Source: Rhodospirillales bacterium 70-18
GTDB lineage: Bacteria > Pseudomonadota > Alphaproteobacteria > Acetobacterales > Acetobacteraceae
Assembly: GCA_001899585.1 (NCBI GenBank)
Contig: MKWE01000017.1
Span: 85,141 to 149,140 of the forward strand
Direction of reading: 5' to 3'
DNA length: 64,000 nt
Below, in pieces: positions 1 through 64,000 of the stretch (its first letter is position 1; each line of letters starts with the position of its first letter). A program made the translations under genes and the position numbers. The notes below the pieces were generated by a model. That model worked only from the letters and a program-made list of their open reading frames with translations. It made no database searches and had not been told where the DNA came from.

Positions 1-601
1 GCATCCTTTTCTCGACGTCGCCGTGGGTGGACATCATTTTGTAGAAGGGCATGAGGTATTTCTCCTCGCGCCCTTCCACGAGCATGGTCGCGATATCGAC
101 CGCGCCATGGAAGCCGAAATGCCAGAAGCCGCCGGTCGACGTGTTCGTGTGATCCTCGAGCCCGAAGCCGGGGATGAACGCCTCACCGAACACGAACCGG
201 CGGACCTCCTGCGGATGGCGCGAGGCGTAAGCATAGGCGACCATGGCACCGATATCGCCGCCGACCAGGTTGACCTCGGAGAAGCCCAACTCGCGGACGA
301 TTGCGCGAACATCTTCGGCGACATTCACCTTTGAGTAGCCGTCCTTGGTCTTTTCCGAATAGCCCATGCCGCGAAGATCGGGCGCGATAGCTGTGAACCC
401 GGCTGCGGCGAGCGGCACCAAGACTCTCCGCCAGTCCTCCCACGTGTAGGCGAAGCCGTGCAGAAGCAGGACCGCCGGCCCGTCTCCGCCCACGACATAG
501 TGAATGCGAGCCCCGTTCGCGGCGCTGTAGCGGTGGGTGAAGCCGATGAGCCCCTCGACCGGAGTGCCTTCGGCTGGTGGCGTAACTGAGATGATTGTCA
601 T
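1..601 (-). CDS. alpha/beta hydrolase, epoxide-hydrolase-like (partial, 3' end outside window)
   Basis: The minus-strand frame is open from an ATG at 601 to the window edge, giving 200 visible residues. A GGAG ribosome binding site lies just upstream. The sequence shows the alpha/beta-hydrolase core: an HGF oxyanion-hole turn at residues 48-50 (in LLLHGF), a DLRGMGYS segment at about 75-82, and a GGDIGA nucleophile elbow at 114-119. The elbow residue is Asp116, which in this fold is typical of epoxide hydrolases and haloalkane dehalogenases rather than Ser-type esterases. The catalytic His is beyond the edge. The substrate cannot be inferred. It probably belongs with the oxidoreductase and GST cargo that follows. 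Confidence 0.85.
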   Translation of the reverse strand, partial: MTIISVTPPAEGTPVEGLIGFTHRYSAANGARIHYVVGGDGPAVLLLHGFAYTWEDWRRVLVPLAAAGFTAIAPDLRGMGYSEKTKDGYSKVNVAEDVRAIVRELGFSEVNLVGGDIGAMVAYAYASRHPQEVRRFVFGEAFIPGFGLEDHTNTSTGGFWHFGFHGAVDIATMLVEGREEKYLMPFYKMMSTHGDVEKRM

Positions 602-874
602 ATCTTACTCCGATCGGGTCAAAGAATTCGCTGTCGCCGTTCCAAAACCGCCGCTGTGAGGGCGGCAGGATGGGCGCGGGGCGCGGCGTCGCTTTGCGTC
701 GGGGCAAGTGATGTTGTTGGCTTCCTCAGTGGGAGAGGGCCGGCGATGCCGCTACCATCAATTAGATGGCCACCTTGCCGTTGCCGCAGTAGCCAATATT
801 AGTCGATGCTATCCATCGTTAATGTCGATAGATGGTCGGTCATTCTGGTTTGTCTAACGCGATAGCGACCGGAA
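602..874. other. intergenic, nothing recognised
   Basis: This 273-bp stretch lies upstream of the hydrolase and downstream of the LysR gene. I see no convincing ORF, RNA or repeat. It should contain the hydrolase promoter. Confidence 0.4.
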
Positions 875-1798
875 TTACGCTCTTAGACCGTCCGAATTTC
901 GCAATTGCACGTTCGCAGTCGAGCGGATGCGATCAAGCAACCACCGAGCGGCCGGGCCAGGAAGGCTGTCGGCCTTGTAGATGGCCTGCATCGGTAAAAG
1001 CCCGGGTCCAGGCCCTTCCAGCATGATCCGGACAAGCTGACCCGCTGCCAGATCTTCTGAAACCATCGGCAACGGCATATGTCCCCAGCCAAGCCCAGCG
1101 ACCAGAAAGGCGTGTTTGGCGCCTAGATCGGAAAGACGCCATGTGTTGCTGCTCTGGACGCCCAGATCGACGCCCTTCGTCAGGGCGGAGCGATCCGTAA
1201 GAACGAGCTGTGTTTCGGTTTCTGCCTGATCCAACGACACGGGTCCGCGCCATCTTGCCAACGCATGGTTCGGCGCGACTACGGTCACCATTTCGACGGA
1301 CAGCAAACGTTCGGACGAAAGCGATGGCGGGATCATCGGATAGGTTCCCATGATTCCGACGCTGCATCGTCCATCCTCCACCAATTCAGCGACGGCGCCG
1401 AGCGCTTCGACGTGGAGTCGGATTGGCGTGCGAGGATAAACGGACGCGAACGCGCTCACGACTTCCGTCAGCAGCCGCTGCGGGAACATGACATCGACCA
1501 CGATCGACAGGACGGGCTCGAGGCCTGCGGAGAGACTGCGCGCCTGGGCCTTCAATCTGTCTGCGTCACGGACGATCTGCCGCGCTGAGGGAAGTAGACT
1601 TTTCGCGCCGGCGGTGAGCTGCGGATAGCGGGCGGTCCGCTCAAACAGCGTCAATTCCAGCTGTGCTTCGAGGTTCGCGATCGTCTGGCTCACGACAGAC
1701 TGCGCGCGGCCCAGTTTGCGTCCTGCGGCAGAGAAGCTGCCTTCGTCCGCGGCGGCCACGAAGGTGCGAAGGTGATCCAGGGAAACGCCATCCAGCAT
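875..1798 (-). CDS. LysR-family transcriptional regulator
   Basis: A 307-residue protein of normal LysR length. The N-terminal winged HTH spans roughly residues 8-66, with the family pattern FVAAADEGSFSAAGRKLG followed by SVVSQTIANLEAQL and LFERT. The rest is the periplasmic-binding-protein-like effector domain. It is divergent from the epimerase-like gene at 1889, with 90 bp between them. That is the usual layout in which a LysR protein autoregulates and controls its divergent neighbour. The effector is not predictable. Confidence 0.93.
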   Translation of the reverse strand: MLDGVSLDHLRTFVAAADEGSFSAAGRKLGRAQSVVSQTIANLEAQLELTLFERTARYPQLTAGAKSLLPSARQIVRDADRLKAQARSLSAGLEPVLSIVVDVMFPQRLLTEVVSAFASVYPRTPIRLHVEALGAVAELVEDGRCSVGIMGTYPMIPPSLSSERLLSVEMVTVVAPNHALARWRGPVSLDQAETETQLVLTDRSALTKGVDLGVQSSNTWRLSDLGAKHAFLVAGLGWGHMPLPMVSEDLAAGQLVRIMLEGPGPGLLPMQAIYKADSLPGPAARWLLDRIRSTANVQLRNSDGLRA

Positions 1799-1888
1799 GT
1801 ATCGTCCAAACAGATATCAAACATCGAATAATATAGGCTTATCACATGGAAAGCCGTCCGTATATTGCTGATCACGATAGGATGGGTC

Positions 1889-2812
1889 ATGAAACAGCAC
1901 ATTTTGATATTCGGAGCAGGTGGGTTCGTAGGTGGCGGGGTATCCCGCCATCTCTCGGCGACAGGGCATGTCGTGCGCGGTGTCACGCGTTCGCCCGAGA
2001 GCGCGGACCGGCTGCGAGCCGCATCGATCACGCCGATTATCGGCGATCTGGAAAACAACCTGAACGCCTTGGCTGCGGCAACTAAGGATGCGGATGCAAT
2101 CATATATGCGGCCCAGCTTCACCCCGACGCCGAGCATCACGCCGTCTCAGTGCTGCTCGATGCGATCGCCGGGACGAACAAGCGCTTCATCTTCACGTCG
2201 GGCACCGGCGTCTTCCTCCAGCGGACAGGCGGAGCCTGGAGCCAGGACAGCTTCTCCGAGGAGGATGTCTTTACACCCGAGCCTTTGGCCGCGCGCCGTA
2301 TCGAGGTCGAAGCGCTCGTGCGTGCCGCCCCAAAGCGCGACATCCATGGAATTGTGATCCGGCCACCGGAGATCTGGGGTCCGGCGGATCATGGCCACGT
2401 CGCAATGACCTATCGCTCGGTCGCCGCGACGGGCACCGCCTGCTATGTCGGCGAAGGGCTGGCCAGCTATTCCAATGTCCATATCGAGGATATCGCTCGG
2501 CTCTATGCGCTGGCGGCTGAACGCGGCGAAGCGGGCGCACTGTATCATGGCGTCGGCGGCGAGATTCCCAACCGATGGATCGCGGAAGCTGTGGCGCGCG
2601 ACCTCGGCTGTGAGGCGCGTAGCGTCTCCGCGGAAGAAGCGAACGATGTTTGGGGCGAGTTCGGCGCGCTGATTATGGCCTCGTCAAGCCGGTCGCGTTC
2701 GCCCAGGGCGCGCGACGAACTCGGCTGGACGGCTGAAAGTACGGACATGCTCGCCATGATCGGTGAGCCACGCCTGAAGGCTTTGGCCGAGAGCGCTCCG
2801 CCAACCAACTGA
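1889..2812 (+). CDS. NAD(P)-dependent epimerase/NmrA-like oxidoreductase
   Basis: About 307 residues from ATG 1889. I chose this ATG over one at 1865 because AGGATGG sits just upstream and the protein then begins directly with the Rossmann strand. The GAGGFVG dinucleotide-binding motif is at residues 9-15. The middle keeps atypical extended-SDR features (a FTSGTG strand), but no clear YxxxK pair is visible, so catalysis is uncertain. It is divergently paired with the LysR gene at 875-1798, its likely regulator. It starts a co-directional group with the SDR and GST genes. Confidence 0.8.
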   Translation: MKQHILIFGAGGFVGGGVSRHLSATGHVVRGVTRSPESADRLRAASITPIIGDLENNLNALAAATKDADAIIYAAQLHPDAEHHAVSVLLDAIAGTNKRFIFTSGTGVFLQRTGGAWSQDSFSEEDVFTPEPLAARRIEVEALVRAAPKRDIHGIVIRPPEIWGPADHGHVAMTYRSVAATGTACYVGEGLASYSNVHIEDIARLYALAAERGEAGALYHGVGGEIPNRWIAEAVARDLGCEARSVSAEEANDVWGEFGALIMASSSRSRSPRARDELGWTAESTDMLAMIGEPRLKALAESAPPTN

Positions 2813-2904
2813 CGGCACTTGCCGCCATCGAAACTCTGCGTCCGGCGACCACTCGGCAGCCGGCAAGGGCAGAACTTTGCCAACAACAACGAAGGAAGAC
2901 ATCA

Positions 2905-3645
2905 ATGAGCACACATCAGGACAAGGTCGCGATCATCACCGGCGGCAAGCAGGGCATCGGGCGCGGCATCGCCAATCTTTTGGCGCAGCGCGGCGCGAAA
3001 ATCGTCCTCGTCAATCGCGAGGATGCCGCAAAGGAAGCGTCCGAGATCGGCAATGGCGCGATCGCCATCGCCGCTGACGTGACGAGTGAGGCCGATTGGG
3101 CGCGAGTCGCCGGCGAGGTGGAGCAGAAGTTCGGCCGCGCCGACATCCTCGTGCATGCGGCCGGCATTTACCCGATCGCCGGACTCGACCAGATGACGCA
3201 GGAGGAATGGCGCCGCGTAATGGCTGTGAACCTCGACGCGCATGTGATCGGCGCCCGCGCGATCGTGCCGCTGATGCGCAAAGCGGGTGGCGGATCGATT
3301 GTCGCCGTGGGTTCCGACGCGGTCGGCATGGTGACCCCGCCCGGAATGGGCTTCTCCCATTACATCACGTCGAAGATGGGCGTGGTCGGTCTCGTCCGCG
3401 CGCTCGCCAATGAGCTCGCGGCTGACAACATCATCGTCAATGCCGTCCATCCTGGCATCACCGACACGGAAGGTGCGAGCGGCATGCCGAACGAGCAGAA
3501 AGCGCAGGTCTACATGATGCAGGCGATCAAGCGGCTCGGCACGCCGGCCGACATCGCCGGACCCGTCGCCTTCCTCACCAGTGAGGACGCGCGTTTCGTG
3601 ACCGGTCAGACGCTTGTGGTCGATGGCGGCCTGATGCGGCTCTGA
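2905..3645 (+). CDS. short-chain dehydrogenase/reductase (SDR)
   Basis: A 246-residue classical SDR. The cofactor motif TGGKQGIG is at residues 12-19, HAAG (the NNAG equivalent) at about 84-87, Ser137 is in VAVGS, and the YxxxK pair is Tyr153/Lys157 in HYITSK. The C-terminus carries the usual FLTSEDARFVTGQ and VVDGG segment. It probably oxidises or reduces an alcohol or ketone with NAD(P)H. The substrate is unknown. It lies 92 bp after the epimerase-like gene, has GGAAG before its ATG, and precedes the GST. Confidence 0.92.
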   Translation: MSTHQDKVAIITGGKQGIGRGIANLLAQRGAKIVLVNREDAAKEASEIGNGAIAIAADVTSEADWARVAGEVEQKFGRADILVHAAGIYPIAGLDQMTQEEWRRVMAVNLDAHVIGARAIVPLMRKAGGGSIVAVGSDAVGMVTPPGMGFSHYITSKMGVVGLVRALANELAADNIIVNAVHPGITDTEGASGMPNEQKAQVYMMQAIKRLGTPADIAGPVAFLTSEDARFVTGQTLVVDGGLMRL

Positions 3646-3661
3646 CCGGAAGTGGAGAGCC

Positions 3662-3695
3662 CGCCAGCACGTCCGGTGAAACGGACGTGCTGGCG
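3662..3695 (+). terminator. 14-bp perfect hairpin between SDR and GST genes
   Basis: Two 14-bp arms (CGCCAGCACGTCCG at 3662-3675 and its exact reverse complement at 3682-3695) flank a GTGAAA loop. There is no T-run, so it may act as a weak or Rho-assisted terminator, an mRNA-processing or stability element that sets unequal SDR:GST levels, or an attenuator. The GST Shine-Dalgarno (AGGAGG) lies 5 nt beyond the right arm. Confidence 0.6.
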
Positions 3696-3709
3696 ACCAG
3701 GAGGCAAGC

Positions 3710-4318
3710 ATGAAACTCTTCTACCATCCTGGAACCTGCTCGCTCGCCCCGCACATCGTGCTGGAAGAAGGCGGTTTCGACTTTGCGCTTGAGCTCGTTG
3801 ACGAGCACCATCGCTATTCGGCAGGCGACTTCTACGCTGTGAATCCGAAGGGCTACATTCCCGCACTGGAGCTGGATGACGGCGAGATTCTCACTGAGGG
3901 CGTGGCAATCGTTCAGCATCTGGCTGATATTGCGCCCGTCGAGGGACTAATTCCCGCGGTCGGCACGGTCAGCCGTGCGCGCTGCGTCGAATGGCTGACT
4001 TTCACGGCGACAGAGCTGCACAAGGCGTTTCCCCCGCTTTGGACACCGTCGTATCCAGACGATCTTCGCGCCAAGGGGATGGACCTACTCCAACAGCGGA
4101 TCGCCTTCACCAATGCCCACCTCGGAAGGCGCGATTACCTGTTGGGCGACCGGTTCAGTGTCGCAGATGCCTACCTCTACACTGTCCTGAATTGGGCAAG
4201 CCGCATCGACCTGGATTTGGCTCAATGGCCCCATGCAAAGGCTTTCACGACACGCATGGAGGCGCGGCCCAAAGTCAAGAAAGCGCTGGAAGTCGAGAAG
4301 AAAGCGACGCGGGCATGA
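3710..4318 (+). CDS. glutathione S-transferase, beta-class-like
   Basis: 202 residues, the normal GST size. The N-terminal thioredoxin fold begins with the bacterial signature LFYHPGTCSLAPHI. Cys10 is the residue that forms the mixed disulfide with glutathione in beta-class enzymes. A cis-Pro segment GYIPALELDDG follows near residue 47, then the all-helical C-terminal domain. It probably conjugates or dehalogenates an electrophile. Its position after SDR and epimerase-like genes suggests a detoxification or aromatic-degradation cassette, but that is inference. Confidence 0.9.
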   Translation: MKLFYHPGTCSLAPHIVLEEGGFDFALELVDEHHRYSAGDFYAVNPKGYIPALELDDGEILTEGVAIVQHLADIAPVEGLIPAVGTVSRARCVEWLTFTATELHKAFPPLWTPSYPDDLRAKGMDLLQQRIAFTNAHLGRRDYLLGDRFSVADAYLYTVLNWASRIDLDLAQWPHAKAFTTRMEARPKVKKALEVEKKATRA

Positions 4319-4378
4319 GACGGCGCGCCTCGATCCTAACCCTCGGTAGGGCTGGTCTGGTCATCGCGAGCGACCATC

Positions 4379-5281
4379 ATGCCAGATATCGCGCTTGACC
4401 TTCGTTATCTAACATATGCGCTTCACGTGGCCGAGTACGGCAGTTTTCGACGTGCCGCCGACAGACTCAATCTCTCACAGTCCACCCTGAGCCGACGAAT
4501 TCAGTTGCTCGAACGAAGGCTCGGCGTACCCTTGTTCGAGCGCCGAAGGACCGGCGCCAAGCCGACGCTCATCGGACAAAAATTCATGCGCGACGCGGCA
4601 GTCGGGGCGGAGCATCTTCGCCAGGCAGTCAGCGAAATGTCCGAGGTTCAGCGAGGCAGTGCAGGAGAATTGAGAATAGGTTTCGTCGGCTCTCTTGCTC
4701 AAGGAACTCTCGGTAACCTTCTCGAAGCCTATCGGCAAGGGTTCCCCAACGTCGAGATTAGGCTGGAGGAAGCCACTTCGCGGGGGAATGCCGCGGGCGT
4801 GTTGAATGGACGTCTCGACATCGCTTTCATTCCGGGCGAACCGCGTCTTCCCGGTTGCGAGGCAAGGCATCTTTGGGACGAAGAGCTCTACGTTGCTGTG
4901 TCGACGCAACACCGGCTTGCGGGGCATGAAGCCGTCACCTGGAGCGACCTTCGCAATGAGACGTTTCTCGTTGCCGCCGATTTCCATGGCCCTGAGGTCG
5001 AAGGGATCATCGTACGAAACGTATCTGCTTTGGGCTTTCATCCAAAGATTGCAGTACATCGGGTAGGTCGCGAGAACCTGATCAATATGGTTGGGCGAGG
5101 GTTCGGTCTCACGCTGGCGGCGAGTTCGACATTGGGCGCTATTTACCCGGCCGTTACTTTCCTCCCGATCAGGTCCAGGAATGACAGCGTTAGATGGAGT
5201 GCCGTATGGTCATCGGGAAATCAGAATCCAGGATTGAAGCGATTGCTCGCTTTGAGCGCCACCTTGGCGAACGGTTCCTAG
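4379..5281 (+). CDS. LysR-family transcriptional regulator
   Basis: A 300-residue LysR protein. The HTH (about residues 6-64) contains EYGSFRRAADRLNLSQSTLSRR and LFERR; the remainder is the substrate-sensing domain. It lies 60 bp after the GST on the same strand and is the last gene before the conjugation block begins in the opposite orientation at 5333-5563. Its AT content is slightly higher than that of the trb genes. The target is unknown. Confidence 0.92.
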   Translation: MPDIALDLRYLTYALHVAEYGSFRRAADRLNLSQSTLSRRIQLLERRLGVPLFERRRTGAKPTLIGQKFMRDAAVGAEHLRQAVSEMSEVQRGSAGELRIGFVGSLAQGTLGNLLEAYRQGFPNVEIRLEEATSRGNAAGVLNGRLDIAFIPGEPRLPGCEARHLWDEELYVAVSTQHRLAGHEAVTWSDLRNETFLVAADFHGPEVEGIIVRNVSALGFHPKIAVHRVGRENLINMVGRGFGLTLAASSTLGAIYPAVTFLPIRSRNDSVRWSAVWSSGNQNPGLKRLLALSATLANGS

Positions 5282-5332
5282 AGCTTCTTTGACCACAGAC
5301 AGGCGGCGTCCCACGTACGACGGCTTGTGCGT

Positions 5333-5563
5333 CTAACCCTGCAGTGATCGCGTCCGACGGGCTTTGGCGAATCCCCTATCGGTTGCGATGAAGCGCTGTA
5401 CCATCGGCGCGATCAGCTTCGCGGGATCGGAGACGGCCCGGCCGGTTTCCTGTGCCAGGACCTCGGCATAGGCGACGAGATCCCGGTGCAGCGGCGCGGG
5501 CAGCTCGACCGTCACCTTGATCGGCTTGTCGTCGGCGATGGGGCCGAGTTTGAGCTTGGTCAT
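5333..5563 (-). CDS. DUF2274 protein, last gene of trb operon
   Basis: A 76-residue protein that I recognise as the DUF2274 type commonly found directly after trbI in alphaproteobacterial conjugative elements. It begins MTKLKLGPIADDKP, followed by VTVELPAPLHRDLVAYAEV, which resembles a ribbon-helix-helix DNA-binding fold. One nucleotide separates it from the trbI stop codon, so it is translated as part of the trb operon. An autoregulatory role is possible but not shown. Confidence 0.8.
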   Translation of the reverse strand: MTKLKLGPIADDKPIKVTVELPAPLHRDLVAYAEVLAQETGRAVSDPAKLIAPMVQRFIATDRGFAKARRTRSLQG

Positions 5564-5564
5564 C

Positions 5565-6773
5565 TCATCCTCCGTATGGTTCGAGCACCAGGTCGCGCGT
5601 GACGATTACCCGCACCGGAAAGCCCGGCCGGATCGTGAGCGTCGGGGCGATATTGAGCTGGCGGCGGATGATCTGTTGGCCAGCATCGTTGATCGTGTCC
5701 TGACCGCCATTGCGGATCGCCTGGATCAGCCGGTCGTCGTCGTTCGTGGCAAGTTCGGCGCCGACGCTGAGCAGCGTCGAGAGCCCGGCAGCCTTGACCA
5801 AATCCCACCAGTGATAATCGACCCCGTCCTGAAGGCCGGCATAACCCTCGGCGTCGGCACCGGGCTGACGTTCCAGCACGATGCTCCGCCCATTCGGGAA
5901 GATCAGGCGGTTCCAGACCAAGAGGACACGGCTTTGCCCGAACTGCACATTGTTGTCGTACTGGCCTACGACGCGCGCGCCCTGAGGGATGAGGAGGATG
6001 CGGCCCGTTGGACTGTCGTAGATGTTTTCGGTGACCTGGGCCGTGATCTGGCCGGGCAAATCAGATCGGATGCCGGTGATCAGCGCGGCCGAGATAACTG
6101 CGCCTGCCTGAAGGATGTTGGGCGACGCCGGCGCCGCGACGCGGTCGGCCGCGACCGTGCGCCGGTCTACCGGCGCGTTGAGGAAGGCCTGCTGCCGTTC
6201 TTGAGCCGTGGGTGTCGCCGGTGGCGGCGCGAGCCCGAGGCTCGTGAGGTTCGGCGTCGGAGTGCTGGGCGCCGTTGCAGTGACTGGCGCAGCGTTGCGT
6301 GCTTCCGACGCCGCAAACAGCCGGCTCGTTCGCGCCGTCTCGATTTCCTGAAGTCGCCGTTGCTCCTCGGCGCTGAGTCCCGGTTGCGGCTGGACGACGC
6401 CGGGCGTCGGCACGGGCTGCCCGCGGTTCTGGGCGCTGACGATCGGTCTGCCGAGGTCGCCGGGCAGTGGCGGACCGAGCTGGGGCACGCTGGTATAGTC
6501 GCGCGGCAGTCCCTGGAGGCCGTCCGCTGTCGAGCGATTGTCGGTCGAATACAGTTCCTCGGGCGGCCGGCCGCCATTGCGGGTCTGGAGTGCGTAGACG
6601 AGCGCGCCGCCCAGACCGAGGCTCGCGACGAGGCCGAGCCCTGCCAGCACCTTGCGCGATAGCCGCGTGACACGCGGCGCATCGGCGCGCAGCCGCATCG
6701 ACGCGGCCGCCTCCGGCGCCGAGCCCGTAAGCGGCGCTCCGGACTCCTCTTCCTCGTTCCGGTCATCGCTCAC
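5565..6773 (-). CDS. trbI: conjugal transfer protein TrbI (VirB10-like)
   Basis: 402 residues from a GTG start that overlaps the trbG stop (GTGA). A short cytoplasmic N-terminus is followed by one transmembrane helix at about residues 42-62, a proline-rich periplasmic stretch and a C-terminal VirB10/TrbI domain (about 190-395). This protein spans the envelope and links the inner-membrane ATPase complex to the outer-membrane TrbG pore of the mating-pair-formation type IV secretion system. Confidence 0.93.
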   Translation of the reverse strand: MSDDRNEEEESGAPLTGSAPEAAASMRLRADAPRVTRLSRKVLAGLGLVASLGLGGALVYALQTRNGGRPPEELYSTDNRSTADGLQGLPRDYTSVPQLGPPLPGDLGRPIVSAQNRGQPVPTPGVVQPQPGLSAEEQRRLQEIETARTSRLFAASEARNAAPVTATAPSTPTPNLTSLGLAPPPATPTAQERQQAFLNAPVDRRTVAADRVAAPASPNILQAGAVISAALITGIRSDLPGQITAQVTENIYDSPTGRILLIPQGARVVGQYDNNVQFGQSRVLLVWNRLIFPNGRSIVLERQPGADAEGYAGLQDGVDYHWWDLVKAAGLSTLLSVGAELATNDDDRLIQAIRNGGQDTINDAGQQIIRRQLNIAPTLTIRPGFPVRVIVTRDLVLEPYGG

Positions 6774-7798
6774 GACGCGGGCCTCCCGTCGGTGCGGGTG
6801 ATCCGGACACGCTTCTGGTTGTCGCCCGAGCCGAAGCGGAGCTCGGCGGCGGCGAACAGCCGGTCGACGATCATGTAGTTGTTGCGGACCCGGTAGTTGA
6901 CGAGTTCGGAGGTGTTGCCCTCGGCGCCGACGACGAAGAGCGGCGGCATCTCTCCCTGGCCGATGCCCCTCGGAAACTCGATGAAGACCTGCCGGCCGTC
7001 GTCATAGGCACGCAACGGCCGCCACGCCGCACGGTCGCCCGTCACCTCGTAGCGGAAGTTGATGCGCGAAAGATCGACGCCCGTCGCCACCGGTTGGGTC
7101 GCCTGTGCTTCGGTGTTCTGGCGGCGGAGCGCGATGAGTTGGTCCTGCGGATATTGCCAGGACACCGAGGCCATATAGGTGCGCTCGGTCGAGCGCAGCT
7201 CCATATGGTAGGTGCGCAGGTTGGTGTTGATGACGAGGTTGGTCATCAGGTCGGCGCGCGTCGGCTTGACCAGAATGTGGACCTGAAGCGTGGCGCCCGA
7301 GCCGCTCTGGGTGTCGCCGATGATCCAGCGCACAGTGTCGCCGGCCGCCACCGGGCCAGAGCCGACGAGCTGCTCGCCGGGCTGAAGAGCGATGTCGGTG
7401 ATCTGTCCGACCGCCGTATAGACTTGGTACAAGGCTCCTTGCGTGAAAGGATAGACTTGCATCGAGTTGATGAACCCGTCGCGCACCGGCTGAATCCTTG
7501 CGGCAGCGTTGGCCTGATTGACCCGTGCGGTCGGGTCGGCCGGCTCGGGCGCGCGGCGCGATTCCTCGACGGGCTTCATCTGGCCGGGCAGCGGTAGCGG
7601 CCTCGGCAACTCGACGACCTGCACCGGCGCGGGCGGATCAACGGTCTGCACGGCGGCAGGCGCGTCATCGTAACTGATTTCCGGCGGCTTCTGCGTCGTT
7701 GCACAGCCGGCGAGCGCGGTGGCTGAAAGTAGCAACGCCGCCAATGTGTGACTACGGAAAGCCGGTTCTCCAGCTTTACGGAAAATCGGCATCGTCAT
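6770..7798 (-). CDS. trbG: conjugal transfer protein TrbG (VirB9-like), lipoprotein-type signal
   Basis: 342 residues from ATG 7798, which overlaps the trbF stop codon as ATGA; a longer reading upstream lies inside trbF and is rejected. The N-terminus is a lipoprotein-type signal ending TALAGC, with the lipid-acceptor candidate Cys32. The body is the VirB9/CagX-type domain (YPQDQ and NYRVRNNYMIVDRLF near the C-terminus). TrbG forms the outer-membrane part of the core channel together with TrbI. Confidence 0.93.
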   Translation of the reverse strand: MTMPIFRKAGEPAFRSHTLAALLLSATALAGCATTQKPPEISYDDAPAAVQTVDPPAPVQVVELPRPLPLPGQMKPVEESRRAPEPADPTARVNQANAAARIQPVRDGFINSMQVYPFTQGALYQVYTAVGQITDIALQPGEQLVGSGPVAAGDTVRWIIGDTQSGSGATLQVHILVKPTRADLMTNLVINTNLRTYHMELRSTERTYMASVSWQYPQDQLIALRRQNTEAQATQPVATGVDLSRINFRYEVTGDRAAWRPLRAYDDGRQVFIEFPRGIGQGEMPPLFVVGAEGNTSELVNYRVRNNYMIVDRLFAAAELRFGSGDNQKRVRITRTDGRPAS

Positions 7799-8478
7799 TG
7801 CCCCAGCTCCCGTGACCAAGAAATTGCGTTGACGTAGATCCCCAGCGGATTGGCGCGCAGCCGGTCGGCGTTGCGCGGAATCTGGACGACGATGGTGAGG
7901 ATCGCCGTCCATCGGGTCGATTCGGCGAGCTGGCCGTTCTCGTAGCGGCGCTCGGTCCATGCGACGCGGAAGCTACCCGGAGACGCACGGATCACGCTCG
8001 AGACGTCGACGGCGATCTGCTGGCGGCCGACCTTGGCGAAGGGATCGTTGGAGCGCGCGTAGTCGTTGAGCGCCGCTGCTCCTCGGTCCGTCGTGAAGTC
8101 ATAGGCCCGCAACCAGTTCTGACGGACGATGATCGCGTCGGCCGGGATCGAGCGGACCTGCTCGATGAAGCGCGCGAGATGAAACGCGATCTGGGGATCG
8201 GTCGGCTGATAGTCGGCGGTTGCCGGAGCGATCGCCTGCGCCTGGCCGAGACGGTCGGTCTGGACGACCCATGGAACAACGGTCCCGCGTGCCGACTGCC
8301 AGACCAGCGCCGCCGCGAACCCCGCCGACAGGAAGAGCGAGCCGAACGCCATATAGCGCCAATTGCGGGCCTGGACGCGAGCCGAGCCGATGCGGTCGTC
8401 CCAGACCTGGGCGGCGCGCTGGTACGGCGTTTCGGGTTCGGGAGCTTTTCCATAGTGGGTCGAGGGTCGTCGAAACAT
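7795..8478 (-). CDS. trbF: conjugal transfer protein TrbF (VirB8-like)
   Basis: 227 residues with one transmembrane helix near residues 42-61 and a periplasmic VirB8-type domain. It is an inner-membrane assembly factor of the type IV secretion system. Its start codon overlaps the trbL stop (TGATG) and its stop overlaps the trbG start (ATGA), so all three are translationally coupled. Confidence 0.93.
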   Translation of the reverse strand: MFRRPSTHYGKAPEPETPYQRAAQVWDDRIGSARVQARNWRYMAFGSLFLSAGFAAALVWQSARGTVVPWVVQTDRLGQAQAIAPATADYQPTDPQIAFHLARFIEQVRSIPADAIIVRQNWLRAYDFTTDRGAAALNDYARSNDPFAKVGRQQIAVDVSSVIRASPGSFRVAWTERRYENGQLAESTRWTAILTIVVQIPRNADRLRANPLGIYVNAISWSRELGQ

Positions 8479-9836
8479 CAGCGGTCGCCTTCGGAGAGGT
8501 TGATGGAGGAACCGCCCCCGTGGCTGTCGCCACTGCGCACGGCGTGGACGGTGGTCGAGACGGCGTGGCTCATCTGTTGGGAGCGTTTCATCCGGCGAGC
8601 CCAGGCCGGCGGCTGATCGCCGCCCCCGGCGCGGCTCGGTGCGGCGTCATTGGCCGCTTCGCCGACGGTGCCCATCGTCGAGGACCCGCCCGTCGCCTCG
8701 AAAGCGGCTCGGGCTCCGCTGGAGAAGTTGGAGCGCATGCTGGCGGCTGAGCGTTCGGCGGCGCGCCGGAGCGGCGATGTCGCGGCGGATCCAGCGGCCC
8801 GGGCGACGCCGCCCAGGCCACTGGCCACGCCCGAGGCGCCCGACTGGCCTGCGGCGCCCAGGCTGTACGCGGTGGATGCTCCGCCCGCGAGGGCGGCGCC
8901 CCCGCGCGCGGCGGCTGCCGCGCCGCCTGCGAGCGCCGCGCCACCCGAGGCGACGGCACCAACGGATGCCGCGCCGGCCGCGACCATGCCACCTGCGGCG
9001 AGCCCGGTTCCGACTGCGGCGCCAGCACCGAGTTGCGGGCCGCCGGAGACGAGACCGTTGGCGATCCCTGGACCGAAGATGCCGAGGCCGAGCAGCGTCA
9101 GGGCCGCGAGCACGATTGCCATGGCTTCGTCGATGGTCGGCGTGCGCCCGCCGAAGCCGGCGGTGAATTCGGAAAACAGGCTCGATCCGATGCCGATGAT
9201 GACGCCGAGGACCAGCACCTTGATGCCGGAGCTGATGACGTTGCCGAGGACGCGCTCGGCCATGAAGGCGCTCTTGCCGAACAGACCGAAGGGGATAAGC
9301 ACGAATCCCGCGAGCGTCGTCAGCTTGAATTCGATCAGCGTGACGAAGAGTTGGATCGCGAGGATGAAGAAGGCGAGCAGCACCAGCGCCCAGGCGAGCA
9401 GCATCACCGCAATCTGAATGAAGTTTTCGAAGAAACTCCAGTAACCCATGAGATCGGATATGGAATCGAGCAGTGGCCGCCCGGCATCGAGCCCGGTTTG
9501 TGCGACTCGCCCGGGCCGCATCATGTCCGCGACGGTGAAGCCGGTGCCGGAGGCCTTGAGGCCGAGACCGGCGAAGCTCTCGAAGATGATCCGCGCCAGA
9601 TTGTTCCAGTTGCCGATCAGGTAGGCGAACACGCCGACGAACAGGGTCTTCTTGACCAGGCGCGCCATGATGTCGTCGTCGGCGCCCCAGCTCCAGAACA
9701 GCGCGGCGAGCGTTACGTCGATCACGATCAGAGTCGTGGCGATGAACGCCACTTCGCCGCTGAGCAGGCCGAAGCCGCTATCGATGTAGCGGGTGAAGAC
9801 CTCCAGGAAATGGTCAATGACGCCGGTGCCGCCCAT
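8478..9836 (-). CDS. trbL: conjugal transfer protein TrbL (VirB6-like)
   Basis: 452 residues from ATG 9836, four bases after the trbK stop; an upstream extension would run into trbK. Several hydrophobic helices fill the first 290 residues (for example VAFIATTLIVIDVTLAALFW and LLAWALVLLAFFILAIQLFV), as expected for a polytopic VirB6-type inner-membrane channel component. The last third is Ala/Gly/Ser-rich and low in complexity, a usual feature of long TrbL tails. Confidence 0.92.
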   Translation of the reverse strand: MGGTGVIDHFLEVFTRYIDSGFGLLSGEVAFIATTLIVIDVTLAALFWSWGADDDIMARLVKKTLFVGVFAYLIGNWNNLARIIFESFAGLGLKASGTGFTVADMMRPGRVAQTGLDAGRPLLDSISDLMGYWSFFENFIQIAVMLLAWALVLLAFFILAIQLFVTLIEFKLTTLAGFVLIPFGLFGKSAFMAERVLGNVISSGIKVLVLGVIIGIGSSLFSEFTAGFGGRTPTIDEAMAIVLAALTLLGLGIFGPGIANGLVSGGPQLGAGAAVGTGLAAGGMVAAGAASVGAVASGGAALAGGAAAAARGGAALAGGASTAYSLGAAGQSGASGVASGLGGVARAAGSAATSPLRRAAERSAASMRSNFSSGARAAFEATGGSSTMGTVGEAANDAAPSRAGGGDQPPAWARRMKRSQQMSHAVSTTVHAVRSGDSHGGGSSINLSEGDR

Positions 9837-9840
9837 GATC

Positions 9841-10227
9841 TCAACGCGCCTCGTTGCTATGGGAGTTGATCGCCGGGCCCGGCTTGTTGACGGCGGGTTC
9901 ACGCGCGGCGGGTGTGTTCTGCGGCGTACCCTGTGGACCCGGGGCTTGAGGCGCCGGCTGGATCTGCAAAGGCTGCGATGGCTTCAGGAAGCGATTGCGG
10001 TTGTCGGACCAGGCCTGAAGGCAGGCGGGATCGCGGGTCCCGGCCTCGCCGAGCTGCTGGCAGCGCCGCAGCTCGGCTTTCAGCGGGTCCGTGGTCGTCT
10101 CGGTCGTCGCGGCGACGCTGCGATAGAGCGGCGGTTCGTCCTTGCGGGAGAGTTCGATGGCCGTCGCCGTGATCGCGAGGGTCACGAAGCCGACGGCGCC
10201 GATACGCGCGAGAATTTTTCCGTCCAT
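9841..10227 (-). CDS. TrbK-alt type putative entry-exclusion protein
   Basis: 128 residues: a single hydrophobic helix at about 7-25, then a charged and Pro-rich tail with two cysteines (RRCQQLG and RDPACLQAW). The position between trbJ and trbL and the CQQ/PAC pattern match the alternative TrbK found in alphaproteobacterial trb operons. By analogy with RP4 TrbK it would block redundant transfer into cells that already carry the element. The role comes from synteny, not from this sequence alone. Confidence 0.8.
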   Translation of the reverse strand: MDGKILARIGAVGFVTLAITATAIELSRKDEPPLYRSVAATTETTTDPLKAELRRCQQLGEAGTRDPACLQAWSDNRNRFLKPSQPLQIQPAPQAPGPQGTPQNTPAAREPAVNKPGPAINSHSNEAR

Positions 10228-10237
10228 CGCCGCGCCC

Positions 10238-10996
10238 TCAGTTGCTGCCTGGGAACATCTGCGCGTTGCCGGGCTGATATCCCGAGCCCGGCGTCAGGAA
10301 GCGTCGGCGCTGCTCGCGGCCCTGTTCGGCGGCGGCCGACCGTTCGGCGTCGGCGAGTGCCTGCGCCCGTCCGTTGGCGGCCACGACTGCGGTGAGATCG
10401 GCGAGCTGCTGGGCCTGGAGCGCCAGGAGCTGGTTGCCCGCCTGCGTGGCCTGCAAAGCGCCGGTCGCGCCCTGGCTCTGGCCGACCAGCGCCGACATCT
10501 GCGAGCGGTTGGTGTCGATGTTGCCGACGACGCCGGCCTGGACGCGCATGGCATCCTGCAGGCCGCCGACGGTGTTCTGCCAGCGCTCGCGCGCGTCCGC
10601 GACGAGTTGCTGGTCGGAGACCGACATCGAGGCGTTGCCATAGGTGGTGCGGAACGCCTGATCGATGTTCTGGACGTTATAAGCGATGCGCTGCGCTTCA
10701 CCGAGGAGCTGCTGGGTCCGCTGTACCGACTGCTGGAGTTGCTGGAGCGAGGAGTAGGGCAGGCTCGCGAGATTACGGGCCTGGTTGATCAGCATCGTCG
10801 CCTCGTTCTGAAGCGAGGTGATCTGGTTGTTGATCTGTTGTAGCGCGCGGGTCGCCGACAGCAGGTTCTGGGCATAGTTGGTCGGGTCGTAGACGATCCA
10901 CTGCGCCGAAGCCGGCGCGATCAGCACCGGTGACACAGACAGCGGCATGGCGAGGATGGCGGCGGCAAGTGCCGAGCGAGGGATACGCAGTTTCAT
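10238..10996 (-). CDS. trbJ: conjugal transfer protein TrbJ (VirB5-like)
   Basis: 252 residues from ATG 10996, which overlaps the trbE stop (ATGA). A Sec signal peptide ends near residue 31 (APASA before QW). The mature protein begins [11 protein letters not shown], the family hallmark, and continues as long Gln-rich coiled-coil helices. TrbJ/VirB5 is a periplasmic or minor-pilus component of the mating apparatus. A longer frame reaching 11956 runs antiparallel inside trbE and is not real. Confidence 0.93.
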
Positions 10997-13431
10997 GGCT
11001 GGCTCTCCAGGTTGGTGAGGTTGGGAATGAGGTCGGCCGCCCAATCGACGCCGCGATGGCGCAGCCAGGCCGCAAGGAAGCCCTCGCGCCCGTGTTCGGC
11101 GACGATGCGATCGATGGCGGCTTGGTCGGTCTTGGAGGATGCCGCGCAGAGCGCGAGCGCGACGTCCGCGAGCCCGAGCTCGAAGAGCCGGTTGCCGCGG
11201 CGGCTCTGGCAGTAATAGTCCCGCTTGGGCATGGCCCTCGCGAGGATCTCGATCTGCCGGTCGTTGAGGCCGAACCGGCGATAGATCGCGGTGATCTGCG
11301 GCTCGATCGCCCGCTCGTTCGGCAGCAGCAGCCGCGTCTGGCAGCTCTCGATGATGGCCGGCGCAATCGCCGACCCATCGATGTCGGAGAGGGACTGAGT
11401 GGCGAAGACGACGCTGGCGTTCTTCTTGCGCAGGGTCTTCAGCCATTCGCGGAGCTGTCCGGCGAAACCCTTGTCGTCGAGGGCGAGCCAGCCTTCGTCG
11501 ACGATGATCAGCGTCGGCTCGCCGTTCAGTCGGTCCTCGATGCGATGGAAGAGATAGGCGAGCACGGCCGGTGCTGCGGCTGTCCCGATCAAACCTTCGG
11601 TTTCGAAGGCCTGGACCGTGGCGACGCCGAGCTGCTCGCTCTCGGCGTCGAGGAGCCGGCCATAGGGTCCGCCGACGCAATATGGCCGCAGCGCCTGCTT
11701 CAGGTCGTTCGACTGGAGCAGAACCGACAGGCCCGTAAGAGTCCGCTCGCCGATCGGCGCGCTCGCCAGCGACGACAACGCTGTCCAGATCAACTCCTTG
11801 ACCTCGGGCGTCACCTGGATGCTTTCGCGCATCAGGATCGCGACGATCCAGTCTGCGGCCCAGGCGCGCTCGACCGCCTCGTCGATCCGGGACAGCGGCT
11901 GAAGCGCAACGCTGTCGGCCGAACCCTCGGTCAGACCGCCGCCGAGATCGTGCCAATCACCGCCCATGGCGATGGCAGCGGCGCGGATCGAGCCTCCGAA
12001 GTCGAACGTGAAGACCTGGGCTTGGGCGTAGCGCCGGAACTGTAGCGCCATGAGCGCTAGCAGCACGGACTTGCCGGCGCCCGTCGGGCCGACGACGAGG
12101 GTGTGGCCGACGTCGCCGACATGGATGGAGAACCGGAACGGGGTGGACCCTTCGGTCTTGCCGTACAGCAAGGGGGGCGCACCAAAGTGCTCATCCCGTT
12201 CCGGCCCCGCCCACACGGCACTGAGGGGGATCATGTGGGCGAGATTGAGCGTCGAGATCGGCGGCTGACGCACATTGGCGTAGACATGACCGGGCAGCGA
12301 GCCGAGCCAGGCGTCCGCCGCGTTGATCGTCTCGGGCATGGCGGTGAAATCGCGGCCCTGAATGATCTTCTCGACGAGACGGAGTTTCTCCGCCGCGACG
12401 CGGGGATCGGCGTCCCAGACGGCGATCGTGGCGGTGACATAGGCCTGTCCCGCATAGTCGGCGCCGAGTTCCTGCAGCGCGAGGTCCGCGTCGGCCGCCT
12501 TATTGGCGGCGTCGGTGTCGACCAGGGCGCTCGCCTCGTTGGTCATCACCTCCTTGAGGATTGCGGCGATCGACTTGCGCTTGGCGAACCACTGCCGCCG
12601 GATCTTGGTAAGCAGCTTCGTGGCGTCCGTCTTGTCGAGCAGGATCGCCCGCGTCGCCCAGCGATACGGAAAGGCTAGCCGGTTCAGGTCGTCGAGGATG
12701 CCGGGCGTGGTCGCAGTCGGAAAGCCAACGACGGTCAGGATGCGCAAGTGCGCATCGGCAAGGCGCGGCTCGAGTCCGCCGGTCAGCGGCTGATCGGCGA
12801 CCAGCGCGTCGAGATACATCGGCGTCTCGGGAACGCGCACACGATAACGCTTCGTCGAGACGGTCGAATGCAGATAGGTCAGCGTCTCGACGTCATCCAG
12901 CCACCCGCACTCCGGCATGAAGGCTTCGACGAGCTGCAGGATGCGGTCGGTGCGGTCGACGAAGCCGCGCAGCGCCTCCCAGGCGTCGACGCCGCGCTCG
13001 GCCTTGCCCTCGTAGAGCCAGCTTTCGGCGCGCGCCGCGTCCTCGGCGGGCGGCAGGAAGGCGAAGGTTAGGAAATAGCTCGACTCGTAGTGGACGGCAT
13101 CCTCTTCAAAGTCGGCCTTGCGCTCGGCATCGACCATCGCCGAGGCAGGATCGGGAAACTGACTTGCCGGATAGGCGCCGACGGCATGGCGCTGCGCCTC
13201 GACGAAGATCGCCCAACCGCTGCCGAGACGGCGAAAGGCGTTGTTGAGGCGACCGGCCACGGCGATCAGCTCGGCCTGCACCGCGGAATCGAGGTCGGGT
13301 CCGCGGAAGCGCGCGCTACGCTGGAAGCTGCCGTCCTTGTTCAGCACGACACCCGGGGCGACCAGCGCCGCCCAAGGCAGGAAATCGGCGAGACGGGTTG
13401 AGGTCCGGCGATATTCGGCGAGGTTCATCAT
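10993..13431 (-). CDS. trbE: conjugal transfer ATPase TrbE (VirB4-like)
   Basis: 812 residues, normal for VirB4-type ATPases. An N-terminal CagE/VirB4 domain precedes the RecA-like core, with Walker A GPTGAGKS at residues 448-455 and a Walker B region LIIVDEGW in the last third. It energises pilus assembly and substrate transport at the inner membrane. Two adjacent ATGs (13431 and 13428) are possible starts and neither has a strong Shine-Dalgarno. The gene follows trbD by 9 bp. Confidence 0.95.
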   Translation of the reverse strand: MMNLAEYRRTSTRLADFLPWAALVAPGVVLNKDGSFQRSARFRGPDLDSAVQAELIAVAGRLNNAFRRLGSGWAIFVEAQRHAVGAYPASQFPDPASAMVDAERKADFEEDAVHYESSYFLTFAFLPPAEDAARAESWLYEGKAERGVDAWEALRGFVDRTDRILQLVEAFMPECGWLDDVETLTYLHSTVSTKRYRVRVPETPMYLDALVADQPLTGGLEPRLADAHLRILTVVGFPTATTPGILDDLNRLAFPYRWATRAILLDKTDATKLLTKIRRQWFAKRKSIAAILKEVMTNEASALVDTDAANKAADADLALQELGADYAGQAYVTATIAVWDADPRVAAEKLRLVEKIIQGRDFTAMPETINAADAWLGSLPGHVYANVRQPPISTLNLAHMIPLSAVWAGPERDEHFGAPPLLYGKTEGSTPFRFSIHVGDVGHTLVVGPTGAGKSVLLALMALQFRRYAQAQVFTFDFGGSIRAAAIAMGGDWHDLGGGLTEGSADSVALQPLSRIDEAVERAWAADWIVAILMRESIQVTPEVKELIWTALSSLASAPIGERTLTGLSVLLQSNDLKQALRPYCVGGPYGRLLDAESEQLGVATVQAFETEGLIGTAAAPAVLAYLFHRIEDRLNGEPTLIIVDEGWLALDDKGFAGQLREWLKTLRKKNASVVFATQSLSDIDGSAIAPAIIESCQTRLLLPNERAIEPQITAIYRRFGLNDRQIEILARAMPKRDYYCQSRRGNRLFELGLADVALALCAASSKTDQAAIDRIVAEHGREGFLAAWLRHRGVDWAADLIPNLTNLESQP

Positions 13432-13440
13432 GGGCGCGCC

Positions 13441-13722
13441 TCAGACGTTCAGGTGACCGGGAATGCGGAGGTGCCGACGCCCGACATCAACGAACTGCGG
13501 GTCGCGTTTCGCCGCCCAGACGGCGGCGAAGTGCCCGATCGCCCAGAGGCCGAGGCCGACCAGCCAGAGGCGCAGGCCCAGACCGAGAGCGGCGGCGAGC
13601 GTGCCGTTGAGGATGGCGATGGCCCGCGGGGCTCCGCCGAGCAGGATGTGTTCGGTCAGCGCCCGGTGGACCGGGACGCTATATCCGGGCACGTCGCCGC
13701 TGCTCTCGATCAGGCCCGCCAT
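13441..13722 (-). CDS. trbD: conjugal transfer protein TrbD (VirB3-like)
   Basis: 93 residues with one or two closely spaced hydrophobic segments (about 35-70) and a PVHRALTEHILLGGAPR N-terminal motif, as in TrbD. It is an inner-membrane partner of TrbE. The start codon overlaps the trbC stop (TGATG). Confidence 0.92.
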   Translation of the reverse strand: MAGLIESSGDVPGYSVPVHRALTEHILLGGAPRAIAILNGTLAAALGLGLRLWLVGLGLWAIGHFAAVWAAKRDPQFVDVGRRHLRIPGHLNV

Positions 13723-14054
13723 CAGACGAGCGCTCCGCCGCCGAACGAGAAGAACGACAGGAAGAAGCTCGACGCCGCGAAGGCGATCGACAGGCCGAAG
13801 ACGATCTGGATCAGGCGGCGGAAACCACCGCTGGTGTCACCGAAGGCCAGTGTCAGGCCGGTGACGATGATGATGATCACCGCGATGATCTTGGCGACCG
13901 GGCCCTCGATGGATTCGAGGATCGATTGCAGCGGCGCTTCCCACGGCATCGAGGAGCCGGAGGCGTGGGCAGCTGGCGCCAGTATCACGCTGGCCAATAG
14001 GACGGACGCGGCGGTCGCGACGTGGCGACGGAAATGCAGGGCACGGCGGATCAT
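13722..14054 (-). CDS. trbC: conjugal transfer pilin TrbC (VirB2-like)
   Basis: 110 residues from ATG 14054, four bases into the trbB stop; a longer frame reaching 14477 is a shadow of trbB. An N-terminal signal ends near AHASG, followed by two hydrophobic helices (IIAVIIIIVTGLTLAFG and IVFGLSIAFAASSFFLSFF). That is the standard pilin layout. Upstream is CCCGAAGGAG, a strong ribosome binding site. Confidence 0.92.
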   Translation of the reverse strand: MIRRALHFRRHVATAASVLLASVILAPAAHASGSSMPWEAPLQSILESIEGPVAKIIAVIIIIVTGLTLAFGDTSGGFRRLIQIVFGLSIAFAASSFFLSFFSFGGGALV

Positions 14055-15046
14055 GCAGGTTCTCCTTCGGGAGGCTGGGCTGGGGGCTGGGTTGCGGGGC
14101 TGACGCGGTAATCGCCGTCGGGACCGAGCCCCTCGACGCGGCCCAGCTCGGCCAGACGTCGGGTGGTGCCGCGGCCCGAGAGGACGGCGACGACGTCGAT
14201 CGTCTCTGCGATCAGGGCGCGCGGGACGGTGACGACGGCTTCCTGGATGAGCTGCTCGAGCCGGTGTAGCGCTCCGAGCGCGGTGCCGGCGTGGATCGTG
14301 CCGATCCCGCCCGGATGGCCGGTTCCCCAGGCTTTCAGCAGGTCGAGTGCTTCGGCCCCGCGCACCTCGCCGATCGGGATGCGGTCGGGACGAAGGCGAA
14401 GCGAGGAGCGGACAAGGTCGGAAAGCGTCGCGACGCCGTCCTTGGTCCGCATTGCGACCAGGTTTGGCGCGGCGCATTGCAACTCGCGGGTGTCCTCGAT
14501 GAGGACTACGCGGTCGGAGGTTTTGGAGACCTCAGCGAGCAACGCATTGGTGAGCGTGGTCTTGCCGGTCGAAGTGCCGCCGGCGACGAGGATGTTGCGG
14601 CGATCGGCTACGGCCTGGCGCAGGATCTCGGCCTGCTCGGCCGACATGATGCCGGCCGCAACGTAGTCCTGCAGCGTAAAAACGGCGACAGCCGGCTTGC
14701 GGATCGCAAAGGCCGGCGCGGCCACGACGGGCGGCAGCAGCCCCTCAAACCGCTCCCCCGTTTCCGGCAACTCGGCCGAGACGCGGGGGTTGCCGGCGTG
14801 AACCTCGGCGCCGACATGGTGCGCGACTAGGCGCACGATGCGCTCGCCATCGGCGGCCGAAAGCCGCTCGCCCGTGTCGGACAATCCCTCGGACAGCCGG
14901 TCGATCCAGAGACGGCCGTCGGGGTTGAGCATCACCTCGACGACGCTGGCGTCTCCAAGGAAACCGGCGATAGCGGGGCCGAGTGCGGTCCGCAGCATGC
15001 GGGCTCCTCGAAGTATCGCCTCAGATTTCTCGGAAGAAGCGGCCAC
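14051..15046 (-). CDS. trbB: conjugal transfer ATPase TrbB (VirB11-like)
   Basis: 331 residues from a GTG at 15046, preceded by GGGGA; a TTG at 15061 and an ATG at 14998 (preceded by GAGGAG) are alternatives. The Walker A motif GGTSTGKTT is at residues 156-164 of the GTG form, followed by the Asp box LIEDTREL and the His box [10 protein letters not shown]. This hexameric secretion ATPase works with TrbE. It is the first gene of the tightly coupled trb run. The 168 bp between it and copG may hold an internal promoter. Confidence 0.93.
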
Positions 15047-15214
15047 GTTGTCCCCGTTCAATGCGGGACCGCGTCAGGCCGCCCCTGGATCGGGGATGAT
15101 TAAAAGAACCGGAAATCGGCCCTCGGCAACAGGTTGTTTTGCTTGTCGTGCTGTGGCGTACAAAGACAGGCGTTCGGCGGAATCGACGAATACTTGAGTT
15201 GCCGAAATCGGTGC

Positions 15215-15649
15215 TTATTGCGCGTCGCGCGCGGGCTCGATGTCTTCGGAAATCTCCTGACGCAGCTTCGGCCCCTTGGCGAGTCGACGGCCGAGCGCAG
15301 CAACGAAGGCGTCGTAGCGCTCGCCGGCCTGCGCCCGGGCGGCGGCCTGGGCCGGTTCGGGCAGCGGCGGGTTCGAGGTCAGCCAGAAGCGCACGAACAC
15401 TGCCAGCATCTCGACCGAGATGCCCATGTCGCGCTCCATGCGGGTCATGCGGCGGTCGAGCTGGTCGAGGCGCTTGGTGGTGGCCGCTTCCTGCCGCTCT
15501 GCCGCGTCCGGCGACAGGAAGGACGCGATCGCGGCCTCGGCGACCAGGGAGCGCGACTGATCGCGGCGTGCGGCATGGGCGGCGAGCGCCTTCATCACCT
15601 CGGGTTCGAGATAGACCGACAGGCGCTGTTTCTTCGACGGATTGGCCAT
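15215..15649 (-). CDS. CopG-family ribbon-helix-helix regulator
   Basis: 144 residues. The N-terminal RHH motif (KKQRLSVYLEPEVMKALAAH, about residues 6-48) is followed by a coiled-coil-like segment (KRLDQLDRRMTRMERDMGI) and a TrbB-adjacent helical tail. The spot between traG and trbB is where Tn4371-like elements carry a CopG regulator. It starts 7 bp after the traG stop and probably controls the trb promoter in the downstream 168-bp gap. Confidence 0.88.
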   Translation of the reverse strand: MANPSKKQRLSVYLEPEVMKALAAHAARRDQSRSLVAEAAIASFLSPDAAERQEAATTKRLDQLDRRMTRMERDMGISVEMLAVFVRFWLTSNPPLPEPAQAAARAQAGERYDAFVAALGRRLAKGPKLRQEISEDIEPARDAQ

Positions 15650-15656
15650 GGGCGTC

Positions 15657-17648
15657 TCACAGCTCCATGCCGTCGTTCGGGTCGAGCGAGACCTGACGTG
15701 CGACGCCCTGCATCACCTGGTTGGCGCGGCTGATCCGGGCGGTGTCCTCGTCGGCGTCGTCATCGAGGCCGACCTCGAACTCATTCTCGATCGGCGCCTT
15801 CTTTTCGACGGGCGCGGCGCGGTTCAGCTCGGGCTGGTGGCGCCGTTCCGAGCCGGTCGGATCTTCGTCGCCGCCGTCGGTCGTGGCGGCGGCCTCGGCG
15901 AGCGTGGCGGCTGGGCGGGCCGGAACCGGCAGCCGGGTCCAATCGTCGGAGCTGGGACGGTTCGACTTGGCGAGCGTCGGTGGCGCGACGATCCGCTCCT
16001 TGAAGCGCCGGTCCTCGAAATAGCGCGCCTTCTTCGCGCGGATCGGCGGCGTTCCTGCGACCATGACGATCTCGTCGGCCGGCGGGAGCTGCATCACCTC
16101 GCCGGGGGTCAAGAGCGGCCGCGCCGTTTCCGATCGCGACACCATCAGATGGCCGAGCCACGGTGAGAGACGATGGCCGGCATAGTTGCGCATAGCCCGC
16201 ATCTCGGTGGCGGTGCCGAGCGCATCGGAGACGCGCTTGGCAGTCCGCTCGTCGTTGGTCGCGAAGCTGACGCGCACATGGCAGTTGTCGAGGATCGAAT
16301 TGTTCGGCCCGTAGGCCTTTTCGATCTGGTTGAGCGACTGCGCGATCAAGAATGCCTTCAAGCCGTAGCCGGCCATGAAGGCGAGCGCGGATTCAAAGAA
16401 GTCGAGGCGGCCGAGCGCCGGGAATTCGTCGAGCATGAGGAGCAGCCGATGGCGGTTGCCCTTGGCGTGCAAGTCCTCGGTCAGGCGCCGGCCTATCTGG
16501 TTCAGGATCAACCTGATGAGCGGCTTCGTCCTGGCGATGTCGGATGGCGGCACGACGAGGTAGAGGCTGGTCGGATGCTTGGCACCGACGATGTCGGCGA
16601 TGCGCCAGTCGCAGCGGCGCGTCACCTCGGCGACCACAGGGTCCCGGTAGAGGCCGAGGAACGACATGGCCGTCGACAGCACGCCCGACCGCTCGTTGTC
16701 TGATTTGTTGAGCAGCTCGCGGGCCGCCGACGCGATGACCGGGTGCGGACCGGCTTCGCCGAGGTGGGCCGTTTTCATCATCGCCGCCAGCGTCGACTCG
16801 ATGGGCCGCTTCGGATCGGAGAGGAAGGCGGCGACGCCGGCGAGCGTCTTGTCCTCCTCGGCATAGAGAACATGGAGGATCGCACCGACCAGAAGCGCGT
16901 GGCTGGTCTTCTCCCAGTGGTTCCGCTTTTCGAGGCTGCCTTCCGGATCGACCAGGATGTCGGCGATGTTCTGGACGTCGCGCACTTCCCATTCCCCGCA
17001 GCGCACCTCGAGCAACGGATTATAGGCAGCCGATTTCGCGTTGGTCGGATCGAACAGCAGCACTCGGCCGTGACGCGCGCGAAAGCCGGCGGTAAGCGTC
17101 CAGTTCTCGCCCTTGATGTCATGGACGATCGCAGAGCCCGGCCAGGTCAGCAGCGATGGCACGACCAGACCGACGCCTTTGCCTGATCGGGTCGGGGCGA
17201 AGCACAGCACATGCTCGGGCCCGTCATGACGCAGATAGGCATGATCGAACTTTCCGAGCACCACGCCGTCCTCGCCAAGGAGACCGGCGCCGCGCACTTC
17301 GTCGGCGCGGGCCCAGCGGGCCGAGCCGAAGGTCTCGGCGTTCCTCGCCTCCCGCGCCCGCCAGACCGACATGCCGATCGCCACGGCGATGGAGATGAAC
17401 CCTCCCGATGCGGCGATATAGGCACCCTCGACGAAGATCGGTGGCGCATAAGCATCATAGAAATACCACCACGGGAAGAAGGACCACGGATAGTAGATCG
17501 GCCAGTCGCCGAGCATGAACCAGGCCGGGCCGAGCTGCGGTTGGAAGCCGAGCCTCCAGGCCGTCCATTGTGTGGCGGCCCAGGTCGTCAGCAGAACGAT
17601 CGCGAAGACGGTGAGGATCTGGCCCCAAAGGATCTTGGTGGCGGACAT
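15657..17648 (-). CDS. traG: conjugal transfer coupling protein TraG (VirD4-like)
   Basis: 663 residues from ATG 17648, with AACCGAAGGGA upstream. Two N-terminal transmembrane segments (about 7-29 and 75-96) precede the T4SS-DNA coupling ATPase domain, with Walker A APTRSGKG at residues 151-158 and Walker B LLLMLDEFPALGRLD. It docks the relaxase-bound strand to the secretion channel. A start at 17750 would extend into a region with no family similarity, so I prefer 17648. Confidence 0.95.
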   Translation of the reverse strand: MSATKILWGQILTVFAIVLLTTWAATQWTAWRLGFQPQLGPAWFMLGDWPIYYPWSFFPWWYFYDAYAPPIFVEGAYIAASGGFISIAVAIGMSVWRAREARNAETFGSARWARADEVRGAGLLGEDGVVLGKFDHAYLRHDGPEHVLCFAPTRSGKGVGLVVPSLLTWPGSAIVHDIKGENWTLTAGFRARHGRVLLFDPTNAKSAAYNPLLEVRCGEWEVRDVQNIADILVDPEGSLEKRNHWEKTSHALLVGAILHVLYAEEDKTLAGVAAFLSDPKRPIESTLAAMMKTAHLGEAGPHPVIASAARELLNKSDNERSGVLSTAMSFLGLYRDPVVAEVTRRCDWRIADIVGAKHPTSLYLVVPPSDIARTKPLIRLILNQIGRRLTEDLHAKGNRHRLLLMLDEFPALGRLDFFESALAFMAGYGLKAFLIAQSLNQIEKAYGPNNSILDNCHVRVSFATNDERTAKRVSDALGTATEMRAMRNYAGHRLSPWLGHLMVSRSETARPLLTPGEVMQLPPADEIVMVAGTPPIRAKKARYFEDRRFKERIVAPPTLAKSNRPSSDDWTRLPVPARPAATLAEAAATTDGGDEDPTGSERRHQPELNRAAPVEKKAPIENEFEVGLDDDADEDTARISRANQVMQGVARQVSLDPNDGMEL

Positions 17649-17676
17649 GACGGGGGTCCCTTCGGTTGGTGGATGG

Positions 17677-19413
17677 TCACAGGCCGAGCCCCCGCTTGCG
17701 GCCGAAGCCCCAGTCGATGCCGCCGTCACTGCGGGCGACGCCCGAGACATGGCGGCCGAGCTGCTTTTCGAGTGACGGCGTCCAGGGCACGAGGCTGAAG
17801 CCGAGGCCGTCGTCGATCATCGCGAAGCGGCCGGTCGCGAGCGTGAGGCGCCGCTGATAGGTGCCGGTGACGTACTCGCCGGCTTCGGTCTTGACCTGGG
17901 GGCGCCCCGTCTCGGCGGCGATCCGCGCCACGGCCGCGTCAAGCTCGCGACGGCGCAGCGTGTCGATCAGGCCTGGCTGGAAGCTGATGCCGCGCTTCTG
18001 CCGCTCGGCGAGACCCTGGCCGACGAGATGGTCGGCGCGCCGATCCATGGCGTCGCGCACCTCGGCGCCGAAGCCGCCGCCGAGCGCGACGGGCTCGCGG
18101 GCGATGGCCTGCCGATCAAGCCAGGTCGCGCCGGTCGCGGTGACCTGTCGTTCGATATCGAGATCGGAGCGCACGGCGATCGCGACGCGGCGACGGCCCT
18201 GGGCGTCGTCGAACTTGCGCAGCTCGACGATCGAGCCCGGCGCGCTGTCGCCGGCCGCGTCGAGATCGGGCAGCTTGATGTGGTGGGAGCGGCCGTCGAC
18301 GCCGTCGACGACGGCAAACGCCGTGCCCTTCAGCTCGTCGTCGAGCCCGCGCGCGACCAGGCGGCCGACGACGGGATCATTGAGGCTTTCGGAAGCGAGC
18401 ACGTAGCTCGCCGCGCCGCGCTCGATGCCGCGCTCGGTAAGACCATGATGGATACGCTTGATGATGTCGCCACGCTCGCCGAGTTCGCGCAGCGTCGCCT
18501 CGGCCTTCTCCGAGATCGTCCACTGGCCGGGGCCGATCTCGTCGGCGAGCCCGAGCCCTTCCAGCTTGCGCAGCCGCCCGACCTTGAGCGCGTGGAATTC
18601 GTCGGGCTGCCGATCGGCATGCGGCGCGAGATCGATGACGCCGGTGCGATAGGCATCGCGGGCGAGCTGGCGATCGAGGTTGGTCCAGCGATCAGTGTCG
18701 ATCTGGCGTTCGAGCGTGCGCCGGATCTCCTGATCGGTGCGCGGCCCCAGCTCGCGGGTGATGAGATCGCGCGCCCGGTCGCGCATGCCCTCCTTTATAT
18801 AATCGCGCGAGATGACCAGGTCCTGGCCGTCGTCGCGAACCCCGCGAACGATCAGGTGGACATGCGGGTGCTCGGTATTCCAGTGATCGACCGCCACCCA
18901 TTCGAGCCGGGTGCCGAGATCCTTCTCCATCTGGCCGACCAGCTCGCCGGCGAAGCCCTTGAGGTCGGACATCTCCACCGCGTCGTCCGGGCTGACGATG
19001 AAACGGAAGTGGTGGCGGTCGCCCTCGGCGCGCTCGGCGAAATCCTTGACGTCGACATCGTCACCGCCGGGGCCGAACAGCCGCGCCTTCTCCCCGTCGC
19101 GGGTGACACCGTCTCGGCGCAGATAGTTGAGATGGGTCGCGAGCGGCGCGTTGCGGCCGCGATGACGAACGACGCGCGCCTTGATGACCGCGCCGCGTGA
19201 GCGCGCCGTGATCACGCGGTTCGCCTGGATCGAAGCCCGCTGCCCTCGGCCGAACCGGGACCGCGCGCCGGACCCGATCTTCCCTTGCCGGGAGACGCTG
19301 CCGCCCGCCCGCTGGGCGGCGGCGAGCGCCTGGGCGATGAAGGGCCGAACCCGCTGGGCGCTGGTCGATCGGATGCGGCCCGGCCGGATGCGGAATTCGT
19401 TCTCGTCGGTCAC
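17677..19413 (-). CDS. relaxase/mobilisation protein, VirD2-like with DUF3363
   Basis: 578 residues from GTG 19413; an ATG at 19431 is also possible. The three-His metal motif of relaxases is visible as HPHVHLIV (His182, His184, His186). Tyr97 in THLNYLRRDG is a candidate nicking residue, though unproven. The C-terminal half is the DUF3363 region typical of this family. It should nick the oriT found immediately upstream (19526-19587) and lead the strand to TraG. The RP4-like nick motif fits a MOBP-type enzyme. Confidence 0.92.
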   Translation of the reverse strand: MTDENEFRIRPGRIRSTSAQRVRPFIAQALAAAQRAGGSVSRQGKIGSGARSRFGRGQRASIQANRVITARSRGAVIKARVVRHRGRNAPLATHLNYLRRDGVTRDGEKARLFGPGGDDVDVKDFAERAEGDRHHFRFIVSPDDAVEMSDLKGFAGELVGQMEKDLGTRLEWVAVDHWNTEHPHVHLIVRGVRDDGQDLVISRDYIKEGMRDRARDLITRELGPRTDQEIRRTLERQIDTDRWTNLDRQLARDAYRTGVIDLAPHADRQPDEFHALKVGRLRKLEGLGLADEIGPGQWTISEKAEATLRELGERGDIIKRIHHGLTERGIERGAASYVLASESLNDPVVGRLVARGLDDELKGTAFAVVDGVDGRSHHIKLPDLDAAGDSAPGSIVELRKFDDAQGRRRVAIAVRSDLDIERQVTATGATWLDRQAIAREPVALGGGFGAEVRDAMDRRADHLVGQGLAERQKRGISFQPGLIDTLRRRELDAAVARIAAETGRPQVKTEAGEYVTGTYQRRLTLATGRFAMIDDGLGFSLVPWTPSLEKQLGRHVSGVARSDGGIDWGFGRKRGLGL

Positions 19414-19525
19414 GGCTGAGGCCCCGCACATCGCGCGAAGCCGATGAAATTGTTGAAGGAAGCGCCGGAGCGCAGGCTGCGCCGATCAGGCGCACCTCGC
19501 GAAATCGCGGCATAAGTCCTTGAAA

Positions 19526-19587
19526 AAGCACAACCGAACCAAGGCGCACATCGCGCCCTTTTATCCTGCCATCGTGCGGTTGTGCTT
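19526..19587 (+). other. oriT: origin of transfer (oriT) with nic motif
   Basis: The 226-bp gap between the relaxase and the transglycosylase gene contains a perfect 11-bp inverted repeat (AAGCACAACCG at 19526-19536 and CGGTTGTGCTT at 19577-19587). Between the arms lie an imperfect repeat (AAGGCGC then GCGCCCTT) and ATCCTGC at 19563-19569. ATCCTG followed by a pyrimidine is the nic consensus of the IncP/RP4 family, so cleavage is expected after 19568. The site lies directly upstream of the relaxase gene. The arms and motif are seen; the function is inferred. Confidence 0.82.
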
Positions 19588-19657
19588 GCGGTTCCCCCTC
19601 CCAACGCCCTCCATGCTGCGCTGAGGTTCGCTGTGGCGCGATGGCGTGCAATTCGGC

Positions 19658-20434
19658 TCATCGGGGACCTGCCGAATCTCGCCGGGAGATGAAAAGGCCG
19701 CCGGTCGGTGTCGCCTCTGCCGCGACATGACGCGATCGAGCCGCGGTGTTGGTGTCGCGCATCTGCTGTTCGGGCTGCGCTGGAGCCAACGCCGAAACGC
19801 GCTCGACCGCACCGATGAAAAGCGGTGCGCGCGTCCATGCCAAGGGATCGGCGGCAGCCACTGTGACATTCGCAGCCGTCGGTTCGCCGCCGACAAGGGG
19901 GGCGAGCTGGGCGGCATAGGCGCGTGTTTCCGCTGGCAACGCGCGACCGCCGGCGAGGAATTCCTCGTAGCGCCCGGGCCCGGCATTGTAGGCCGAGAGG
20001 AAGCCCGGCGAGCCGTATTTGTCGTAGAGTTCGCGCAGATACGCCGTACCCGCTAGAATATTGTCGCGCGGGTCGAAGGCGTCCGGGCCGAGGCGATACC
20101 GGGTGTGCAGCTCTGCCCAGGTGTCGGGCATGATCTGCATGAGTCCCATCGCGCCCTTCACCGAGACGGCGCGCACGTCGTTGGCGCTTTCGACGCGCAT
20201 CAGGGCCCGAATCCAGGCGACGGGAATGCCGAACCGCTGCGAGGCCTCGGCGACGAAGGCGGCGAAAGGCGCGCTTGCCTCGGCCGGAACCGCCGGCACG
20301 GTCTGAGCGTGGCCCGGCGACGTCGGCGCGGCAGCCAGGGACAGGCCGGAAAGGAGAAGGAGGAGCAGCCGGTGGGCGGAACGGGGTTTCCGCGTGCCGC
20401 CCTGGTATTGCTGCGATCGATGCGACGCGCGCAC
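19658..20434 (-). CDS. lytic transglycosylase (SLT domain), conjugation-associated
   Basis: 258 residues from GTG 20434, preceded by AAGGAGGA. A Sec signal peptide covers about residues 1-43. The SLT/goose-lysozyme-type domain carries the catalytic glutamate Glu82 in RVESANDVRAV, followed by KGAMGLMQIMP and the AYNAGPGRYEEF motif. It opens peptidoglycan locally for assembly of the mating channel (VirB1/TrbN role). The C-terminal 70 residues are not conserved in appearance. Confidence 0.93.
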   Translation of the reverse strand: MRASHRSQQYQGGTRKPRSAHRLLLLLLSGLSLAAAPTSPGHAQTVPAVPAEASAPFAAFVAEASQRFGIPVAWIRALMRVESANDVRAVSVKGAMGLMQIMPDTWAELHTRYRLGPDAFDPRDNILAGTAYLRELYDKYGSPGFLSAYNAGPGRYEEFLAGGRALPAETRAYAAQLAPLVGGEPTAANVTVAAADPLAWTRAPLFIGAVERVSALAPAQPEQQMRDTNTAARSRHVAAEATPTGGLFISRRDSAGPR

Positions 20435-20437
20435 CGA

Positions 20438-20773
20438 TCAGTCCTCCTTGCGCGGCTTGGCCGGCCGCGACCAGTGCAGGCCCCAGGCGGCATTGTCGTC
20501 GCCGGATCGGAAGAGATTGGCGCGCAGCGGACGCGGGAACAGCGGGCTGTCGAGCTGCGCGGAGACGTAGTCGCCGGCACGCTCGCCAACATGCTTCCAG
20601 CCGGCGCCGATCTCGACACCTTCGTCGCCGCCGAGCAGGACGCGGTAGTCGGGCGCGTTCTCGGCTTCGGACGGCTCTGCCGGAACGAAGGTGAGTTCGG
20701 CGTCAATGCCGAGCGTGGTGAGCCGCCCGGAATAGCCGGACTTGGTGCGGGTGAATTGGCCGATCTGAGTCAT
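20438..20773 (-). CDS. DUF736 protein (first copy)
   Basis: 111 residues, beginning MTQIGQFTRTKSGYSGRL and containing the pattern DYRVLLGG, GAGWKHVGERAGDYVSAQLD. This is the DUF736 family found almost universally on alphaproteobacterial conjugative elements; the molecular function is unknown to me. It lies 3 bp upstream of the transglycosylase and 36 bp after traF. The start is supported by CCAACCGAAGGAG. A second, diverged copy lies at 25967-26293. Confidence 0.9.
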   Translation of the reverse strand: MTQIGQFTRTKSGYSGRLTTLGIDAELTFVPAEPSEAENAPDYRVLLGGDEGVEIGAGWKHVGERAGDYVSAQLDSPLFPRPLRANLFRSGDDNAAWGLHWSRPAKPRKED

Positions 20774-20809
20774 GGTCGTCTCCTTCGGTTGGGGAGTGGA
20801 AGTGGCAGT

Positions 20810-21355
20810 TCAGCGAGTCGGCGCGCGCCAGACGTATCGGCCGTCGCCTTGCTCATCGGTCCAGAGCGGCGTCGCTCGGCCGATCACGGTGCTGGTCGGC
20901 AGCGGGCCGAAATAGCGGCCGTCGAGGCTGTCGCGGACCGACCAGTTCATCAGGAAGAGTTCGCCCTCGGCGATGCGGTGGCAGCCCTGCCAGGTCGGCA
21001 GCGAGCGGCCCAGATGATCGCGCTCCAGCGCATCGCCGATCGGCACGCCGTCGATGGTAATGGCGTGATCGCGGCGGCAGACTTGCTGCCCGGGCACGCC
21101 CGCGACCCGCTTCATGAGCGGCACGCTGCGGCCGATATAGCCGCGCTCGACCATGAATGCGGCGAGCGGCTCGGGCGCGCGCACGGCGACGAGATTGGTC
21201 ACCTCGAATCGGTCGGCCGGCGCAATGCTGTAGAGCCCGATCGGCGTGCTCGCCGACGCGTTCCAGACCAGCTTTTTCGGGAAATCGACGAACGCGGCAA
21301 TCGCGATGCCCATGGTCACGACATAGGTGACCATGGCGTAGCCGAAGCGACTCAT
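20810..21355 (-). CDS. traF: conjugative transfer signal peptidase TraF (S26 family)
   Basis: 181 residues from ATG 21355, which overlaps the DUF2840 stop (ATGA); the longer frame to 21886 is a shadow. After an N-terminal hydrophobic helix (about 5-24) come the S26 motifs: SASTPIGLY with candidate nucleophile Ser36, and LMKRVAGVPG with the general base Lys82. TraF-type peptidases process the TrbC pilin, in RP4 by cyclising it. Confidence 0.92.
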   Translation of the reverse strand: MSRFGYAMVTYVVTMGIAIAAFVDFPKKLVWNASASTPIGLYSIAPADRFEVTNLVAVRAPEPLAAFMVERGYIGRSVPLMKRVAGVPGQQVCRRDHAITIDGVPIGDALERDHLGRSLPTWQGCHRIAEGELFLMNWSVRDSLDGRYFGPLPTSTVIGRATPLWTDEQGDGRYVWRAPTR

Positions 21356-21873
21356 GATCCGGCCCTCCGACGCAGGAGGAAGGCCTTGTGGTGCTCGGCC
21401 GTGTAGGATCGCGGCTGCTCGCCAGCGCTCATGCGGTTGTGAACGTGTCGCCAATGGTCCGGCGAGACCTCGCTCGGATCGATGCCGATCGCCTCCATCG
21501 CGTCGATCATCTGCAGCACGCGCTCGACCTTGGGCCAGCCTTCGACCTTCAGCAGGATGTCGCCGCCGGGCCGCACAAAGGGCACGGTCTGTTGGGGGTC
21601 GCCAGCGCGCACGCCGCGCACCACATCGAGATGCGAGGCGACCGTTCCGTAGTCGTTGGCGGCCCAGCGCACGAAACCGAAGACGGTATCCGGCGCGAAG
21701 CGCAGCACGCGGTGGCGGCGGTCGAGGATCTGTTCGCCGACCTCGTGGCCGAACCTGATCCAGTTCTCGATGCGCTTTTCGATCCAGGTGAGTTCGACTT
21801 CCGTCAGATCGTCTGGCGGCGGCGCGGCCGGTCTCGGCTCGCCGCACGCATGGATGGCGGCATCGCCGGTCAC
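21352..21873 (-). CDS. DUF2840 protein
   Basis: 173 residues from a GTG start that overlaps the preceding stop (GTGA). The sequence (VELTWIEKRIENWIRFGHEVGE, RVLRFAPDTVFGFVRWAANDYGT) matches what I know as DUF2840, a family that accompanies parA and traF in Tn4371-like elements. No catalytic motif is evident. It forms part of the repA-parA-traF operon. Confidence 0.85.
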   Translation of the reverse strand: MTGDAAIHACGEPRPAAPPPDDLTEVELTWIEKRIENWIRFGHEVGEQILDRRHRVLRFAPDTVFGFVRWAANDYGTVASHLDVVRGVRAGDPQQTVPFVRPGGDILLKVEGWPKVERVLQMIDAMEAIGIDPSEVSPDHWRHVHNRMSAGEQPRSYTAEHHKAFLLRRRAGS

Positions 21874-22124
21874 GTCGCGTCTCCATTGCTCTCGGGGAAT
21901 TCGCGCGCGAACAGCTCGCGCAGCATGTCGGCCACGGTGATGCCGCTCTGGAAGGCGGCGATCTTGATCCTGGCGCGCTGGTCGGGCGTCACATCGATCG
22001 TCAAACGCGCCGAGTAGATCACGGCGTCGGCAGCGTGCGCCGGCGGCGCGTCGGCCGCCTTGATCCAGGTTTCGGGATCGCCCGGCCGCGTGGCGAAGCC
22101 GCGTTTTGGAGGAGACGCGGTCAT
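21870..22124 (-). CDS. small ribbon-helix-helix protein, ParA partner candidate
   Basis: 84 residues. The C-terminal half, ARLTIDVTPDQRARIKIAAF with SGITVADMLRELF, has the strand-helix-helix pattern of RHH DNA-binding proteins, preceded by a flexible N-terminus. It overlaps the parA stop by four bases (ATGA). Small RHH proteins such as ParG act as the centromere-binding partner of a Walker-type ParA, and synteny suggests that role here. That is inference. Confidence 0.78.
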   Translation of the reverse strand: MTASPPKRGFATRPGDPETWIKAADAPPAHAADAVIYSARLTIDVTPDQRARIKIAAFQSGITVADMLRELFAREFPESNGDAT

Positions 22125-22759
22125 GGCGTGATCCTCCCTATCTCGGTCGCGAGCGCAGCGATCTCGCGCGCTGCGGCGCTGTCACTGTCGATTTCGCCGA
22201 CAAGCCGGCCGGTCTGCGCGGTATCGGCAAAGGCGACGCGCTGGCCGATGGTGGCCATCAGCAGTGGCGGATCGTGATCGGCAAGTGTTTCGGCCGTCTC
22301 GCGGGCGATGACGGTGCGCGCAGCGCAGCGGTTCAGCACGAAGCGCGCCACGAGCTGCGGGCGGTAGATGCGGGCCTCGCCGAGCAACGACAGCATCTCG
22401 GCCGAGGCCCATCCGTCGAACGGTGACGGCTGCACTGGAATCAGCACAACGTCGGCGGCGAGAAGCGCCGAGCGCATCAGGCTGGCGACGCGCGGCGGCC
22501 CGTCGATGATGACGTGGTCGACGTCGCGAGCGATCTCCGGGGCCTCGCGATGCAGAGTGTCGCGCGCCAGACCGACGACGCCGAAGAGTCGCGGGAGGCT
22601 TTCGCGCGACCGCTGCTGCGACCAATCGAGAGCCGAGCCTTGCGGGTCGGCGTCGATAAGCGTGACGCGGTGGCCACGCCGAGCCCATTCGCCGGCGAGA
22701 TGGAGTGCGATCGTCGTCTTGCCGACGCCACCCTTCTGGTTGAGCAGCGCGACGATCAT
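22121..22759 (-). CDS. parA: ParA-family partition ATPase
   Basis: 212 residues with the deviant Walker A NQKGGVGKTT at residues 7-16, DADPQGSALDW, and a switch region DHVIIDGPPRV. It is a short ParA without an N-terminal HTH, typical of conjugative elements. It is the first gene of a run with the RHH protein, DUF2840 and traF, and probably stabilises an extrachromosomal form. A 208-bp gap with repeats separates it from repA. Confidence 0.93.
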   Translation of the reverse strand: MIVALLNQKGGVGKTTIALHLAGEWARRGHRVTLIDADPQGSALDWSQQRSRESLPRLFGVVGLARDTLHREAPEIARDVDHVIIDGPPRVASLMRSALLAADVVLIPVQPSPFDGWASAEMLSLLGEARIYRPQLVARFVLNRCAARTVIARETAETLADHDPPLLMATIGQRVAFADTAQTGRLVGEIDSDSAAAREIAALATEIGRITP

Positions 22760-22897
22760 GACGGTCTCCCGGCGATCGGGGACTCGTCCACACCGCCCGA
22801 AAATGCGGTCTGCGTTAGAAAGATTCCGAAGGAATCTAGGTTAGAGAAGTTACGGGGCTCGCAAGTTGTTGATTCAGCGAGCGGATTCGGCGATTCC

Positions 22898-22962
22898 GGT
22901 CCCCGATAGCACGAGGATCGGGTCCTCGATGGCACGATGGGTCCGGTCCCTGATAGCACGAG
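22898..22962 (-). repeat. three iteron-like direct repeats
   Basis: Three imperfect 18-bp units begin at 22898, 22921 and 22945 (spacing 23 and 24 bp). On the plus strand their common form is GGTCCYYGATRGCACGAK. They start 6 bp past the repA stop codon and lie between repA and parA. Spacing of about two helical turns next to a replication initiator gene is what iterons look like, so RepA binding and an origin or copy-control site are plausible. A partition site for the ParA system is the alternative. Confidence 0.7.
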
Positions 22963-22967
22963 ACGAT

Positions 22968-23852
22968 TCACAGCTTGTCCCCAGGGCGCATGGTCGAGCG
23001 GCGGCGCTGGCGGGGGATGCCGAGCGCGTGCGGGTCGATCGGTTTGAAGGAGAGGATTTCGGGGCCGCCGACACACTGCTCGATGGTCAGGCGATAGCCC
23101 GGCAGCGGCTGGCGGCGGACGATGTCGCGCAGGTCGTAGGCGAAGTGCTTGAGCGGCGAGAGCGAACCGGACTTGGCATGCAGATGCGGGAAATCGAAGC
23201 TCCAGCCGAACTCCTGCTTGCCGCCGTGCTTGCGCACCAGGCGGTAAAGCCAGCGCTCAAGTCCGCCTGTCAGGCCGAAATAATCGCGGTGGATCGTCAG
23301 CACGAGCGCGTCGTCGAGAACGGCGGCGTAGAACCAGTCCGGCACGATCAACTCGAGGCCGAGCGGCCGGCCTCTGGCGTCCGCGCGCTCCTTCCACTCG
23401 TTGATCCAGGAGAAGCGGTGCAGCCGCCGCTCGGTCGGCTGGCGGATCGATGTCGCCACCGTCGTCGACTGGAGCCGGTCGAGCGCGGCCTTCAGTCGGT
23501 CGTAGTCGCGCAGGCTGACGCCGCGGCCGATGAACTGCAGAATTTCGTAGGGCGTTGTCGCCATAAGGCGCGAGGGCCGCAGGCCGTGATCGCGTGCCTC
23601 GACGATCTGGGAGGCGGCCCAGATAAGCACATCGGCGTCCCAGATGGTGGCCATGCCGTGCTCGGGAACCGCTTCCACGCGGATAACGATAGAGCCGGCC
23701 TTGAAGTCGATTGGCGCCAGCCGTTTCGACTTGCCGAGTGCGAAGAACGGGTACGCCATCAGGTCCTGCGCGTCGCGCGGTGCGAGATCGCCGGGGAGCG
23801 CCCGGAAGAGATCGAGCTGCTCGCGTTCGCTGTGGTGATGGCGCGCCGACAT
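22968..23852 (-). CDS. repA: replication initiator protein RepA-like
   Basis: 294 residues from ATG 23852; a TTG at 23891 would overlap the upstream gene by 29 bp and has no ribosome binding site. The sequence (HHHSEREQLDLFRALPGDL, DLMAYPFFALGKSKR, RLHRFSWINEW, GLERWLYRLVRKHGG) is the RepA-type initiator seen on alphaproteobacterial plasmids and Tn4371-like ICEs. It is expected to bind the repeats downstream. It allows autonomous or transient replication of the excised element. Confidence 0.88.
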   Translation of the reverse strand: MSARHHHSEREQLDLFRALPGDLAPRDAQDLMAYPFFALGKSKRLAPIDFKAGSIVIRVEAVPEHGMATIWDADVLIWAASQIVEARDHGLRPSRLMATTPYEILQFIGRGVSLRDYDRLKAALDRLQSTTVATSIRQPTERRLHRFSWINEWKERADARGRPLGLELIVPDWFYAAVLDDALVLTIHRDYFGLTGGLERWLYRLVRKHGGKQEFGWSFDFPHLHAKSGSLSPLKHFAYDLRDIVRRQPLPGYRLTIEQCVGGPEILSFKPIDPHALGIPRQRRRSTMRPGDKL

Positions 23853-23862
23853 AACGAAGAGC

Positions 23863-24144
23863 TCAGCGCGGGAAGCGGCCAGCGGCGGCAAGGGAGGCCG
23901 CTTGTCGCTTTGCCGGAAGGACGGTCCCGCCGCGCGGATCGGAGGTCGAAGTGACGAGACCGCGATCAGCCCAGGTCTGGAGGTCGTCGACTGAATAGAC
24001 GACGCGGCCGCCGAGCTTTCGGTAGGTCGGGCCCGTGCCGTAAGTGCGATGCTTTTCGAGCGTGCGTTCGGAAAGGCCGAGGAAGCGGGCCGCCTCCTGC
24101 GTTCTTAGGTATCGTGGCGGTAGATTGGCGGCTTTTTCGGCCAT
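23863..24144 (-). CDS. helix-turn-helix (excisionase/AlpA-type) DNA-binding protein
   Basis: 93 residues. The HTH_17-type domain spans about residues 12-60 (PRYLRTQEAARFLGLSERTL, GTGPTYRKLGGRVVYSVDDL), as in MerR-like excisionases. GGAGG precedes the ATG. It lies 10 bp upstream of repA, probably co-transcribed, and may regulate repA or act as a recombination directionality factor. No integrase is nearby, so regulation is the simpler reading. Confidence 0.88.
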   Translation of the reverse strand: MAEKAANLPPRYLRTQEAARFLGLSERTLEKHRTYGTGPTYRKLGGRVVYSVDDLQTWADRGLVTSTSDPRGGTVLPAKRQAASLAAAGRFPR

Positions 24145-24271
24145 GATCGAACCTCCGTGGTCTCGCGGGAGGCCGCTGCGAACGAGCGGCGGGCTGCGAG
24201 CACGGTGGCGCGAAGACGGCGCCTCGCACGATGTCGAAGAAAGGAAGCTAAATTCGACACCATGACGGGTG

Positions 24272-25037
24272 TCAGCGTCCGCGTCGGGGACGGCGCAGCA
24301 GCGTCCGGTATTCGCCGCGAACGAGCTTCATGCCGTCGCGGGCAAGACGAATAGTGGTTTCGCGGATGGCGCTGCCAACCCAAGACGCCGCGTCGTTTTC
24401 ATGTTGGGGGAACAGAAACTGGGCGATGCTCCGGTACGTGGCGCCCGTCTCGCGGGCGTCGACGGCGCGTAGCATCTGCCGCGCCCGCTGAAGCCGCTGA
24501 GGCGTCACGCGCGGATCTGGAGGCACCGCTCGGCCGGTCGCGGCCGACCAGAATCGGCCCAACGCGGTCAGGCGGTCGGGTGTCATTTCATCGAGTGGGA
24601 TCACCGCGGCGAGCGCGTCTCCTACCATCGAACCGGAAAGGCTGACATCGAAGCGCTCGCCGTGAAGGTCCAGCCGAAGAAGCGCGGCTTCGCGTTCATC
24701 GACCGCGTGAGCCCGAAGATCGTCAACGGTGAGATGAGATCCTTCGGACAGGGCGGGACCGCTTTGGAGGATGATCGCCGCCGGATCGGTTTGCGGGGTC
24801 CAGAAGATCGGCTGCGCGAGCCCCGTGATGCGTGGGTCTGCTGCGAAAGCATAACCCCCATTGCTGAGCAAACGCCGTCGCTGTTTCGTCTGTCAATCGC
24901 CCGGAGGACAATAGTCCGTGAAAGGCCGTCCTGTAATTCGGGTTTCGCCGCAGGAATTCCCAGGCAAGTTCGCTTGTCGTGAGTTGATCGATATAGTCAT
25001 AGGCGGTCTCGGACCGCCAGGTCTCTTCCTCGGACAT
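24272..25037 (-). pseudogene. DUF6499 + DUF2285 regulator, split by a frameshift in a G-run
   Basis: Two overlapping frames together give a normal-length regulator. The first (ATG 25037: MSEEETWRSETAYDYIDQL, LAWEFLRRNPNYRTAFHGL) is the N-terminal DUF6499 domain. The second, in the next frame down to 24272, carries FAADPRITGLAQPIFW and the C-terminal DUF2285 domain (LRAVDARETGATYRSIAQFL, RLARDGMKLVRGEYRTLLRR). Removing one G from the five-G run (C-run at 24855-24859 on the plus strand) joins them as WGYAFAADP, matching the expected family junction. It may be a true mutation, a sequencing error or a slippage site. Confidence 0.78.
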
Positions 25038-25156
25038 CCTCCGCCGCCTCCGCGCAAATGTTACGCAACGCGAGTTGTGAAGAGATGATGATTCCAAGTT
25101 GAGTGATTGCTGGGAAGAACGAAGTCGGATCAACGTGATGCAAGTTCTGCATCACC

Positions 25157-25420
25157 TCAATGTAGGCGGGGGCCAAGGAGCTCGCTGTAGCCGCTTCGGG
25201 TCATCCATTTGGCGCGGGAAAGATGAGCGGTGTGGACGCGCGCGGCGCGCTCTGGATCGGTTTTGGCACAGATTCCGAAGAGCGCTTCGACAACCTCTTT
25301 CCAGTCCGCACCGTCAGCGTCAGCGTCGAGAAGGCGCAGGTAAAGCTTCAGATGCGCTTGGTCATAGCCGGTGAGCGCTGCGCCGTCAGGCGGCTGGTCC
25401 AGAAAGTCTTCTTTGGTCAC
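25157..25420 (-). CDS. short DUF2285/RovC-type DNA-binding domain protein
   Basis: 87 residues: TGYDQAHLKLYLRLLDADADG, then ADWKEVVEALFGI and HLSRAKWMTRSGYSELL. The pattern resembles the C-terminal DUF2285 domain of the adjacent gene, so it is a stand-alone relative that probably binds DNA. It is conserved beside the longer DUF2285 regulator in this class of element. Both presumably control the transfer block. Confidence 0.75.
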   Translation of the reverse strand: MTKEDFLDQPPDGAALTGYDQAHLKLYLRLLDADADGADWKEVVEALFGICAKTDPERAARVHTAHLSRAKWMTRSGYSELLGPRLH

Positions 25421-25540
25421 GGTATCCCCCGCCCATAGATGTATCCATTTTGAAGGGGATTGTTAACGCTGTTGTGAGAACAGAGGCTATCGCCAGACCG
25501 CGTACATGATGGCGGCGCGGGGGGATTGCCCGCCGATGCG

Positions 25541-25783
25541 TCAGTCGTCTCTCTTCCTGTTGACAAGCATCACTCCCACGCCCTGGTCGGAGTTCAGGAA
25601 GACGATACCGCCACGCTCGAACGCACGCCGGATTTCATCGCGCGTGCTCTCATAGACCTCGAGGTCGCTTTCGGACTCGAGGCGCTTCAACGCGGTCAAA
25701 GATACCCGGGCCCGGTCAGCGAGCGTCTCCTGTGTCCAACCCAGCAGCGCGCGTGCGGCCCGCGATTGTCGGGCGGTGATCAT
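25541..25783 (-). CDS. XRE-family HTH regulator
   Basis: 80 residues. A Cro/C1-type HTH spans residues 4-36 (ARQSRAARALLGWTQETLADRARVS begins it), followed by a short tail GIVFLNSDQGVGVMLV. This is the compact XRE regulator commonly found in rhizobial and sphingomonad elements. A perfect 17-bp palindrome lies 43 bp upstream and is its likely operator. It probably represses its own promoter and perhaps transfer functions. Confidence 0.88.
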   Translation of the reverse strand: MITARQSRAARALLGWTQETLADRARVSLTALKRLESESDLEVYESTRDEIRRAFERGGIVFLNSDQGVGVMLVNRKRDD

Positions 25784-25825
25784 GCATGATCACCTCCCAC
25801 TTGGGCCTACGCACACGCCAGAACT

Positions 25826-25842
25826 ACGACTATAATAGTCGT
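25826..25842. promoter_or_regulatory. 17-bp palindromic operator with embedded -10
   Basis: ACGACTAT and its exact reverse complement ATAGTCGT flank a single A. The core contains TATAAT on the plus strand and TATTAT on the minus strand. On the minus strand a TTGGCA lies a little upstream, so this overlaps the promoter of the XRE gene (start 25783). The odd-length palindrome suits a dimeric Cro/C1 protein; autorepression is inferred. Confidence 0.68.
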
Positions 25843-25929
25843 TCTATGGTGCCAAGGCCAGCTTTAAGAGCCTCGGCGGTCGTCACTTACATCCATGCGG
25901 TGCGAACTGATTCGGTCGCCGGTAAAGCG

Positions 25930-25957
25930 AAGGCCCCGGCCTTCCGGCCGGGGCCTT
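25930..25957 (-). terminator. strong GC hairpin after second DUF736 gene
   Basis: A perfect 12-bp stem (AAGGCCCCGGCC and its complement) with a 4-nt loop begins 10 bp past the DUF736 stop. On the minus strand it is followed by TTCGCTTTA, a weak T-tract. It is probably the terminator of the DUF736 transcript, shielding the XRE promoter region. Confidence 0.75.
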
Positions 25958-25966
25958 GCGCGGACC

Positions 25967-26293
25967 TTAGTCGCCGCGCCGCCCGTTGGGGCGAGACCAG
26001 ATCAGCGAGAAGGTGTCGCCTTCCTCGTCGTCGAAGAGGTTGGCGTAGATCGGAGCGTTGAAGCTCGGATCGTCGAGCTTGAGGCCCAGGTAGTCGCGGC
26101 CCTCGTTGGAGCGCTTCGACCAGGCGGCGCCGATTTCGGCGCGGCCGACCAGGACCCGGTGGCTGGGGGTGTTCTCGCCGGTGGCGCGCTGGTCGGGGAC
26201 GATGCGCACGTTCTTGGCCTGGACGCTGAGGGTGACGATTTCGCCGGTGAACTCGTTCGAGCCGGTCTTCTTGAAGGTGCCGATGGTCGCCAT
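25967..26293 (-). CDS. DUF736 protein (second copy)
   Basis: 108 residues from ATG 26293, with GGGAGACTTACA upstream. It begins MATIGTFKKTGSNEFTGEI and contains VRIVPDQRATGENTPSHRVL and WSRPNGRRGD. It is a paralogue of the 20438-20773 product, with the same ends (TIG.F..T, LFDD/LFRS, WSRP). The frame stays open upstream to 26476 across a conserved leader. I regard that part as a leader, not protein, but this is not certain. Confidence 0.9.
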   Translation of the reverse strand: MATIGTFKKTGSNEFTGEIVTLSVQAKNVRIVPDQRATGENTPSHRVLVGRAEIGAAWSKRSNEGRDYLGLKLDDPSFNAPIYANLFDDEEGDTFSLIWSRPNGRRGD

Positions 26294-26470
26294 TGTAAGT
26301 CTCCCGTTTTCCGTTCCCGAGCCCGCACCATTGCGGCCTCGATGGCGATCGGCAGGCCGGAGGCGATCGACGGCGCACCCCGGAGGGGCCTGACAGCCAA
26401 GGAGGGCTTTCTTGTCTCGCGAGGAATGGCGGCGCAGCCGGAAGGGGAAGAAAGTCTGACGCGGCTGTTG
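26294..26470 (-). promoter_or_regulatory. structured leader shared with the DUF2493 gene (family B)
   Basis: On the plus strand CTTTCTT (26407-26413) pairs with AAGAAAG (26448-26454), with TTGTCTCGCGA following the left arm. The leader of the DUF2493 gene has the same layout with different but still complementary arms and the same 11-nt motif. In both, the left arm starts 114 bp from the start codon. Flanks are also alike (GCGGCC, GACGGC, ACCCCGGAG). This suggests a cis-acting RNA; a translated upstream extension is the alternative. Confidence 0.6.
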
Positions 26471-26550
26471 CGTCATAGGCGATTGAGGCGCAGCCGGCCT
26501 TCGGCCAGATCAGGCCATTGAAGAGGCCGTTTGGAGCGGTCGAGGCACGG

Positions 26551-26793
26551 TCAGAAAACGGAGAAGATGGCGGCCGTCCCGCATCGGCAAACCGGCGTCA
26601 CCACATGCTCACCGGCTTCGTCTCCTCCTGGCAGGCCGATGCTGTCGCATCGCGCCTCCACCGCCATCAAGGAGATCACCGTACCGGGCCGTTCGGCCGC
26701 GGAGACATGAACCCGCCCAGGCAGCGCTCCAGCGACGACAATTTCTCTGGGCGGAGCGTCGAACCCCGCCGCACACTGCCGCCGCAACAGCAT
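26551..26793 (-). CDS. possible small protein, unrecognised
   Basis: An 80-residue frame from ATG 26793. The reading (GRVHVSAAERPGTVISLMAV, CDSIGLPGGDEAGEHVVTPV) has high G/C in third codon positions and looks coding, and the space is otherwise empty. It has no clear Shine-Dalgarno and no family I can name. Two Cys near the end (CRCG) are notable. Treat it as tentative. Confidence 0.38.
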   Translation of the reverse strand: MLLRRQCAAGFDAPPREIVVAGALPGRVHVSAAERPGTVISLMAVEARCDSIGLPGGDEAGEHVVTPVCRCGTAAIFSVF

Positions 26794-26852
26794 GAGGCGA
26801 CGGGGCGCACGACACCATCGCTGCTCTGCCCTCCTGACGGGGAAGACGAAGA

Positions 26853-27296
26853 TCAGGCCCGCGCAAGGCCCCGGCCGGACGGGCCCGGGGCCGCTGCCAT
26901 TCCCGCGACCCGCGCGAAAGCGGTTATGCCGACCGCTACTGCGCCGATGATGGAGAATGCGATCTGCCATGCGTCCGACGGCATGAGGTGCTTCACGATC
27001 CCATGGGTCGCATGGAAGCCCGCGATCGCCGCCGGCGCGACGAAGGCTGCGGCCATGATCAGCTTCAGCCACATGGGCCGAACGAAGGTGATGAGCAGAT
27101 GCCCGGCGGCGAGCGTGATAGCGGCTGCGACGGCGCCGACGAGGATGGCGCCGGGAATGCCGGCTCCCGTTCCGTGCGCCCAAGCGCCCGCGGTCACGCC
27201 GACAAACGTGGGCAGCGCAAAGACAGCCAGCGTGAACAGCAGCCAGCAAAGCAGGCCTATCGCTGCGAGGGATGCAAGTATTGCGAGGATGATCAT
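26853..27296 (-). CDS. small integral membrane protein, function unknown
   Basis: 147 residues from ATG 27296, preceded by GGAGG. Three or four hydrophobic helices (about 3-36, 46-72, 78-96, 109-132) and a short basic C-terminus (GRGLARA) make it an inner-membrane protein. No motif is recognised. It belongs to the backbone run between DUF736 and DUF2493. Entry exclusion or envelope modification would be speculation. Confidence 0.72.
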   Translation of the reverse strand: MIILAILASLAAIGLLCWLLFTLAVFALPTFVGVTAGAWAHGTGAGIPGAILVGAVAAAITLAAGHLLITFVRPMWLKLIMAAAFVAPAAIAGFHATHGIVKHLMPSDAWQIAFSIIGAVAVGITAFARVAGMAAAPGPSGRGLARA

Positions 27297-27436
27297 GATG
27301 GTAGCCTCCGTAAGGAAAAGGTCTGACGGTCGCGCCTTCCACCACCACCACGGAGCACTGAAGTATAGCGCAAGAGCGCGCGGGCCGGGAGCGGAAATCT
27401 GCACCGATTTCCGTGCGACGGGCCGACTCGCCCCGG

Positions 27437-27604
27437 TCAGGGGGCGAAGGGGTCGATCTCTTGGACGATGGCGGCGATGTCACCGTCGTATTCGCTGGCA
27501 GGCGTGACCGACAGCGTGCCATCGCCGGCCTGGAAGATGATGATGGCGGCCATCAGCGTGGTGGCGAGGCTGAAGGCGAAGGCGTGGGCGTCGTTGAGGG
27601 ACAT
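27437..27604 (-). CDS. small membrane-anchored hypothetical protein
   Basis: 55 residues from ATG 27604. A short N-terminus (MSLNDAHAFAF) leads into one hydrophobic helix (SLATTLMAAIIIFQA), then an acidic tail (YDGDIAAIVQEIDPF). The frame extends upstream to 27679, but MSLND is a more natural start. The function is unknown. Confidence 0.6.
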   Translation of the reverse strand: MSLNDAHAFAFSLATTLMAAIIIFQAGDGTLSVTPASEYDGDIAAIVQEIDPFAP

Positions 27605-27901
27605 CGATCCGGCTCCTGTTTCGAGCGGAGGACCATCCCCCGCTGACAGGCGCCCGATGTGTCGGACTGAGCGCTGCAATCACCGCGCAGGCGCAGCCGC
27701 AGCGGCGGCATGCTCGCATAGCTGACCCTTCACGGGTTGATGGCGTCAAGCGATCAGTCGGACCAAGGATCAGCGCAGATAGGCGGGGGTGCGTCAGCCG
27801 GTCCAAAATGGTAGTCGATGAATATCTCTACAGCCCAGGTGCCAAGACTTCAGCCGGACGTCTCGCGCAGCAGAGGCGGCAATATTGGCGGAGGACTCGT
27901 G

Positions 27902-28651
27902 GTGAGTGGATTTCATGTGCCTGACGGCAACGAGGCGCTGCGGGCCGACATCCCCGCAATCGTCGAGTTGATCGAGCGAACGGCACGGTGGGTTCATCCG
28001 GACACTTTCCGCGCGCTGCCGGTGTGGGCGCCACATACGGCGCGAGGGCGCCCGCTGTATGATGCGGCCTGGTCTCGCCGCTACACCAATACGCGCAAGG
28101 CCACCGGCTTAACGGCCGAGAAGTTCGAGGGGAATGTTGCCGCGCTCAACGCCCTGGTAGCTTCGCTCGACGTCGCGTCGCCGAAGCCGAAGAATTGGAC
28201 CGTCTGCCATATCTGGGGATATGACGATCCGTCCTTTGCGCAGCGCAGCAGCGTCGTTCAAGATCCACACTACTTCTCGTGCGTCGCGAACATGGTGTGG
28301 CTGCCAACGTCACTGAAGGGTTTCACCGACACGCTGCCAGAGATCAAGGCGATGCTACGCGTGTGCTCTTTCCATTTGTATGGATGGGCATGTGAGCACG
28401 AATCAGTTGCTGCGCAGGCGGAGCAGGTGCGATCCGGTTGGACACCCGATCACTACCCCGCAAGTTGGCCCTGCGCGGAGCGGCCTGGCATCCTGCCGCC
28501 GGGCACGGCGCCGTTCACGCCGCGGATCGAGCGAGAAGTCGCGAAGCGCAAATCCAAGATGCGGTCCGATCTCGCGAGCGCAGACTATCTCCATTACCCC
28601 AAGGCCGAAGTGGAGGGGGTGCTGAGGTTCTGGAAGATTGACTTGAGCTAG
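27902..28651 (+). CDS. hypothetical protein, HNH-like pattern, plus-strand insertion in backbone
   Basis: About 249 residues from GTG 27902, chosen because GGAGG lies 7 nt upstream; an ATG at 27818 has no ribosome binding site. The segment TVCHIWGYDDPSF, then DPHYFSCVANMVWLPTSLKG, resembles HNH-family nucleases, in which an N-terminal His is followed by an Asn in a VANMVWLP-type strand (here His103 and Asn130), but the third metal residue is not obvious. It is the only plus-strand gene among minus-strand backbone genes here. It looks like cargo with its own promoter. Confidence 0.65.
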   Translation: MSGFHVPDGNEALRADIPAIVELIERTARWVHPDTFRALPVWAPHTARGRPLYDAAWSRRYTNTRKATGLTAEKFEGNVAALNALVASLDVASPKPKNWTVCHIWGYDDPSFAQRSSVVQDPHYFSCVANMVWLPTSLKGFTDTLPEIKAMLRVCSFHLYGWACEHESVAAQAEQVRSGWTPDHYPASWPCAERPGILPPGTAPFTPRIEREVAKRKSKMRSDLASADYLHYPKAEVEGVLRFWKIDLS

Positions 28652-28670
28652 GCGGCGCTCACGCGCCGCC
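28651..28670. terminator. bidirectional hairpin between convergent genes
   Basis: GGCGGCGC (28651-28658), a TCAC loop and the exact complement (28663-28670) sit at the convergent ends of the plus-strand gene (stop ending 28651) and the DUF2493 gene (stop at 28659). There is no long T-run. It is probably a shared terminator or transcript-end stabiliser. Confidence 0.55.
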
Positions 28671-29582
28671 GAACTTCCAGACCGGGATGCCGAGCTTCTT
28701 GGCCTTGTCGGCGAGGTTGTCGTGGATGCCGGTGCCCGGGAAGTGCATCACGCCCTTGGGCACGATCTCCAAGATCTCGTCGTTGCGCTTGAACGGCGCT
28801 GCCCGGCCGTGCTTCGTCCAGTCGGGCGCGAAGCCGATCTGCGGAACATTACGGTTCTTCGCCCAGAGCGAGGCGATCTTCTCGGCACCCTTCGGTGACT
28901 TGCCGTGGATCAGCACCATGTCGGGATGCTTTTCGTGGACCTGGTCGAGCTTGGCCCAGATCAGCCGGTGGTCGTCATAGTCGAGCCCGCCGGTGACGAC
29001 GATCTTCGGGCCCGGTGGCAGGAGCACCGCCTGGTCGGCGCGCTTCTTTGCCATCAGGAAATCGCGGCTGTCGATCATCGCCGAGGTCAGATTGCGATGG
29101 TTGACCTTCGATCCGCTGCGCGGGAGCCAAGTCTTGCCGACGTGGCGTTCGTAGTGTTCGGCGGCCTGGTCGCGCATCAGCTCGAAGGCGTTCTGGCGCT
29201 CGATCAGCGTCATGCCCTCGGCGATCAGGCGCTCCAGTTCGACCGACTTCACCTCGCTGCCGTCCTGTTCCCGCTGCGCCCGCTTTTGAGCCTGCTCGTT
29301 GTCGTCTAGTTCGCGGCCGATCCGGTCGATGGCGCGGTGAAAGACGTTGGTGGTCGACCAGAGGAGATCGTCGAGGTCGGGCTCGAGGCGCGTGTCCACC
29401 AGGGTGCCGATCAGGGCGTCGAAGATGTCGGCGACGGCGCCCGCGACCTGGTTGCCGTCGGGCAGGAGCCGCTGGTCGGGCTCGTCGGCGAAGGGGCGAT
29501 AGCCGTGGAGCTGGAGTTCGTTGAGGACATGGTCGGTGGGTGAGGATTCGTGGTGCGGTTCGTAGTCGTCGCGCTCGCGCAT
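28659..29582 (-). CDS. DUF2493 (SLOG-like) protein
   Basis: 307 residues from ATG 29582, with CCAACCGAAGGAG upstream. The N-terminal half is helical and charged. The C-terminal part (about 190-305) is a Rossmann-like DUF2493/SLOG domain: KIVVTGGLDYDDHRLIW, MVLIHGKSPKGAEKIASLWA and KRNDEIL. SLOG proteins bind nucleotides or nucleotide-derived ligands. The role on conjugative elements is unknown, though this family is a regular backbone member. Confidence 0.87.
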   Translation of the reverse strand: MRERDDYEPHHESSPTDHVLNELQLHGYRPFADEPDQRLLPDGNQVAGAVADIFDALIGTLVDTRLEPDLDDLLWSTTNVFHRAIDRIGRELDDNEQAQKRAQREQDGSEVKSVELERLIAEGMTLIERQNAFELMRDQAAEHYERHVGKTWLPRSGSKVNHRNLTSAMIDSRDFLMAKKRADQAVLLPPGPKIVVTGGLDYDDHRLIWAKLDQVHEKHPDMVLIHGKSPKGAEKIASLWAKNRNVPQIGFAPDWTKHGRAAPFKRNDEILEIVPKGVMHFPGTGIHDNLADKAKKLGIPVWKFGGA

Positions 29583-29877
29583 GGGATGCTCCTTCGGTTG
29601 GACCGCGACCGTCGCGGCCTTCATGGCGACGAAGCCCATGAGCCGGACGGCCGGGCACCCGGAGCGCAAGCGCAGGGCTCGATGGCTAAGGCCGGCTATT
29701 TTGTCTCGCGATGGAAAGGCCCGCAGGGCCGCCGGAAAATAGTCGGCCGCCGCCATTGCCCGGCTGGCCGGCTTGTGGGCCGATCGCCCTCTCGAAGGCG
29801 CGAGGCGCGGTCCCCATCCGACAGATTGACGCATCTGCCGAGTACGGCGGCGGTCCGCGTCGCCCTTCTCCTGCCGG
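29583..29877 (-). promoter_or_regulatory. leader of DUF2493 gene with family-B structure
   Basis: On the plus strand CTATTTT (29696-29702) pairs with AAAATAG (29736-29742), extendable to 12 bp with one G-T pair. An inner hairpin is at 29718-29730 (GGCCC, GCA, GGGCC), and TTGTCTCGCGA follows the left arm. It matches the leader of the second DUF736 gene in motif, order and distance to the start (114 bp). The arms differ by compensatory changes. No other gene is visible in this 295-bp gap. Confidence 0.6.
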
Positions 29878-30915
29878 CTATGCCGCGAACGCCATGAAGC
29901 GGGCCACGTCCCGCGGTGCGACCTGCAACCGGGCTTCCGTCCGAAGCGCGTCGAGGCCGAGGGTGCAGAGATCCTCGTTGAAGTCGCCCAGCTCGGGCGA
30001 GATCACGATCGCTTCGATCCCGGCCGCATTCGCCCGTTCGATCAGGCTGTCACGCGCCCCGTCACCGGCCGGATCGTTGTCGCGGACGATATAGAGCCGC
30101 CGCAGCGTGTCGGGGAACAGGATGGCGGCGAGATGAGCCGCAGAGAGCGCCGCCAGCATCGGCATGTCGGGCAAGACCTGCCGGAGCGATAGAACGGTCT
30201 CGATGCCTTCGCCGGCCGCCATCACCTCGCCACCGATGCCGAAGCGGACCGCGTTGCCAAGAAGATCGCCCATCGCTCGCCTCGGCGTGTCGATCGGCGC
30301 CTTGTCGCGACGGCGTGGATCGAGCCAGGTCCGATGTGCCCCGGTGATCTTGCCGTCGAGATCGGTCACGGCCGCGATCATCGCTGGCCATGTTTCGGTC
30401 GGCGAATGCTCGTCGGGGCGATAATAGCAGCGCGGGTGGTAATGCAGGCTTCTGGTTCCGCGTAAATCCGTAATGCCGCGTTCCCGGAGATACGCGTGTA
30501 CGAGCGTGCCGTGGATCGGTTGCGACATGCGGACCAGCCGTCGGGCCGCTTCGGGTGAGCCGTGTGGCGCCGGGGTCTGCCGGTGCTGCTCGCGAGGTTC
30601 GGGCTCCGGTGGCGGCATGCTGAGGAAGGTCCGGGCCTCGTCGGCGACGTCTTGGAAGTCGACCAAGCCGCAGCTCTCGCGGATGACGTCGAGGAGATCG
30701 CCATGCTCGCCGGTCGCCGCGTCGGTCCATTTGCCGGCGAGACCCTTGGGCGTGTCCTTGAGCCGGACATACATCGAGCGGCCCGGCGCGTTGCGCACAT
30801 CGCCCACCAGCCAGTAGCCGCCCTCGCGGCGACCGCTGGAGAGGTAGTGCCGGCACACCGCCTCGGCCTGCCGGCCGAGACGATGGGCGAGATCGGAAGC
30901 GTCCTGACGTGCCAT
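29878..30915 (-). CDS. Toprim-domain protein (DUF7146/primase-like)
   Basis: 345 residues from ATG 30915, which overlaps the upstream stop (TGATG). An N-terminal DUF7146-type segment (SGRREGGYWLVGDVRN, KGLAGKWTDAATGEHGDLLD) is followed by a C-terminal Toprim domain with AAGEGIETVLS (acidic motif) and YIVRDNDPAGDGAR (DxD motif). No zinc finger is visible. It is a primase/topoisomerase-like protein of the element, probably acting with the helicase-methylase it is coupled to. Confidence 0.87.
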   Translation of the reverse strand: MARQDASDLAHRLGRQAEAVCRHYLSSGRREGGYWLVGDVRNAPGRSMYVRLKDTPKGLAGKWTDAATGEHGDLLDVIRESCGLVDFQDVADEARTFLSMPPPEPEPREQHRQTPAPHGSPEAARRLVRMSQPIHGTLVHAYLRERGITDLRGTRSLHYHPRCYYRPDEHSPTETWPAMIAAVTDLDGKITGAHRTWLDPRRRDKAPIDTPRRAMGDLLGNAVRFGIGGEVMAAGEGIETVLSLRQVLPDMPMLAALSAAHLAAILFPDTLRRLYIVRDNDPAGDGARDSLIERANAAGIEAIVISPELGDFNEDLCTLGLDALRTEARLQVAPRDVARFMAFAA

Positions 30916-33900
30916 CACGCAGCCTCCCGCTCGGAGATGCGCACCACCGGGAAGGTGTCGAGCAACTTGGCGAGGACGCCGGGCCCAATCGCGTCGACCG
31001 GCACGAAGAAGCGGAGCTTCCACGAGATGATCTCGCTGAACAGGCCATAGGCCCGCAGACGATCCCGCATGGCCTCGGTGAAATTGGTCAGCTCCAGTCG
31101 GTGGGCGCTCATGACGCGCGCGCGGCGGAGCTGGAGCCCGTCGGCGAGATCGAGGATCGTCGTACCGTCCATTAAGGCGGCGAAAGCCTGCTCCGGGGTC
31201 AGCGACGCGGCGCCCGTCGTCACGGCGCTCGCCGCCCAGGCGGGCGAGACGCGGCGACCGATGATGCGCTCGCCGGCATCGGTCTGGAGCCGGTAGACTC
31301 GGGTCGACTCGTTCGGCAGACGCTTCCAGATCGGCAACAGTAGGCCGGCGACGATATGGATCGTGCTGTCGGAAAACTCCGGCACGTCGTTCAGCTCCGC
31401 CCACCATGCTGCCGCGAAGGCGCCGCGATCGGCTTGCTCCCAATGGCTCTCGTCCATCATGCGCAGCGGCGCATAGTGCTGCTCCATCGGCCGGATCAGG
31501 CAGACGCGGTGCTCGATGTCGCCATCGTCGAGCATCATCGACGGTGCGGGAACTTGGACGGCGGCGCGGCCAGAGCGGCCGTTGACCAAGAGCCGCGCCC
31601 GTGAATCGGAGAGATGGTCGAGCGCGTCGGCCAGGGTCGTCGGCCGATTGCGCTCCCGGCGCGTGATGGTGAGCAGCCGCGTCTCCGCGCCAGTGCCGGC
31701 ATGGGTGTGGATCACCTGGCTGCCGGTGACGACGAAGCTCTCGGCCTGCAGCGTCTCGAGCCCGATGTCATAGACGCCACTGCGGATCGCGCCCTCGACC
31801 TTGGCGGTCAGGAGCTGCTCGAACGCCGTGAAGAGCACGCCCTGCAGGTCGATGGTGAGCGCCAGCAGGCGATTGAGGAAGGTGGTGATCGGCGGCAGCT
31901 CGTCCTTGATGCCGTTGTCGTCCATCAGCTTGAGCCCGGTGGCGGACTCGAAGCGGTCGAGCGAGCAGGCCTCGACCTTGCCGCGGACGAGCAGCAGGTA
32001 GAGCTGGCGGAGCGCATCGCGGGCATATGGACTTTCCAGATTGTCCTCGGGTCGGAACAGGCCCTGACCGCCGGTCTGCCGCTGCCCGCGCGTGATGGCG
32101 CCGAGCGTGTCGAGCCGGCGCGCGATCGTCGAGAGAAAGCGCTTCTCGGCCTTCACGTCGCTGGTGATCGGCCGGAAGAGCGGCGGCTGCGCCTGATTGG
32201 TGCGGTTGGTGCGGCCGAGCCCCTGGATCGCGGCGTCGGCCTTCCAGCCCGGCTCCAAGAGATAGTGGATGCGCAGGCGCTGGTTCTTCGCCGCAAGGTC
32301 CGCGTGATAGCTGCGGCCAGTACCGCCGGCGTCCGAGAAGACGAGAACGCGCTTCTGGTCGTCCATGAAGGCGGCCGCCTCGGCGAGATTGGCCGACGCC
32401 GCCCGGTTCTCGACGGCAAGGCGCTCACCCTTGCGCACCACGCGCCGCGACCGGCCGGTGACCTCGGCGACGACGTCGGTGCCGAAGCGCTGGACGATCT
32501 GGTCGAGGGCGCCGGGAACGGGCTCAAGCGATGCGAGCCGCTCGATCAACTCGTCGCGGCGGGCGACGGCTTCCCGGCTCTCGACGGGCTGGCCGTCCCG
32601 GTAGACCGGCCGCGACGACAGATTGCCTTCGCTGTCGGAGAACGGCTCGTAGAGCTGCACCGGGAAGGAATGGGCAAGATAGTCGAGGACGTATTCGCGC
32701 GGCGTGATGTCGACGCGCACATCATGCCATTCTTCTGTCGGGATCTCGGCCAGGCGACGTTCCATCAGGGCTTCGCCGGTCGAGACGATCTGGATGACGG
32801 CCGTGTGCCCATCGGCCAGGGCCTGCTCGATCGAGCGGATCAGCGTCGGGGTCTTCATGCTGGTCAGCAGATGGCCGAAGAAGCGCTGCTTGGCGCTTTC
32901 GAAAGCCGAACGCGCGGCCGACTTTGCCTGCCGGTTGAGCGTGCCGGTGTCGCCGGTGATGTTGGCGGCCTGCATCGCCGCGTCGAGATGATTGTGGATG
33001 ATGGCGAAGGCGCCAGCATAGGCGTCGTAGATGCGGGTCTGCTCGGGCGTGAGCTGATGCTCGACCAGCTCGTATTCGACGCCGTCATAGGAGAGCGACC
33101 GGGCCGTGTAGAGGCCGAGCGAGCGCAGATCGCGGGCGAGCACCTCCATGGCCGCGACGCCGCCATTCTCCACCGCCTCGACGAATTCGGCGCGATTGGC
33201 AAAGGGAAAGTCGTCGCCACCCCAGAGACCGAGCCGTTGGGCATAGGCGAGATTGTGGACGGTGGTCGCGCCGGTCGCCGAGACATAGACGATGCGAGCG
33301 TTGGGGAGCGTGTGCTGGAGCCGGAGCCCCGCACGGCCCTGCTGCGAGGGGGCGACATCACCCCGTTCCCCCTTGCCGCCGCCGGCGTTCTGCATCGCGT
33401 GGGACTCGTCGAAAATGATCACTCCGTCGAAATCGGAGCCCAACCATTCGACGATCTGCTTGACGCGCGAAAGCTTCTCCCCGCGGTCGTCGGACCGTAG
33501 CGTAGCGTAGGTGGTGAATAGGACGCCTTCGTTGAGGCGGATGGCGGTCCCCTGCGGGAAGCGCGACAGCGGCGTGACCAGCAGGCGCTCCATGCCGAGG
33601 GCCGACCAATCGCGCTGGGCGTCTTCGAGCAGCTTGTCGGACTTGGAAATCCAGACGGCTTTGCGGCGGCCCTGGAGCCAGTTGTCGAGAATGACGCCAG
33701 CGGACTGACGGCCCTTGCCGGCGCCCGTGCCGTCGCCGAGCATGAAGCCCCGGCGGAAGCGGATGGCGTTCGGCGCATCGTTCGCCGCGGCGGTGACCAG
33801 GTCGCCGGTCTCGTCCACGGTCCACGCCCCGGCGAGATATTCGCCATGGGCCTCGCCGGCATAGATCACCGTCTCGAGCTGGGCGTCGGAGAGCACGCCG

Positions 33901-35237
33901 TCGGTGACTATCGCCGACGGAAGCGTTGGACGGTAGCTCGGCTTCGGCGGTGCAACCGACGCCATGGCGGCCGATTGCACCAGCTTGGTAGGATGCGGCT
34001 GAGCACCCGTGATACGGATCGACTGAAGCGCATAGGGCTCGTAGATCGAGTCCGACAGGCGGCCACCCTCGGGCGGCGTCCAGTCCACGGTCTCATAGTC
34101 GAGTGGCACGCCCTCGATCTGCGCGAACCGCCGGGCGGGCCCGGCGGACGCGGCCCGGGCGATATAGCCGCGCACGGTGCGCGGCGCGGCGTCAGCCGCG
34201 ACCTTCGGCAGCGTGACGGCCATCCGCGGCGTGACATCGCGCTCGATCCAGGCGAGCAGCGTTGCGACGTCCGGCGCGACACCGGCGGACTCAGGGAAGC
34301 GAGCCGCATCCTCGGCCGGCGCCTTGTCGATGACGGTCAGGCGCGTCTCGATGGTCGTACCGTGCTTGGCATACACCGAGCCGGCGATGGCCGACGTGAA
34401 CACGACGCGGCCGCGTTCCTGCAGCCGGATGAAGCTGTCCCGCCAGGCTGGCAGCTCGGGTGAGAAGTTCGCGCCGGTGATCGCCACCAGCCGGCCGCCT
34501 GGAGCGAGCCGTGCCAGCGCCGAGGCGATGTGGCGATAGGCTGCGTCGGCCATCCGTCCGGAGACGTTCGCCAGAACCGAGAACGGCGGGTTCATGATGA
34601 CGACGCTGGGGATGGCGCTGCGATCGAGATGATCGTCGATCTGGGCGGCGTCGAAGCGCGTGACCGAAAAGTCCGGAAAGAGAGATTCGAGCAGATCGGC
34701 GCGGGTCTCGGCCAACTCGTTGAGGATGAGTTCGGAACAGACAACCTCCGCGAGGACCGCGAGCAGGCCGGTGCCGGCCGAGGGCTCCAGGACGCGGTCG
34801 GCGGGCGTGAGCGATGCGGCGGTCAATGCCGCTAGGCCGAGCGGTGTCGGCGTCGAGAACTGCTGGAAGGCTTGGGCTTCCTCGGACCGGCGCGTGTGGG
34901 TCGGCAGCAGGCCGGCGATCTTGGCCAGCGCGGCCAGCCGTGCAGCCGGAGATACGGCTTTGCGGAAAAGCGGCTTTCCGTATTTGCGCAGGAACAGGAC
35001 GGTCGCCGCCTCGCAGGCGTCGTAGGCCGTTTTCCAGTCCCAGGCGCCGCTGGCGTCGGACGCGCCGAAGGCCTGTTCCATGGCTGCTCGCAGGATCGCG
35101 GCGTCGACGGGCAGGCCCTGTTCGAGATGAGGAAGGAGATGGCCGGCCGCAGCGAGAATGGCGGCGGCCGGAGGCGCGTCGGGCGCGAGCGGAAGCGAGG
35201 CCGCCGGAGCGGCTCCCGGGATCGGGGTGTGAAGCAT
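30915..35237 (-). CDS. strawberry-notch-like helicase with N-terminal methylase domain
   Basis: 1440 residues. Residues 120-280 form an adenine-methylase-like fold (ADRVLEPSAGTGLLAVLAEV; IMNPPFS near 213). A superfamily-2-type helicase follows: LGDGTGAGKGRQSAG near 497 as the P-loop, IIFDESHAMQN near 607, and a C-terminal helicase domain (VLVFSDAGGTGRSYHADLAA, AAIQGLGRTNRTNQ). This strawberry-notch plus methylase fusion is a common large protein of alphaproteobacterial ICEs and phages. An anti-restriction or DNA-protection role is often suspected but unproven. Long ORFs on the opposite strand are shadows. Confidence 0.9.
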   Translation of the reverse strand: MLHTPIPGAAPAASLPLAPDAPPAAAILAAAGHLLPHLEQGLPVDAAILRAAMEQAFGASDASGAWDWKTAYDACEAATVLFLRKYGKPLFRKAVSPAARLAALAKIAGLLPTHTRRSEEAQAFQQFSTPTPLGLAALTAASLTPADRVLEPSAGTGLLAVLAEVVCSELILNELAETRADLLESLFPDFSVTRFDAAQIDDHLDRSAIPSVVIMNPPFSVLANVSGRMADAAYRHIASALARLAPGGRLVAITGANFSPELPAWRDSFIRLQERGRVVFTSAIAGSVYAKHGTTIETRLTVIDKAPAEDAARFPESAGVAPDVATLLAWIERDVTPRMAVTLPKVAADAAPRTVRGYIARAASAGPARRFAQIEGVPLDYETVDWTPPEGGRLSDSIYEPYALQSIRITGAQPHPTKLVQSAAMASVAPPKPSYRPTLPSAIVTDGVLSDAQLETVIYAGEAHGEYLAGAWTVDETGDLVTAAANDAPNAIRFRRGFMLGDGTGAGKGRQSAGVILDNWLQGRRKAVWISKSDKLLEDAQRDWSALGMERLLVTPLSRFPQGTAIRLNEGVLFTTYATLRSDDRGEKLSRVKQIVEWLGSDFDGVIIFDESHAMQNAGGGKGERGDVAPSQQGRAGLRLQHTLPNARIVYVSATGATTVHNLAYAQRLGLWGGDDFPFANRAEFVEAVENGGVAAMEVLARDLRSLGLYTARSLSYDGVEYELVEHQLTPEQTRIYDAYAGAFAIIHNHLDAAMQAANITGDTGTLNRQAKSAARSAFESAKQRFFGHLLTSMKTPTLIRSIEQALADGHTAVIQIVSTGEALMERRLAEIPTEEWHDVRVDITPREYVLDYLAHSFPVQLYEPFSDSEGNLSSRPVYRDGQPVESREAVARRDELIERLASLEPVPGALDQIVQRFGTDVVAEVTGRSRRVVRKGERLAVENRAASANLAEAAAFMDDQKRVLVFSDAGGTGRSYHADLAAKNQRLRIHYLLEPGWKADAAIQGLGRTNRTNQAQPPLFRPITSDVKAEKRFLSTIARRLDTLGAITRGQRQTGGQGLFRPEDNLESPYARDALRQLYLLLVRGKVEACSLDRFESATGLKLMDDNGIKDELPPITTFLNRLLALTIDLQGVLFTAFEQLLTAKVEGAIRSGVYDIGLETLQAESFVVTGSQVIHTHAGTGAETRLLTITRRERNRPTTLADALDHLSDSRARLLVNGRSGRAAVQVPAPSMMLDDGDIEHRVCLIRPMEQHYAPLRMMDESHWEQADRGAFAAAWWAELNDVPEFSDSTIHIVAGLLLPIWKRLPNESTRVYRLQTDAGERIIGRRVSPAWAASAVTTGAASLTPEQAFAALMDGTTILDLADGLQLRRARVMSAHRLELTNFTEAMRDRLRAYGLFSEIISWKLRFFVPVDAIGPGVLAKLLDTFPVVRISEREAA

Positions 35238-35462
35238 GGAGGATACCTCGAAAGAGCGGAAGACGGACGAGCCTGGCCCGGCGCTCTCTCTCGACCGGAC
35301 GGGCTCAAACCCGTCCCGGCCGACCTCTCACTCTGGCGTGGTCGGCGCCCGTTCCATCGCTCCGACTTCCGGCGGCGGCGATGGGACGCTAATCTGGGTT
35401 GGGAAAAGAAGCCGCGGCGTCCCTCTTTCGGGCTCGCCGCGCCGGCGAGGAAGACAGACAGC
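35238..35462 (-). promoter_or_regulatory. leader of strawberry-notch gene with GACGGGT/GAGAGAG boxes (family A)
   Basis: The 225-bp divergent gap holds GGACGGG (35297-35303) and its exact complement CCCGTCC (35310-35316), plus CTCTCTCTCG at 35285 and CTCTCACTCT at 35325. On the minus strand this gives the order AGAGTGAGAG, GACGGGT, GAGAGAGAG, the same as upstream of the ParB and DUF932 genes. Promoters for both divergent genes must lie here. Confidence 0.5.
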
Positions 35463-35837
35463 ATGAAGGGAAGCGCGATCGGCATCATTGCTGCAGGGTG
35501 CCTGGCAGTCGGATTCGGCGCGGGCTTCGTTCTCCGGCCGGTGATCTCGCCTGTCGCCGCTGCGCCCGTCGCGGCGTCGCCGGCGGTGGCGGCTGGCGTG
35601 GCGCCGCCGAGCGAGGACGAAGCGACAGCAGCCGTCAGGCGCTATCGTCGGTTCACGGGCACGTCCTTGGAACGTGCGACGCTGAAGCTCGGCGACTGCT
35701 CGCCGGGTGGTGTCGGCCCCGGCGTGACCTGCATGACGCAGCTCGTCATGGATCCAACGAAACCTGGTGCGGCTCCGCAGAACCGCCCGATCGGCTTCGC
35801 CCGGGTCGACGGCCAGTGGGAAGTCGCGGTCTGGTAG
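35463..35837 (+). CDS. membrane-anchored hypothetical protein
   Basis: 124 residues from ATG 35463. An N-terminal hydrophobic anchor (KGSAIGIIAAGCLAVGFGAG) is followed by a short Ala/Pro linker and a small soluble domain with two Cys (LGDCSPGGVGPGVTCMTQL) that could form a periplasmic disulfide. It ends GQWEVAVW. The function is unknown. It is divergent from the strawberry-notch gene and immediately followed by a HEPN-like frame. Confidence 0.72.
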   Translation: MKGSAIGIIAAGCLAVGFGAGFVLRPVISPVAAAPVAASPAVAAGVAPPSEDEATAAVRRYRRFTGTSLERATLKLGDCSPGGVGPGVTCMTQLVMDPTKPGAAPQNRPIGFARVDGQWEVAVW

Positions 35838-36259
35838 CGGCGCGCGACATCGACCGCCACCTCGCGGCCGTGTTCTTCGCCAATGGCGAAGGTTTCCTGC
35901 CGGGCGATGTCTCGGGTGATCGCGGCGATGCGCGCGAGATCTGCTACGCGATCGCCATTGCCACCGAGCTGGCGCTAAAGGCGTTCCTCGTCGCCCAGGG
36001 CTGGAGCGACGATCGCTGCCGCCGGGATGTTCGGCACGATCTGGAGAAGGCGCTGGCCTTTGCCAGGGCCGCAGGTCTGAAGGGTGCGCCTGGGCTGGAC
36101 GGCGCGATCGCGGTGCTGAACGCCTACTATCCGAAGCACGCGTTCGACAGGTTCGTCGTGCCGGCCGGTGACGAGGCGTTTCCGGCCAGGGCCCGCGCCA
36201 TCGTCGCGGACCTCTTCGCAAGCGTCCGCCCTCAGGTCGAGGCTTCGGGCGGACGGTAG
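35831..36259 (+). CDS. HEPN-like domain protein, start uncertain
   Basis: The frame gives about 142 residues: REICYAIAIATELALKAFLV followed by RCRRDVRHDLEKALAFARAA. This helix pattern and an Rx4H motif (Arg64 to His69, numbered from the CTG at 35831) resemble HEPN domains, many of which are RNases. No good ATG exists; CTG 35831 or GTG 35870 may start it, probably coupled to the upstream stop at 35837. The function is inferred from pattern only. Confidence 0.6.
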   Translation: MVAARDIDRHLAAVFFANGEGFLPGDVSGDRGDAREICYAIAIATELALKAFLVAQGWSDDRCRRDVRHDLEKALAFARAAGLKGAPGLDGAIAVLNAYYPKHAFDRFVVPAGDEAFPARARAIVADLFASVRPQVEASGGR

Positions 36260-36456
36260 AGCTCGAAGGGATTGCCGTCCGCCAGGTGGCCGAACGGCGT
36301 GAACACGTAGTCGCCGTCATCGCGCCCGACGGCGCAGATGACATAGCGGGTCTCGCCGGTCGCAGCCTCGGCACATTCCATCAGCGCCAGGTCGCCGCTT
36401 GTTGCGGCGCACAGCAAGGTCTGGAAGTTGGCGCGGGCATGATCGGGAATGCTCAT
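36232..36456 (-). CDS. DUF6117-like small protein
   Basis: 74 residues from ATG 36456, preceded by GGGAGGCGCG. It begins MSIPDHARANFQTLLCAA and contains ATGETRYVICAVGRDDGDY and HLADGNPFELYRPP, the small DUF6117-type protein common in these elements. Its ATG overlaps the stop of the upstream gene in one frame, while the other frame reads straight into it. It converges with the HEPN-like gene with 28 bp overlap. Confidence 0.75.
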   Translation of the reverse strand: MSIPDHARANFQTLLCAATSGDLALMECAEAATGETRYVICAVGRDDGDYVFTPFGHLADGNPFELYRPPEAST

Positions 36457-36863
36457 CGCGCCTCCCTCGGCGAGCCGATCAGCGAGCCAGCGGCCGGTGC
36501 TGATCCATTCGACCGTTTCGCCGGTCGAAAGATCGAGCAATGGGCGCCGCCGGAGAAGCCGTCGGCGACGGGGTCCGAGGCGACGTTGGCCCACTGGAGT
36601 CCCCAGCGGCCCGTCAACCCGAAGGCCTCGGCGCAGCGCGTCACGAAGATGATCGCGAGCTGCTGATCGGCGCTGCCTGGATCGCGAAGCCAGAGACGGG
36701 CCGGACCGTGCTCGGGTGTCAGCGAGACCAGGAACGGCTCGGCAGGCGGGTCTTCACGCGCGTTGTCGGCGATCAGCGTGGAGTAGATCTGGAATGCGCG
36801 CGCGGCGTTGGCGGCGGTGCCAACGTCGAGCAGGCATGAAAAGCGAGTGAGAAAGTCGGTCAT
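36453..36863 (-). pseudogene. conserved element protein with C-terminal frameshift
   Basis: From ATG 36863 (AGGAG upstream) the first 107 residues look conserved (MTDFLTRFSCLLDVGTAANA, PFLVSLTPEHGPARLWLRD, FVTRCAEAFGLTGRWGLQWA, DGFSGGAH). After GGAH the frame turns into Arg/Ser-rich sequence, while another frame carries the expected ending LDLSTGETVEWISTGRWL. A single T missing near 36541-36545 would explain it. If restored, the frame would run on into the DUF6117 gene. The function is unknown. Confidence 0.7.
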
Positions 36864-36878
36864 GGCGGGCTCCTGAAA

Positions 36879-36906
36879 CAAAAAAAGCCCGGCGCTGGGC
36901 CGGGCT
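36879..36906 (-). terminator. intrinsic terminator after the parB-like module
   Basis: On the minus strand an 8-bp stem AGCCCGGC/GCCGGGCT with a 5-nt loop is followed by seven Ts. This is a textbook Rho-independent terminator, 25 bp past the stop of the 36931-37149 gene and just before the next gene's ribosome binding site. It separates the parB-like transcript from the downstream small genes. Confidence 0.9.
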
Positions 36907-36930
36907 CGGAGGGATCGGGATATGGATCGG

Positions 36931-37149
36931 CTAGTAGCCGAACTGCCAGGACGGCCAGGCTTGGCCGTCGTCGGCGGCGCGCACCGCATCGTCGAGGTAG
37001 GCGGGATCGCCCTCGACGACGGTGGGGTCGCGCACAGGTGTTTCGTCGATGATCGTCACGCGGCCGACCAGGCCATCCTCGACCTCGACATGCACGGGAA
37101 CGAGGAACTGAAAAACGACGCGCCGGGGCGCCGGGCTGGATTGCGACAT
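36931..37149 (-). CDS. small hypothetical protein
   Basis: 72 residues from ATG 37149, with CCAACCCAAGGAG upstream. The product (VVFQFLVPVHVEVEDGLVGR, VTIIDETPVRDPTVVEGDP) looks like a small beta-rich domain ending WPSWQFGY. It lies downstream of the ParB-like gene, separated by a stable hairpin, and is followed by an intrinsic terminator. The function is unknown. Confidence 0.72.
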   Translation of the reverse strand: MSQSSPAPRRVVFQFLVPVHVEVEDGLVGRVTIIDETPVRDPTVVEGDPAYLDDAVRAADDGQAWPSWQFGY

Positions 37150-37177
37150 GGCGCAGCTCCTTGGGTTGGAGGAATGG

Positions 37178-37201
37178 GCGGAGCGACCGAAGCCGCTCCG
37201 C
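37178..37201 (-). other. intercistronic hairpin with UUCG-type loop
   Basis: GCGGAGCG (37178-37185) and its exact complement (37194-37201) flank eight bases. On the minus-strand transcript these close further with two pairs around a TTCG tetraloop, giving a very stable stem. It lies 8 bp past the ParB-like stop. It may protect the upstream mRNA end or attenuate the small gene that follows. Confidence 0.6.
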
Positions 37202-37209
37202 AGGTGCGC

Positions 37210-39333
37210 TCACTCGGCCGCAACGAGGTGGCTTTCCTCGTCTTCGGCAGAGGCCTCCTCGTCGTCGCTCGCGAGGAAATCGGGCAGCGCGGCACCTTCG
37301 TCCTCGCCGCCGATCTGGTCTTCGGCCGCTGGCGCGTGGGGGTGGTCGACCAGCCGCAGCGGTTCGGGCAGCCAGCCGGTGTTGGCTAGCAGGCGTTCCG
37401 CCTCCTTCGCCATGTCACCCTTCTTCAGGTGGTCGATGAGCTGGGAGGCCTGTTCGCCGGCGCCTTCATGGACCGCCTGGAGGATACGGGGCTTGGTGAC
37501 GCGGCCGAGATAGTTGCCGACGGTCGGGCGCCAGCCGGCGTCCACCATGTCGAGCCCTGTGGCGCGGGCGAGCCGGTCGGCCTGGCCGAGCCGCATGTCG
37601 AGGCCGTGCTGCGAGACGCCATTGCCGCCATAGGGGTTCGGCTTCTCGTAGAGCGCGTTGACGCCGTAGCTCACGCAATGCGCCAGGAGCGCCATCCGGC
37701 TCGTGTCTTCGAGGGCCGCCAGCCAGTCCCACAGCGCGTCGTCCTCGGCGGGAATGTCGCCCGCCCAGCCCTCGTGGCGCTCATGCACCGCGCGGGCCGA
37801 TGGGCTGTCCTTCAACGCGTCGTCTTGCACCGGGAAGAAGACGTGGCTGACAGAAGCCTCCATGGCGCCCTTGTACATGCGGTGCTGGAAGGCGTCGGAG
37901 ACCAGCTTGTGCAGCAGCGCGGTCATCGCGACGTGCGGGTTGTCGGCCAGCGCATTGCGCAGCGCAAGGGTGCGATGGGCCGTCAGCTCGGTGACGAGGC
38001 GGTCCGGAAGCGGCTTGATCGCATCGTCCTCGTCGTCCTCCGGCTCGGCGGGCTGGCCGCCGATGGTGATGACGGCCCGCTGCACCACGGGCTCGGTCGG
38101 ATCGGCGTCGGCCCCCACGCCGGTCTCGCCCTCCGGAGCGATCGGCGCTTCGTCCTCGCCACGGACATAGCCGCGATCGATGTCGAGGCTGCCGTCATGG
38201 GCGATGCTGATGAACACGCCGGCGCGGGCGATGTCGTCCGCCTCGAAGCGTACCGGCCGGGTCTCGAAGGCGGCTAGCGCCGTCTCGATCTCGCCGAGCC
38301 GCTGATCGACCTCGTCCGGCAGCTCGTCAGCGCCTTCATATTCGGCCTCGAGCTTCTGGTATTCGGCGTTAAGCGCCTCGATGGTGGCCTGCTCGTCGGC
38401 CGTGAGGTCGAGCAGTTCGCCCTGCAGCTCGCGCAGGCCGCGCGTGGCGTCATAGGGGAAGCTGACCGCGACCTCGATCCACTTCCAGCCCTCGATCGCG
38501 ATTGTCTCGGCGGTGACCTTCAGCTTCTCGGCCACCAGGCGGTCGAGCAAGGCGGGATCCTGAAGCCAGCCGCCATCGTCGGACTGGAAGAGATCGCGCA
38601 TGGTGACGCCGCCGGCGGCCTCGTACGCCTCGATGCCGATAAAGACCGCGCGCTTGTCGGAGGCGCGCACCGTGGTCTCCGTGAGCATGCGCCGGATCTG
38701 ATAGGGCTCCTTCGACCATGCGTCCTTGATCGCCTCCCAGACCTGTTCCTGGCGGGTGTGGTCGTTAGACACCGTGAACGCCATGAGTTGCTCCAGCGTC
38801 ATGCCGTCCTCGGCATAGACGTCGAGCAGCGCCGACGATGCAGAGGCCAGGCGCAGCCGCTGCTTCACGACCTGGGCCGGCACGAAGAAGGCGGCAGCGA
38901 TCTCCTCCTCGCTCATGCCCTTGTCGCGCATGTTCTGGAAGGCGCGGAACTGGTCGAGGGGATGGAGCGGCGCACGCTCGATGTTCTCGGCGAGGGAGAC
39001 CTCTTCGGCGAGGATGCCGCTGTCGCGCTCGCGCACGACGCAGGGAACCGGCGCGACCTTGGCGAGGCGCTTCTGCTTGACCAGCAGCTCCAGCGCCCGG
39101 AAACGGCGGCCGCCGGCCGGCACCTCGAACATGCCGGTCTCAACGCCCTCGGCGTCGACGACGGGAAAGACGCTGAGGCTCTGGATCAGGCCGCGTCGGG
39201 CGATCGAGGCCGCCAGGTCCTCGATCGAGACGCCGGCCTTCACGCGCCGGACGTTGGACTGGCTGAGCACCAGCTTGTTGAAGGGGATGTCGCGCGAGGA
39301 CGACAGGGTGATCTTTTGAGCTGCAGTAGCCAT
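37210..39333 (-). CDS. large ParB/RepB/Spo0J-family protein
   Basis: 707 residues. The ParB N-terminal (nuclease/CTPase-like) domain covers about 15-130: LVLSQSNVRRVKAGVSIEDL, LIQSLSVFPV, FEVPAGGRRFRALELL and LAENIERAPLHPLDQF (the GERR-like and ENIQR-like motifs appear as GGRR and ENIER). A KorB-type HTH region follows (about 130-200). The remaining 500 residues are acidic and Ala-rich. It is far from parA and much larger than a partition ParB, so it is probably a regulator or DNA-processing protein of the element. SD: GGAG about 10 nt before the ATG. Confidence 0.88.
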   Translation of the reverse strand: MATAAQKITLSSSRDIPFNKLVLSQSNVRRVKAGVSIEDLAASIARRGLIQSLSVFPVVDAEGVETGMFEVPAGGRRFRALELLVKQKRLAKVAPVPCVVRERDSGILAEEVSLAENIERAPLHPLDQFRAFQNMRDKGMSEEEIAAAFFVPAQVVKQRLRLASASSALLDVYAEDGMTLEQLMAFTVSNDHTRQEQVWEAIKDAWSKEPYQIRRMLTETTVRASDKRAVFIGIEAYEAAGGVTMRDLFQSDDGGWLQDPALLDRLVAEKLKVTAETIAIEGWKWIEVAVSFPYDATRGLRELQGELLDLTADEQATIEALNAEYQKLEAEYEGADELPDEVDQRLGEIETALAAFETRPVRFEADDIARAGVFISIAHDGSLDIDRGYVRGEDEAPIAPEGETGVGADADPTEPVVQRAVITIGGQPAEPEDDEDDAIKPLPDRLVTELTAHRTLALRNALADNPHVAMTALLHKLVSDAFQHRMYKGAMEASVSHVFFPVQDDALKDSPSARAVHERHEGWAGDIPAEDDALWDWLAALEDTSRMALLAHCVSYGVNALYEKPNPYGGNGVSQHGLDMRLGQADRLARATGLDMVDAGWRPTVGNYLGRVTKPRILQAVHEGAGEQASQLIDHLKKGDMAKEAERLLANTGWLPEPLRLVDHPHAPAAEDQIGGEDEGAALPDFLASDDEEASAEDEESHLVAAE

Positions 39334-39509
39334 CGGGATTTACTCCGCGACGGGCGGCCGAGAGACTCTCTCTCAACCTCCAACCCGTCACGAAGCAAAG
39401 CGCCACCCTCTTCCTCTAAAGGGGGGCAGCGCCATCGGCCGGTGAACCGAAGAGACACGGAAGCGCAAAGCCGGAGACACGAAAAACCGTATCCCCGGCG
39501 TCACGGAGA
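39334..39509 (-). promoter_or_regulatory. leader of ParB-like gene, family-A structured element
   Basis: CGCGACGGG (39346-39354) pairs with CCCGTCACG (39384-39392) with one mismatch. Between them GAGAGA/TCTCTC (39360-39374) forms an inner hairpin. CACCCTCTTCCTCT and a run of G follow at 39404-39426. In the minus-strand transcript the 3' outer arm abuts the GGAG Shine-Dalgarno of the ParB-like gene. The same layout precedes the DUF932 gene. Confidence 0.65.
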
Positions 39510-40703
39510 TCAAACCGCTCGATCGAGCAGCTTCTTGGCCTTGGCCTCCATGTCGAGGCGGGCGTCCTGATGCGGCTTGTCGCGCGCGACGGCGGTGATG
39601 CCCTGAACAAAGTCGAAGATGCTTTCCGGCGGCCGTCCTTCCTCGGCCAGCACCGTGTCGATGATTCTGCCGGTCTCGGCCTTGGAGAAGCCGCGGCGGC
39701 GCAGGAAGTCTGTGCGATCCTCGTCGCTGCGCGCCACGATCCGCTCGCGCGCCGCCCTGATGCCGTTGACGAAGGGCAACGGCGATGAGTTCGCGAAGTT
39801 CAACAGCGCCGGGGCAGCCTCATGGGCGAACCGATTGGCGGCGTATTTGGAGTGGCGGATGGTGATTTCCTCGAAATCCTCCACGCCCCACAAATTGCGG
39901 TTCTGGCAGACCGCGCGGAGATAGAAGCTCGCCATGCCGAGCGTCTTGGCGCCGACTTCGGAATTCCAGCAATAGAAGCCGCGGAAATAGAGATCTGGCG
40001 AGCCGTCCGGCAGCCGGCCGGCCTCGATCGGGTTCAGGTCATCGACGAGGAAGAGGAAGACGTCGCGGTCGGAGGCGTAGAGGGTCGTGGTGTCCTTGGT
40101 GATGTCGACGCGCGGATTATAGATGCCCGTCGACCAGTCGAGCACGCCGGGCACTTTCCAACGTGTATCGCCCGCACCGTTGCCGGCAATGCGCTGCACG
40201 GCCTCGACCAGTTCGTGATCGTAGATGCGCCCATAATCGGGCCCGGTGACAGCGCGCAGCTCGACTCGGCCGCCATCGGTTTCGAGCGTCTTGATCTGCT
40301 CGGCCCGGTTCGAGGTCAGGCCGTACTGCAGGTTGATGCCGGCGAGCGCGGCCGGAAGCTGGCGCAAATAGGCGGCTGGTGCTCCGACCAGGCTGGCGAG
40401 TTGGCCGAAGGACCAGTGCGTCGGCGCAATTGGCGTATCGGTCCCGGGAAGGATCAACGCCAGTCGCTCCGCGTCGCTTCGGTTCGCCTCCACGTGGATG
40501 AGGGCGCTCTCCACCACGCGGGTCCGGCTACGGTCGGCACGGTCGCGCACCGCTCGCGCCAGTTCGGAGAGCGAGAGGTAGCGCTCGTCGGCCGGACGCG
40601 AGAACCACTCCGACGAGACGCGGCCGACCCGCTCGCCGCGGCTAACATCCACCTTGTAGCCGCCGCTCGTATCACGGCGCGCATCGAGAACTTGCATGTT
40701 CAT
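39510..40703 (-). CDS. DUF932 protein
   Basis: 397 residues from ATG 40703 (GGAG 9 nt upstream); an ATG at 40718 lies inside the leader hairpin and has no ribosome binding site. The DUF932 pattern is clear: SRPADERYLSLSELARAVRD, PTHWSFGQLASLVGAPAAYL, RAVTGPDYGRIYDHELVEAV, then FLFLVDD and FRGFYCWNSEVGAKTLGM. It is related to phage and plasmid DUF932 (YfjQ-like) proteins of unknown activity. It marks the end of the recognisable backbone here. Confidence 0.9.
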   Translation of the reverse strand: MNMQVLDARRDTSGGYKVDVSRGERVGRVSSEWFSRPADERYLSLSELARAVRDRADRSRTRVVESALIHVEANRSDAERLALILPGTDTPIAPTHWSFGQLASLVGAPAAYLRQLPAALAGINLQYGLTSNRAEQIKTLETDGGRVELRAVTGPDYGRIYDHELVEAVQRIAGNGAGDTRWKVPGVLDWSTGIYNPRVDITKDTTTLYASDRDVFLFLVDDLNPIEAGRLPDGSPDLYFRGFYCWNSEVGAKTLGMASFYLRAVCQNRNLWGVEDFEEITIRHSKYAANRFAHEAAPALLNFANSSPLPFVNGIRAARERIVARSDEDRTDFLRRRGFSKAETGRIIDTVLAEEGRPPESIFDFVQGITAVARDKPHQDARLDMEAKAKKLLDRAV

Positions 40704-40942
40704 GGGACCAATCTCCATGACGGGCGCGGGAGCCTCTCTCCCAGCTATTCACCCGTCACGGAAACCGATCCGCACTCTCACTCTCAGGGGGCGTTGCGGG
40801 GTCTCCCCGCAGAAGGGGTCGGTCGGGACCTTGGGCTCGGCCGCAGGGGAAGGCTTTCCCCCTCGCGTCCATCCTTTGCGGACGAAGGTTTGTATCGAGG
40901 GCCGGAGAACCGTAGATCAGGCTTTCAGTAGCATCGTCTTGG
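40704..40942 (-). promoter_or_regulatory. leader of DUF932 gene, family-A structured element
   Basis: TGACGGG (40718-40724) pairs exactly with CCCGTCA (40752-40758), with an inner GGGAG/CTCCC hairpin (40728-40742), then CACTCTCACTCTCAGGGGG. In the transcript the 3' arm runs directly into the GGAG ribosome binding site. A separate perfect 7-bp hairpin lies at 40795-40811. The rest of the gap is downstream sequence of the Mrr-like gene. Confidence 0.65.
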
Positions 40943-41899
40943 TCAGGAGACCTTTTCCCGCAGCCATGATGACAGGCCGGCGTCGAGCACCATGCGAGAA
41001 AGCTTTTGTGGACCAAGAAGTATGACGCCCGCCGGACTGCTTTCCTCTGCGATGTCGCCGGTGTGCCAGACGAAGAACATCCGGTCATAGGCATCGGCCT
41101 CCGCCAGGCGGGCTACATAGTCGTTCAGGGCTGCGGATGTGGCCTGCGATTTGACTTGAACGAAAGCGCGCTCGGCCGTGCTGGGCAAGATGAGCTCCAG
41201 GTCCACGGTCTTCTGCGTGCGCCCGACCTGGCTCACCCGGCGCCAACCGCTGGTCGAGAAAACGAGATCGACGAGGAGCTCGAAGTCCTGCCAGGTGAGA
41301 AGGCGCATCAGCTCCACGATCGCCGTCATCAGCGCACGTTCGGCCTCTTCGGCTGCGGCGACCTCGGGGGAGAGCTGATCGCTGAGCTTTCGTAGGAGAT
41401 AGTCTCCCGCCCGAACATCGCAGATTGTCCCCCGGAACATCTGCACCTTCAGCAGACGTCCCGATAGTCGGTCGGCCGAGAGCAGGGTGCCGTTGACGCT
41501 TGTGTTGCGCCATCCTTCTGCGGTTTGACGACGGTGACTGCGATCATCGAGCAATTCGACAGGGCCGGTAGGTCGGCACCAATACAGGAGTCCGCCGACG
41601 AATGTGATGAAGATCGAATGCTTGTCGGCCTCGTAATAGGCCCGGATCTGATTGACGTCGCGGGTTGCGGCGCCGGCATCACCGCGGATGGTTTTCATTG
41701 CCTCCCAGACACCTTGCCAGTCGCCGCGAGCACACAGGTCGTGCGGCGCCTCTCGATAGCCGAAGCGGAGAACCCCCTCGCGCAGACTTTCAGCTTCCCA
41801 ATCGCCGCCTCGACCAAGTTTTATATAGTAGAGATGTGAAGCGGCGATGGGAGCAGGCTGATCTCCGATCATTGGGGAAGGCGAACGGACTAAGGTCAT
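40943..41899 (-). CDS. restriction-endonuclease-like (Mrr-type) protein
   Basis: 318 residues from ATG 41899; GTG 41914 and ATG 41872 are alternatives. The N-terminal part (LYYIKLGRGGDWEAESLREG) is seen next to nucleases. The C-terminal part has a PD-(D/E)XK core: LTWQDFELLVDLVFSTSGWR, then VDLELILPSTAERAFVQVKS, with Asp and QxK in the expected places. It is only a few bases downstream of the type III Res gene, so it is probably a third gene of that operon. Confidence 0.78.
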   Translation of the reverse strand: MTLVRSPSPMIGDQPAPIAASHLYYIKLGRGGDWEAESLREGVLRFGYREAPHDLCARGDWQGVWEAMKTIRGDAGAATRDVNQIRAYYEADKHSIFITFVGGLLYWCRPTGPVELLDDRSHRRQTAEGWRNTSVNGTLLSADRLSGRLLKVQMFRGTICDVRAGDYLLRKLSDQLSPEVAAAEEAERALMTAIVELMRLLTWQDFELLVDLVFSTSGWRRVSQVGRTQKTVDLELILPSTAERAFVQVKSQATSAALNDYVARLAEADAYDRMFFVWHTGDIAEESSPAGVILLGPQKLSRMVLDAGLSSWLREKVS

Positions 41900-41918
41900 C
41901 TTGCTGCGGCGCACCCTC

Positions 41919-44276
41919 TCATTTGGTTTCCAAGGCCTTTTTAACAGCTGATGCTACATCTGCATGGGTCGTACAGCGGATCTGACCTGTTGTTGTCATT
42001 CGCCATACAGAAAAGCCGGAACTGCTTGTCTGCTTCATGGTCTCTGCCGACCAGGTCCCGTCAGTAATAAACCGGACCAAAATGCGCTGCTGACCCTTCT
42101 CGTCCCGGATCGCCAACAGCTTGCGGCCAGCTTCCGTTTGAAGGAGAAAGCCACCTTTAGGATCGATCGCTATGATTTTCTTGTCCTTCCAGACAAGGAA
42201 ATCAGGAAAGAAGCGCCGGCTCTCGCCTTTGTCTAAGAGAGGAATTGAGTATCCCCCATTCACTGGGTTGCGGACCCAGGTGAGTCCCGTACCGTCGATC
42301 TCGTGGGCTACTGCAAGCTCGGGCGTGTTGAGATCGCTATAGCTCTCATGGACCGAGTTAGTGAATTTATGAGTGGCATCTGGACGAACATATACTGCGC
42401 CGACGGTGTAGGGATTTGAATCCTCGAACGCCAACTCCGCATGAGATAGATATGTATCAACGAGCCGTTCGGCATCTTCGCGCAACTGTTGGGCAGCAAC
42501 ACTCGTAATCTCCACGCGTGCCTCAAATTTTGGGTCGGCCCAATCAATCGTCTTGACGGCCTCGGGATATCGAGACTGCATGTGTCGTCGAACGAGCCAG
42601 CGCGCTATAACGCGGTTGGAGTGATCTTTGACATGCGTCTCGATTGACGGTTTGGAGCCGTCACCGATTTGTTGAATCGCGCGTGTTAGCTCGCCTGCAC
42701 CCTGAACATTCACGGAATCTGTAGTGTAGTCGTGGATGGAGGAGATAGCTTTAGTAAGTGGATCGACGGATTCGTCAGCGTCGATGTGGATTTCTGGGAT
42801 AGTTAGGTTTTGCTTTGGCTCAATACGCGACCGCCGCCGGTCACGCGCATCGCTGAAGCCTTCCAGCTTCACGTCGGGCATTTCTGAAGCGATCTTGCGG
42901 CGAACCACCTCAAGTATTTTCGGAAATTCCTGCTTACTGTCGATGCGAATGTAGAAATTCGCCGTATTCAACAATGGGTCCGGGTAGTGACGGGCTCCAG
43001 GCTGACGCAAAACACGACCGATGACCTGTTCGACTTGAAGAGCCGATCCCATAGACTTATCGATATAGGCAAAACAGCAGGCCGGATCGTCCCAACCCTC
43101 CTGAAGGCTTTGGTTGAAGATGATATGCCGGTAGGTTCCCTGCGAGAATACGGCGAAGTCGTCCTCTCCGCCTGAGAAGAGGGTGAACCCTTCCGGAGCA
43201 GGATAGTCCTTTTGATTCATTTTCAGATCGCAATAGAGCGCGATCTCGTCTGCAGGGATGCCTTTTTCTTCGGTCAGGTACCGCCAGATTAGGATAGGAG
43301 GCGCTTTGCGTTGGTTGAACGGCCGATGAGGGTTATCGGCAGTTCCATCATCCTGGCTGATATTCGTGCGGCAAACGTAGATCGCCTTCGGAAGGAAGCC
43401 GGCTTCGAGCTCGTCCGCTTTGAGCGTGGCGAGCTGGAAGTCTTCGATCATGTCATTGAGAGTGGTTTCCATCTCGGTGTCGTAGCCGCCGAGGACGATT
43501 TGTCGTTTCACCAAGCCAGCGTCGACGGGCTCCTTTGATCTGATGGCGGTGATCAAGCAGCGCGACGGACTATCTTCGGGATCAGAGATTGCCTCCGCGT
43601 TCCAACCTACTTGCTTAAGCCGATCGATAATCTGTCCTAGCTTGCCCGGCGTGCGCATCGTCGCAGACGCTGCCAGGATAATGTCCGGTTCAAGTTCGAG
43701 GAGCAGATCCGTCTGCTGATCGGATAAATTGTGTGCTTCATCATAGACGATGATCAGCGGGCGCCGCTCCGCTGCGCTAGGCGCTTTCCTCTCAGCGAGG
43801 ATTTCCCAAAGCGCTCCGTCGTTCTCGTCCTCGTCCTTCTGGTGGACTTTGAGTTTGCCGTCGCCTTTCGATTTCTGATTGAAGCTACCTACCGTAGCCA
43901 GCAGGATGCACGCCTGCGTGTCGTCTTGGATTTGATCCACCTTGGCTTCACTTAGGTAGCCGGTGGTAAGCTGGGGGATCAGATGCTCGTATTTCCCACC
44001 CGCCTCAAAGTTCGCGAACGTCTGATCGACAACGGCTTTGGATTTGGAAATCCACAGCACGATCGGTTCGAGCTGCATGCCCGCGCGCAGCAACGAAACT
44101 GTATCGGCGAGGATGGCCGTCTTACCGGATCCGGTCAGCGACGCGAGCGCTTGATAGAATGGCGTCGGCCACCCCATGTACTCGATAGGCCGCTTCTTGT
44201 CGGAGACCAGGAGCCCATAGCGGGCCACAATTTGCTGGGAGGCTTTTGTTTGAAAGGGAAGTAGCTCGATGCTCAC
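41919..44276 (-). CDS. res: type III restriction enzyme, Res subunit
   Basis: 785 residues from a GTG that overlaps the mod stop (GTGA). SF2 helicase motifs: TGSGKT near residue 47 and IVYDEAHNLSD near 177. Further motifs are GRVLRQPGARHYPDP (motif VI) and a C-terminal nuclease region FFPDFLVWKDKKIIAIDPKG. With the adjacent Mod it translocates or diffuses on DNA and cuts unmethylated sites. Codon use is visibly richer in A/T than the trb genes, a sign of separate acquisition. Confidence 0.93.
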   Translation of the reverse strand: MSIELLPFQTKASQQIVARYGLLVSDKKRPIEYMGWPTPFYQALASLTGSGKTAILADTVSLLRAGMQLEPIVLWISKSKAVVDQTFANFEAGGKYEHLIPQLTTGYLSEAKVDQIQDDTQACILLATVGSFNQKSKGDGKLKVHQKDEDENDGALWEILAERKAPSAAERRPLIIVYDEAHNLSDQQTDLLLELEPDIILAASATMRTPGKLGQIIDRLKQVGWNAEAISDPEDSPSRCLITAIRSKEPVDAGLVKRQIVLGGYDTEMETTLNDMIEDFQLATLKADELEAGFLPKAIYVCRTNISQDDGTADNPHRPFNQRKAPPILIWRYLTEEKGIPADEIALYCDLKMNQKDYPAPEGFTLFSGGEDDFAVFSQGTYRHIIFNQSLQEGWDDPACCFAYIDKSMGSALQVEQVIGRVLRQPGARHYPDPLLNTANFYIRIDSKQEFPKILEVVRRKIASEMPDVKLEGFSDARDRRRSRIEPKQNLTIPEIHIDADESVDPLTKAISSIHDYTTDSVNVQGAGELTRAIQQIGDGSKPSIETHVKDHSNRVIARWLVRRHMQSRYPEAVKTIDWADPKFEARVEITSVAAQQLREDAERLVDTYLSHAELAFEDSNPYTVGAVYVRPDATHKFTNSVHESYSDLNTPELAVAHEIDGTGLTWVRNPVNGGYSIPLLDKGESRRFFPDFLVWKDKKIIAIDPKGGFLLQTEAGRKLLAIRDEKGQQRILVRFITDGTWSAETMKQTSSSGFSVWRMTTTGQIRCTTHADVASAVKKALETK

Positions 44277-46255
44277 GCGGCGGTCTCCTCGCCGGCATCT
44301 GACGTCGATCCGACTCCATAGGGGTGTAGCGCTTCGTTAAACCCCAGCGCATCGAGGATGCGATTCGGAATCTGGTAAAATTCGACGTTGGGGCCGCTGT
44401 ACGTCGATATCCGCGCATAGACGTGAAACGGTTGTGCCAGCCCCTCAGCCTTCGCTTCCGCGGCGATGGCTCGGAACGACGCGCGATTGAGCACCGAAGC
44501 CTGATCCGGACCGTTCCAAATTAGAAAGAAACCTTCGCCCCGTGCGCTTTTGGCAAACAGATACGAGTGCGTTCCTGCGGGCAAGCGTCTCAGATGTGCA
44601 GCGGCCCTATCCTTCTGATCCCAGTAGGAGGTAAGCAGCAGGTCCACCATTTCTTCTCGCTCAAGCGCCAAAACCGCCGCAGCGTCGACCTGCGACATTA
44701 GTTTCGAGAACCGGAAGCCGCTCGAAAGCGGCGCTGCAGAAATCGCGGAGACACCCTTCTTGTTGACACGCTCTCCCGTTACGGCGCGCTTCAGACGTTC
44801 ATAGGTGAGAGTTCGGGCGTAGGCATCGCCGCGCTCTGGCCGACCTTGCTCGATAAGTAAGAAGCGCCGATCAGCTCCCGATTCAGCATTCAGTTCCATG
44901 ATCGCATGCGCGGTTGTGCCCGACCCTGCGAATGGATCGAGCACGATACCGGTGGGTGGGCACCAAATTTGAATGATCTTTTTGATCAGCTTCATAGGTT
45001 TGACAGTTTCAAACCCGTGACCCGGACCGACGATCGAAGTAAGCTCGTTAATGCCAATCTGACTATGGCCGGAATGCTCGTGATCCCAGGAGGTCGTGCC
45101 GATGTCTAACGGCTCCTCGTAGTCATCGTCAGACCAGTATGTCGTCGGAACAATCCCTTGTTTGACGTCCTTCAAATACTTCTTCATGCCGAACGTGCCC
45201 TGACCGTCGTCACGCCAATGCGCAGCAGGCCAGACGCCGGACCTTATCTTTTCAGCAGCTTTACGGGCGGCTTTCAGCGCTTTGTGCTCGGTCGAAAACG
45301 ACTTTTCGGTCGGAATCGGAGCACCGGTAATGAGCAAAGCCTTCTGGCGACCATCGCCTATATCGCGCTCGACATACTTCGATCCCCATGTCTCCAAGTA
45401 TGCCTTCATTCGCCGCTTTTCCGAGCCCCAGTGGCGACCCGCGGTGGGATAGTGGAGCTGGCCAGTGAATGGCGATTGAATGGCGTAGATCATGGACAGA
45501 TGAGTCTCCTCACCACGCGCGGTTAAATCGCCCGGCTTCCATGGATGGGGATCTCCGTCACGCGAGAGGTAGCGTTTGTCCATCTCCTCAGTGCGCGGGA
45601 GGAGTGCAGTCTTCGCTCGTTCTGCGTTCTTTGCGTAAACGAGAACATATTCCGTTGCTGTAGAGAGTTGGCGCTGATCGTTGCGCGGCGCATATGACTT
45701 TTGCCAATTGATTATTCCGATACGATTGGCCTCTCCGAACATCTCGTCGAGCAGCATGCCCAACCGGAAGAGCTCTCGATGATCGATACAGATTGCCAAG
45801 ACCCCGCCAGGTCGAAGCATCTCTTTCATCATCCAAAGGCGTGGTGTCATGAACCGGAGCCACTTGGAATGCCTTGACCCGTCATCAGCCGGAACCAATT
45901 TTCCTAGGTCAGGATCGTTCGGATCCTCGTCCCAGCGATCGTTGTACCGAAAGTCCAAGCCGGTATTGTAAGGAGGATCGGTCAGGACAAGGTCAACTTG
46001 GCCGCGGTACTTATACAGACTGACCAGCGCTTGAAGATTCTCGCCTTCGAGAAGAATATTTTCTGACTGCTGTATTTCGGAGCCAACGCAAAGCTTCTTT
46101 TCGATCCGCTGGGACCGAGGCTTCAATTGTCGAATAATCTGCCATGGAGGGGTCTGACCCGGGTATGTCAGCCGGATGCCGCCAATGTCCACGCCGTCGC
46201 GCTCAAGCAGCACTCGGATGAGGTCTTCGCGGCTCAGTTTGTTGTATTCAGTCAT
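44273..46255 (-). CDS. mod: type III DNA methyltransferase, Mod subunit
   Basis: 660 residues from ATG 46255 (GAGGG upstream); the ATG at 46270 has none. The catalytic motif DPPYNTGLDF is near residue 92 and the SAM-binding DPFAGSGTT near 440. This order (catalytic motif first) is that of beta-class N6-adenine or N4-cytosine methylases, as in type III systems. It supplies sequence recognition for Res. The target cannot be read from the sequence. Confidence 0.94.
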   Translation of the reverse strand: MTEYNKLSREDLIRVLLERDGVDIGGIRLTYPGQTPPWQIIRQLKPRSQRIEKKLCVGSEIQQSENILLEGENLQALVSLYKYRGQVDLVLTDPPYNTGLDFRYNDRWDEDPNDPDLGKLVPADDGSRHSKWLRFMTPRLWMMKEMLRPGGVLAICIDHRELFRLGMLLDEMFGEANRIGIINWQKSYAPRNDQRQLSTATEYVLVYAKNAERAKTALLPRTEEMDKRYLSRDGDPHPWKPGDLTARGEETHLSMIYAIQSPFTGQLHYPTAGRHWGSEKRRMKAYLETWGSKYVERDIGDGRQKALLITGAPIPTEKSFSTEHKALKAARKAAEKIRSGVWPAAHWRDDGQGTFGMKKYLKDVKQGIVPTTYWSDDDYEEPLDIGTTSWDHEHSGHSQIGINELTSIVGPGHGFETVKPMKLIKKIIQIWCPPTGIVLDPFAGSGTTAHAIMELNAESGADRRFLLIEQGRPERGDAYARTLTYERLKRAVTGERVNKKGVSAISAAPLSSGFRFSKLMSQVDAAAVLALEREEMVDLLLTSYWDQKDRAAAHLRRLPAGTHSYLFAKSARGEGFFLIWNGPDQASVLNRASFRAIAAEAKAEGLAQPFHVYARISTYSGPNVEFYQIPNRILDALGFNEALHPYGVGSTSDAGEETAA

Positions 46256-46411
46256 TTTTTCCCTCAACAAGGCCGGACCGCGCCTGCTCTTGAATTATTG
46301 TGAACCTCATGTCGCGTCTGCCGATCGGCTCGTCGCACCTGGATAAATCGCGACCGCCCGCAATAGAACATAACATGAACAAAGATTGTTGGCTATTCTC
46401 CCGCGCACAGA

Positions 46412-47395
46412 TCAGGCTCCATCCTCGGCCTGGCCAGGCGTCCTCTGCGCGACGGACTCGAAGCCGAACACCGCGGGCACCTTCTCGCCCTTGACGGGTT
46501 CGCGGCCGGTCAGGGTCTCGACCTTGACGCTCGGATGGCCGTGCCGGGCCGGGTCTGGCGCCCCGGGAGTGGGGAAGGGGGTGAGTGTCAGCGGTACGCC
46601 GTCAATACACTTGTCCTGGGACAGCGAGGGCAGGAAGACCTGCAGCACCTCGTTGCCGTAAGCGAAGGTGAAGAAGGCATAGGGGACGGTATCGACGCCG
46701 GCTCGTCGGCGCATGAGCATGATTACGATGAGATCGTTGCGCATCGGCCCGGGGATGAAGGTTCGGATAACTGGGAATTCGGCGACGAAGTTGCGCGTGT
46801 GATCGGTGTCGCGAATCCAGTCGAAGGTTTCGCGAAAATGCTGCGTCTCGACCTCCGGGATCAGGGTGAGACCGATTTTGACGAGGCCCTTCAACGCCGC
46901 CACCGGGACATACGTGTCGCGGTGCAACTCAAAGCGAACCTGCTTCGCCTCTTCGTTGATCTCGAAGAAGGGGTCGTCCTCATATTCCTTCAACTGGAAG
47001 CCGCCGTCGGCGTGCTCCAACCGCCAGCCCTGGCCGGGACCGGGCTTCTTGATCGTCGGCACGCCGTTCCGCCCTTTAATGCGGGATAGAGTGCGCATCG
47101 GCTTGGACCAATTGCCTAGGTGGTTCTCGATGCCTTCGCCAAACAGGTGATTGCAGGCGTCACATTCGTAGTTGCTGAACAGGCCCGTGTTGCCGAACGC
47201 AGCCGGCAGTGCGTGAGCCTCGTCCCTGAAAGTGACTTCCGGTTCGTTCTTGCCGCAGAAACGGCAATGCCTTGGCCGCTCGGCGCTGCCGAGCATGAGT
47301 TTCATGCCGGGTTGAAGGAAGATCGGGTCAGCGCCGGCATAGTGCTTATCGTAAAAGTCGGCGGCGGCGACGGTTGCAGCGGGAAGGTCGGTCAT
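46412..47395 (-). CDS. HNH endonuclease (HNH_5-type)
   Basis: 327 residues. A zinc-ribbon HNH domain is near the N-terminus: CRFCGK (Cys44, Cys47), RDEAHALPAAFGN with His61, and YECDACNHLFG with Cys78, Cys81, Asn82 and His83. The C-terminal 220 residues are an unrecognised beta-rich region. It lies 13 bp downstream of the 47409 gene on the same strand. The setting within a defence island suggests a DNA- or RNA-cleaving effector. Confidence 0.85.
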   Translation of the reverse strand: MTDLPAATVAAADFYDKHYAGADPIFLQPGMKLMLGSAERPRHCRFCGKNEPEVTFRDEAHALPAAFGNTGLFSNYECDACNHLFGEGIENHLGNWSKPMRTLSRIKGRNGVPTIKKPGPGQGWRLEHADGGFQLKEYEDDPFFEINEEAKQVRFELHRDTYVPVAALKGLVKIGLTLIPEVETQHFRETFDWIRDTDHTRNFVAEFPVIRTFIPGPMRNDLIVIMLMRRRAGVDTVPYAFFTFAYGNEVLQVFLPSLSQDKCIDGVPLTLTPFPTPGAPDPARHGHPSVKVETLTGREPVKGEKVPAVFGFESVAQRTPGQAEDGA

Positions 47396-47408
47396 TGGTC
47401 AGTTCCCA

Positions 47409-47963
47409 TCAGGCGCGGCGCAGCATGCGTTCGACGCGCACGCGCCGGAAACCCTGCGTGTGGACCTGCTGCCGGAGCTGCTTGATGTCGCCGACGCCAA
47501 ATGCCACCGCGGCCTTCAGCGGGCTCGCGAAGGTGGCGTAATAGCTCCACCGCGCGTCCCCCGGCAGCTGCGGATTCTGCCGCCTGTCGGTAATAACGAC
47601 GTCCCGGGGATCGGTGGTGTTCCTGAAGGCGTGAAAGGTGATCCAGTCGGGTCGACGATAGCGTGCCGCTTTGCTGAAGGGGACGGACTGGACCTTTACG
47701 TCGCTTTGGTCGAGCACCCAGTCGCGCTGCTCAAGGATTTGCCGGACCATGTGGCCGACCATTTGCTTCACGCGATCGACAAGGACGTCCTCTCGAAACT
47801 CAGCAAGAAGCTGTTCCTCCAGGCCCTCGACGGCGGGCTTTCCCAGTTCCGACGCTGTTTCGAGCCGAGCAACGTTTTCGGGCTGTGCGAGGAACGCCCA
47901 AATCCGCTGACCGAGATCGGTCGCGTAGAGCGAAGCGAACTTTTCGGGGCTATAGGTCAACAT
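47409..47963 (-). CDS. hypothetical protein upstream of HNH gene
   Basis: 184 residues from ATG 47961-47963, with AAGGAG upstream. It begins MLTYSPEKFASLYATDLGQR. A mid-part QMVGHMVRQILEQRDWVLDQ leads to FSKAARYRRPDWITFHAFRN and a Lys/Arg-rich end. I do not recognise the family. It is driven by a near-consensus promoter (47984-48012) and followed by the HNH gene, so the two form a pair. Confidence 0.78.
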   Translation of the reverse strand: MLTYSPEKFASLYATDLGQRIWAFLAQPENVARLETASELGKPAVEGLEEQLLAEFREDVLVDRVKQMVGHMVRQILEQRDWVLDQSDVKVQSVPFSKAARYRRPDWITFHAFRNTTDPRDVVITDRRQNPQLPGDARWSYYATFASPLKAAVAFGVGDIKQLRQQVHTQGFRRVRVERMLRRA

Positions 47964-47973
47964 GATCGGCTCC

Positions 47974-48002
47974 TTTACCGGGCAAATATGACCGGTTATA
48001 AG
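47974..48002 (+). promoter_or_regulatory. plus-strand promoter, overlapping the divergent one
   Basis: TTTACC (47974-47979), a 17-bp spacer and TATAAG (47997-48002) fit a sigma-70-type promoter for the nuclease/TIR pair. It lies on top of the minus-strand promoter, so the two compete for polymerase or share an operator. Confidence 0.55.
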
Positions 48003-48012
48003 TGCCTGTCAA
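47984..48012 (-). promoter_or_regulatory. near-consensus promoter for the HNH operon
   Basis: On the minus strand TTGACA (48012-48007) is followed by 17 bp and ATATTT (47989-47984), about 20 bp before the 47963 start codon. The -35 box is a perfect consensus match. The palindrome ACCGGT sits between both promoters and could bind a regulator. Confidence 0.65.
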
Positions 48013-48058
48013 TGGCGCGTCGTAACGTGCGCTCGTTCGCCGCCATGGGGAGGCTAGA

Positions 48059-48694
48059 TTGGACTTCGAGGATCTCGTCACGGTGCTGGAGCCGCCACCG
48101 AACCGCGTGGGCAAGGCCACGGAGGGCCATGAGCATCACTTGTACGAAGGCGCGGTCATGGTCGCCTATGCGATGCACTTGCTTCGCGCGGAGGGGGCCC
48201 GGGACGTTCGTATCCATCCCGATGGCGAGCACGGAAAGCAGTTCGACTTTTCAGGCTGGCTGGAACTGCGGGATTTCATCAAGGCGTCGAGCCTCGGCAC
48301 GACGGCCTATGGCGGTGTTTATCGCAACACCCTGGGGCAGACGGTCACGGTCCATCCGAAGTCCGGCCTTGGCGATGTTGTGGCGCAGGTAGGCGACCTG
48401 ATCCTGTCGGCTGAGTGCAAGGGCGGCATCATCAATACGCGCCACTCGGGCCAAGTCTCCCGACTCTACAAGGGACTGTGCGAGACCGTGGGAATGCTGA
48501 TGGCGACGCCGTCGCCGGGCCGGCAGGTGGCGGTCGTGCCGCTGACGGATGGCACCCGTCGGCTGGCCGAGCGGCTCGCGCCGCGCTGTGCTTTGGCCGG
48601 GATTGAGATCGCCCTCGTGGGCAGCCGCGGGCAGGTCCTGGACATCAATCCCGGCGGCGACGACGAGCCCGCTGCCGGAAGGAGCGACGGATGA
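48059..48694 (+). CDS. PD-(D/E)XK-like nuclease-fold protein, partner of TIR protein
   Basis: 211 residues from TTG 48059, preceded by GGGAGG at ideal spacing; no ATG fits better. The segment GDVVAQVGDLILSAECKGG contains Asp113, Glu119 and Lys121 in D-x5-E-x-K order, a PD-(D/E)XK active-site pattern. QVSRLYKGLCETVGML then forms the following helix. It overlaps the TIR gene by four bases (ATGA), so the two are translated together. The nuclease call is from pattern only. Confidence 0.7.
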   Translation: MDFEDLVTVLEPPPNRVGKATEGHEHHLYEGAVMVAYAMHLLRAEGARDVRIHPDGEHGKQFDFSGWLELRDFIKASSLGTTAYGGVYRNTLGQTVTVHPKSGLGDVVAQVGDLILSAECKGGIINTRHSGQVSRLYKGLCETVGMLMATPSPGRQVAVVPLTDGTRRLAERLAPRCALAGIEIALVGSRGQVLDINPGGDDEPAAGRSDG

Positions 48695-49803
48695 GAAGGC
48701 TACTTACGGTCGGGCTTACCTATACGGGCGATGCAATCGATGGTGTCGAGATTGACAATCTCGGCCTGTGTCGGCCCGAAGTGGAGCGCGAGCGGGCCGC
48801 GTTCCCGCTTTATGAATACGACACGATCATCATCAACCCGGAGAGCTATTCCCATTTCCTGTTCGGCCAGGGCGGGGAGTTTTCGAACGAGCTGTATGAA
48901 CTGGGAAAGCTGAAGGGGCAAAACGACCGATACGACCTCGATTCCGCTTTCGATGCGGAGGATCGGCGGAAGGAAATGGAGGCGGCAATTGCGGACGGCG
49001 CGACCGTGGTCTGGTGCCTGTCCGAACCAAAGCGCGTGAATTTTTTCGGCTACCGCGAGACGCACTTGGGGTTTGCAGCGCCGAAAGTCGCGAGCTTCGT
49101 CAAGCGCTCGGAGCTGCTTGTGAAGAAGGGGCGCAGAATGGGCCTGGTCGATCCGGACAGCCCGTTCGCACGCTATTTCGATGTGCTGTCACAGACCGGC
49201 GGCTGGACGCTCTGCTTGTCGGATCCCGGCGAAGGCTATGCCTCCATCGCCGCGACGCCGGAAGGCTACAGCCTGGGCGGCCAAGTGACGCTCGGGACGA
49301 CGACCGGCTGGCTGCTGACACCGCCGACATCGCAGGAAGCGCAAAACCAGCTCGTCCGTGACAGCCTAGCGCTGAAGAAGGCGGACCCCGGGCACGAGAA
49401 GTACCACGGCATATTCCTGAGCCACACCGGCGTCGACAAACCGTTCGTGCGGCAGTTGCGCAAGGATCTCCTCGCCCATGGCGTGCCGCGCGTCTGGCTG
49501 GACGAGGCGGAGATCGAGATCGGCGACTCGCTAATCGCTAAGATCGACGAGGGCATGAAGCTCAGTCGATATATCGCTGTCGTGCTGTCGAAGAAGTCGA
49601 TCGACGCCCCTTGGGTGAAGAAGGAGCTCGACGTGGCGATGAATCGGGAGATCTCCACCGGCGAAGTGGTCGTGCTGCCACTGCTCTACGAAGAATGCGA
49701 ACTGCCGGGATTCCTGAAGGGCAAGCTCTACGCCGACTTCTCGAAGCCTGAAGACTATGAAACCGTGCTGGGTAAGCTCTTGCGGCGGCTTCGAATCGCC
49801 TGA
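48691..49803 (+). CDS. TIR-domain protein with novel N-terminal domain
   Basis: 370 residues. The C-terminal TIR domain spans about 238-368: YHGIFLSHTGVDKPFVRQL, RVWLDEAEIEIGDSLIAKID, YIAVVLSKKSIDAPWVKKEL. The candidate NADase glutamate is Glu312 in WVKKE. The first 230 residues (YDTIIINPESYSHFLFGQGG, VVWCLSEPKRVNFFGYRE, a Gly/Thr-rich GGQVTLGTTTGW strand) form a domain that I do not recognise and that probably senses the trigger. TIR effectors in bacteria kill infected cells by NAD+ depletion or signal production. Confidence 0.85.
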   Translation: MRRLLTVGLTYTGDAIDGVEIDNLGLCRPEVERERAAFPLYEYDTIIINPESYSHFLFGQGGEFSNELYELGKLKGQNDRYDLDSAFDAEDRRKEMEAAIADGATVVWCLSEPKRVNFFGYRETHLGFAAPKVASFVKRSELLVKKGRRMGLVDPDSPFARYFDVLSQTGGWTLCLSDPGEGYASIAATPEGYSLGGQVTLGTTTGWLLTPPTSQEAQNQLVRDSLALKKADPGHEKYHGIFLSHTGVDKPFVRQLRKDLLAHGVPRVWLDEAEIEIGDSLIAKIDEGMKLSRYIAVVLSKKSIDAPWVKKELDVAMNREISTGEVVVLPLLYEECELPGFLKGKLYADFSKPEDYETVLGKLLRRLRIA

Positions 49804-50038
49804 TGAGCGTCGCGGCGGGCGGCCCGGGCTCAACGATGCTCAGCGCGATGGCCGTGCTGTGGCGGCTCAGTCCGCCCGGGCCTGATAACATCCTCCCGCA
49901 TCCGGCATTCGTACGCCTGCGCGACGCGTGCCGTGAAAGCTACCCGGGGGCGGAAAAACGGGGCCGGCCTTCGCTCTCTCGACGGCGTCAAAGGCGTTGG
50001 GTCTACAAACGACGAACAGTTATATAAGGAATATATTG
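49804..50038. other. intergenic with long-range inverted repeat
   Basis: About 235 bp between the TIR and dehydratase genes. The 9-bp arms GGCCCGGGC and GCCCGGGCC lie about 40 bp apart just after the TIR stop, a possible terminator stem. AT-rich sequence (TTATATAAGGA) before the dehydratase carries its ribosome binding site. Confidence 0.4.
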
Positions 50039-50965
50039 GTGCTCCACATCGAAACCCCATTGATTGAATCCCGCCCAATGGAATTGACCGCAGGTCGGCC
50101 TGTCCTTTTGAAGATGGACGCACTTCAGCCGTCTGGCTCTTTCAAGATACGCGGCGTGGGGGCAGCTTGCGAATACCATGTTGGGAATGGAAAACGGCGG
50201 TTTGTGTCCTCTTCTGGAGGCAACGCCGGCCTCGCGGTCGCCTATGCCGGCCGCCGCCTTTCCGTTCCTGTAACCGTGTTCGTTCCCGAAACGACAACTG
50301 AAAGAGCAAAGTTTCTGATCCGTCAGGAGGGCGCAGAGGTCGTTGTTCATGGAGCATCATGGCAGGAGGCGAACGAACGTGCTCTTGAGGCGGTCGATTC
50401 CGAATCAGCCTTCATTCATCCATTTGATGATCCGATTATGTGGACCGGACATGCCACCATGATCGACGAGGTTGTTGGAGCCGGAGCATTGTTCGATGCC
50501 GTTGTCCTCTCAGTCGGGGGCGGGGGACTTCTGTCCGGCGTCGCGGAAGGACTGGCGCGCAACGGTCTCCAAGATGTTCCAATTATTGCCGTCGAGACAG
50601 ACGGTGCGGCATCTCTATCCGCGGCTTTGAAGGCCGGAAGATTGGTCGAATTGCCTGCCATCACCAGTATTGCGACGTCACTCGGCGCTCGAAAGGTTTC
50701 CGAGCGCGCATTCCAAATCAGTCAGACCAGACCCCTTGAAAGCGTCGTGGTGGAGGACCGATTTGCTGTTGAAGCGTGCCTTCGGTTCTTGGACGATCAC
50801 CGGGTCGTTGTGGAGCCGGCGTGTGGGGCGGCATTGGCGCTAGCCTACTCGCATCCGGACCAATTGGCGCGATATGAACGTGTACTGATTATTGTTTGCG
50901 GCGGAGCAACGACGTCGGTCGAGAAGTTGATGACCTACGATGCTGCATTGTCGCGCAAATCCTGA
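50039..50965 (+). CDS. PLP-dependent serine/threonine ammonia-lyase
   Basis: 308 residues from GTG 50039 (AAGGA 8 nt upstream); TTG 50036 is equally placed. PLP lysine Lys36 is in PSGSFKIRG, the phosphate or substrate loop SSGGNAG at 58-64, and the glycine-rich cofactor loop is SVGGGGLLSG. The C-terminal EPACGAALAL and CGGATTS resemble the L-serine dehydratase subgroup that lacks an ACT domain. It deaminates Ser/Thr to the 2-oxo acid. Base composition is lower in GC than its neighbours, suggesting independent transfer. Confidence 0.88.
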   Translation: MLHIETPLIESRPMELTAGRPVLLKMDALQPSGSFKIRGVGAACEYHVGNGKRRFVSSSGGNAGLAVAYAGRRLSVPVTVFVPETTTERAKFLIRQEGAEVVVHGASWQEANERALEAVDSESAFIHPFDDPIMWTGHATMIDEVVGAGALFDAVVLSVGGGGLLSGVAEGLARNGLQDVPIIAVETDGAASLSAALKAGRLVELPAITSIATSLGARKVSERAFQISQTRPLESVVVEDRFAVEACLRFLDDHRVVVEPACGAALALAYSHPDQLARYERVLIIVCGGATTSVEKLMTYDAALSRKS

Positions 50966-51126
50966 CTTTCCGATGCAGATTGCGCTTGGCTAAAATTGCT
51001 CAGATATCCTCGCGACACAGGCCGGCCCGATTTCGTCGCGCGAGGACTTGCTCAACGACCTTCTCGATGAGGGCGCCCCGCTCATCTAGCGCCCCGGGGG
51101 GGCGTATCAGGCCTGCCGATTGCAAA

Positions 51127-51156
51127 CTGTCAGAAAACTGTGTATATTTCTGACAG
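51127..51156. promoter_or_regulatory. inverted-repeat operator of AbiEi
   Basis: CTGTCAGAAA (51127-51136) and its exact reverse complement (51147-51156) flank 10 bp that include TATAT. The repeat ends at the abiEi Shine-Dalgarno. AbiEi antitoxins are known to repress their own promoter by binding inverted repeats, so this is the expected operator. Confidence 0.72.
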
Positions 51157-51166
51157 GAGATTGGCC

Positions 51167-51760
51167 ATGCAACGCCTGACTGAACAGATTCTTGAACATG
51201 CGAAGCGGCTGCCGGAGGGCACGCCGGTTGCGGCTAAGAGCTTGCTTCACCTCGGTAATCGCGCTGCGGTCGATCAGGCTTTGTCGCGTCTAGCGGAGCG
51301 GGGCCAATTGATGAGGGCCGGTCGCGGCGTTTACCTGCTGCCGGTTACCAGCCGGTTCGGCACGAGGGCCCCTTCGGTCGAACTGGCGGTTGAGGCGCTG
51401 GCGGCCCAGCGCGGTGAGGTTATCGTTCCGAGCGGTGCTGCCGCCGCAAATACCCTTGGTCTCACGACCCAGGTGCCAGTTCGGTCGGTGTATCTGACGT
51501 CTGGGCGCACCCGGAAAATGAACCTCGGCAAGCAGGTGGTTGAACTGCGCCATGCACCGCGCTGGCAGCTCGCCATGGCCCAGCGACCCGCTGGGGAAGC
51601 GGTCCGAGCGCTGGCTTGGCTTGGACCCGAAAAAGCCGAGGCCGCTCTGACTACTCTGAAGCGGAAGCTATCGCCGACTGCCTTCAGCGAGCTGGTCGCG
51701 GCGGCGCCACAGCTGCCGACCTGGCTCGCGCGCAGCGTGGGGAAGGCTGCGCATGGCTGA
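51167..51760 (+). CDS. abiEi: AbiEi-type antitoxin/transcriptional repressor
   Basis: 197 residues from ATG 51167, with AGGAG upstream. The N-terminal winged HTH (RLTEQILEHAKRLPEGTPVA, RAAVDQALSRLAERGQLMRA, GRGVYLLP) is followed by the DUF6088/AbiEi C-terminal domain (LAAQRGEVIVPSGAAAANTL, VYLTSGRTRKMNLG). It neutralises AbiEii and autoregulates. It overlaps the toxin gene by 8 bp. Confidence 0.9.
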   Translation: MQRLTEQILEHAKRLPEGTPVAAKSLLHLGNRAAVDQALSRLAERGQLMRAGRGVYLLPVTSRFGTRAPSVELAVEALAAQRGEVIVPSGAAAANTLGLTTQVPVRSVYLTSGRTRKMNLGKQVVELRHAPRWQLAMAQRPAGEAVRALAWLGPEKAEAALTTLKRKLSPTAFSELVAAAPQLPTWLARSVGKAAHG

Positions 51761-52769
51761 CGGCTTTCTCCACCTTCCGGCCGAGGATCGCCGCGAGGCG
51801 ATGAGCGTCGCAGCCGACCGCTCCGGGCGGCCGGCGCACCTCCTTGAAAAGGATGTGTGGGTGGTCTGGGCGCTTGCCACGCTCTACGGATCGCCACTCG
51901 GCGAACATTTGGTGTTCAAGGGCGGAACCTCGCTATCAAAGGCCTATGGCGTCATCCGGCGTTTTTCCGAGGACGTCGATCTGACCTATGACATTCGCGC
52001 GCTTGCGCCCGACTTGATAGGCGACAACGGCGAAGCGCTGCCGGAGACGCGAAGCGAGGAAAAGCGCTGGACGAGCGAGGTACGCAAACGCCTGCCGGAA
52101 TGGGTGGCGGGGGCAGTTCAGCCGATCATCGCCGAGGCATTGGCGGGCGAGGCCCTGTCAGCCGCGATCCGTGTCGACGGCGAGAAGCTCTTCATCGACT
52201 ATGAGGCGACGACGGTTGGTTCGGGCTATGTCGCGCCGAGCGTCATGCTCGAGTTCGGTGCGCGCTCAACGGGCGAGCCGGCGAGCGTGCGCGATGTCAC
52301 CTGCGATGCGGCTGGGCTGGTAGATGGTGTGGTCTTTCCAACCGCTCGACCGCGGGTGATGCACGCGGAGCGGACCTTTTGGGAAAAGGCGACTGCGATC
52401 CACGTCTTCTGCCTCCAAGAAAGGCTGCGCGGCGATCGTTTCGCGCGTCACTGGCATGACGTGGTGCGTCTCGATGAAGCTGGCGTCGCGGCCGCCGCTT
52501 TTGCCGATCGCGAGCTGGCTAACGCCGTCGCGCGACACAAGGCGATGTTCTTCGCCGAGAAGGCAGCCGACCGATCGCCGATCGACTACGCGGCTGCAGT
52601 CGATGGCGGCCTGCAACTCGTTCCTGCGGGCGATGGTGCGAAGGCCCTGGAAGAAGATTACGCCCGGATGGTCGAGGATGGTCTCCTTCTGGAGGACGCC
52701 GAGCCATTCGCGGTGCTCATGGAGCGCTGCGCAGACATCGCCGCACGAGCTAACAGCGCGGCAGGATAA
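51753..52769 (+). CDS. abiEii: AbiEii-type nucleotidyltransferase toxin
   Basis: 338 residues. The DUF1814/AbiEii nucleotidyltransferase motifs are clear: LLEKDVWVVWAL, FKGGTSLSKAY (residues 56-65) and RFSEDVDL (Asp74 and Asp76 as metal ligands). C-terminal ERTFWEKATAIH follows. AbiEii toxins are bacteriostatic and stop growth during phage infection, at least some by modifying tRNA. It is translationally coupled to the antitoxin and lies 24 bp before the OLD gene. Confidence 0.92.
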   Translation: MADGFLHLPAEDRREAMSVAADRSGRPAHLLEKDVWVVWALATLYGSPLGEHLVFKGGTSLSKAYGVIRRFSEDVDLTYDIRALAPDLIGDNGEALPETRSEEKRWTSEVRKRLPEWVAGAVQPIIAEALAGEALSAAIRVDGEKLFIDYEATTVGSGYVAPSVMLEFGARSTGEPASVRDVTCDAAGLVDGVVFPTARPRVMHAERTFWEKATAIHVFCLQERLRGDRFARHWHDVVRLDEAGVAAAAFADRELANAVARHKAMFFAEKAADRSPIDYAAAVDGGLQLVPAGDGAKALEEDYARMVEDGLLLEDAEPFAVLMERCADIAARANSAAG

Positions 52770-52793
52770 GAAAAACGGGCTGGGGAGGCGACG

Positions 52794-54755
52794 GTGTACA
52801 TTTCCGAAATCTACGCGAGCGGCTTCCGGTGCTTCGATCCAGCCGCCCCGTTGCAGTTGAAGCTCTCGTCCGGTCTCAATATTCTCGTGGGACCGAACGA
52901 CGCCGGTAAGAGCGCAATCATCGACGCCGCCCGCTACGTTCTTTGGACACGCGGCGATGACTATATCCGTCCGGACGAACACGACTTCCATGTCGGCGGG
53001 GACGGCATCCGCGGAAGCGACTTCATCGTTCGCTGCACCTTCGACGATCTTAGTGCTGATGAAGAGGCTCGGTTTCTCGAATGGTGCAATAATGAAAAGG
53101 GTAAGTTGCGGCTGCATGTGTGCATGCGTGGTACTCGGCGGATTTCGCCGGGTGGCGGTAACATCGTCGCTAGTCAGCACCGTGCCGGCGCTGACGGTGA
53201 GGGCCTGCCGCTTGATGGCGAACTGCGGGAGTATCTCAAGGCGACCTATCTCAAACCGCTGCGCGACGCCGAGCGCGAGATGCGCGCAGGCCGGCGATCG
53301 CGCCTGTCGCGCATCCTTGGCGCGATGCCGACAATGGGACCCCAGAGCAAGCCGGCGGCGCAGGGAGGAGGCGATGCCACGCTCCATGACACGCTCACGG
53401 CGGCTGATGCGGCCGTCCGAAACAACGCGGCGGTCGGCGGTGTCGCCAGTAGCGTCAACACGGATTTCCTCGACAAGCTGTCATTCGTGGACGACCGTCT
53501 CGTCGCGACGTTGGACCTCGGCGCTGGCGGCTCGTTCGATCAGATTCTCGAGCGGTTCGAGCTCTATCTGAATGCCAAGGCGGGCACTGAGCGCGTCCAG
53601 CGCGGGCTGGGCTACAACAACCTGCTTTTCATGGCGGCCGAGCTGTTGTTGCTCCAGTCGCATCCCGATCAGGTGCCGTTTCTGCTGATCGAGGAGCCGG
53701 AAGCGCATCTGCATCCCCAGCACCAGACGCTCTTCATGGAAGTGCTTGCGGCCCGCGCCGCCAAGCCGGACCCCAACAAGGGCGAGACCCACCAGCAGGT
53801 CCAGGTCTTACTCACTACCCATAGCCCGCAGCTCGCGGCCGGCGCTGAGCTTGAGACCATGACAATGATCGTCGGTCACCGCGCCTTTCCACTGGGCACG
53901 GCCCATACTCGGCTCGAAGCCGACGACTATGAGTTCCTTCGTCGGTTCCTCGACGCGACCAAGGCCAACTTGTTCTTCGCCCGCGCGATTATTGTCGTCG
54001 AGGGCGACGGCGAGCACCTGTTGCTGCCGGTGATCGCCGAGAAGCTCGGCCGTCCGCTCAGCCGTCATGGTGTATCGATCGTCAATGTCGGCCACCGCGG
54101 TCTGTTTCGCTACAGCCGGATTCTGCAGCGTAAGGCCGGGAATGCGATCGCGGTGCCCGTGGCGCTGATTCCGGATAGGGACATCCCGCCCCCTGAGGCG
54201 AAAGACCTCGTCGGAGACCGCAAGACTGAGAACGAGTTGACCCAGGACGAGATCGCAGCGCGGCTGAAGACGCTGCGGCGCGACATCGGGGATCCCGTCG
54301 ACGCGTTCATCGCTGATAGCTGGACACTTGAGTTCGATCTTGCCCTCCGGCCCGAGCTCGCCGAGAGCGTTCACCAGGCAGTCCAGCTCGCCAAGACCAG
54401 CAGTCGCAAGCCCGACCGGCTCGCGAAGATCGTGAAGAAGGCCAGCGAAACCTACGCAGGCTGGAAAGAGGCTGGACTCACAGCGACCGAGATCGCTGTC
54501 AAAATCTACCAGCCCGTCCACGACAAGGAGGCCTCCAAGGCCGAGGTCGCCGAGCAACTCGCCGCCATACTGCGCAAACGTACCGATACGCCGGAGCAGA
54601 TGCGCGATCGGCTCCCGCCCTATCTGGTGCGCGCGATCGACTACGTGACGGGTGGCTATGTTCCTGGGGCGCCGGCGATCGCTCCCGAACCGGAAGCCGA
54701 AGACGAAGAGATCGGGGTCGCGGGGATGGAAGGCGCGGCGGCGGTGGAGGCGTAG
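52794..54755 (+). CDS. OLD-family ATPase-Toprim nuclease (GajA-like)
   Basis: 653 residues from GTG 52794. An SMC/ABC-type ATPase has Walker A GPNDAGKS at 33-40 and the signature-Walker B segment LLIEEPEAHLHPQHQ near 300. The Toprim nuclease domain has VVEGDGEHLLLPVI near 405 and ALIPDRDIPPPE near 461. An OLD nuclease in tandem with a UvrD-type helicase is the class 2 OLD, or Gabija, architecture. It is a bit longer than typical GajA. The gene with which it is coupled starts 4 bp later. Confidence 0.9.
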   Translation: MYISEIYASGFRCFDPAAPLQLKLSSGLNILVGPNDAGKSAIIDAARYVLWTRGDDYIRPDEHDFHVGGDGIRGSDFIVRCTFDDLSADEEARFLEWCNNEKGKLRLHVCMRGTRRISPGGGNIVASQHRAGADGEGLPLDGELREYLKATYLKPLRDAEREMRAGRRSRLSRILGAMPTMGPQSKPAAQGGGDATLHDTLTAADAAVRNNAAVGGVASSVNTDFLDKLSFVDDRLVATLDLGAGGSFDQILERFELYLNAKAGTERVQRGLGYNNLLFMAAELLLLQSHPDQVPFLLIEEPEAHLHPQHQTLFMEVLAARAAKPDPNKGETHQQVQVLLTTHSPQLAAGAELETMTMIVGHRAFPLGTAHTRLEADDYEFLRRFLDATKANLFFARAIIVVEGDGEHLLLPVIAEKLGRPLSRHGVSIVNVGHRGLFRYSRILQRKAGNAIAVPVALIPDRDIPPPEAKDLVGDRKTENELTQDEIAARLKTLRRDIGDPVDAFIADSWTLEFDLALRPELAESVHQAVQLAKTSSRKPDRLAKIVKKASETYAGWKEAGLTATEIAVKIYQPVHDKEASKAEVAEQLAAILRKRTDTPEQMRDRLPPYLVRAIDYVTGGYVPGAPAIAPEPEAEDEEIGVAGMEGAAAVEA

Positions 54756-54759
54756 CACC

Positions 54760-56751
54760 ATGTTTGAGATCCTGCCGCTCACGCCCGAACTGCTCGCCGA
54801 ACTTGGCGACGAACTGGGCGGCTGCGATTTCACCGATCCGAGTCAGACCGACTTTCTGGCGAAGGTCACCCCATGTGACGTTCAGGCGGCGCCCGGCAAT
54901 GGCAAGACGACGCTGCTGGCGGCAAAGCTCGCGCTACTTTCGCGTAACTGGTCGACCCGTAGGCGGGGCGTCTGCGTCATTTCGCACACCAATGCCGCGC
55001 GGACGGAGGTCGAAGACTTGATCGCCCGTCACCCGACTGCAGCGCGGTTGATGGCCTATCCCCACTTCACCGGCACGGTCACAGCGTTCATCAACCAGTA
55101 CCTCGCCTTGCCTTATCTTCGAGGCCTGGGCTGGCACGTGCGCCAGATTGATGACGACGCCTTCGCGGCTGAGGCGCTGCGGCGGTATCCGGGTTGGGGC
55201 GTCCTCGACAACCTCGCCAAGAACAAGAAGCTCAAGCTGAAGCGCAGACTCGAAGAGTGGATTGCGCTTCTCGATCTGGACCCAGCCTTTACGGACACCG
55301 GCGCGGAGCCCCGCGCGCTGGCCGTGCGCTGCCGCAAAGGGCAGTGGGGAGCCCACACTGATTGTGGGAAAGCGCTCGAATCCCTCAAAGCCTCGATGGT
55401 CAGGAGCGGGCTCTACCGTTACGCGGACATGACCGCGCTCGCGTGGCGCGCGCTCCGTGAAAACCCGGCTCTCGCCGAGCGGCTTCGCGACCGCTTTCCC
55501 CTCACCATCCTTGATGAGGCACAGGATACCCATGGCGACCAGCTCCGGTTGCTGGAGCACGTGTTCAAGCAAGACGGGGCGGCGTTCCAACGCCTCGGGG
55601 ACAGCAACCAAACGCTTTATGAGGACGATGGAGCAGCACCGGCTTATTGGACGCCGGGGCCCGGTTGCATCCCTCTCGATACGAGCCGCAGGTTCAGCGT
55701 GGAGATTGCAGGTTTCGCAAGCCGGCTGACCGCACGTCAGGCTCAGACCATTGTGGGCCTTGGCGCACGGCCGGCGTCGCGTGTGATGATCCTGTTCGAT
55801 GAAGCTACGATCGGTGGGGTTCTCGGAGCCTTCGCCGAAGAGGCGCGCGCGCTGTGGGGCGGCGAATGCTGCACGCGTGACGTCTGGGCGGTCGCGTCAC
55901 GTCACAATCTGCCCGGCAAGAAAGGGGCGTGGCTGCCGAAGAGTCTTGTCGACTATCATCCCGCATATCGCAGCGAGGGCGGGTCTCGATCGAAGGCCAA
56001 CCTCCTTTGCCGGCAGCTTCAGAAGGCTGCTGTACACCACGCCGCGGCGCGACCTCCGGCAGAGGTCGGCGAGATGCTCGCCATCGGGGTTTCCGGGCTG
56101 GCGCGCGCCCATGGCTGGAAAGCGGTGAACGATCGTCCGATTACCGCGCACAATATATGGGCGACTCTTTCGCAGCGCGACCTTGCGTTGCCGCGCGCTG
56201 TACGTCGATTGCTCCGGGACTATGTGCTTGCCGGCGACGCGGTGTGGGAGCAGGCAGCATGGCTGGCGTTTATGGAACAGTTGCTACCTCTCTTCAGTCC
56301 GCATCCTCCGGGTACTGAGGCCGACATCGCCGGATTTTGCGACTTCGTCGCCGAGCAAAAGGCTGATCTCGCCGACCCCGAGCGCCGCTCCACGAAACAG
56401 GTGCAATTCGACGATCTCACATTGCGATTGGGATCGATCCACTCGGTCAAGGGCAAGAGTGTCGACGGAATTCTCGTCGTCGAGAGTGAGGTATGGAAAG
56501 GCAGTGGTGCGGAGGAGCAGTGCATTGACCTGAGCACGGTGCTTCCCCGTGCGTTCGGCGTTACCGACCAGCCATTCACGGGGGTGGGACTCACTGCCGC
56601 GACAAACGTCTTCGTGGGCGTGACCAGACCGCGGGAGCTGCTTGGGCTAGCGCTACGCAAATCCGAAGCCATGGTCTTGATAGGACCAGCCATAGACCAG
56701 GGGTGGAAGCTCGTCGACCTAGTTGCGCAGGCCGCGGAGCTGAAGGAATGA
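54760..56751 (+). CDS. UvrD/Rep-like superfamily 1 helicase (GajB-like)
   Basis: 663 residues from ATG 54760. Motifs: Walker A APGNGKTT at 44-51, VISHTNAARTEVE, Walker B ILDEAQDTHGDQ near 251, GDSNQTLYED (motif III), SIHSVKGKSVDGILV (motif V) and VFVGVTRPRELL (motif VI). It is longer than the usual GajB of about 500 residues. It lies between the OLD nuclease and the unknown third gene and overlaps the latter by four bases. Confidence 0.9.
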   Translation: MFEILPLTPELLAELGDELGGCDFTDPSQTDFLAKVTPCDVQAAPGNGKTTLLAAKLALLSRNWSTRRRGVCVISHTNAARTEVEDLIARHPTAARLMAYPHFTGTVTAFINQYLALPYLRGLGWHVRQIDDDAFAAEALRRYPGWGVLDNLAKNKKLKLKRRLEEWIALLDLDPAFTDTGAEPRALAVRCRKGQWGAHTDCGKALESLKASMVRSGLYRYADMTALAWRALRENPALAERLRDRFPLTILDEAQDTHGDQLRLLEHVFKQDGAAFQRLGDSNQTLYEDDGAAPAYWTPGPGCIPLDTSRRFSVEIAGFASRLTARQAQTIVGLGARPASRVMILFDEATIGGVLGAFAEEARALWGGECCTRDVWAVASRHNLPGKKGAWLPKSLVDYHPAYRSEGGSRSKANLLCRQLQKAAVHHAAARPPAEVGEMLAIGVSGLARAHGWKAVNDRPITAHNIWATLSQRDLALPRAVRRLLRDYVLAGDAVWEQAAWLAFMEQLLPLFSPHPPGTEADIAGFCDFVAEQKADLADPERRSTKQVQFDDLTLRLGSIHSVKGKSVDGILVVESEVWKGSGAEEQCIDLSTVLPRAFGVTDQPFTGVGLTAATNVFVGVTRPRELLGLALRKSEAMVLIGPAIDQGWKLVDLVAQAAELKE

Positions 56752-58079
56752 GCGGGCCTGTAGCGACAGCAGGATTAGGGACGTCTACTAAGCTGATTGG
56801 TTTGACCAAGCATACAAAGCACCGACACGTACCGAGCCCGGTCTCTCCGTCTTTCGTGGCACCGGCGGCTGAGCCGAGCCTGTCCTTCAACCCGATTGCC
56901 TTGGCAGCCGCAATCGCGCGAACGGCGACGACCTGGGATGATGCACCTGTCGTCTTACTCGACGGATTGCAACGGAGTGCTCTTATCGAGCTGGAGACTT
57001 TGCTCCAGGATGGATCAGCATTCGCGCTCGAAGCTCATTTCAAATTTCTCGCAGATACTGCCGGGTCGCAGTTTGCGGCCAAGGTCGGCGCTGGCATTGC
57101 CCACCTCTACATGGACGCTCTTGGCTACGCATGGCGAGCGAACGCGGCGTGCCTGTCGTCGTCGCTCGATCCCCATGCGGATTTTATCTACGAAGGTGGC
57201 AACGCATCCGGCCACGGTGTTGTGCTCGCCGAGGCGCACGGCTCGTTCGCCAAAGATGCGAGCGCTGCCAAAATAGCGAATGCGGCGAAGAAAAAGTACG
57301 TCAAGCAGGTGAAGCCTTTTGTCGCGAAGCCGTCGCCGTTCGGAAGGATTATCCACGGCTATTCGATTGCATTTGGGTCAAAGCCGACGACAGCCGGGAG
57401 CTTCCTGGCCGTATCGGAGACGCGGATCTCGAAGCCGCGAAAACGGGTCGCATCCACTGGCGTCGCGCAGGCGGGCGAGGCCCCCGAAGGTACGCCCACG
57501 GCGATGGCGCTGGCGACCCATCGTTCGAACTTTCTCCTGATGGGCGCGCCGGATGTAACGAATTGGATCGACTGGGTCCGCTTGCCGGACTCCCCAGCTC
57601 CCGAGCGACATGACGTTCCGCTTCTTCGATTTGGCTATGCCGGGCGAACCTATTTAGCGGCAGCGGCGACGCCGTGGCTTTTGCGGCCAAGCGGCCCTCC
57701 ATGGTGGATCGAGGATTTCTTCGACCATCCCGAGTGGTGGCGATTTGCTCGGCGTGCTCGATTATCGCCACCACGTCACCCTGGTTCGGATTTCGGCTGG
57801 TTCGTGATCGAGGAGAAGGCGGGAGCCGAATTCTTGAACGCGCTGAGCAATGCGATCCGCGACCGTGGAGTGGGGCTGCCGGCGACGATGAGGCTTCCAA
57901 CCGTCGAACCGACAGGCTTTGCGCTCTCGGCGGGAGATCGCACTGCCAGGGCCGACGCAGACGAGCCTTATCAATATGCGCTTTTCCGCGACGGCTTTGC
58001 CCTCTTGGGAGAACCTTTCCGAGGGCGACCGCGCGATGTGGTTGTCTGGTCGCCGGATGGAGGAATGTCGCTTGGATGA
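56748..58079 (+). CDS. unknown third gene of the OLD/UvrD operon
   Basis: 443 residues from ATG 56748, overlapping the helicase stop (ATGA). I do not recognise a family. Around residues 144-190 it reads HADFIYEGG, GVVLAEAHGSFAK, AAKKKYVKQVKPF, which resembles a PD-(D/E)XK core with His in place of the catalytic Lys. A Trp-rich patch (PPWWIEDFFDHPEWWRFARR) lies near 325. It might be a sensor, a degenerate nuclease or an added effector. Canonical Gabija has only two genes. Confidence 0.8.
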   Translation: MSGPVATAGLGTSTKLIGLTKHTKHRHVPSPVSPSFVAPAAEPSLSFNPIALAAAIARTATTWDDAPVVLLDGLQRSALIELETLLQDGSAFALEAHFKFLADTAGSQFAAKVGAGIAHLYMDALGYAWRANAACLSSSLDPHADFIYEGGNASGHGVVLAEAHGSFAKDASAAKIANAAKKKYVKQVKPFVAKPSPFGRIIHGYSIAFGSKPTTAGSFLAVSETRISKPRKRVASTGVAQAGEAPEGTPTAMALATHRSNFLLMGAPDVTNWIDWVRLPDSPAPERHDVPLLRFGYAGRTYLAAAATPWLLRPSGPPWWIEDFFDHPEWWRFARRARLSPPRHPGSDFGWFVIEEKAGAEFLNALSNAIRDRGVGLPATMRLPTVEPTGFALSAGDRTARADADEPYQYALFRDGFALLGEPFRGRPRDVVVWSPDGGMSLG

Positions 58080-58213
58080 CGCGGCGGCGTCGCGTCGCAG
58101 AGCGTACTGTGATATGAACTCCGTGACGGTACTATCTTGGTTCGCGGTGAGACCCATCCGAGTCCCCAAAAGTGAGTTCCGAAGGGCGATCGACCTCGAT
58201 AGATATCGAAACC

Positions 58214-58240
58214 GCACGAAATTTATTCCGTGCAATTTTT
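58214..58240 (+). terminator. intrinsic terminator of the OLD/UvrD operon
   Basis: GCACGAAAT and ATTCCGTGC form a stem with one mismatch, followed by AATTTTT. It lies about 135 bp after the stop of the third gene and matches a Rho-independent terminator on the plus strand. Confidence 0.65.
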
Positions 58241-58476
58241 CCTTTAAAATCAAGACCGTAAGATTTTGACGGCCCGCGGGTCGGCTTTCGACGTCGAGCG
58301 CAGCAAAAAAACCAAATAGATCAATGACGTAGCTGGGTTTAGAACAATCGAGTGGGAATGATTTTGAGGGTGCCGGGAGTAGGGTGTCCTTTCAGAGCAC
58401 GATAAAGGGAAGAGTTCCTAATATGTTTTGAATCTAGGGCAAAGGGTTAAGACCGGTCCGACTTTGAGCTCACCCC

Positions 58477-58505
58477 TTGAAGTGGCCGGATATTGGCCGT
58501 ACATT
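58477..58505 (+). promoter_or_regulatory. promoter of the DUF1778/GNAT pair
   Basis: TTGAAG (58477-58482), a 17-bp spacer and TACATT (58500-58505) precede the AGGAG ribosome binding site. The spacer contains TGGCCG twice (58483 and 58494), a likely binding site for the RHH antitoxin. Confidence 0.65.
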
Positions 58506-58522
58506 GAGTCAGGAGAAAAGCC

Positions 58523-58825
58523 ATGGCCAATGCAGCACCCAAATCAACCAGCGGCCGCACACGGGCAGAGCGCTTGGAGGCGCGTGTCACTGCGGAGCAG
58601 AAGAGTCTGATCGAGCGGGCGGCAGCCCTGCAAGGTCGGACCCTGACCGACTTCGTGCTGACAAGCGTGCAGGATGCCGCCCGGCGGGCGATTGAAGAGC
58701 ATCACCAGCTTGCGCTCTCCGTCCGCGACAGCGAGGCGTTCGTCGACGCGCTGATGAATCCGCAGCCTGTCAATGATCGCCTTCGCGACACGGTGCGCCG
58801 CTATCGCGAGAGAGCCGGCGTTTGA
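58523..58825 (+). CDS. DUF1778 (TacA-like) RHH antitoxin
   Basis: 100 residues from ATG 58523. The RHH part is SGRTRAERLEARVTAEQKSL, LIERAAALQGRTLTDFVLTS, and the C-terminal tail (FVDALMNPQPVNDRLRDTVR) is the neutralising peptide typical of TacA antitoxins. It represses the operon together with the GNAT toxin. The toxin gene follows after 3 bp. Confidence 0.92.
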   Translation: MANAAPKSTSGRTRAERLEARVTAEQKSLIERAAALQGRTLTDFVLTSVQDAARRAIEEHHQLALSVRDSEAFVDALMNPQPVNDRLRDTVRRYRERAGV

Positions 58826-58828
58826 AGC

Positions 58829-59338
58829 GTGGCTGATAACGCAAGCGAAGAGCTCCGGGTCGAGGCGCTGGGGTCACATGACCGATCGGGGTTTGAGAGC
58901 GGCGTAGAGCCGCTGGACCGATATCTTCGGACGCAGGCCGGCCAGGACGCGCGGAAGAATATGGCCGCCTCCTTTGTCCTGGTGCTGCCGGACGGCACGG
59001 TTGCCGGCTACTACACACTCGCGTCGGCGTCTGTGCAGCTTGGTGAGTTGCCGGAGCAGACGGTGCGGAAGCTGCCGAGATACCCGCTGGTGCCGGCGAC
59101 GCTGCTCGGCCGTCTCGCGGTGGATCGCCGGCAACAGGGAAGGGGCTATGGCCGGTTTCTCCTGGCCGATGCTCTCCACCGGGCGGCCCGGAGCGAGATC
59201 GCGTCGTTCGCGGTAATTGTCGACGCGAAGGACGACAATGTCCGCCGGTTCTATGAGCGCGAGAGTTTTCTGCCGTTTCCGGATCAGCCCATGAAGCTGT
59301 TTCGGCCGATGGCCGACATCAAGCAGATGTTCGAATGA
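58829..59338 (+). CDS. GNAT acetyltransferase toxin (TacT-like)
   Basis: 169 residues from GTG 58829. The acetyl-CoA loop RQQGRGYG is at 101-108 and RRFYERESF contains Tyr142, the position of the catalytic tyrosine in TacT-type toxins. PLDRYLRTQAGQDARKN near the N-terminus is also family-typical. TacT toxins acetylate the amino group of charged tRNAs and block translation. The organisation with DUF1778 is the standard type II module. Confidence 0.92.
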   Translation: MADNASEELRVEALGSHDRSGFESGVEPLDRYLRTQAGQDARKNMAASFVLVLPDGTVAGYYTLASASVQLGELPEQTVRKLPRYPLVPATLLGRLAVDRRQQGRGYGRFLLADALHRAARSEIASFAVIVDAKDDNVRRFYERESFLPFPDQPMKLFRPMADIKQMFE

Positions 59339-59553
59339 TGAGCTTGCGAAGATCGGATTTTCACTGCCTTTCACGAAACGATCCGCCCCCGGGCAGAGCA
59401 AGAAACAACCCTTGGGCGAGGTGTTGTGCTAGCTTGGCGATAGATGCTGAGAGAGTCTAAGGAAACGAACGTTCGGCACTGGATTGTGCCATGAGGTGAT
59501 CGCTTGAAGCGGGGGGTTGGACACCAGACAAGCATAGGGAAGACCGCGATCGT
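59339..59553. other. intergenic, nothing recognised
   Basis: About 215 bp between the GNAT toxin and the truncated ORF. No clear gene or repeat is visible. Confidence 0.4.
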
Positions 59554-60006
59554 GTGGCGGCCCAGCGCCGGCACCTCGTCGAGCGATTGCGGGCGCGTGC
59601 CAATGTGCCTCCCGCACCTGTCCCCGCTGCCCCGCCACTTGAGATACCCCAACCGCGTCAAATGCATGCGCTTGACGTCGACGCCGCATTAGCGGCGGCG
59701 CGGCGACTGAAATTTATGCGTCTTGACCCAAGCCTCGATATCCAGGTTGGAGCAACGGAAAGCCTAAACCGACCAACGCTCACACTACTGGCCGGTTTTC
59801 TAGCATGCCTGCAAACCGGATCGTCGCGCAGCATATTGCAATGGCCGTTTGGCCAGCGGGACGCCTCCGTTCTGCACCCGTTGGCAATGCTTGCTATCCT
59901 GTGCGCGCCTGAGGCGCGCATTCGCGACGGCAACAGTTGGTGCGATTCGGTTAGGCCGCGTGGACAAAGCGTTGATGGGGGATTCCCCCGACGCGGCGCG
60001 TTGTGA
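59554..60006 (+). pseudogene. unrecognised ORF, probably truncated by an IS end
   Basis: A frame of 150 residues from GTG 59554; it is open a little further upstream. The middle, ALDVDAALAAARRLKFMRLD, TLLAGFLACLQTGSSRSIL and VLHPLAMLAILCAPEARIRD, looks like real protein. After CDSVR the composition changes and coincides with what may be an IS terminus (AGGCCGCGTGGACAAA near 59954). I cannot name the family. It is probably the start of a larger lost gene. Confidence 0.45.
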
Positions 60007-60038
60007 TTCGAAGCTGATCTCTGCGATGGAGGTCCGCT

Positions 60039-60360
60039 TTGGTTCGGGGTCTGTTGAGCGACGAGGAATGGGCGTTCTTCGCGCCGTTTGTCATTGAGGC
60101 TGGGGCTTTGCGTGGCCGCCCGCCACGCAACCATCGGCGGACGTTGGATGCGATCTTCTGGATCGCCCGCACCGGGGCACCTTGGCGAGACCTGCCCGAA
60201 GAGCTTGGCAATTGGAACTCCGTGCACCGGCAATACCGCCGCTGGACCACCAGCGGCCTGTGGGACCTCATGCTGGAGGCGTTGGCCGACGGCGGCGGCA
60301 ATGACGTAATCCAAATGGTCGACAGTACCTCGATCCGGGCATCCGACCACCGTCGCCGAC
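60039..60360 (+). pseudogene. IS5-type transposase fragment (plus strand)
   Basis: From TTG 60039 the product starts MVRGLLSDEEWAFFAPFVIE, then RGRPPRNHRRTLDAIFW, ARTGAPWRDLPEELGNWNSV, QMVDSTSIRASDH. This is the N-terminal DUF4096 part and the first catalytic Asp region of IS5/IS1031-type transposases. After about 105 residues it degenerates into Arg/Pro/Ser-rich sequence, so the rest of the DDE domain is missing. Only a left end is visible. Confidence 0.8.
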
Positions 60361-60483
60361 GGCCAGGGCCGGTCAGAACCTCAACCCGGCGATACCCGCC
60401 ATCACTCGCGTCGTCACTAACGTCGACCATAATGTCGGCTCGAAGCTCCATGCCTCCAGCCGTCCAATCACATCAACCCCGCC

Positions 60484-60687
60484 TCAGGGAAGAAGGGCCA
60501 CACGGCCTCGCTTACCCCTCATCGGCCACGCCGACGGTCGGCCAGATTTCCGACGCGGCGGCAACAACGGCCCCAGCACCGCCCATTCCGCGTCCGTCAA
60601 GTCACTGGCGACACGCAATCCTTCCCGCCTATGCTGCATGCGGGTGGCCACAGTCCACATCGTGATGGTCCAACAAGGCTTCGACAA
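60484..60687 (-). pseudogene. second IS5-type transposase fragment (minus strand)
   Basis: On the opposite strand MQHRREGLRVASDLTDAEWA, VLGPLLPPRRKSGRPSAWPM is the N-terminus of another IS5-family transposase, different from the plus-strand one, cut after about 45 recognisable residues. The two remnants face each other, so the sequence between them is a recombined IS junction. Confidence 0.7.
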
Positions 60688-60721
60688 CCTGTTGGAATCA
60701 CATCAGACCGTGGTCATCCAA

Positions 60722-60736
60722 CCCTCGTTCCGAGGG
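60722..60736. other. small hairpin before flavocytochrome gene
   Basis: CCCTCG and CGAGGG with a 3-nt loop, 30 bp upstream of the ATG at 60767. This could be a remnant of an IS end or a weak transcription block. The AGGAG ribosome binding site follows. Confidence 0.35.
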
Positions 60737-60766
60737 CGTTCTCCGACAGCCTCTCAGGAGTAAGCT

Positions 60767-62122
60767 ATGCAGCCCATCAAACACGTATTCTGGGGTTTGT
60801 TGGTCCTGCTGACTGTTCTGTGGGTTGCTGCGGAGCCGCAGGTGTTCGCGGCGGCCACCTTCTTTGCCCTTCGCGCGGCGATGATGCAATACAGCGGCGT
60901 GCTTGCGATCGGCTGCATGAGTGTGGCCATGATCCTGGCGCTTCGCCCGCGTTGGCTGGAGCCACGTCTCGGCGGGCTCGACAAGATGTATCGCCTGCAT
61001 AAGTGGCTGGGTATCGCTGCACTCCTCATCGCCGTGGTTCACTGGCTGTGGGCGCAGGGGCCACGATGGGCGGTCGGCTTCGGCCTGCTTGGGCGTCCGG
61101 CGCGCGGGGCGAGGCCGGCTGTCGGCAGTCAGGTCGAGCAGTTCTTCATGAGCCTGCGCGGCAGTGCCGAAGGCATCGGCGAGTGGGCGTTCTACGCGGT
61201 CGTGGTTTTCATCGTTCTGGCGCTGGTCCAGCGCATTCCCTATCGTTTGTTCTACAAAACGCACCGGCTGCTTGCAGTCGGCTATCTTCTGCTGGTTTTC
61301 CATTCCGTGGTGCTGATGAGCTTTGCCTACTGGACGACGCCTGTCGGCATCGCAATGGTCGTGCTCATGGCATGGGGCACATGGGCGGCGATGATGGCCC
61401 TGTTGCGTCGCGTCGGCATCACCCATCAGGTCAAAGGCCGGATCGTATCTCTCCAGTATTATCCGGGCGTCCGCGTCCTCGAAACGGAGATCGACGTGCC
61501 GTCCGGATGGCCCGGCCACAAGGCTGGCCAGTTCGCCTTTGCCACGTCAGACACCGCCGAGGGAGCGCATCCCTATACCATCGCCTCGGCGTGGCATGAG
61601 GCCGCGCACCGCATCAATTTCGTCACGAAGGAACTGGGCGACTACACCAGCCGGCTGAGGGACACGCTGCGCGTCGGCCAGGAGGTCAAGATCGAGGGGC
61701 CGTATGGCTGCTTCACCTTCGACGATGCCAGTCCGCATCAGATCTGGGTTGGCGCCGGGATCGGTGTCACGCCATTCATCGCCCGCATGAAGAACCTCGC
61801 GCATCTGCGCAGCGAGAATGCGAGCCAGGCCGGACTGCAGACGATCGAGCTGTTCCACCCCACAACCGACTACGACGAGGTGGCGGAACGCAAGCTGATG
61901 GCCGATGCGCAGGCCGCCAATGTGCACCTGCATTTTCTGGTCGATGCGCGCGACGGTCGCCTGAACGGCGAACGCATCCGCGCGGCCGTGCCCGCGTGGC
62001 GGGAAGCGAGCATCTGGTTCTGCGGTCCCGTTGGTTTCGGCGATGCGCTGCGGCGGGACTTCGCAGAACAGGGCTTCCCCGTCTCGGAGCGCTTCCACCA
62101 AGAACTTTTCGCCATGCGCTGA
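60767..62122 (+). CDS. ferric-reductase-like flavocytochrome
   Basis: 451 residues from ATG 60767. The first 210 residues hold about six transmembrane helices with paired His residues in helices (LHKWLGIAALLIAVVHWLW; KTHRLLAVGYLLLVFHSVVL) for two b-type hemes. The cytoplasmic half is a ferredoxin-NADP+ reductase fold: HPYTIAS for FAD, EGPYGCF, GAGIGVTPF for NAD(P)H and a terminal FCGP. It passes electrons from NAD(P)H across the membrane to Fe3+ or another acceptor. Confidence 0.9.
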   Translation: MQPIKHVFWGLLVLLTVLWVAAEPQVFAAATFFALRAAMMQYSGVLAIGCMSVAMILALRPRWLEPRLGGLDKMYRLHKWLGIAALLIAVVHWLWAQGPRWAVGFGLLGRPARGARPAVGSQVEQFFMSLRGSAEGIGEWAFYAVVVFIVLALVQRIPYRLFYKTHRLLAVGYLLLVFHSVVLMSFAYWTTPVGIAMVVLMAWGTWAAMMALLRRVGITHQVKGRIVSLQYYPGVRVLETEIDVPSGWPGHKAGQFAFATSDTAEGAHPYTIASAWHEAAHRINFVTKELGDYTSRLRDTLRVGQEVKIEGPYGCFTFDDASPHQIWVGAGIGVTPFIARMKNLAHLRSENASQAGLQTIELFHPTTDYDEVAERKLMADAQAANVHLHFLVDARDGRLNGERIRAAVPAWREASIWFCGPVGFGDALRRDFAEQGFPVSERFHQELFAMR

Positions 62123-62233
62123 AGCGCGCGGGTGTCAGCACCATGGCATGCGCCCGGTGCGACAACAGCCTGCCCCAAGCCCCGGGTTCATCCGGTCGCC
62201 AGCGCATGCGGCCGTCAAGGATCAGCGCACGGG

Positions 62234-62950
62234 TCATGCGGCGATCGTCAGGCTGGCGATCCGGACGCCGGCCAGTGAGAACGCGTAGCGCAGCTTCACC
62301 GGGCTGCCCGGGAAAGCGCCCGAAACCAGTCCCGTCACCAGCATCGTGCCCTCCTGCTCGCGCAGATCGAACGGCTCGACGCTGACCCTGTACTTGGCGC
62401 TCGACTCCTCCATCCATTGGTGGATCGCCTCCCTGCCGCGCCGCTCCTGCGCCTCGTCCACGACGATCGCCTCGTCGGCGAAACACGCCAGCATGGCGTC
62501 GACATCCTGCCGGTTCTTGGCCGCGAAATACGCCCCCAGCGGAGGCGGCAGCACGAGGCCGCCACGGGTCGCCTCGCGCTTGTTGCGCAGGATGATGAAC
62601 TGCACGATCCGGTCGTCCGCCACCGAAAAATAGAGGGCGAGGCTGAGCGGATCCGGCAACCCGGTCTTGTCGAACGCGCCATCGATTGACGCGGCAACGG
62701 CGATGCTGGCGCCGCGGACCGTCGCGGCGGTGACATCCATGGTGACGCGGTCGCCGACGATCTCGCGCGCCGCCCAGGTGCGGATGGCATCTGTTCCGGC
62801 ATATTCGTGCTGTTGATCGTTCACCACCGCATCCTCGGCGAACGTCGCCATCAGCCCCGCGAGATCGAAGCTGTTGGCCGCCGCGATGCAGGCTCGAACG
62901 GGGTCTGGCAGGTTGGAAGCGATCGGGGGCTGAAGCCTGGGTGCGGTCAT
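62234..62950 (-). CDS. tandem SnoaL/NTF2-like domain protein
   Basis: 238 residues from ATG 62950 (GGAG upstream). Two cone-fold NTF2/SnoaL-type repeats are visible: NSFDLAGLMATFAEDAVVND near residue 30 and AAKNRQDVDAMLACFADEAI near 143. Each is followed by a GTDAIRTWA or GREAIHQWM helix. Such proteins bind or turn over small hydrophobic molecules, or have no catalytic role. It is divergent from the LysR gene, its likely regulator. Confidence 0.85.
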   Translation of the reverse strand: MTAPRLQPPIASNLPDPVRACIAAANSFDLAGLMATFAEDAVVNDQQHEYAGTDAIRTWAAREIVGDRVTMDVTAATVRGASIAVAASIDGAFDKTGLPDPLSLALYFSVADDRIVQFIILRNKREATRGGLVLPPPLGAYFAAKNRQDVDAMLACFADEAIVVDEAQERRGREAIHQWMEESSAKYRVSVEPFDLREQEGTMLVTGLVSGAFPGSPVKLRYAFSLAGVRIASLTIAA

Positions 62951-63060
62951 CGGGTCATCTCCATTGTTCGACGCTCCCCAGATAACCCTCCCGCATGGAA
63001 GCGACAGACGGCACACAGCCATAGTATTTATTCCAACAGGGAATGTATGAGGGCGCCGCC

Positions 63061-63966
63061 ATGGACCGGTTCGATACGATGCGGCTGTTCGTCAGGGTGG
63101 TGCAAAGCGGCAGCTTCTCGGTGGCCGCGCGTGAAACCGGGGTCGGGCAGCCCGCCGTCAGCAAGCAGATCGCGCAGCTTGAAGCGCGTCTGGGCGCGCA
63201 ATTGCTGCGGCGGACATCGCGCAGCATGACGGTCACCGAAGCCGGGCAGGGCTTCTACGAGGCCGCCCTGCGCCTGATCGACGACCTTGATGCAGCGGAA
63301 TCCCTCGTCGGGCGGGGGCAAAGCGCGCCCTCGGGGCTGGTCCGCGTCGCGCTCGCGCCGGTGTTCGCTCGGCTTTATGTCGTACCCAGCCTGCCGGCCT
63401 TTCTGGAACACTACCCCGACATCTCGGTCGAACTGCTGGTGTCCGAGCGCACCCTCAACCTGGTGGAGGAAGGGGTCGATCTGGCGATCCACAACGGCGA
63501 TCTCGTCGATTCATCGCTGATCGTCCGCAAGCTGGCGACCACGCCGATCGTCACCGTCGGAACGCCGGCCTACCTCGCGGCACGGGGCGAGCCGATGAGC
63601 CCGGGCGATCTGGAGCGGCATGACTGCGTCATCTTCGCCCCGCGCGGCGAACCGCGCGCGTGGCGGTTCGCCGGCAAGTTCGGTCCTGCCGTCCACCACC
63701 CGAAAGGGCGCTTGCGCACCGCGGACGCCGAACAGATCCGCGCGGCGGTCCTCGCCGGCCTCGGGCTGGCGCACACGCCGGGCTGGCTGTTTGCGCCCGA
63801 GATCGCCTCGGGCGCCGTCCGCGCGGTGCTGGCCGGGTATCAGCCCGCCCCCCTGTCGATCAGCCTGGTGCATCCCGCCGGGCGGCGGCTGCCGACCAAG
63901 GCCCGGGTGTTCGGGGCGTTCCTCGCGGAAGCCCTCGGCCGGGAGCCGGCATTCGCCCCATCATAG
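63061..63966 (+). CDS. LysR-family transcriptional regulator
   Basis: 301 residues from ATG 63061; an ATG at 63043 is possible. The winged HTH (FVRVVQSGSFSVAARETGVG, PAVSKQIAQLEARLG, LLRRTSR) and the effector domain typical of the CrgA/AaeR-like subgroup (DLAIHNGDLVDSSLIVRKL) are clear. It is divergent from the SnoaL-like gene with 110 bp between the starts and probably controls it. The window ends 34 bp after its stop. Confidence 0.93.
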   Translation: MDRFDTMRLFVRVVQSGSFSVAARETGVGQPAVSKQIAQLEARLGAQLLRRTSRSMTVTEAGQGFYEAALRLIDDLDAAESLVGRGQSAPSGLVRVALAPVFARLYVVPSLPAFLEHYPDISVELLVSERTLNLVEEGVDLAIHNGDLVDSSLIVRKLATTPIVTVGTPAYLAARGEPMSPGDLERHDCVIFAPRGEPRAWRFAGKFGPAVHHPKGRLRTADAEQIRAAVLAGLGLAHTPGWLFAPEIASGAVRAVLAGYQPAPLSISLVHPAGRRLPTKARVFGAFLAEALGREPAFAPS

Positions 63967-64000
63967 GGACCATCGCGTATTCGGCACGGCCTCGTTCGGG

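Follow-up and report, generated by a model that had tools for sequence, protein, structure and literature searches.

The element and its leader-bearing genes

The DNA analysed here, a stretch of 64,000 nucleotides called the window below, contains an integrative/conjugative element that encodes Trb-type secretion proteins, a coupling protein, a DUF3363 relaxase, a signal peptidase and RepA. Its transfer and RepA genes are followed by a helicase gene, a parB-like gene and a DUF932-like gene, and then by defence cargo. The product of the parB-like gene is a homologue of the ParB-like protein found next to ardA/psiB/psiA on IncF plasmids, where its relatives sit, on one such plasmid, between ArdA and PsiB/PsiA. 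The third gene had been called DUF932 in a preliminary description made from sequence alone; Pfam DUF932 gives no match to the window protein at 0.001 and only a weak one, below cut-off, to one relative (0.003), so "DUF932-like" is the safer label. The start served by its Shine-Dalgarno sequence (SD) is ATG 40703 (MNMQVLD, as in relatives), and the in-frame ATG 40718 falls inside the leader hairpin.

The cargo includes a gene for GajA (OLD-family ATPase/TOPRIM) followed by one for GajB (UvrD helicase), which together represent a Gabija defence system (52794-56751, plus strand). An AbiEi/AbiEii pair (51140-52769, plus strand), a TIR-domain protein gene (48691-49803, plus strand) and a type III-like methylase/helicase with an Mrr-type endonuclease (40943-46270, minus strand) form a defence island that adjoins the establishment genes. 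A predicted tRNA-Cys (43631-43710, plus strand) lies antisense to the helicase/ResIII gene; the Rfam tRNA model is silent there, and the prediction is probably spurious.

Table 1. Positions in the window of the leaders and the genes that they precede
Feature	Position	Strand	Details	Basis
Type II leader of strawberry-notch-type helicase gene	35235..35338	-	box AGAGTGAGAG 35334-35325, GGGACGGG, GAGAGAGAG loop, CGCTCT	
Helicase leader SD	35246..35249	-	GAGG 35249-35246; ATG 35237	
Strawberry-notch-type helicase gene	30915..35237	-	1440 aa	AAA_34 and Helicase_C_4
parB leader, AGAG box	39408..39417	-	AGAGGAAGAG	sequence
parB leader, outer stem 5' arm	39384..39392	-	CGTGACGGG	sequence, covariation
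parB leader, inner hairpin	39355..39377 (approximate limits)	-	GAGAGAG loop	sequence, covariation
parB leader, 3' arm into SD	39343..39354	-	CCCGTCGC; CCCGTC 39354-39349, GGAG 39346-39343	sequence, folding
ParB-like gene	37210..39333	-	707 aa; ATG 39333	ParB_N match; plasmid relatives
DUF932-like leader, AGAG box	40775..40784	-	AGAGTGAGAG	sequence
DUF932-like leader, outer stem 5' arm	40752..40760	-	CGTGACGGG	sequence
DUF932-like leader, inner hairpin	40728..40742	-	GGGAG-AGAGG-CTCCC	sequence
DUF932-like leader, 3' arm into SD	40713..40724	-	CCCGTCAT; CCCGTC 40724-40719, GGAG 40716-40713	sequence
DUF932-like gene	39510..40703	-	ATG 40703; reading frame open from ATG 40718 as well	

Architecture of the leaders in the window

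The parB-like gene and the DUF932-like gene that precedes it each carry, on the minus strand, a leader of the same build, which reads 5' to 3' as a AGAGNNAGAG box, about 15 nt, (Y)CGTGACGGGT (the CGTGACGGG arm), an inner hairpin, GCCCGTC, RY, GGAG, 9 nt and ATG. The inner hairpins of the two leaders have different stems and a loop of AGAGG/T or similar. The preliminary description had reported one architecture before two unrelated genes (39334-40790), which held, and had run the CCCGTC arm directly into GGAG, which is corrected here; two nucleotides (GC or AT) intervene, and they also pair. The family is larger than the two leaders it described, and a third, related leader (type II, below) is present in the window before the helicase gene. 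We note that in leaders of the parB build (type I) the two bases before GGAG are GC (119) or AT (57) and seldom AC (7), though AC pairs best with the invariant 5' GU.

The hairpin-SD-ATG arrangement is found at just these two sites in the whole window. They match the covariance model described below with E = 2e-23 and 1e-19 (both are among the members from which it was built), and its next-best match, 0.006 at 35286-35350, lies within the related helicase leader; the window leaders are real and not a chance arrangement.

Other hairpins lie nearby on the same strand. One, GCCGGGGATACGG-TTTTT-CGTGTCTCCGGC at about 39460-39500, is located between the DUF932-like stop codon and the parB leader, and similar ones occupy this place in relatives. 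An extra multi-hairpin block (GGGGAAAGCCTTCCCC ... TGCGGGGAGACCCCGCAACGCCCC, 40800-40870) lies immediately 5' of the DUF932-like AGAG box; similar blocks precede many of the leaders of ArdC and DUF932-like genes and are absent from the ParB leaders inspected.

Covariation, strand bias and the conserved box

In an alignment of 76 leaders 94.8% of the cells pair, double changes occur in 18 of the 21 pairs, and both sides have changed in 131 cells, against 36.6 in shuffles. The covariation score is 0.375, compared with 0.218 +/- 0.007 for shuffled alignments and no more than 0.134 for slid partners. The result holds in a second set, of 144 distinct leaders. The covariance model was used to fit both alignments, which therefore lean towards its structure; a MAFFT alignment that predates the model has 37 double-changed cells vs 10.7 in shuffles. 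Covariation is present in both stems and across gene families and orders, and in divergent members the outer stem itself is altered and still pairs, for example AUGACAGG/CCUGUC and GUGACGAG/CUCG. Compensatory changes across homologues thus exceed chance, the criterion for a conserved cis-regulatory RNA. The earlier claim that the inner stems differ and yet keep pairing, as a conserved RNA would, therefore held in both sets under a check in which lack of covariation would have refuted it.

One-sided changes are strongly biased by strand. On the sense strand the ratio of G-U to A-C is 322:29 without the SD-side pairs and 463:34 with them (151:20 and 223:23 in the first set). A G-U excess of this size, about 11:1, means that selection acts on the transcript or, with lower probability, on DNA of the same strand; it points away from duplex or template-strand DNA.

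The unpaired parts are conserved as well. Of 232 leaders, 193 have the box AGAGNNAGAG without a mismatch, where shuffles predict 0.32; the spacer from box to stem is 14–16 nt long in 176 of 177, and the loop is mostly AGAGG, AGAGT or GGAGG. In ParB leaders conservation jumps at the box, some 85 nt ahead of the start codon, to 1.38 bits per base from no more than 0.16 upstream.

Predicted burial of the Shine-Dalgarno sequence

When type I leaders are folded from the box to codon 11, the SD has a probability of 0.10 (median 0.015) of being unpaired; shuffling the leader raises this to 0.42. By this model the leaders are predicted to meet the criterion for an SD-sequestering leader, namely an SD within a conserved, covarying stem. 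Masking of the ribosome binding site, put forward earlier as the simplest function, is thus supported by folding for type I leaders, and the effect on translation of breaking the pairing is inferred. The pairing may run on past the SD, since the box-to-stem spacer and the segment from SD to ATG pair at -7.63 kcal/mol vs -7.18 +/- 0.13 kcal/mol with partners swapped within gene families, and none of 300 such swaps matched the observed energy; the evidence is modest, and sequence relatedness may contribute to it. An alternative switch hairpin, RYGG/CCRY just before the start codon (GCGG/CCGC or AUGG/CCAU), was considered as a switch and is only noted; it shows a small excess (36 vs 28.6 +/- 2.3 by strict pairing, shuffled within gene families), which is not significant when G-U is allowed.

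Distribution and downstream genes

The host genome has six copies of the leader. A pattern search of 200 genomes of the host's order found the leader in 62, a few of the matches being chance ones inside genes. A covariance model, R1, was built from 32 leaders (the window pair among the family members used) and at E <= 0.01 has matches in 30 of the 385 genomes examined from the class; three of the weakest are doubtful and were excluded from later counts. Phylum-wide, 34 of 399 genomes have matches, all of them Alphaproteobacteria (the number of genomes sampled from other classes is not stated). Leader-bearing genomes carry one to seven copies. On Gamma- and Betaproteobacteria plasmids no convincing match to the model was found beside ParB homologues.

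Eighty ParB-like loci (1.3 Mb in total) were picked by protein alone from named genomes of the Hyphomicrobiales, Sphingomonadales, Rhodobacterales, Caulobacterales and Rhodospirillales/Acetobacteraceae. The leader lies immediately before ParB in all 80. The 173 leader matches in these loci are without exception on the coding strand, and the distance from SD to start codon is 7–9 nt in 172 of them. The genes behind them encode ParB-like proteins (80), ArdC (46; identified by ArdcN plus zincin domains), DUF932-like proteins (24), an unknown protein of about 185 amino acids (17) and RadC (5), with one unassigned. A search of the loci for the box, a GA-rich loop and SD-ATG gave 220 places, all but one of which precede ParB-like, helicase, ArdC, DUF932-like, ~185-amino-acid family or anti-restriction ArdB/KlcA genes. 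The RadC-domain genes (PF04002, one tested; loci L113, L114, L123, L124 and L136) have a weaker leader (27–44 bits), just upstream of parB.

ArdC guards incoming DNA (PMC7213743, PMC5512222), and anti-defence genes of plasmid leading regions require early, brief expression (PMC11541004, PMC8708921); the leader's gene set fits this leading-region or establishment, anti-restriction theme (PMC11541004, PMC8708921). The family of about 185 amino acids (for example L009:8337-8891, minus strand; L112:11573-12118; L101:10523-11077) has no Pfam match and may be a candidate establishment or anti-defence gene.

Type II leaders

The leaders of 57 helicase genes align and share the box, GCCGGGACGGG, a longer inner stem with a GAGAGAGAG loop, CGCUCUC and GAGG, and the same type of leader also precedes ArdB/KlcA genes. 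RNAalifold predicts pairing between the box and a CUC close to the SD, and finds double changes in 5 of 15 pairs; the box/CUC(U) pairing in type II leaders is invariant and gives no evidence from covariation. The SD of helicase leaders is not buried (unpaired probability 0.40 vs 0.30 shuffled), and the earlier masking claim does not extend to them. Because these leaders keep the box and loop without burying the SD, masking cannot be the whole story; type II leaders are made of the same parts as type I and need another mode of action.

Proposed mechanism and alternatives

Our best reading is that the leader, about 85 nt long, belongs to a new family of cis-acting mRNA leaders that limit translation of establishment and anti-restriction genes in alphaproteobacterial conjugative elements. 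We favour it by a modest margin (probability about 0.62), and the translational control is inferred. The leader structure, the transcript-strand bias, the fixed SD position, the gene set and the distribution are shown, computationally; a link between the leader and transfer, and the nature of the trigger, are possible but speculative. In the proposed default fold the outer stem would join the 3' arm CCCGUC-RY-GG(AG) to (YY)CGUGACGGG, and with the SD buried, translation of the ParB-like, ArdC, DUF932-like, RadC and related genes would be held at a low level. A trans factor (protein or RNA) or the ribosome would probably act at the purine box AGAGNNAGAG and at the loop AGAGG/U, setting or releasing the closed state. 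Since all bear one leader, the unrelated genes would be regulated jointly, plausibly with a burst of synthesis as the element enters a new cell. It remains conceivable that so stable a stem merely tunes translation down and is not a switch. A bolder version, less likely than not, has the two leader architectures coordinating translation of about seven unrelated invasion genes as a post-transcriptional establishment regulon, through a factor that reads the AGAG of box and loop and allows a burst in the naive cell.

One possible sub-case of the main reading is an RNA-binding repressor encoded by the element, which would bind the AGAG box and loop and close the leader in the donor, so that a recipient without repressor would give a burst of translation after transfer (zygotic induction). 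It is favoured by the single leader on many establishment genes and by the recurrence of AGAG in the box, the loop and both leader types, and the RHH repressor of plasmid p576 follows the same logic at the level of transcription (PMC8708921). Against it, no candidate regulator has been identified, and the ParB-like protein is not obviously required, as three leader-bearing genomes (drafts or remnants) have no ParB-like match at 1e-20. These genomes are only weak evidence against that protein as an obligatory regulator, since two of the three appear to be remnants. It is also possible that the leader is an unregulated, constitutive element that stabilises the mRNA or fixes translation at a low level, the purine box then serving as a ribosome standby site; the strong burial of the SD, the purine-rich unpaired segments, which suit a standby site, and the exposed SD of helicase leaders agree with this, but the box, loop and 14–16 nt spacing are conserved beyond the needs of a simple brake.

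Two explanations at the DNA level are very unlikely. A Frpo-type promoter, in which a hairpin in the transferred strand recruits RNA polymerase before second-strand synthesis, is suggested by the anti-restriction and ParB-like genes of F-type leading regions, which are served by single-stranded DNA promoters (PMC11541004). If the folded strand were the template, however, A-C would be seen on the sense strand instead of the observed G-U:A-C ratio of 322:29; the leader moreover lies 7–9 nt before the start codon with the SD in its stem, and no resemblance to -35/-10 elements is visible in the alignments (by eye, without a formal scan). An operator or promoter in double-stranded DNA, with the inverted repeat as a protein binding site, would suit the conserved AGAG box and the absence, in ParB leaders, of any conserved promoter farther upstream, but one-sided G-U changes, the commonest variation, would break a DNA palindrome, and the leader holds a fixed place at the SD, always on the same strand relative to the gene.

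The rapid, brief expression of anti-defence genes in a new host has been explained by single-stranded DNA promoters (PMC11541004) and by a transcriptional repressor (PMC8708921). A leader that marks establishment genes offers a direct handle on anti-defence switching in Alphaproteobacteria and can serve as a tag in the search for unidentified genes of establishment or anti-defence, the ~185-amino-acid family being one example.

Comparison with known systems

At gathering score Rfam 15 (STAXI included) has no match in the window, in the leader loci of its own genome (a tRNA aside) or in the divergent leaders, and no description of the leader was found in the open-access literature searched, which does not cover the 2017 survey of 224 RNAs. 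The leader is thus likely a new RNA family, a conclusion that rests on Rfam 15 and open-access text. The radC RNA motif lies upstream of radC genes. It is, like the leader, a proteobacterial structured RNA (RF01754; PMC2864571), and some leader members also precede RadC-domain genes; identity of the two was rejected, as the RF01754 model (149 positions, gathering score 40 bits) gives no match at E up to 10 to the window leaders and two RadC-gene leaders. It has no match in 20 genomes either, a result of little weight since the control genomes gave none too. The STAXI motif (PMC2864571) is likewise a structured motif near DNA-handling and anti-restriction genes, but is a tandem pseudoknot, whereas the leader has nested stems.

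Ribosomal-protein leaders, RNA thermometers and translational riboswitches resemble the leader in its likely burial of the SD in a stem; they differ in that this leader is common to five or more unrelated families of mobile-element genes and has no known ligand or regulator. The Frpo/ssi single-stranded DNA promoters of plasmid leading regions (PMC11541004) are also hairpins repeated before anti-restriction and establishment genes of conjugative elements, but pairing in the leader is selected on the mRNA-sense strand, its hairpin holds the SD, and -10/-35 elements are not visible by eye. A single conserved, structured region, EGeRS1, likewise precedes several establishment operons, that of ardC among them, in the pLS20 plasmid family (PMC8708921); its mechanism is still open. 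It is 400–600 bp long and belongs to Bacillus plasmids, and the leader is much shorter, as its conservation before ParB genes starts about 85 nt from the start codon; the leader, in contrast, is alphaproteobacterial and has a defined fold that is predicted to bury the SD.
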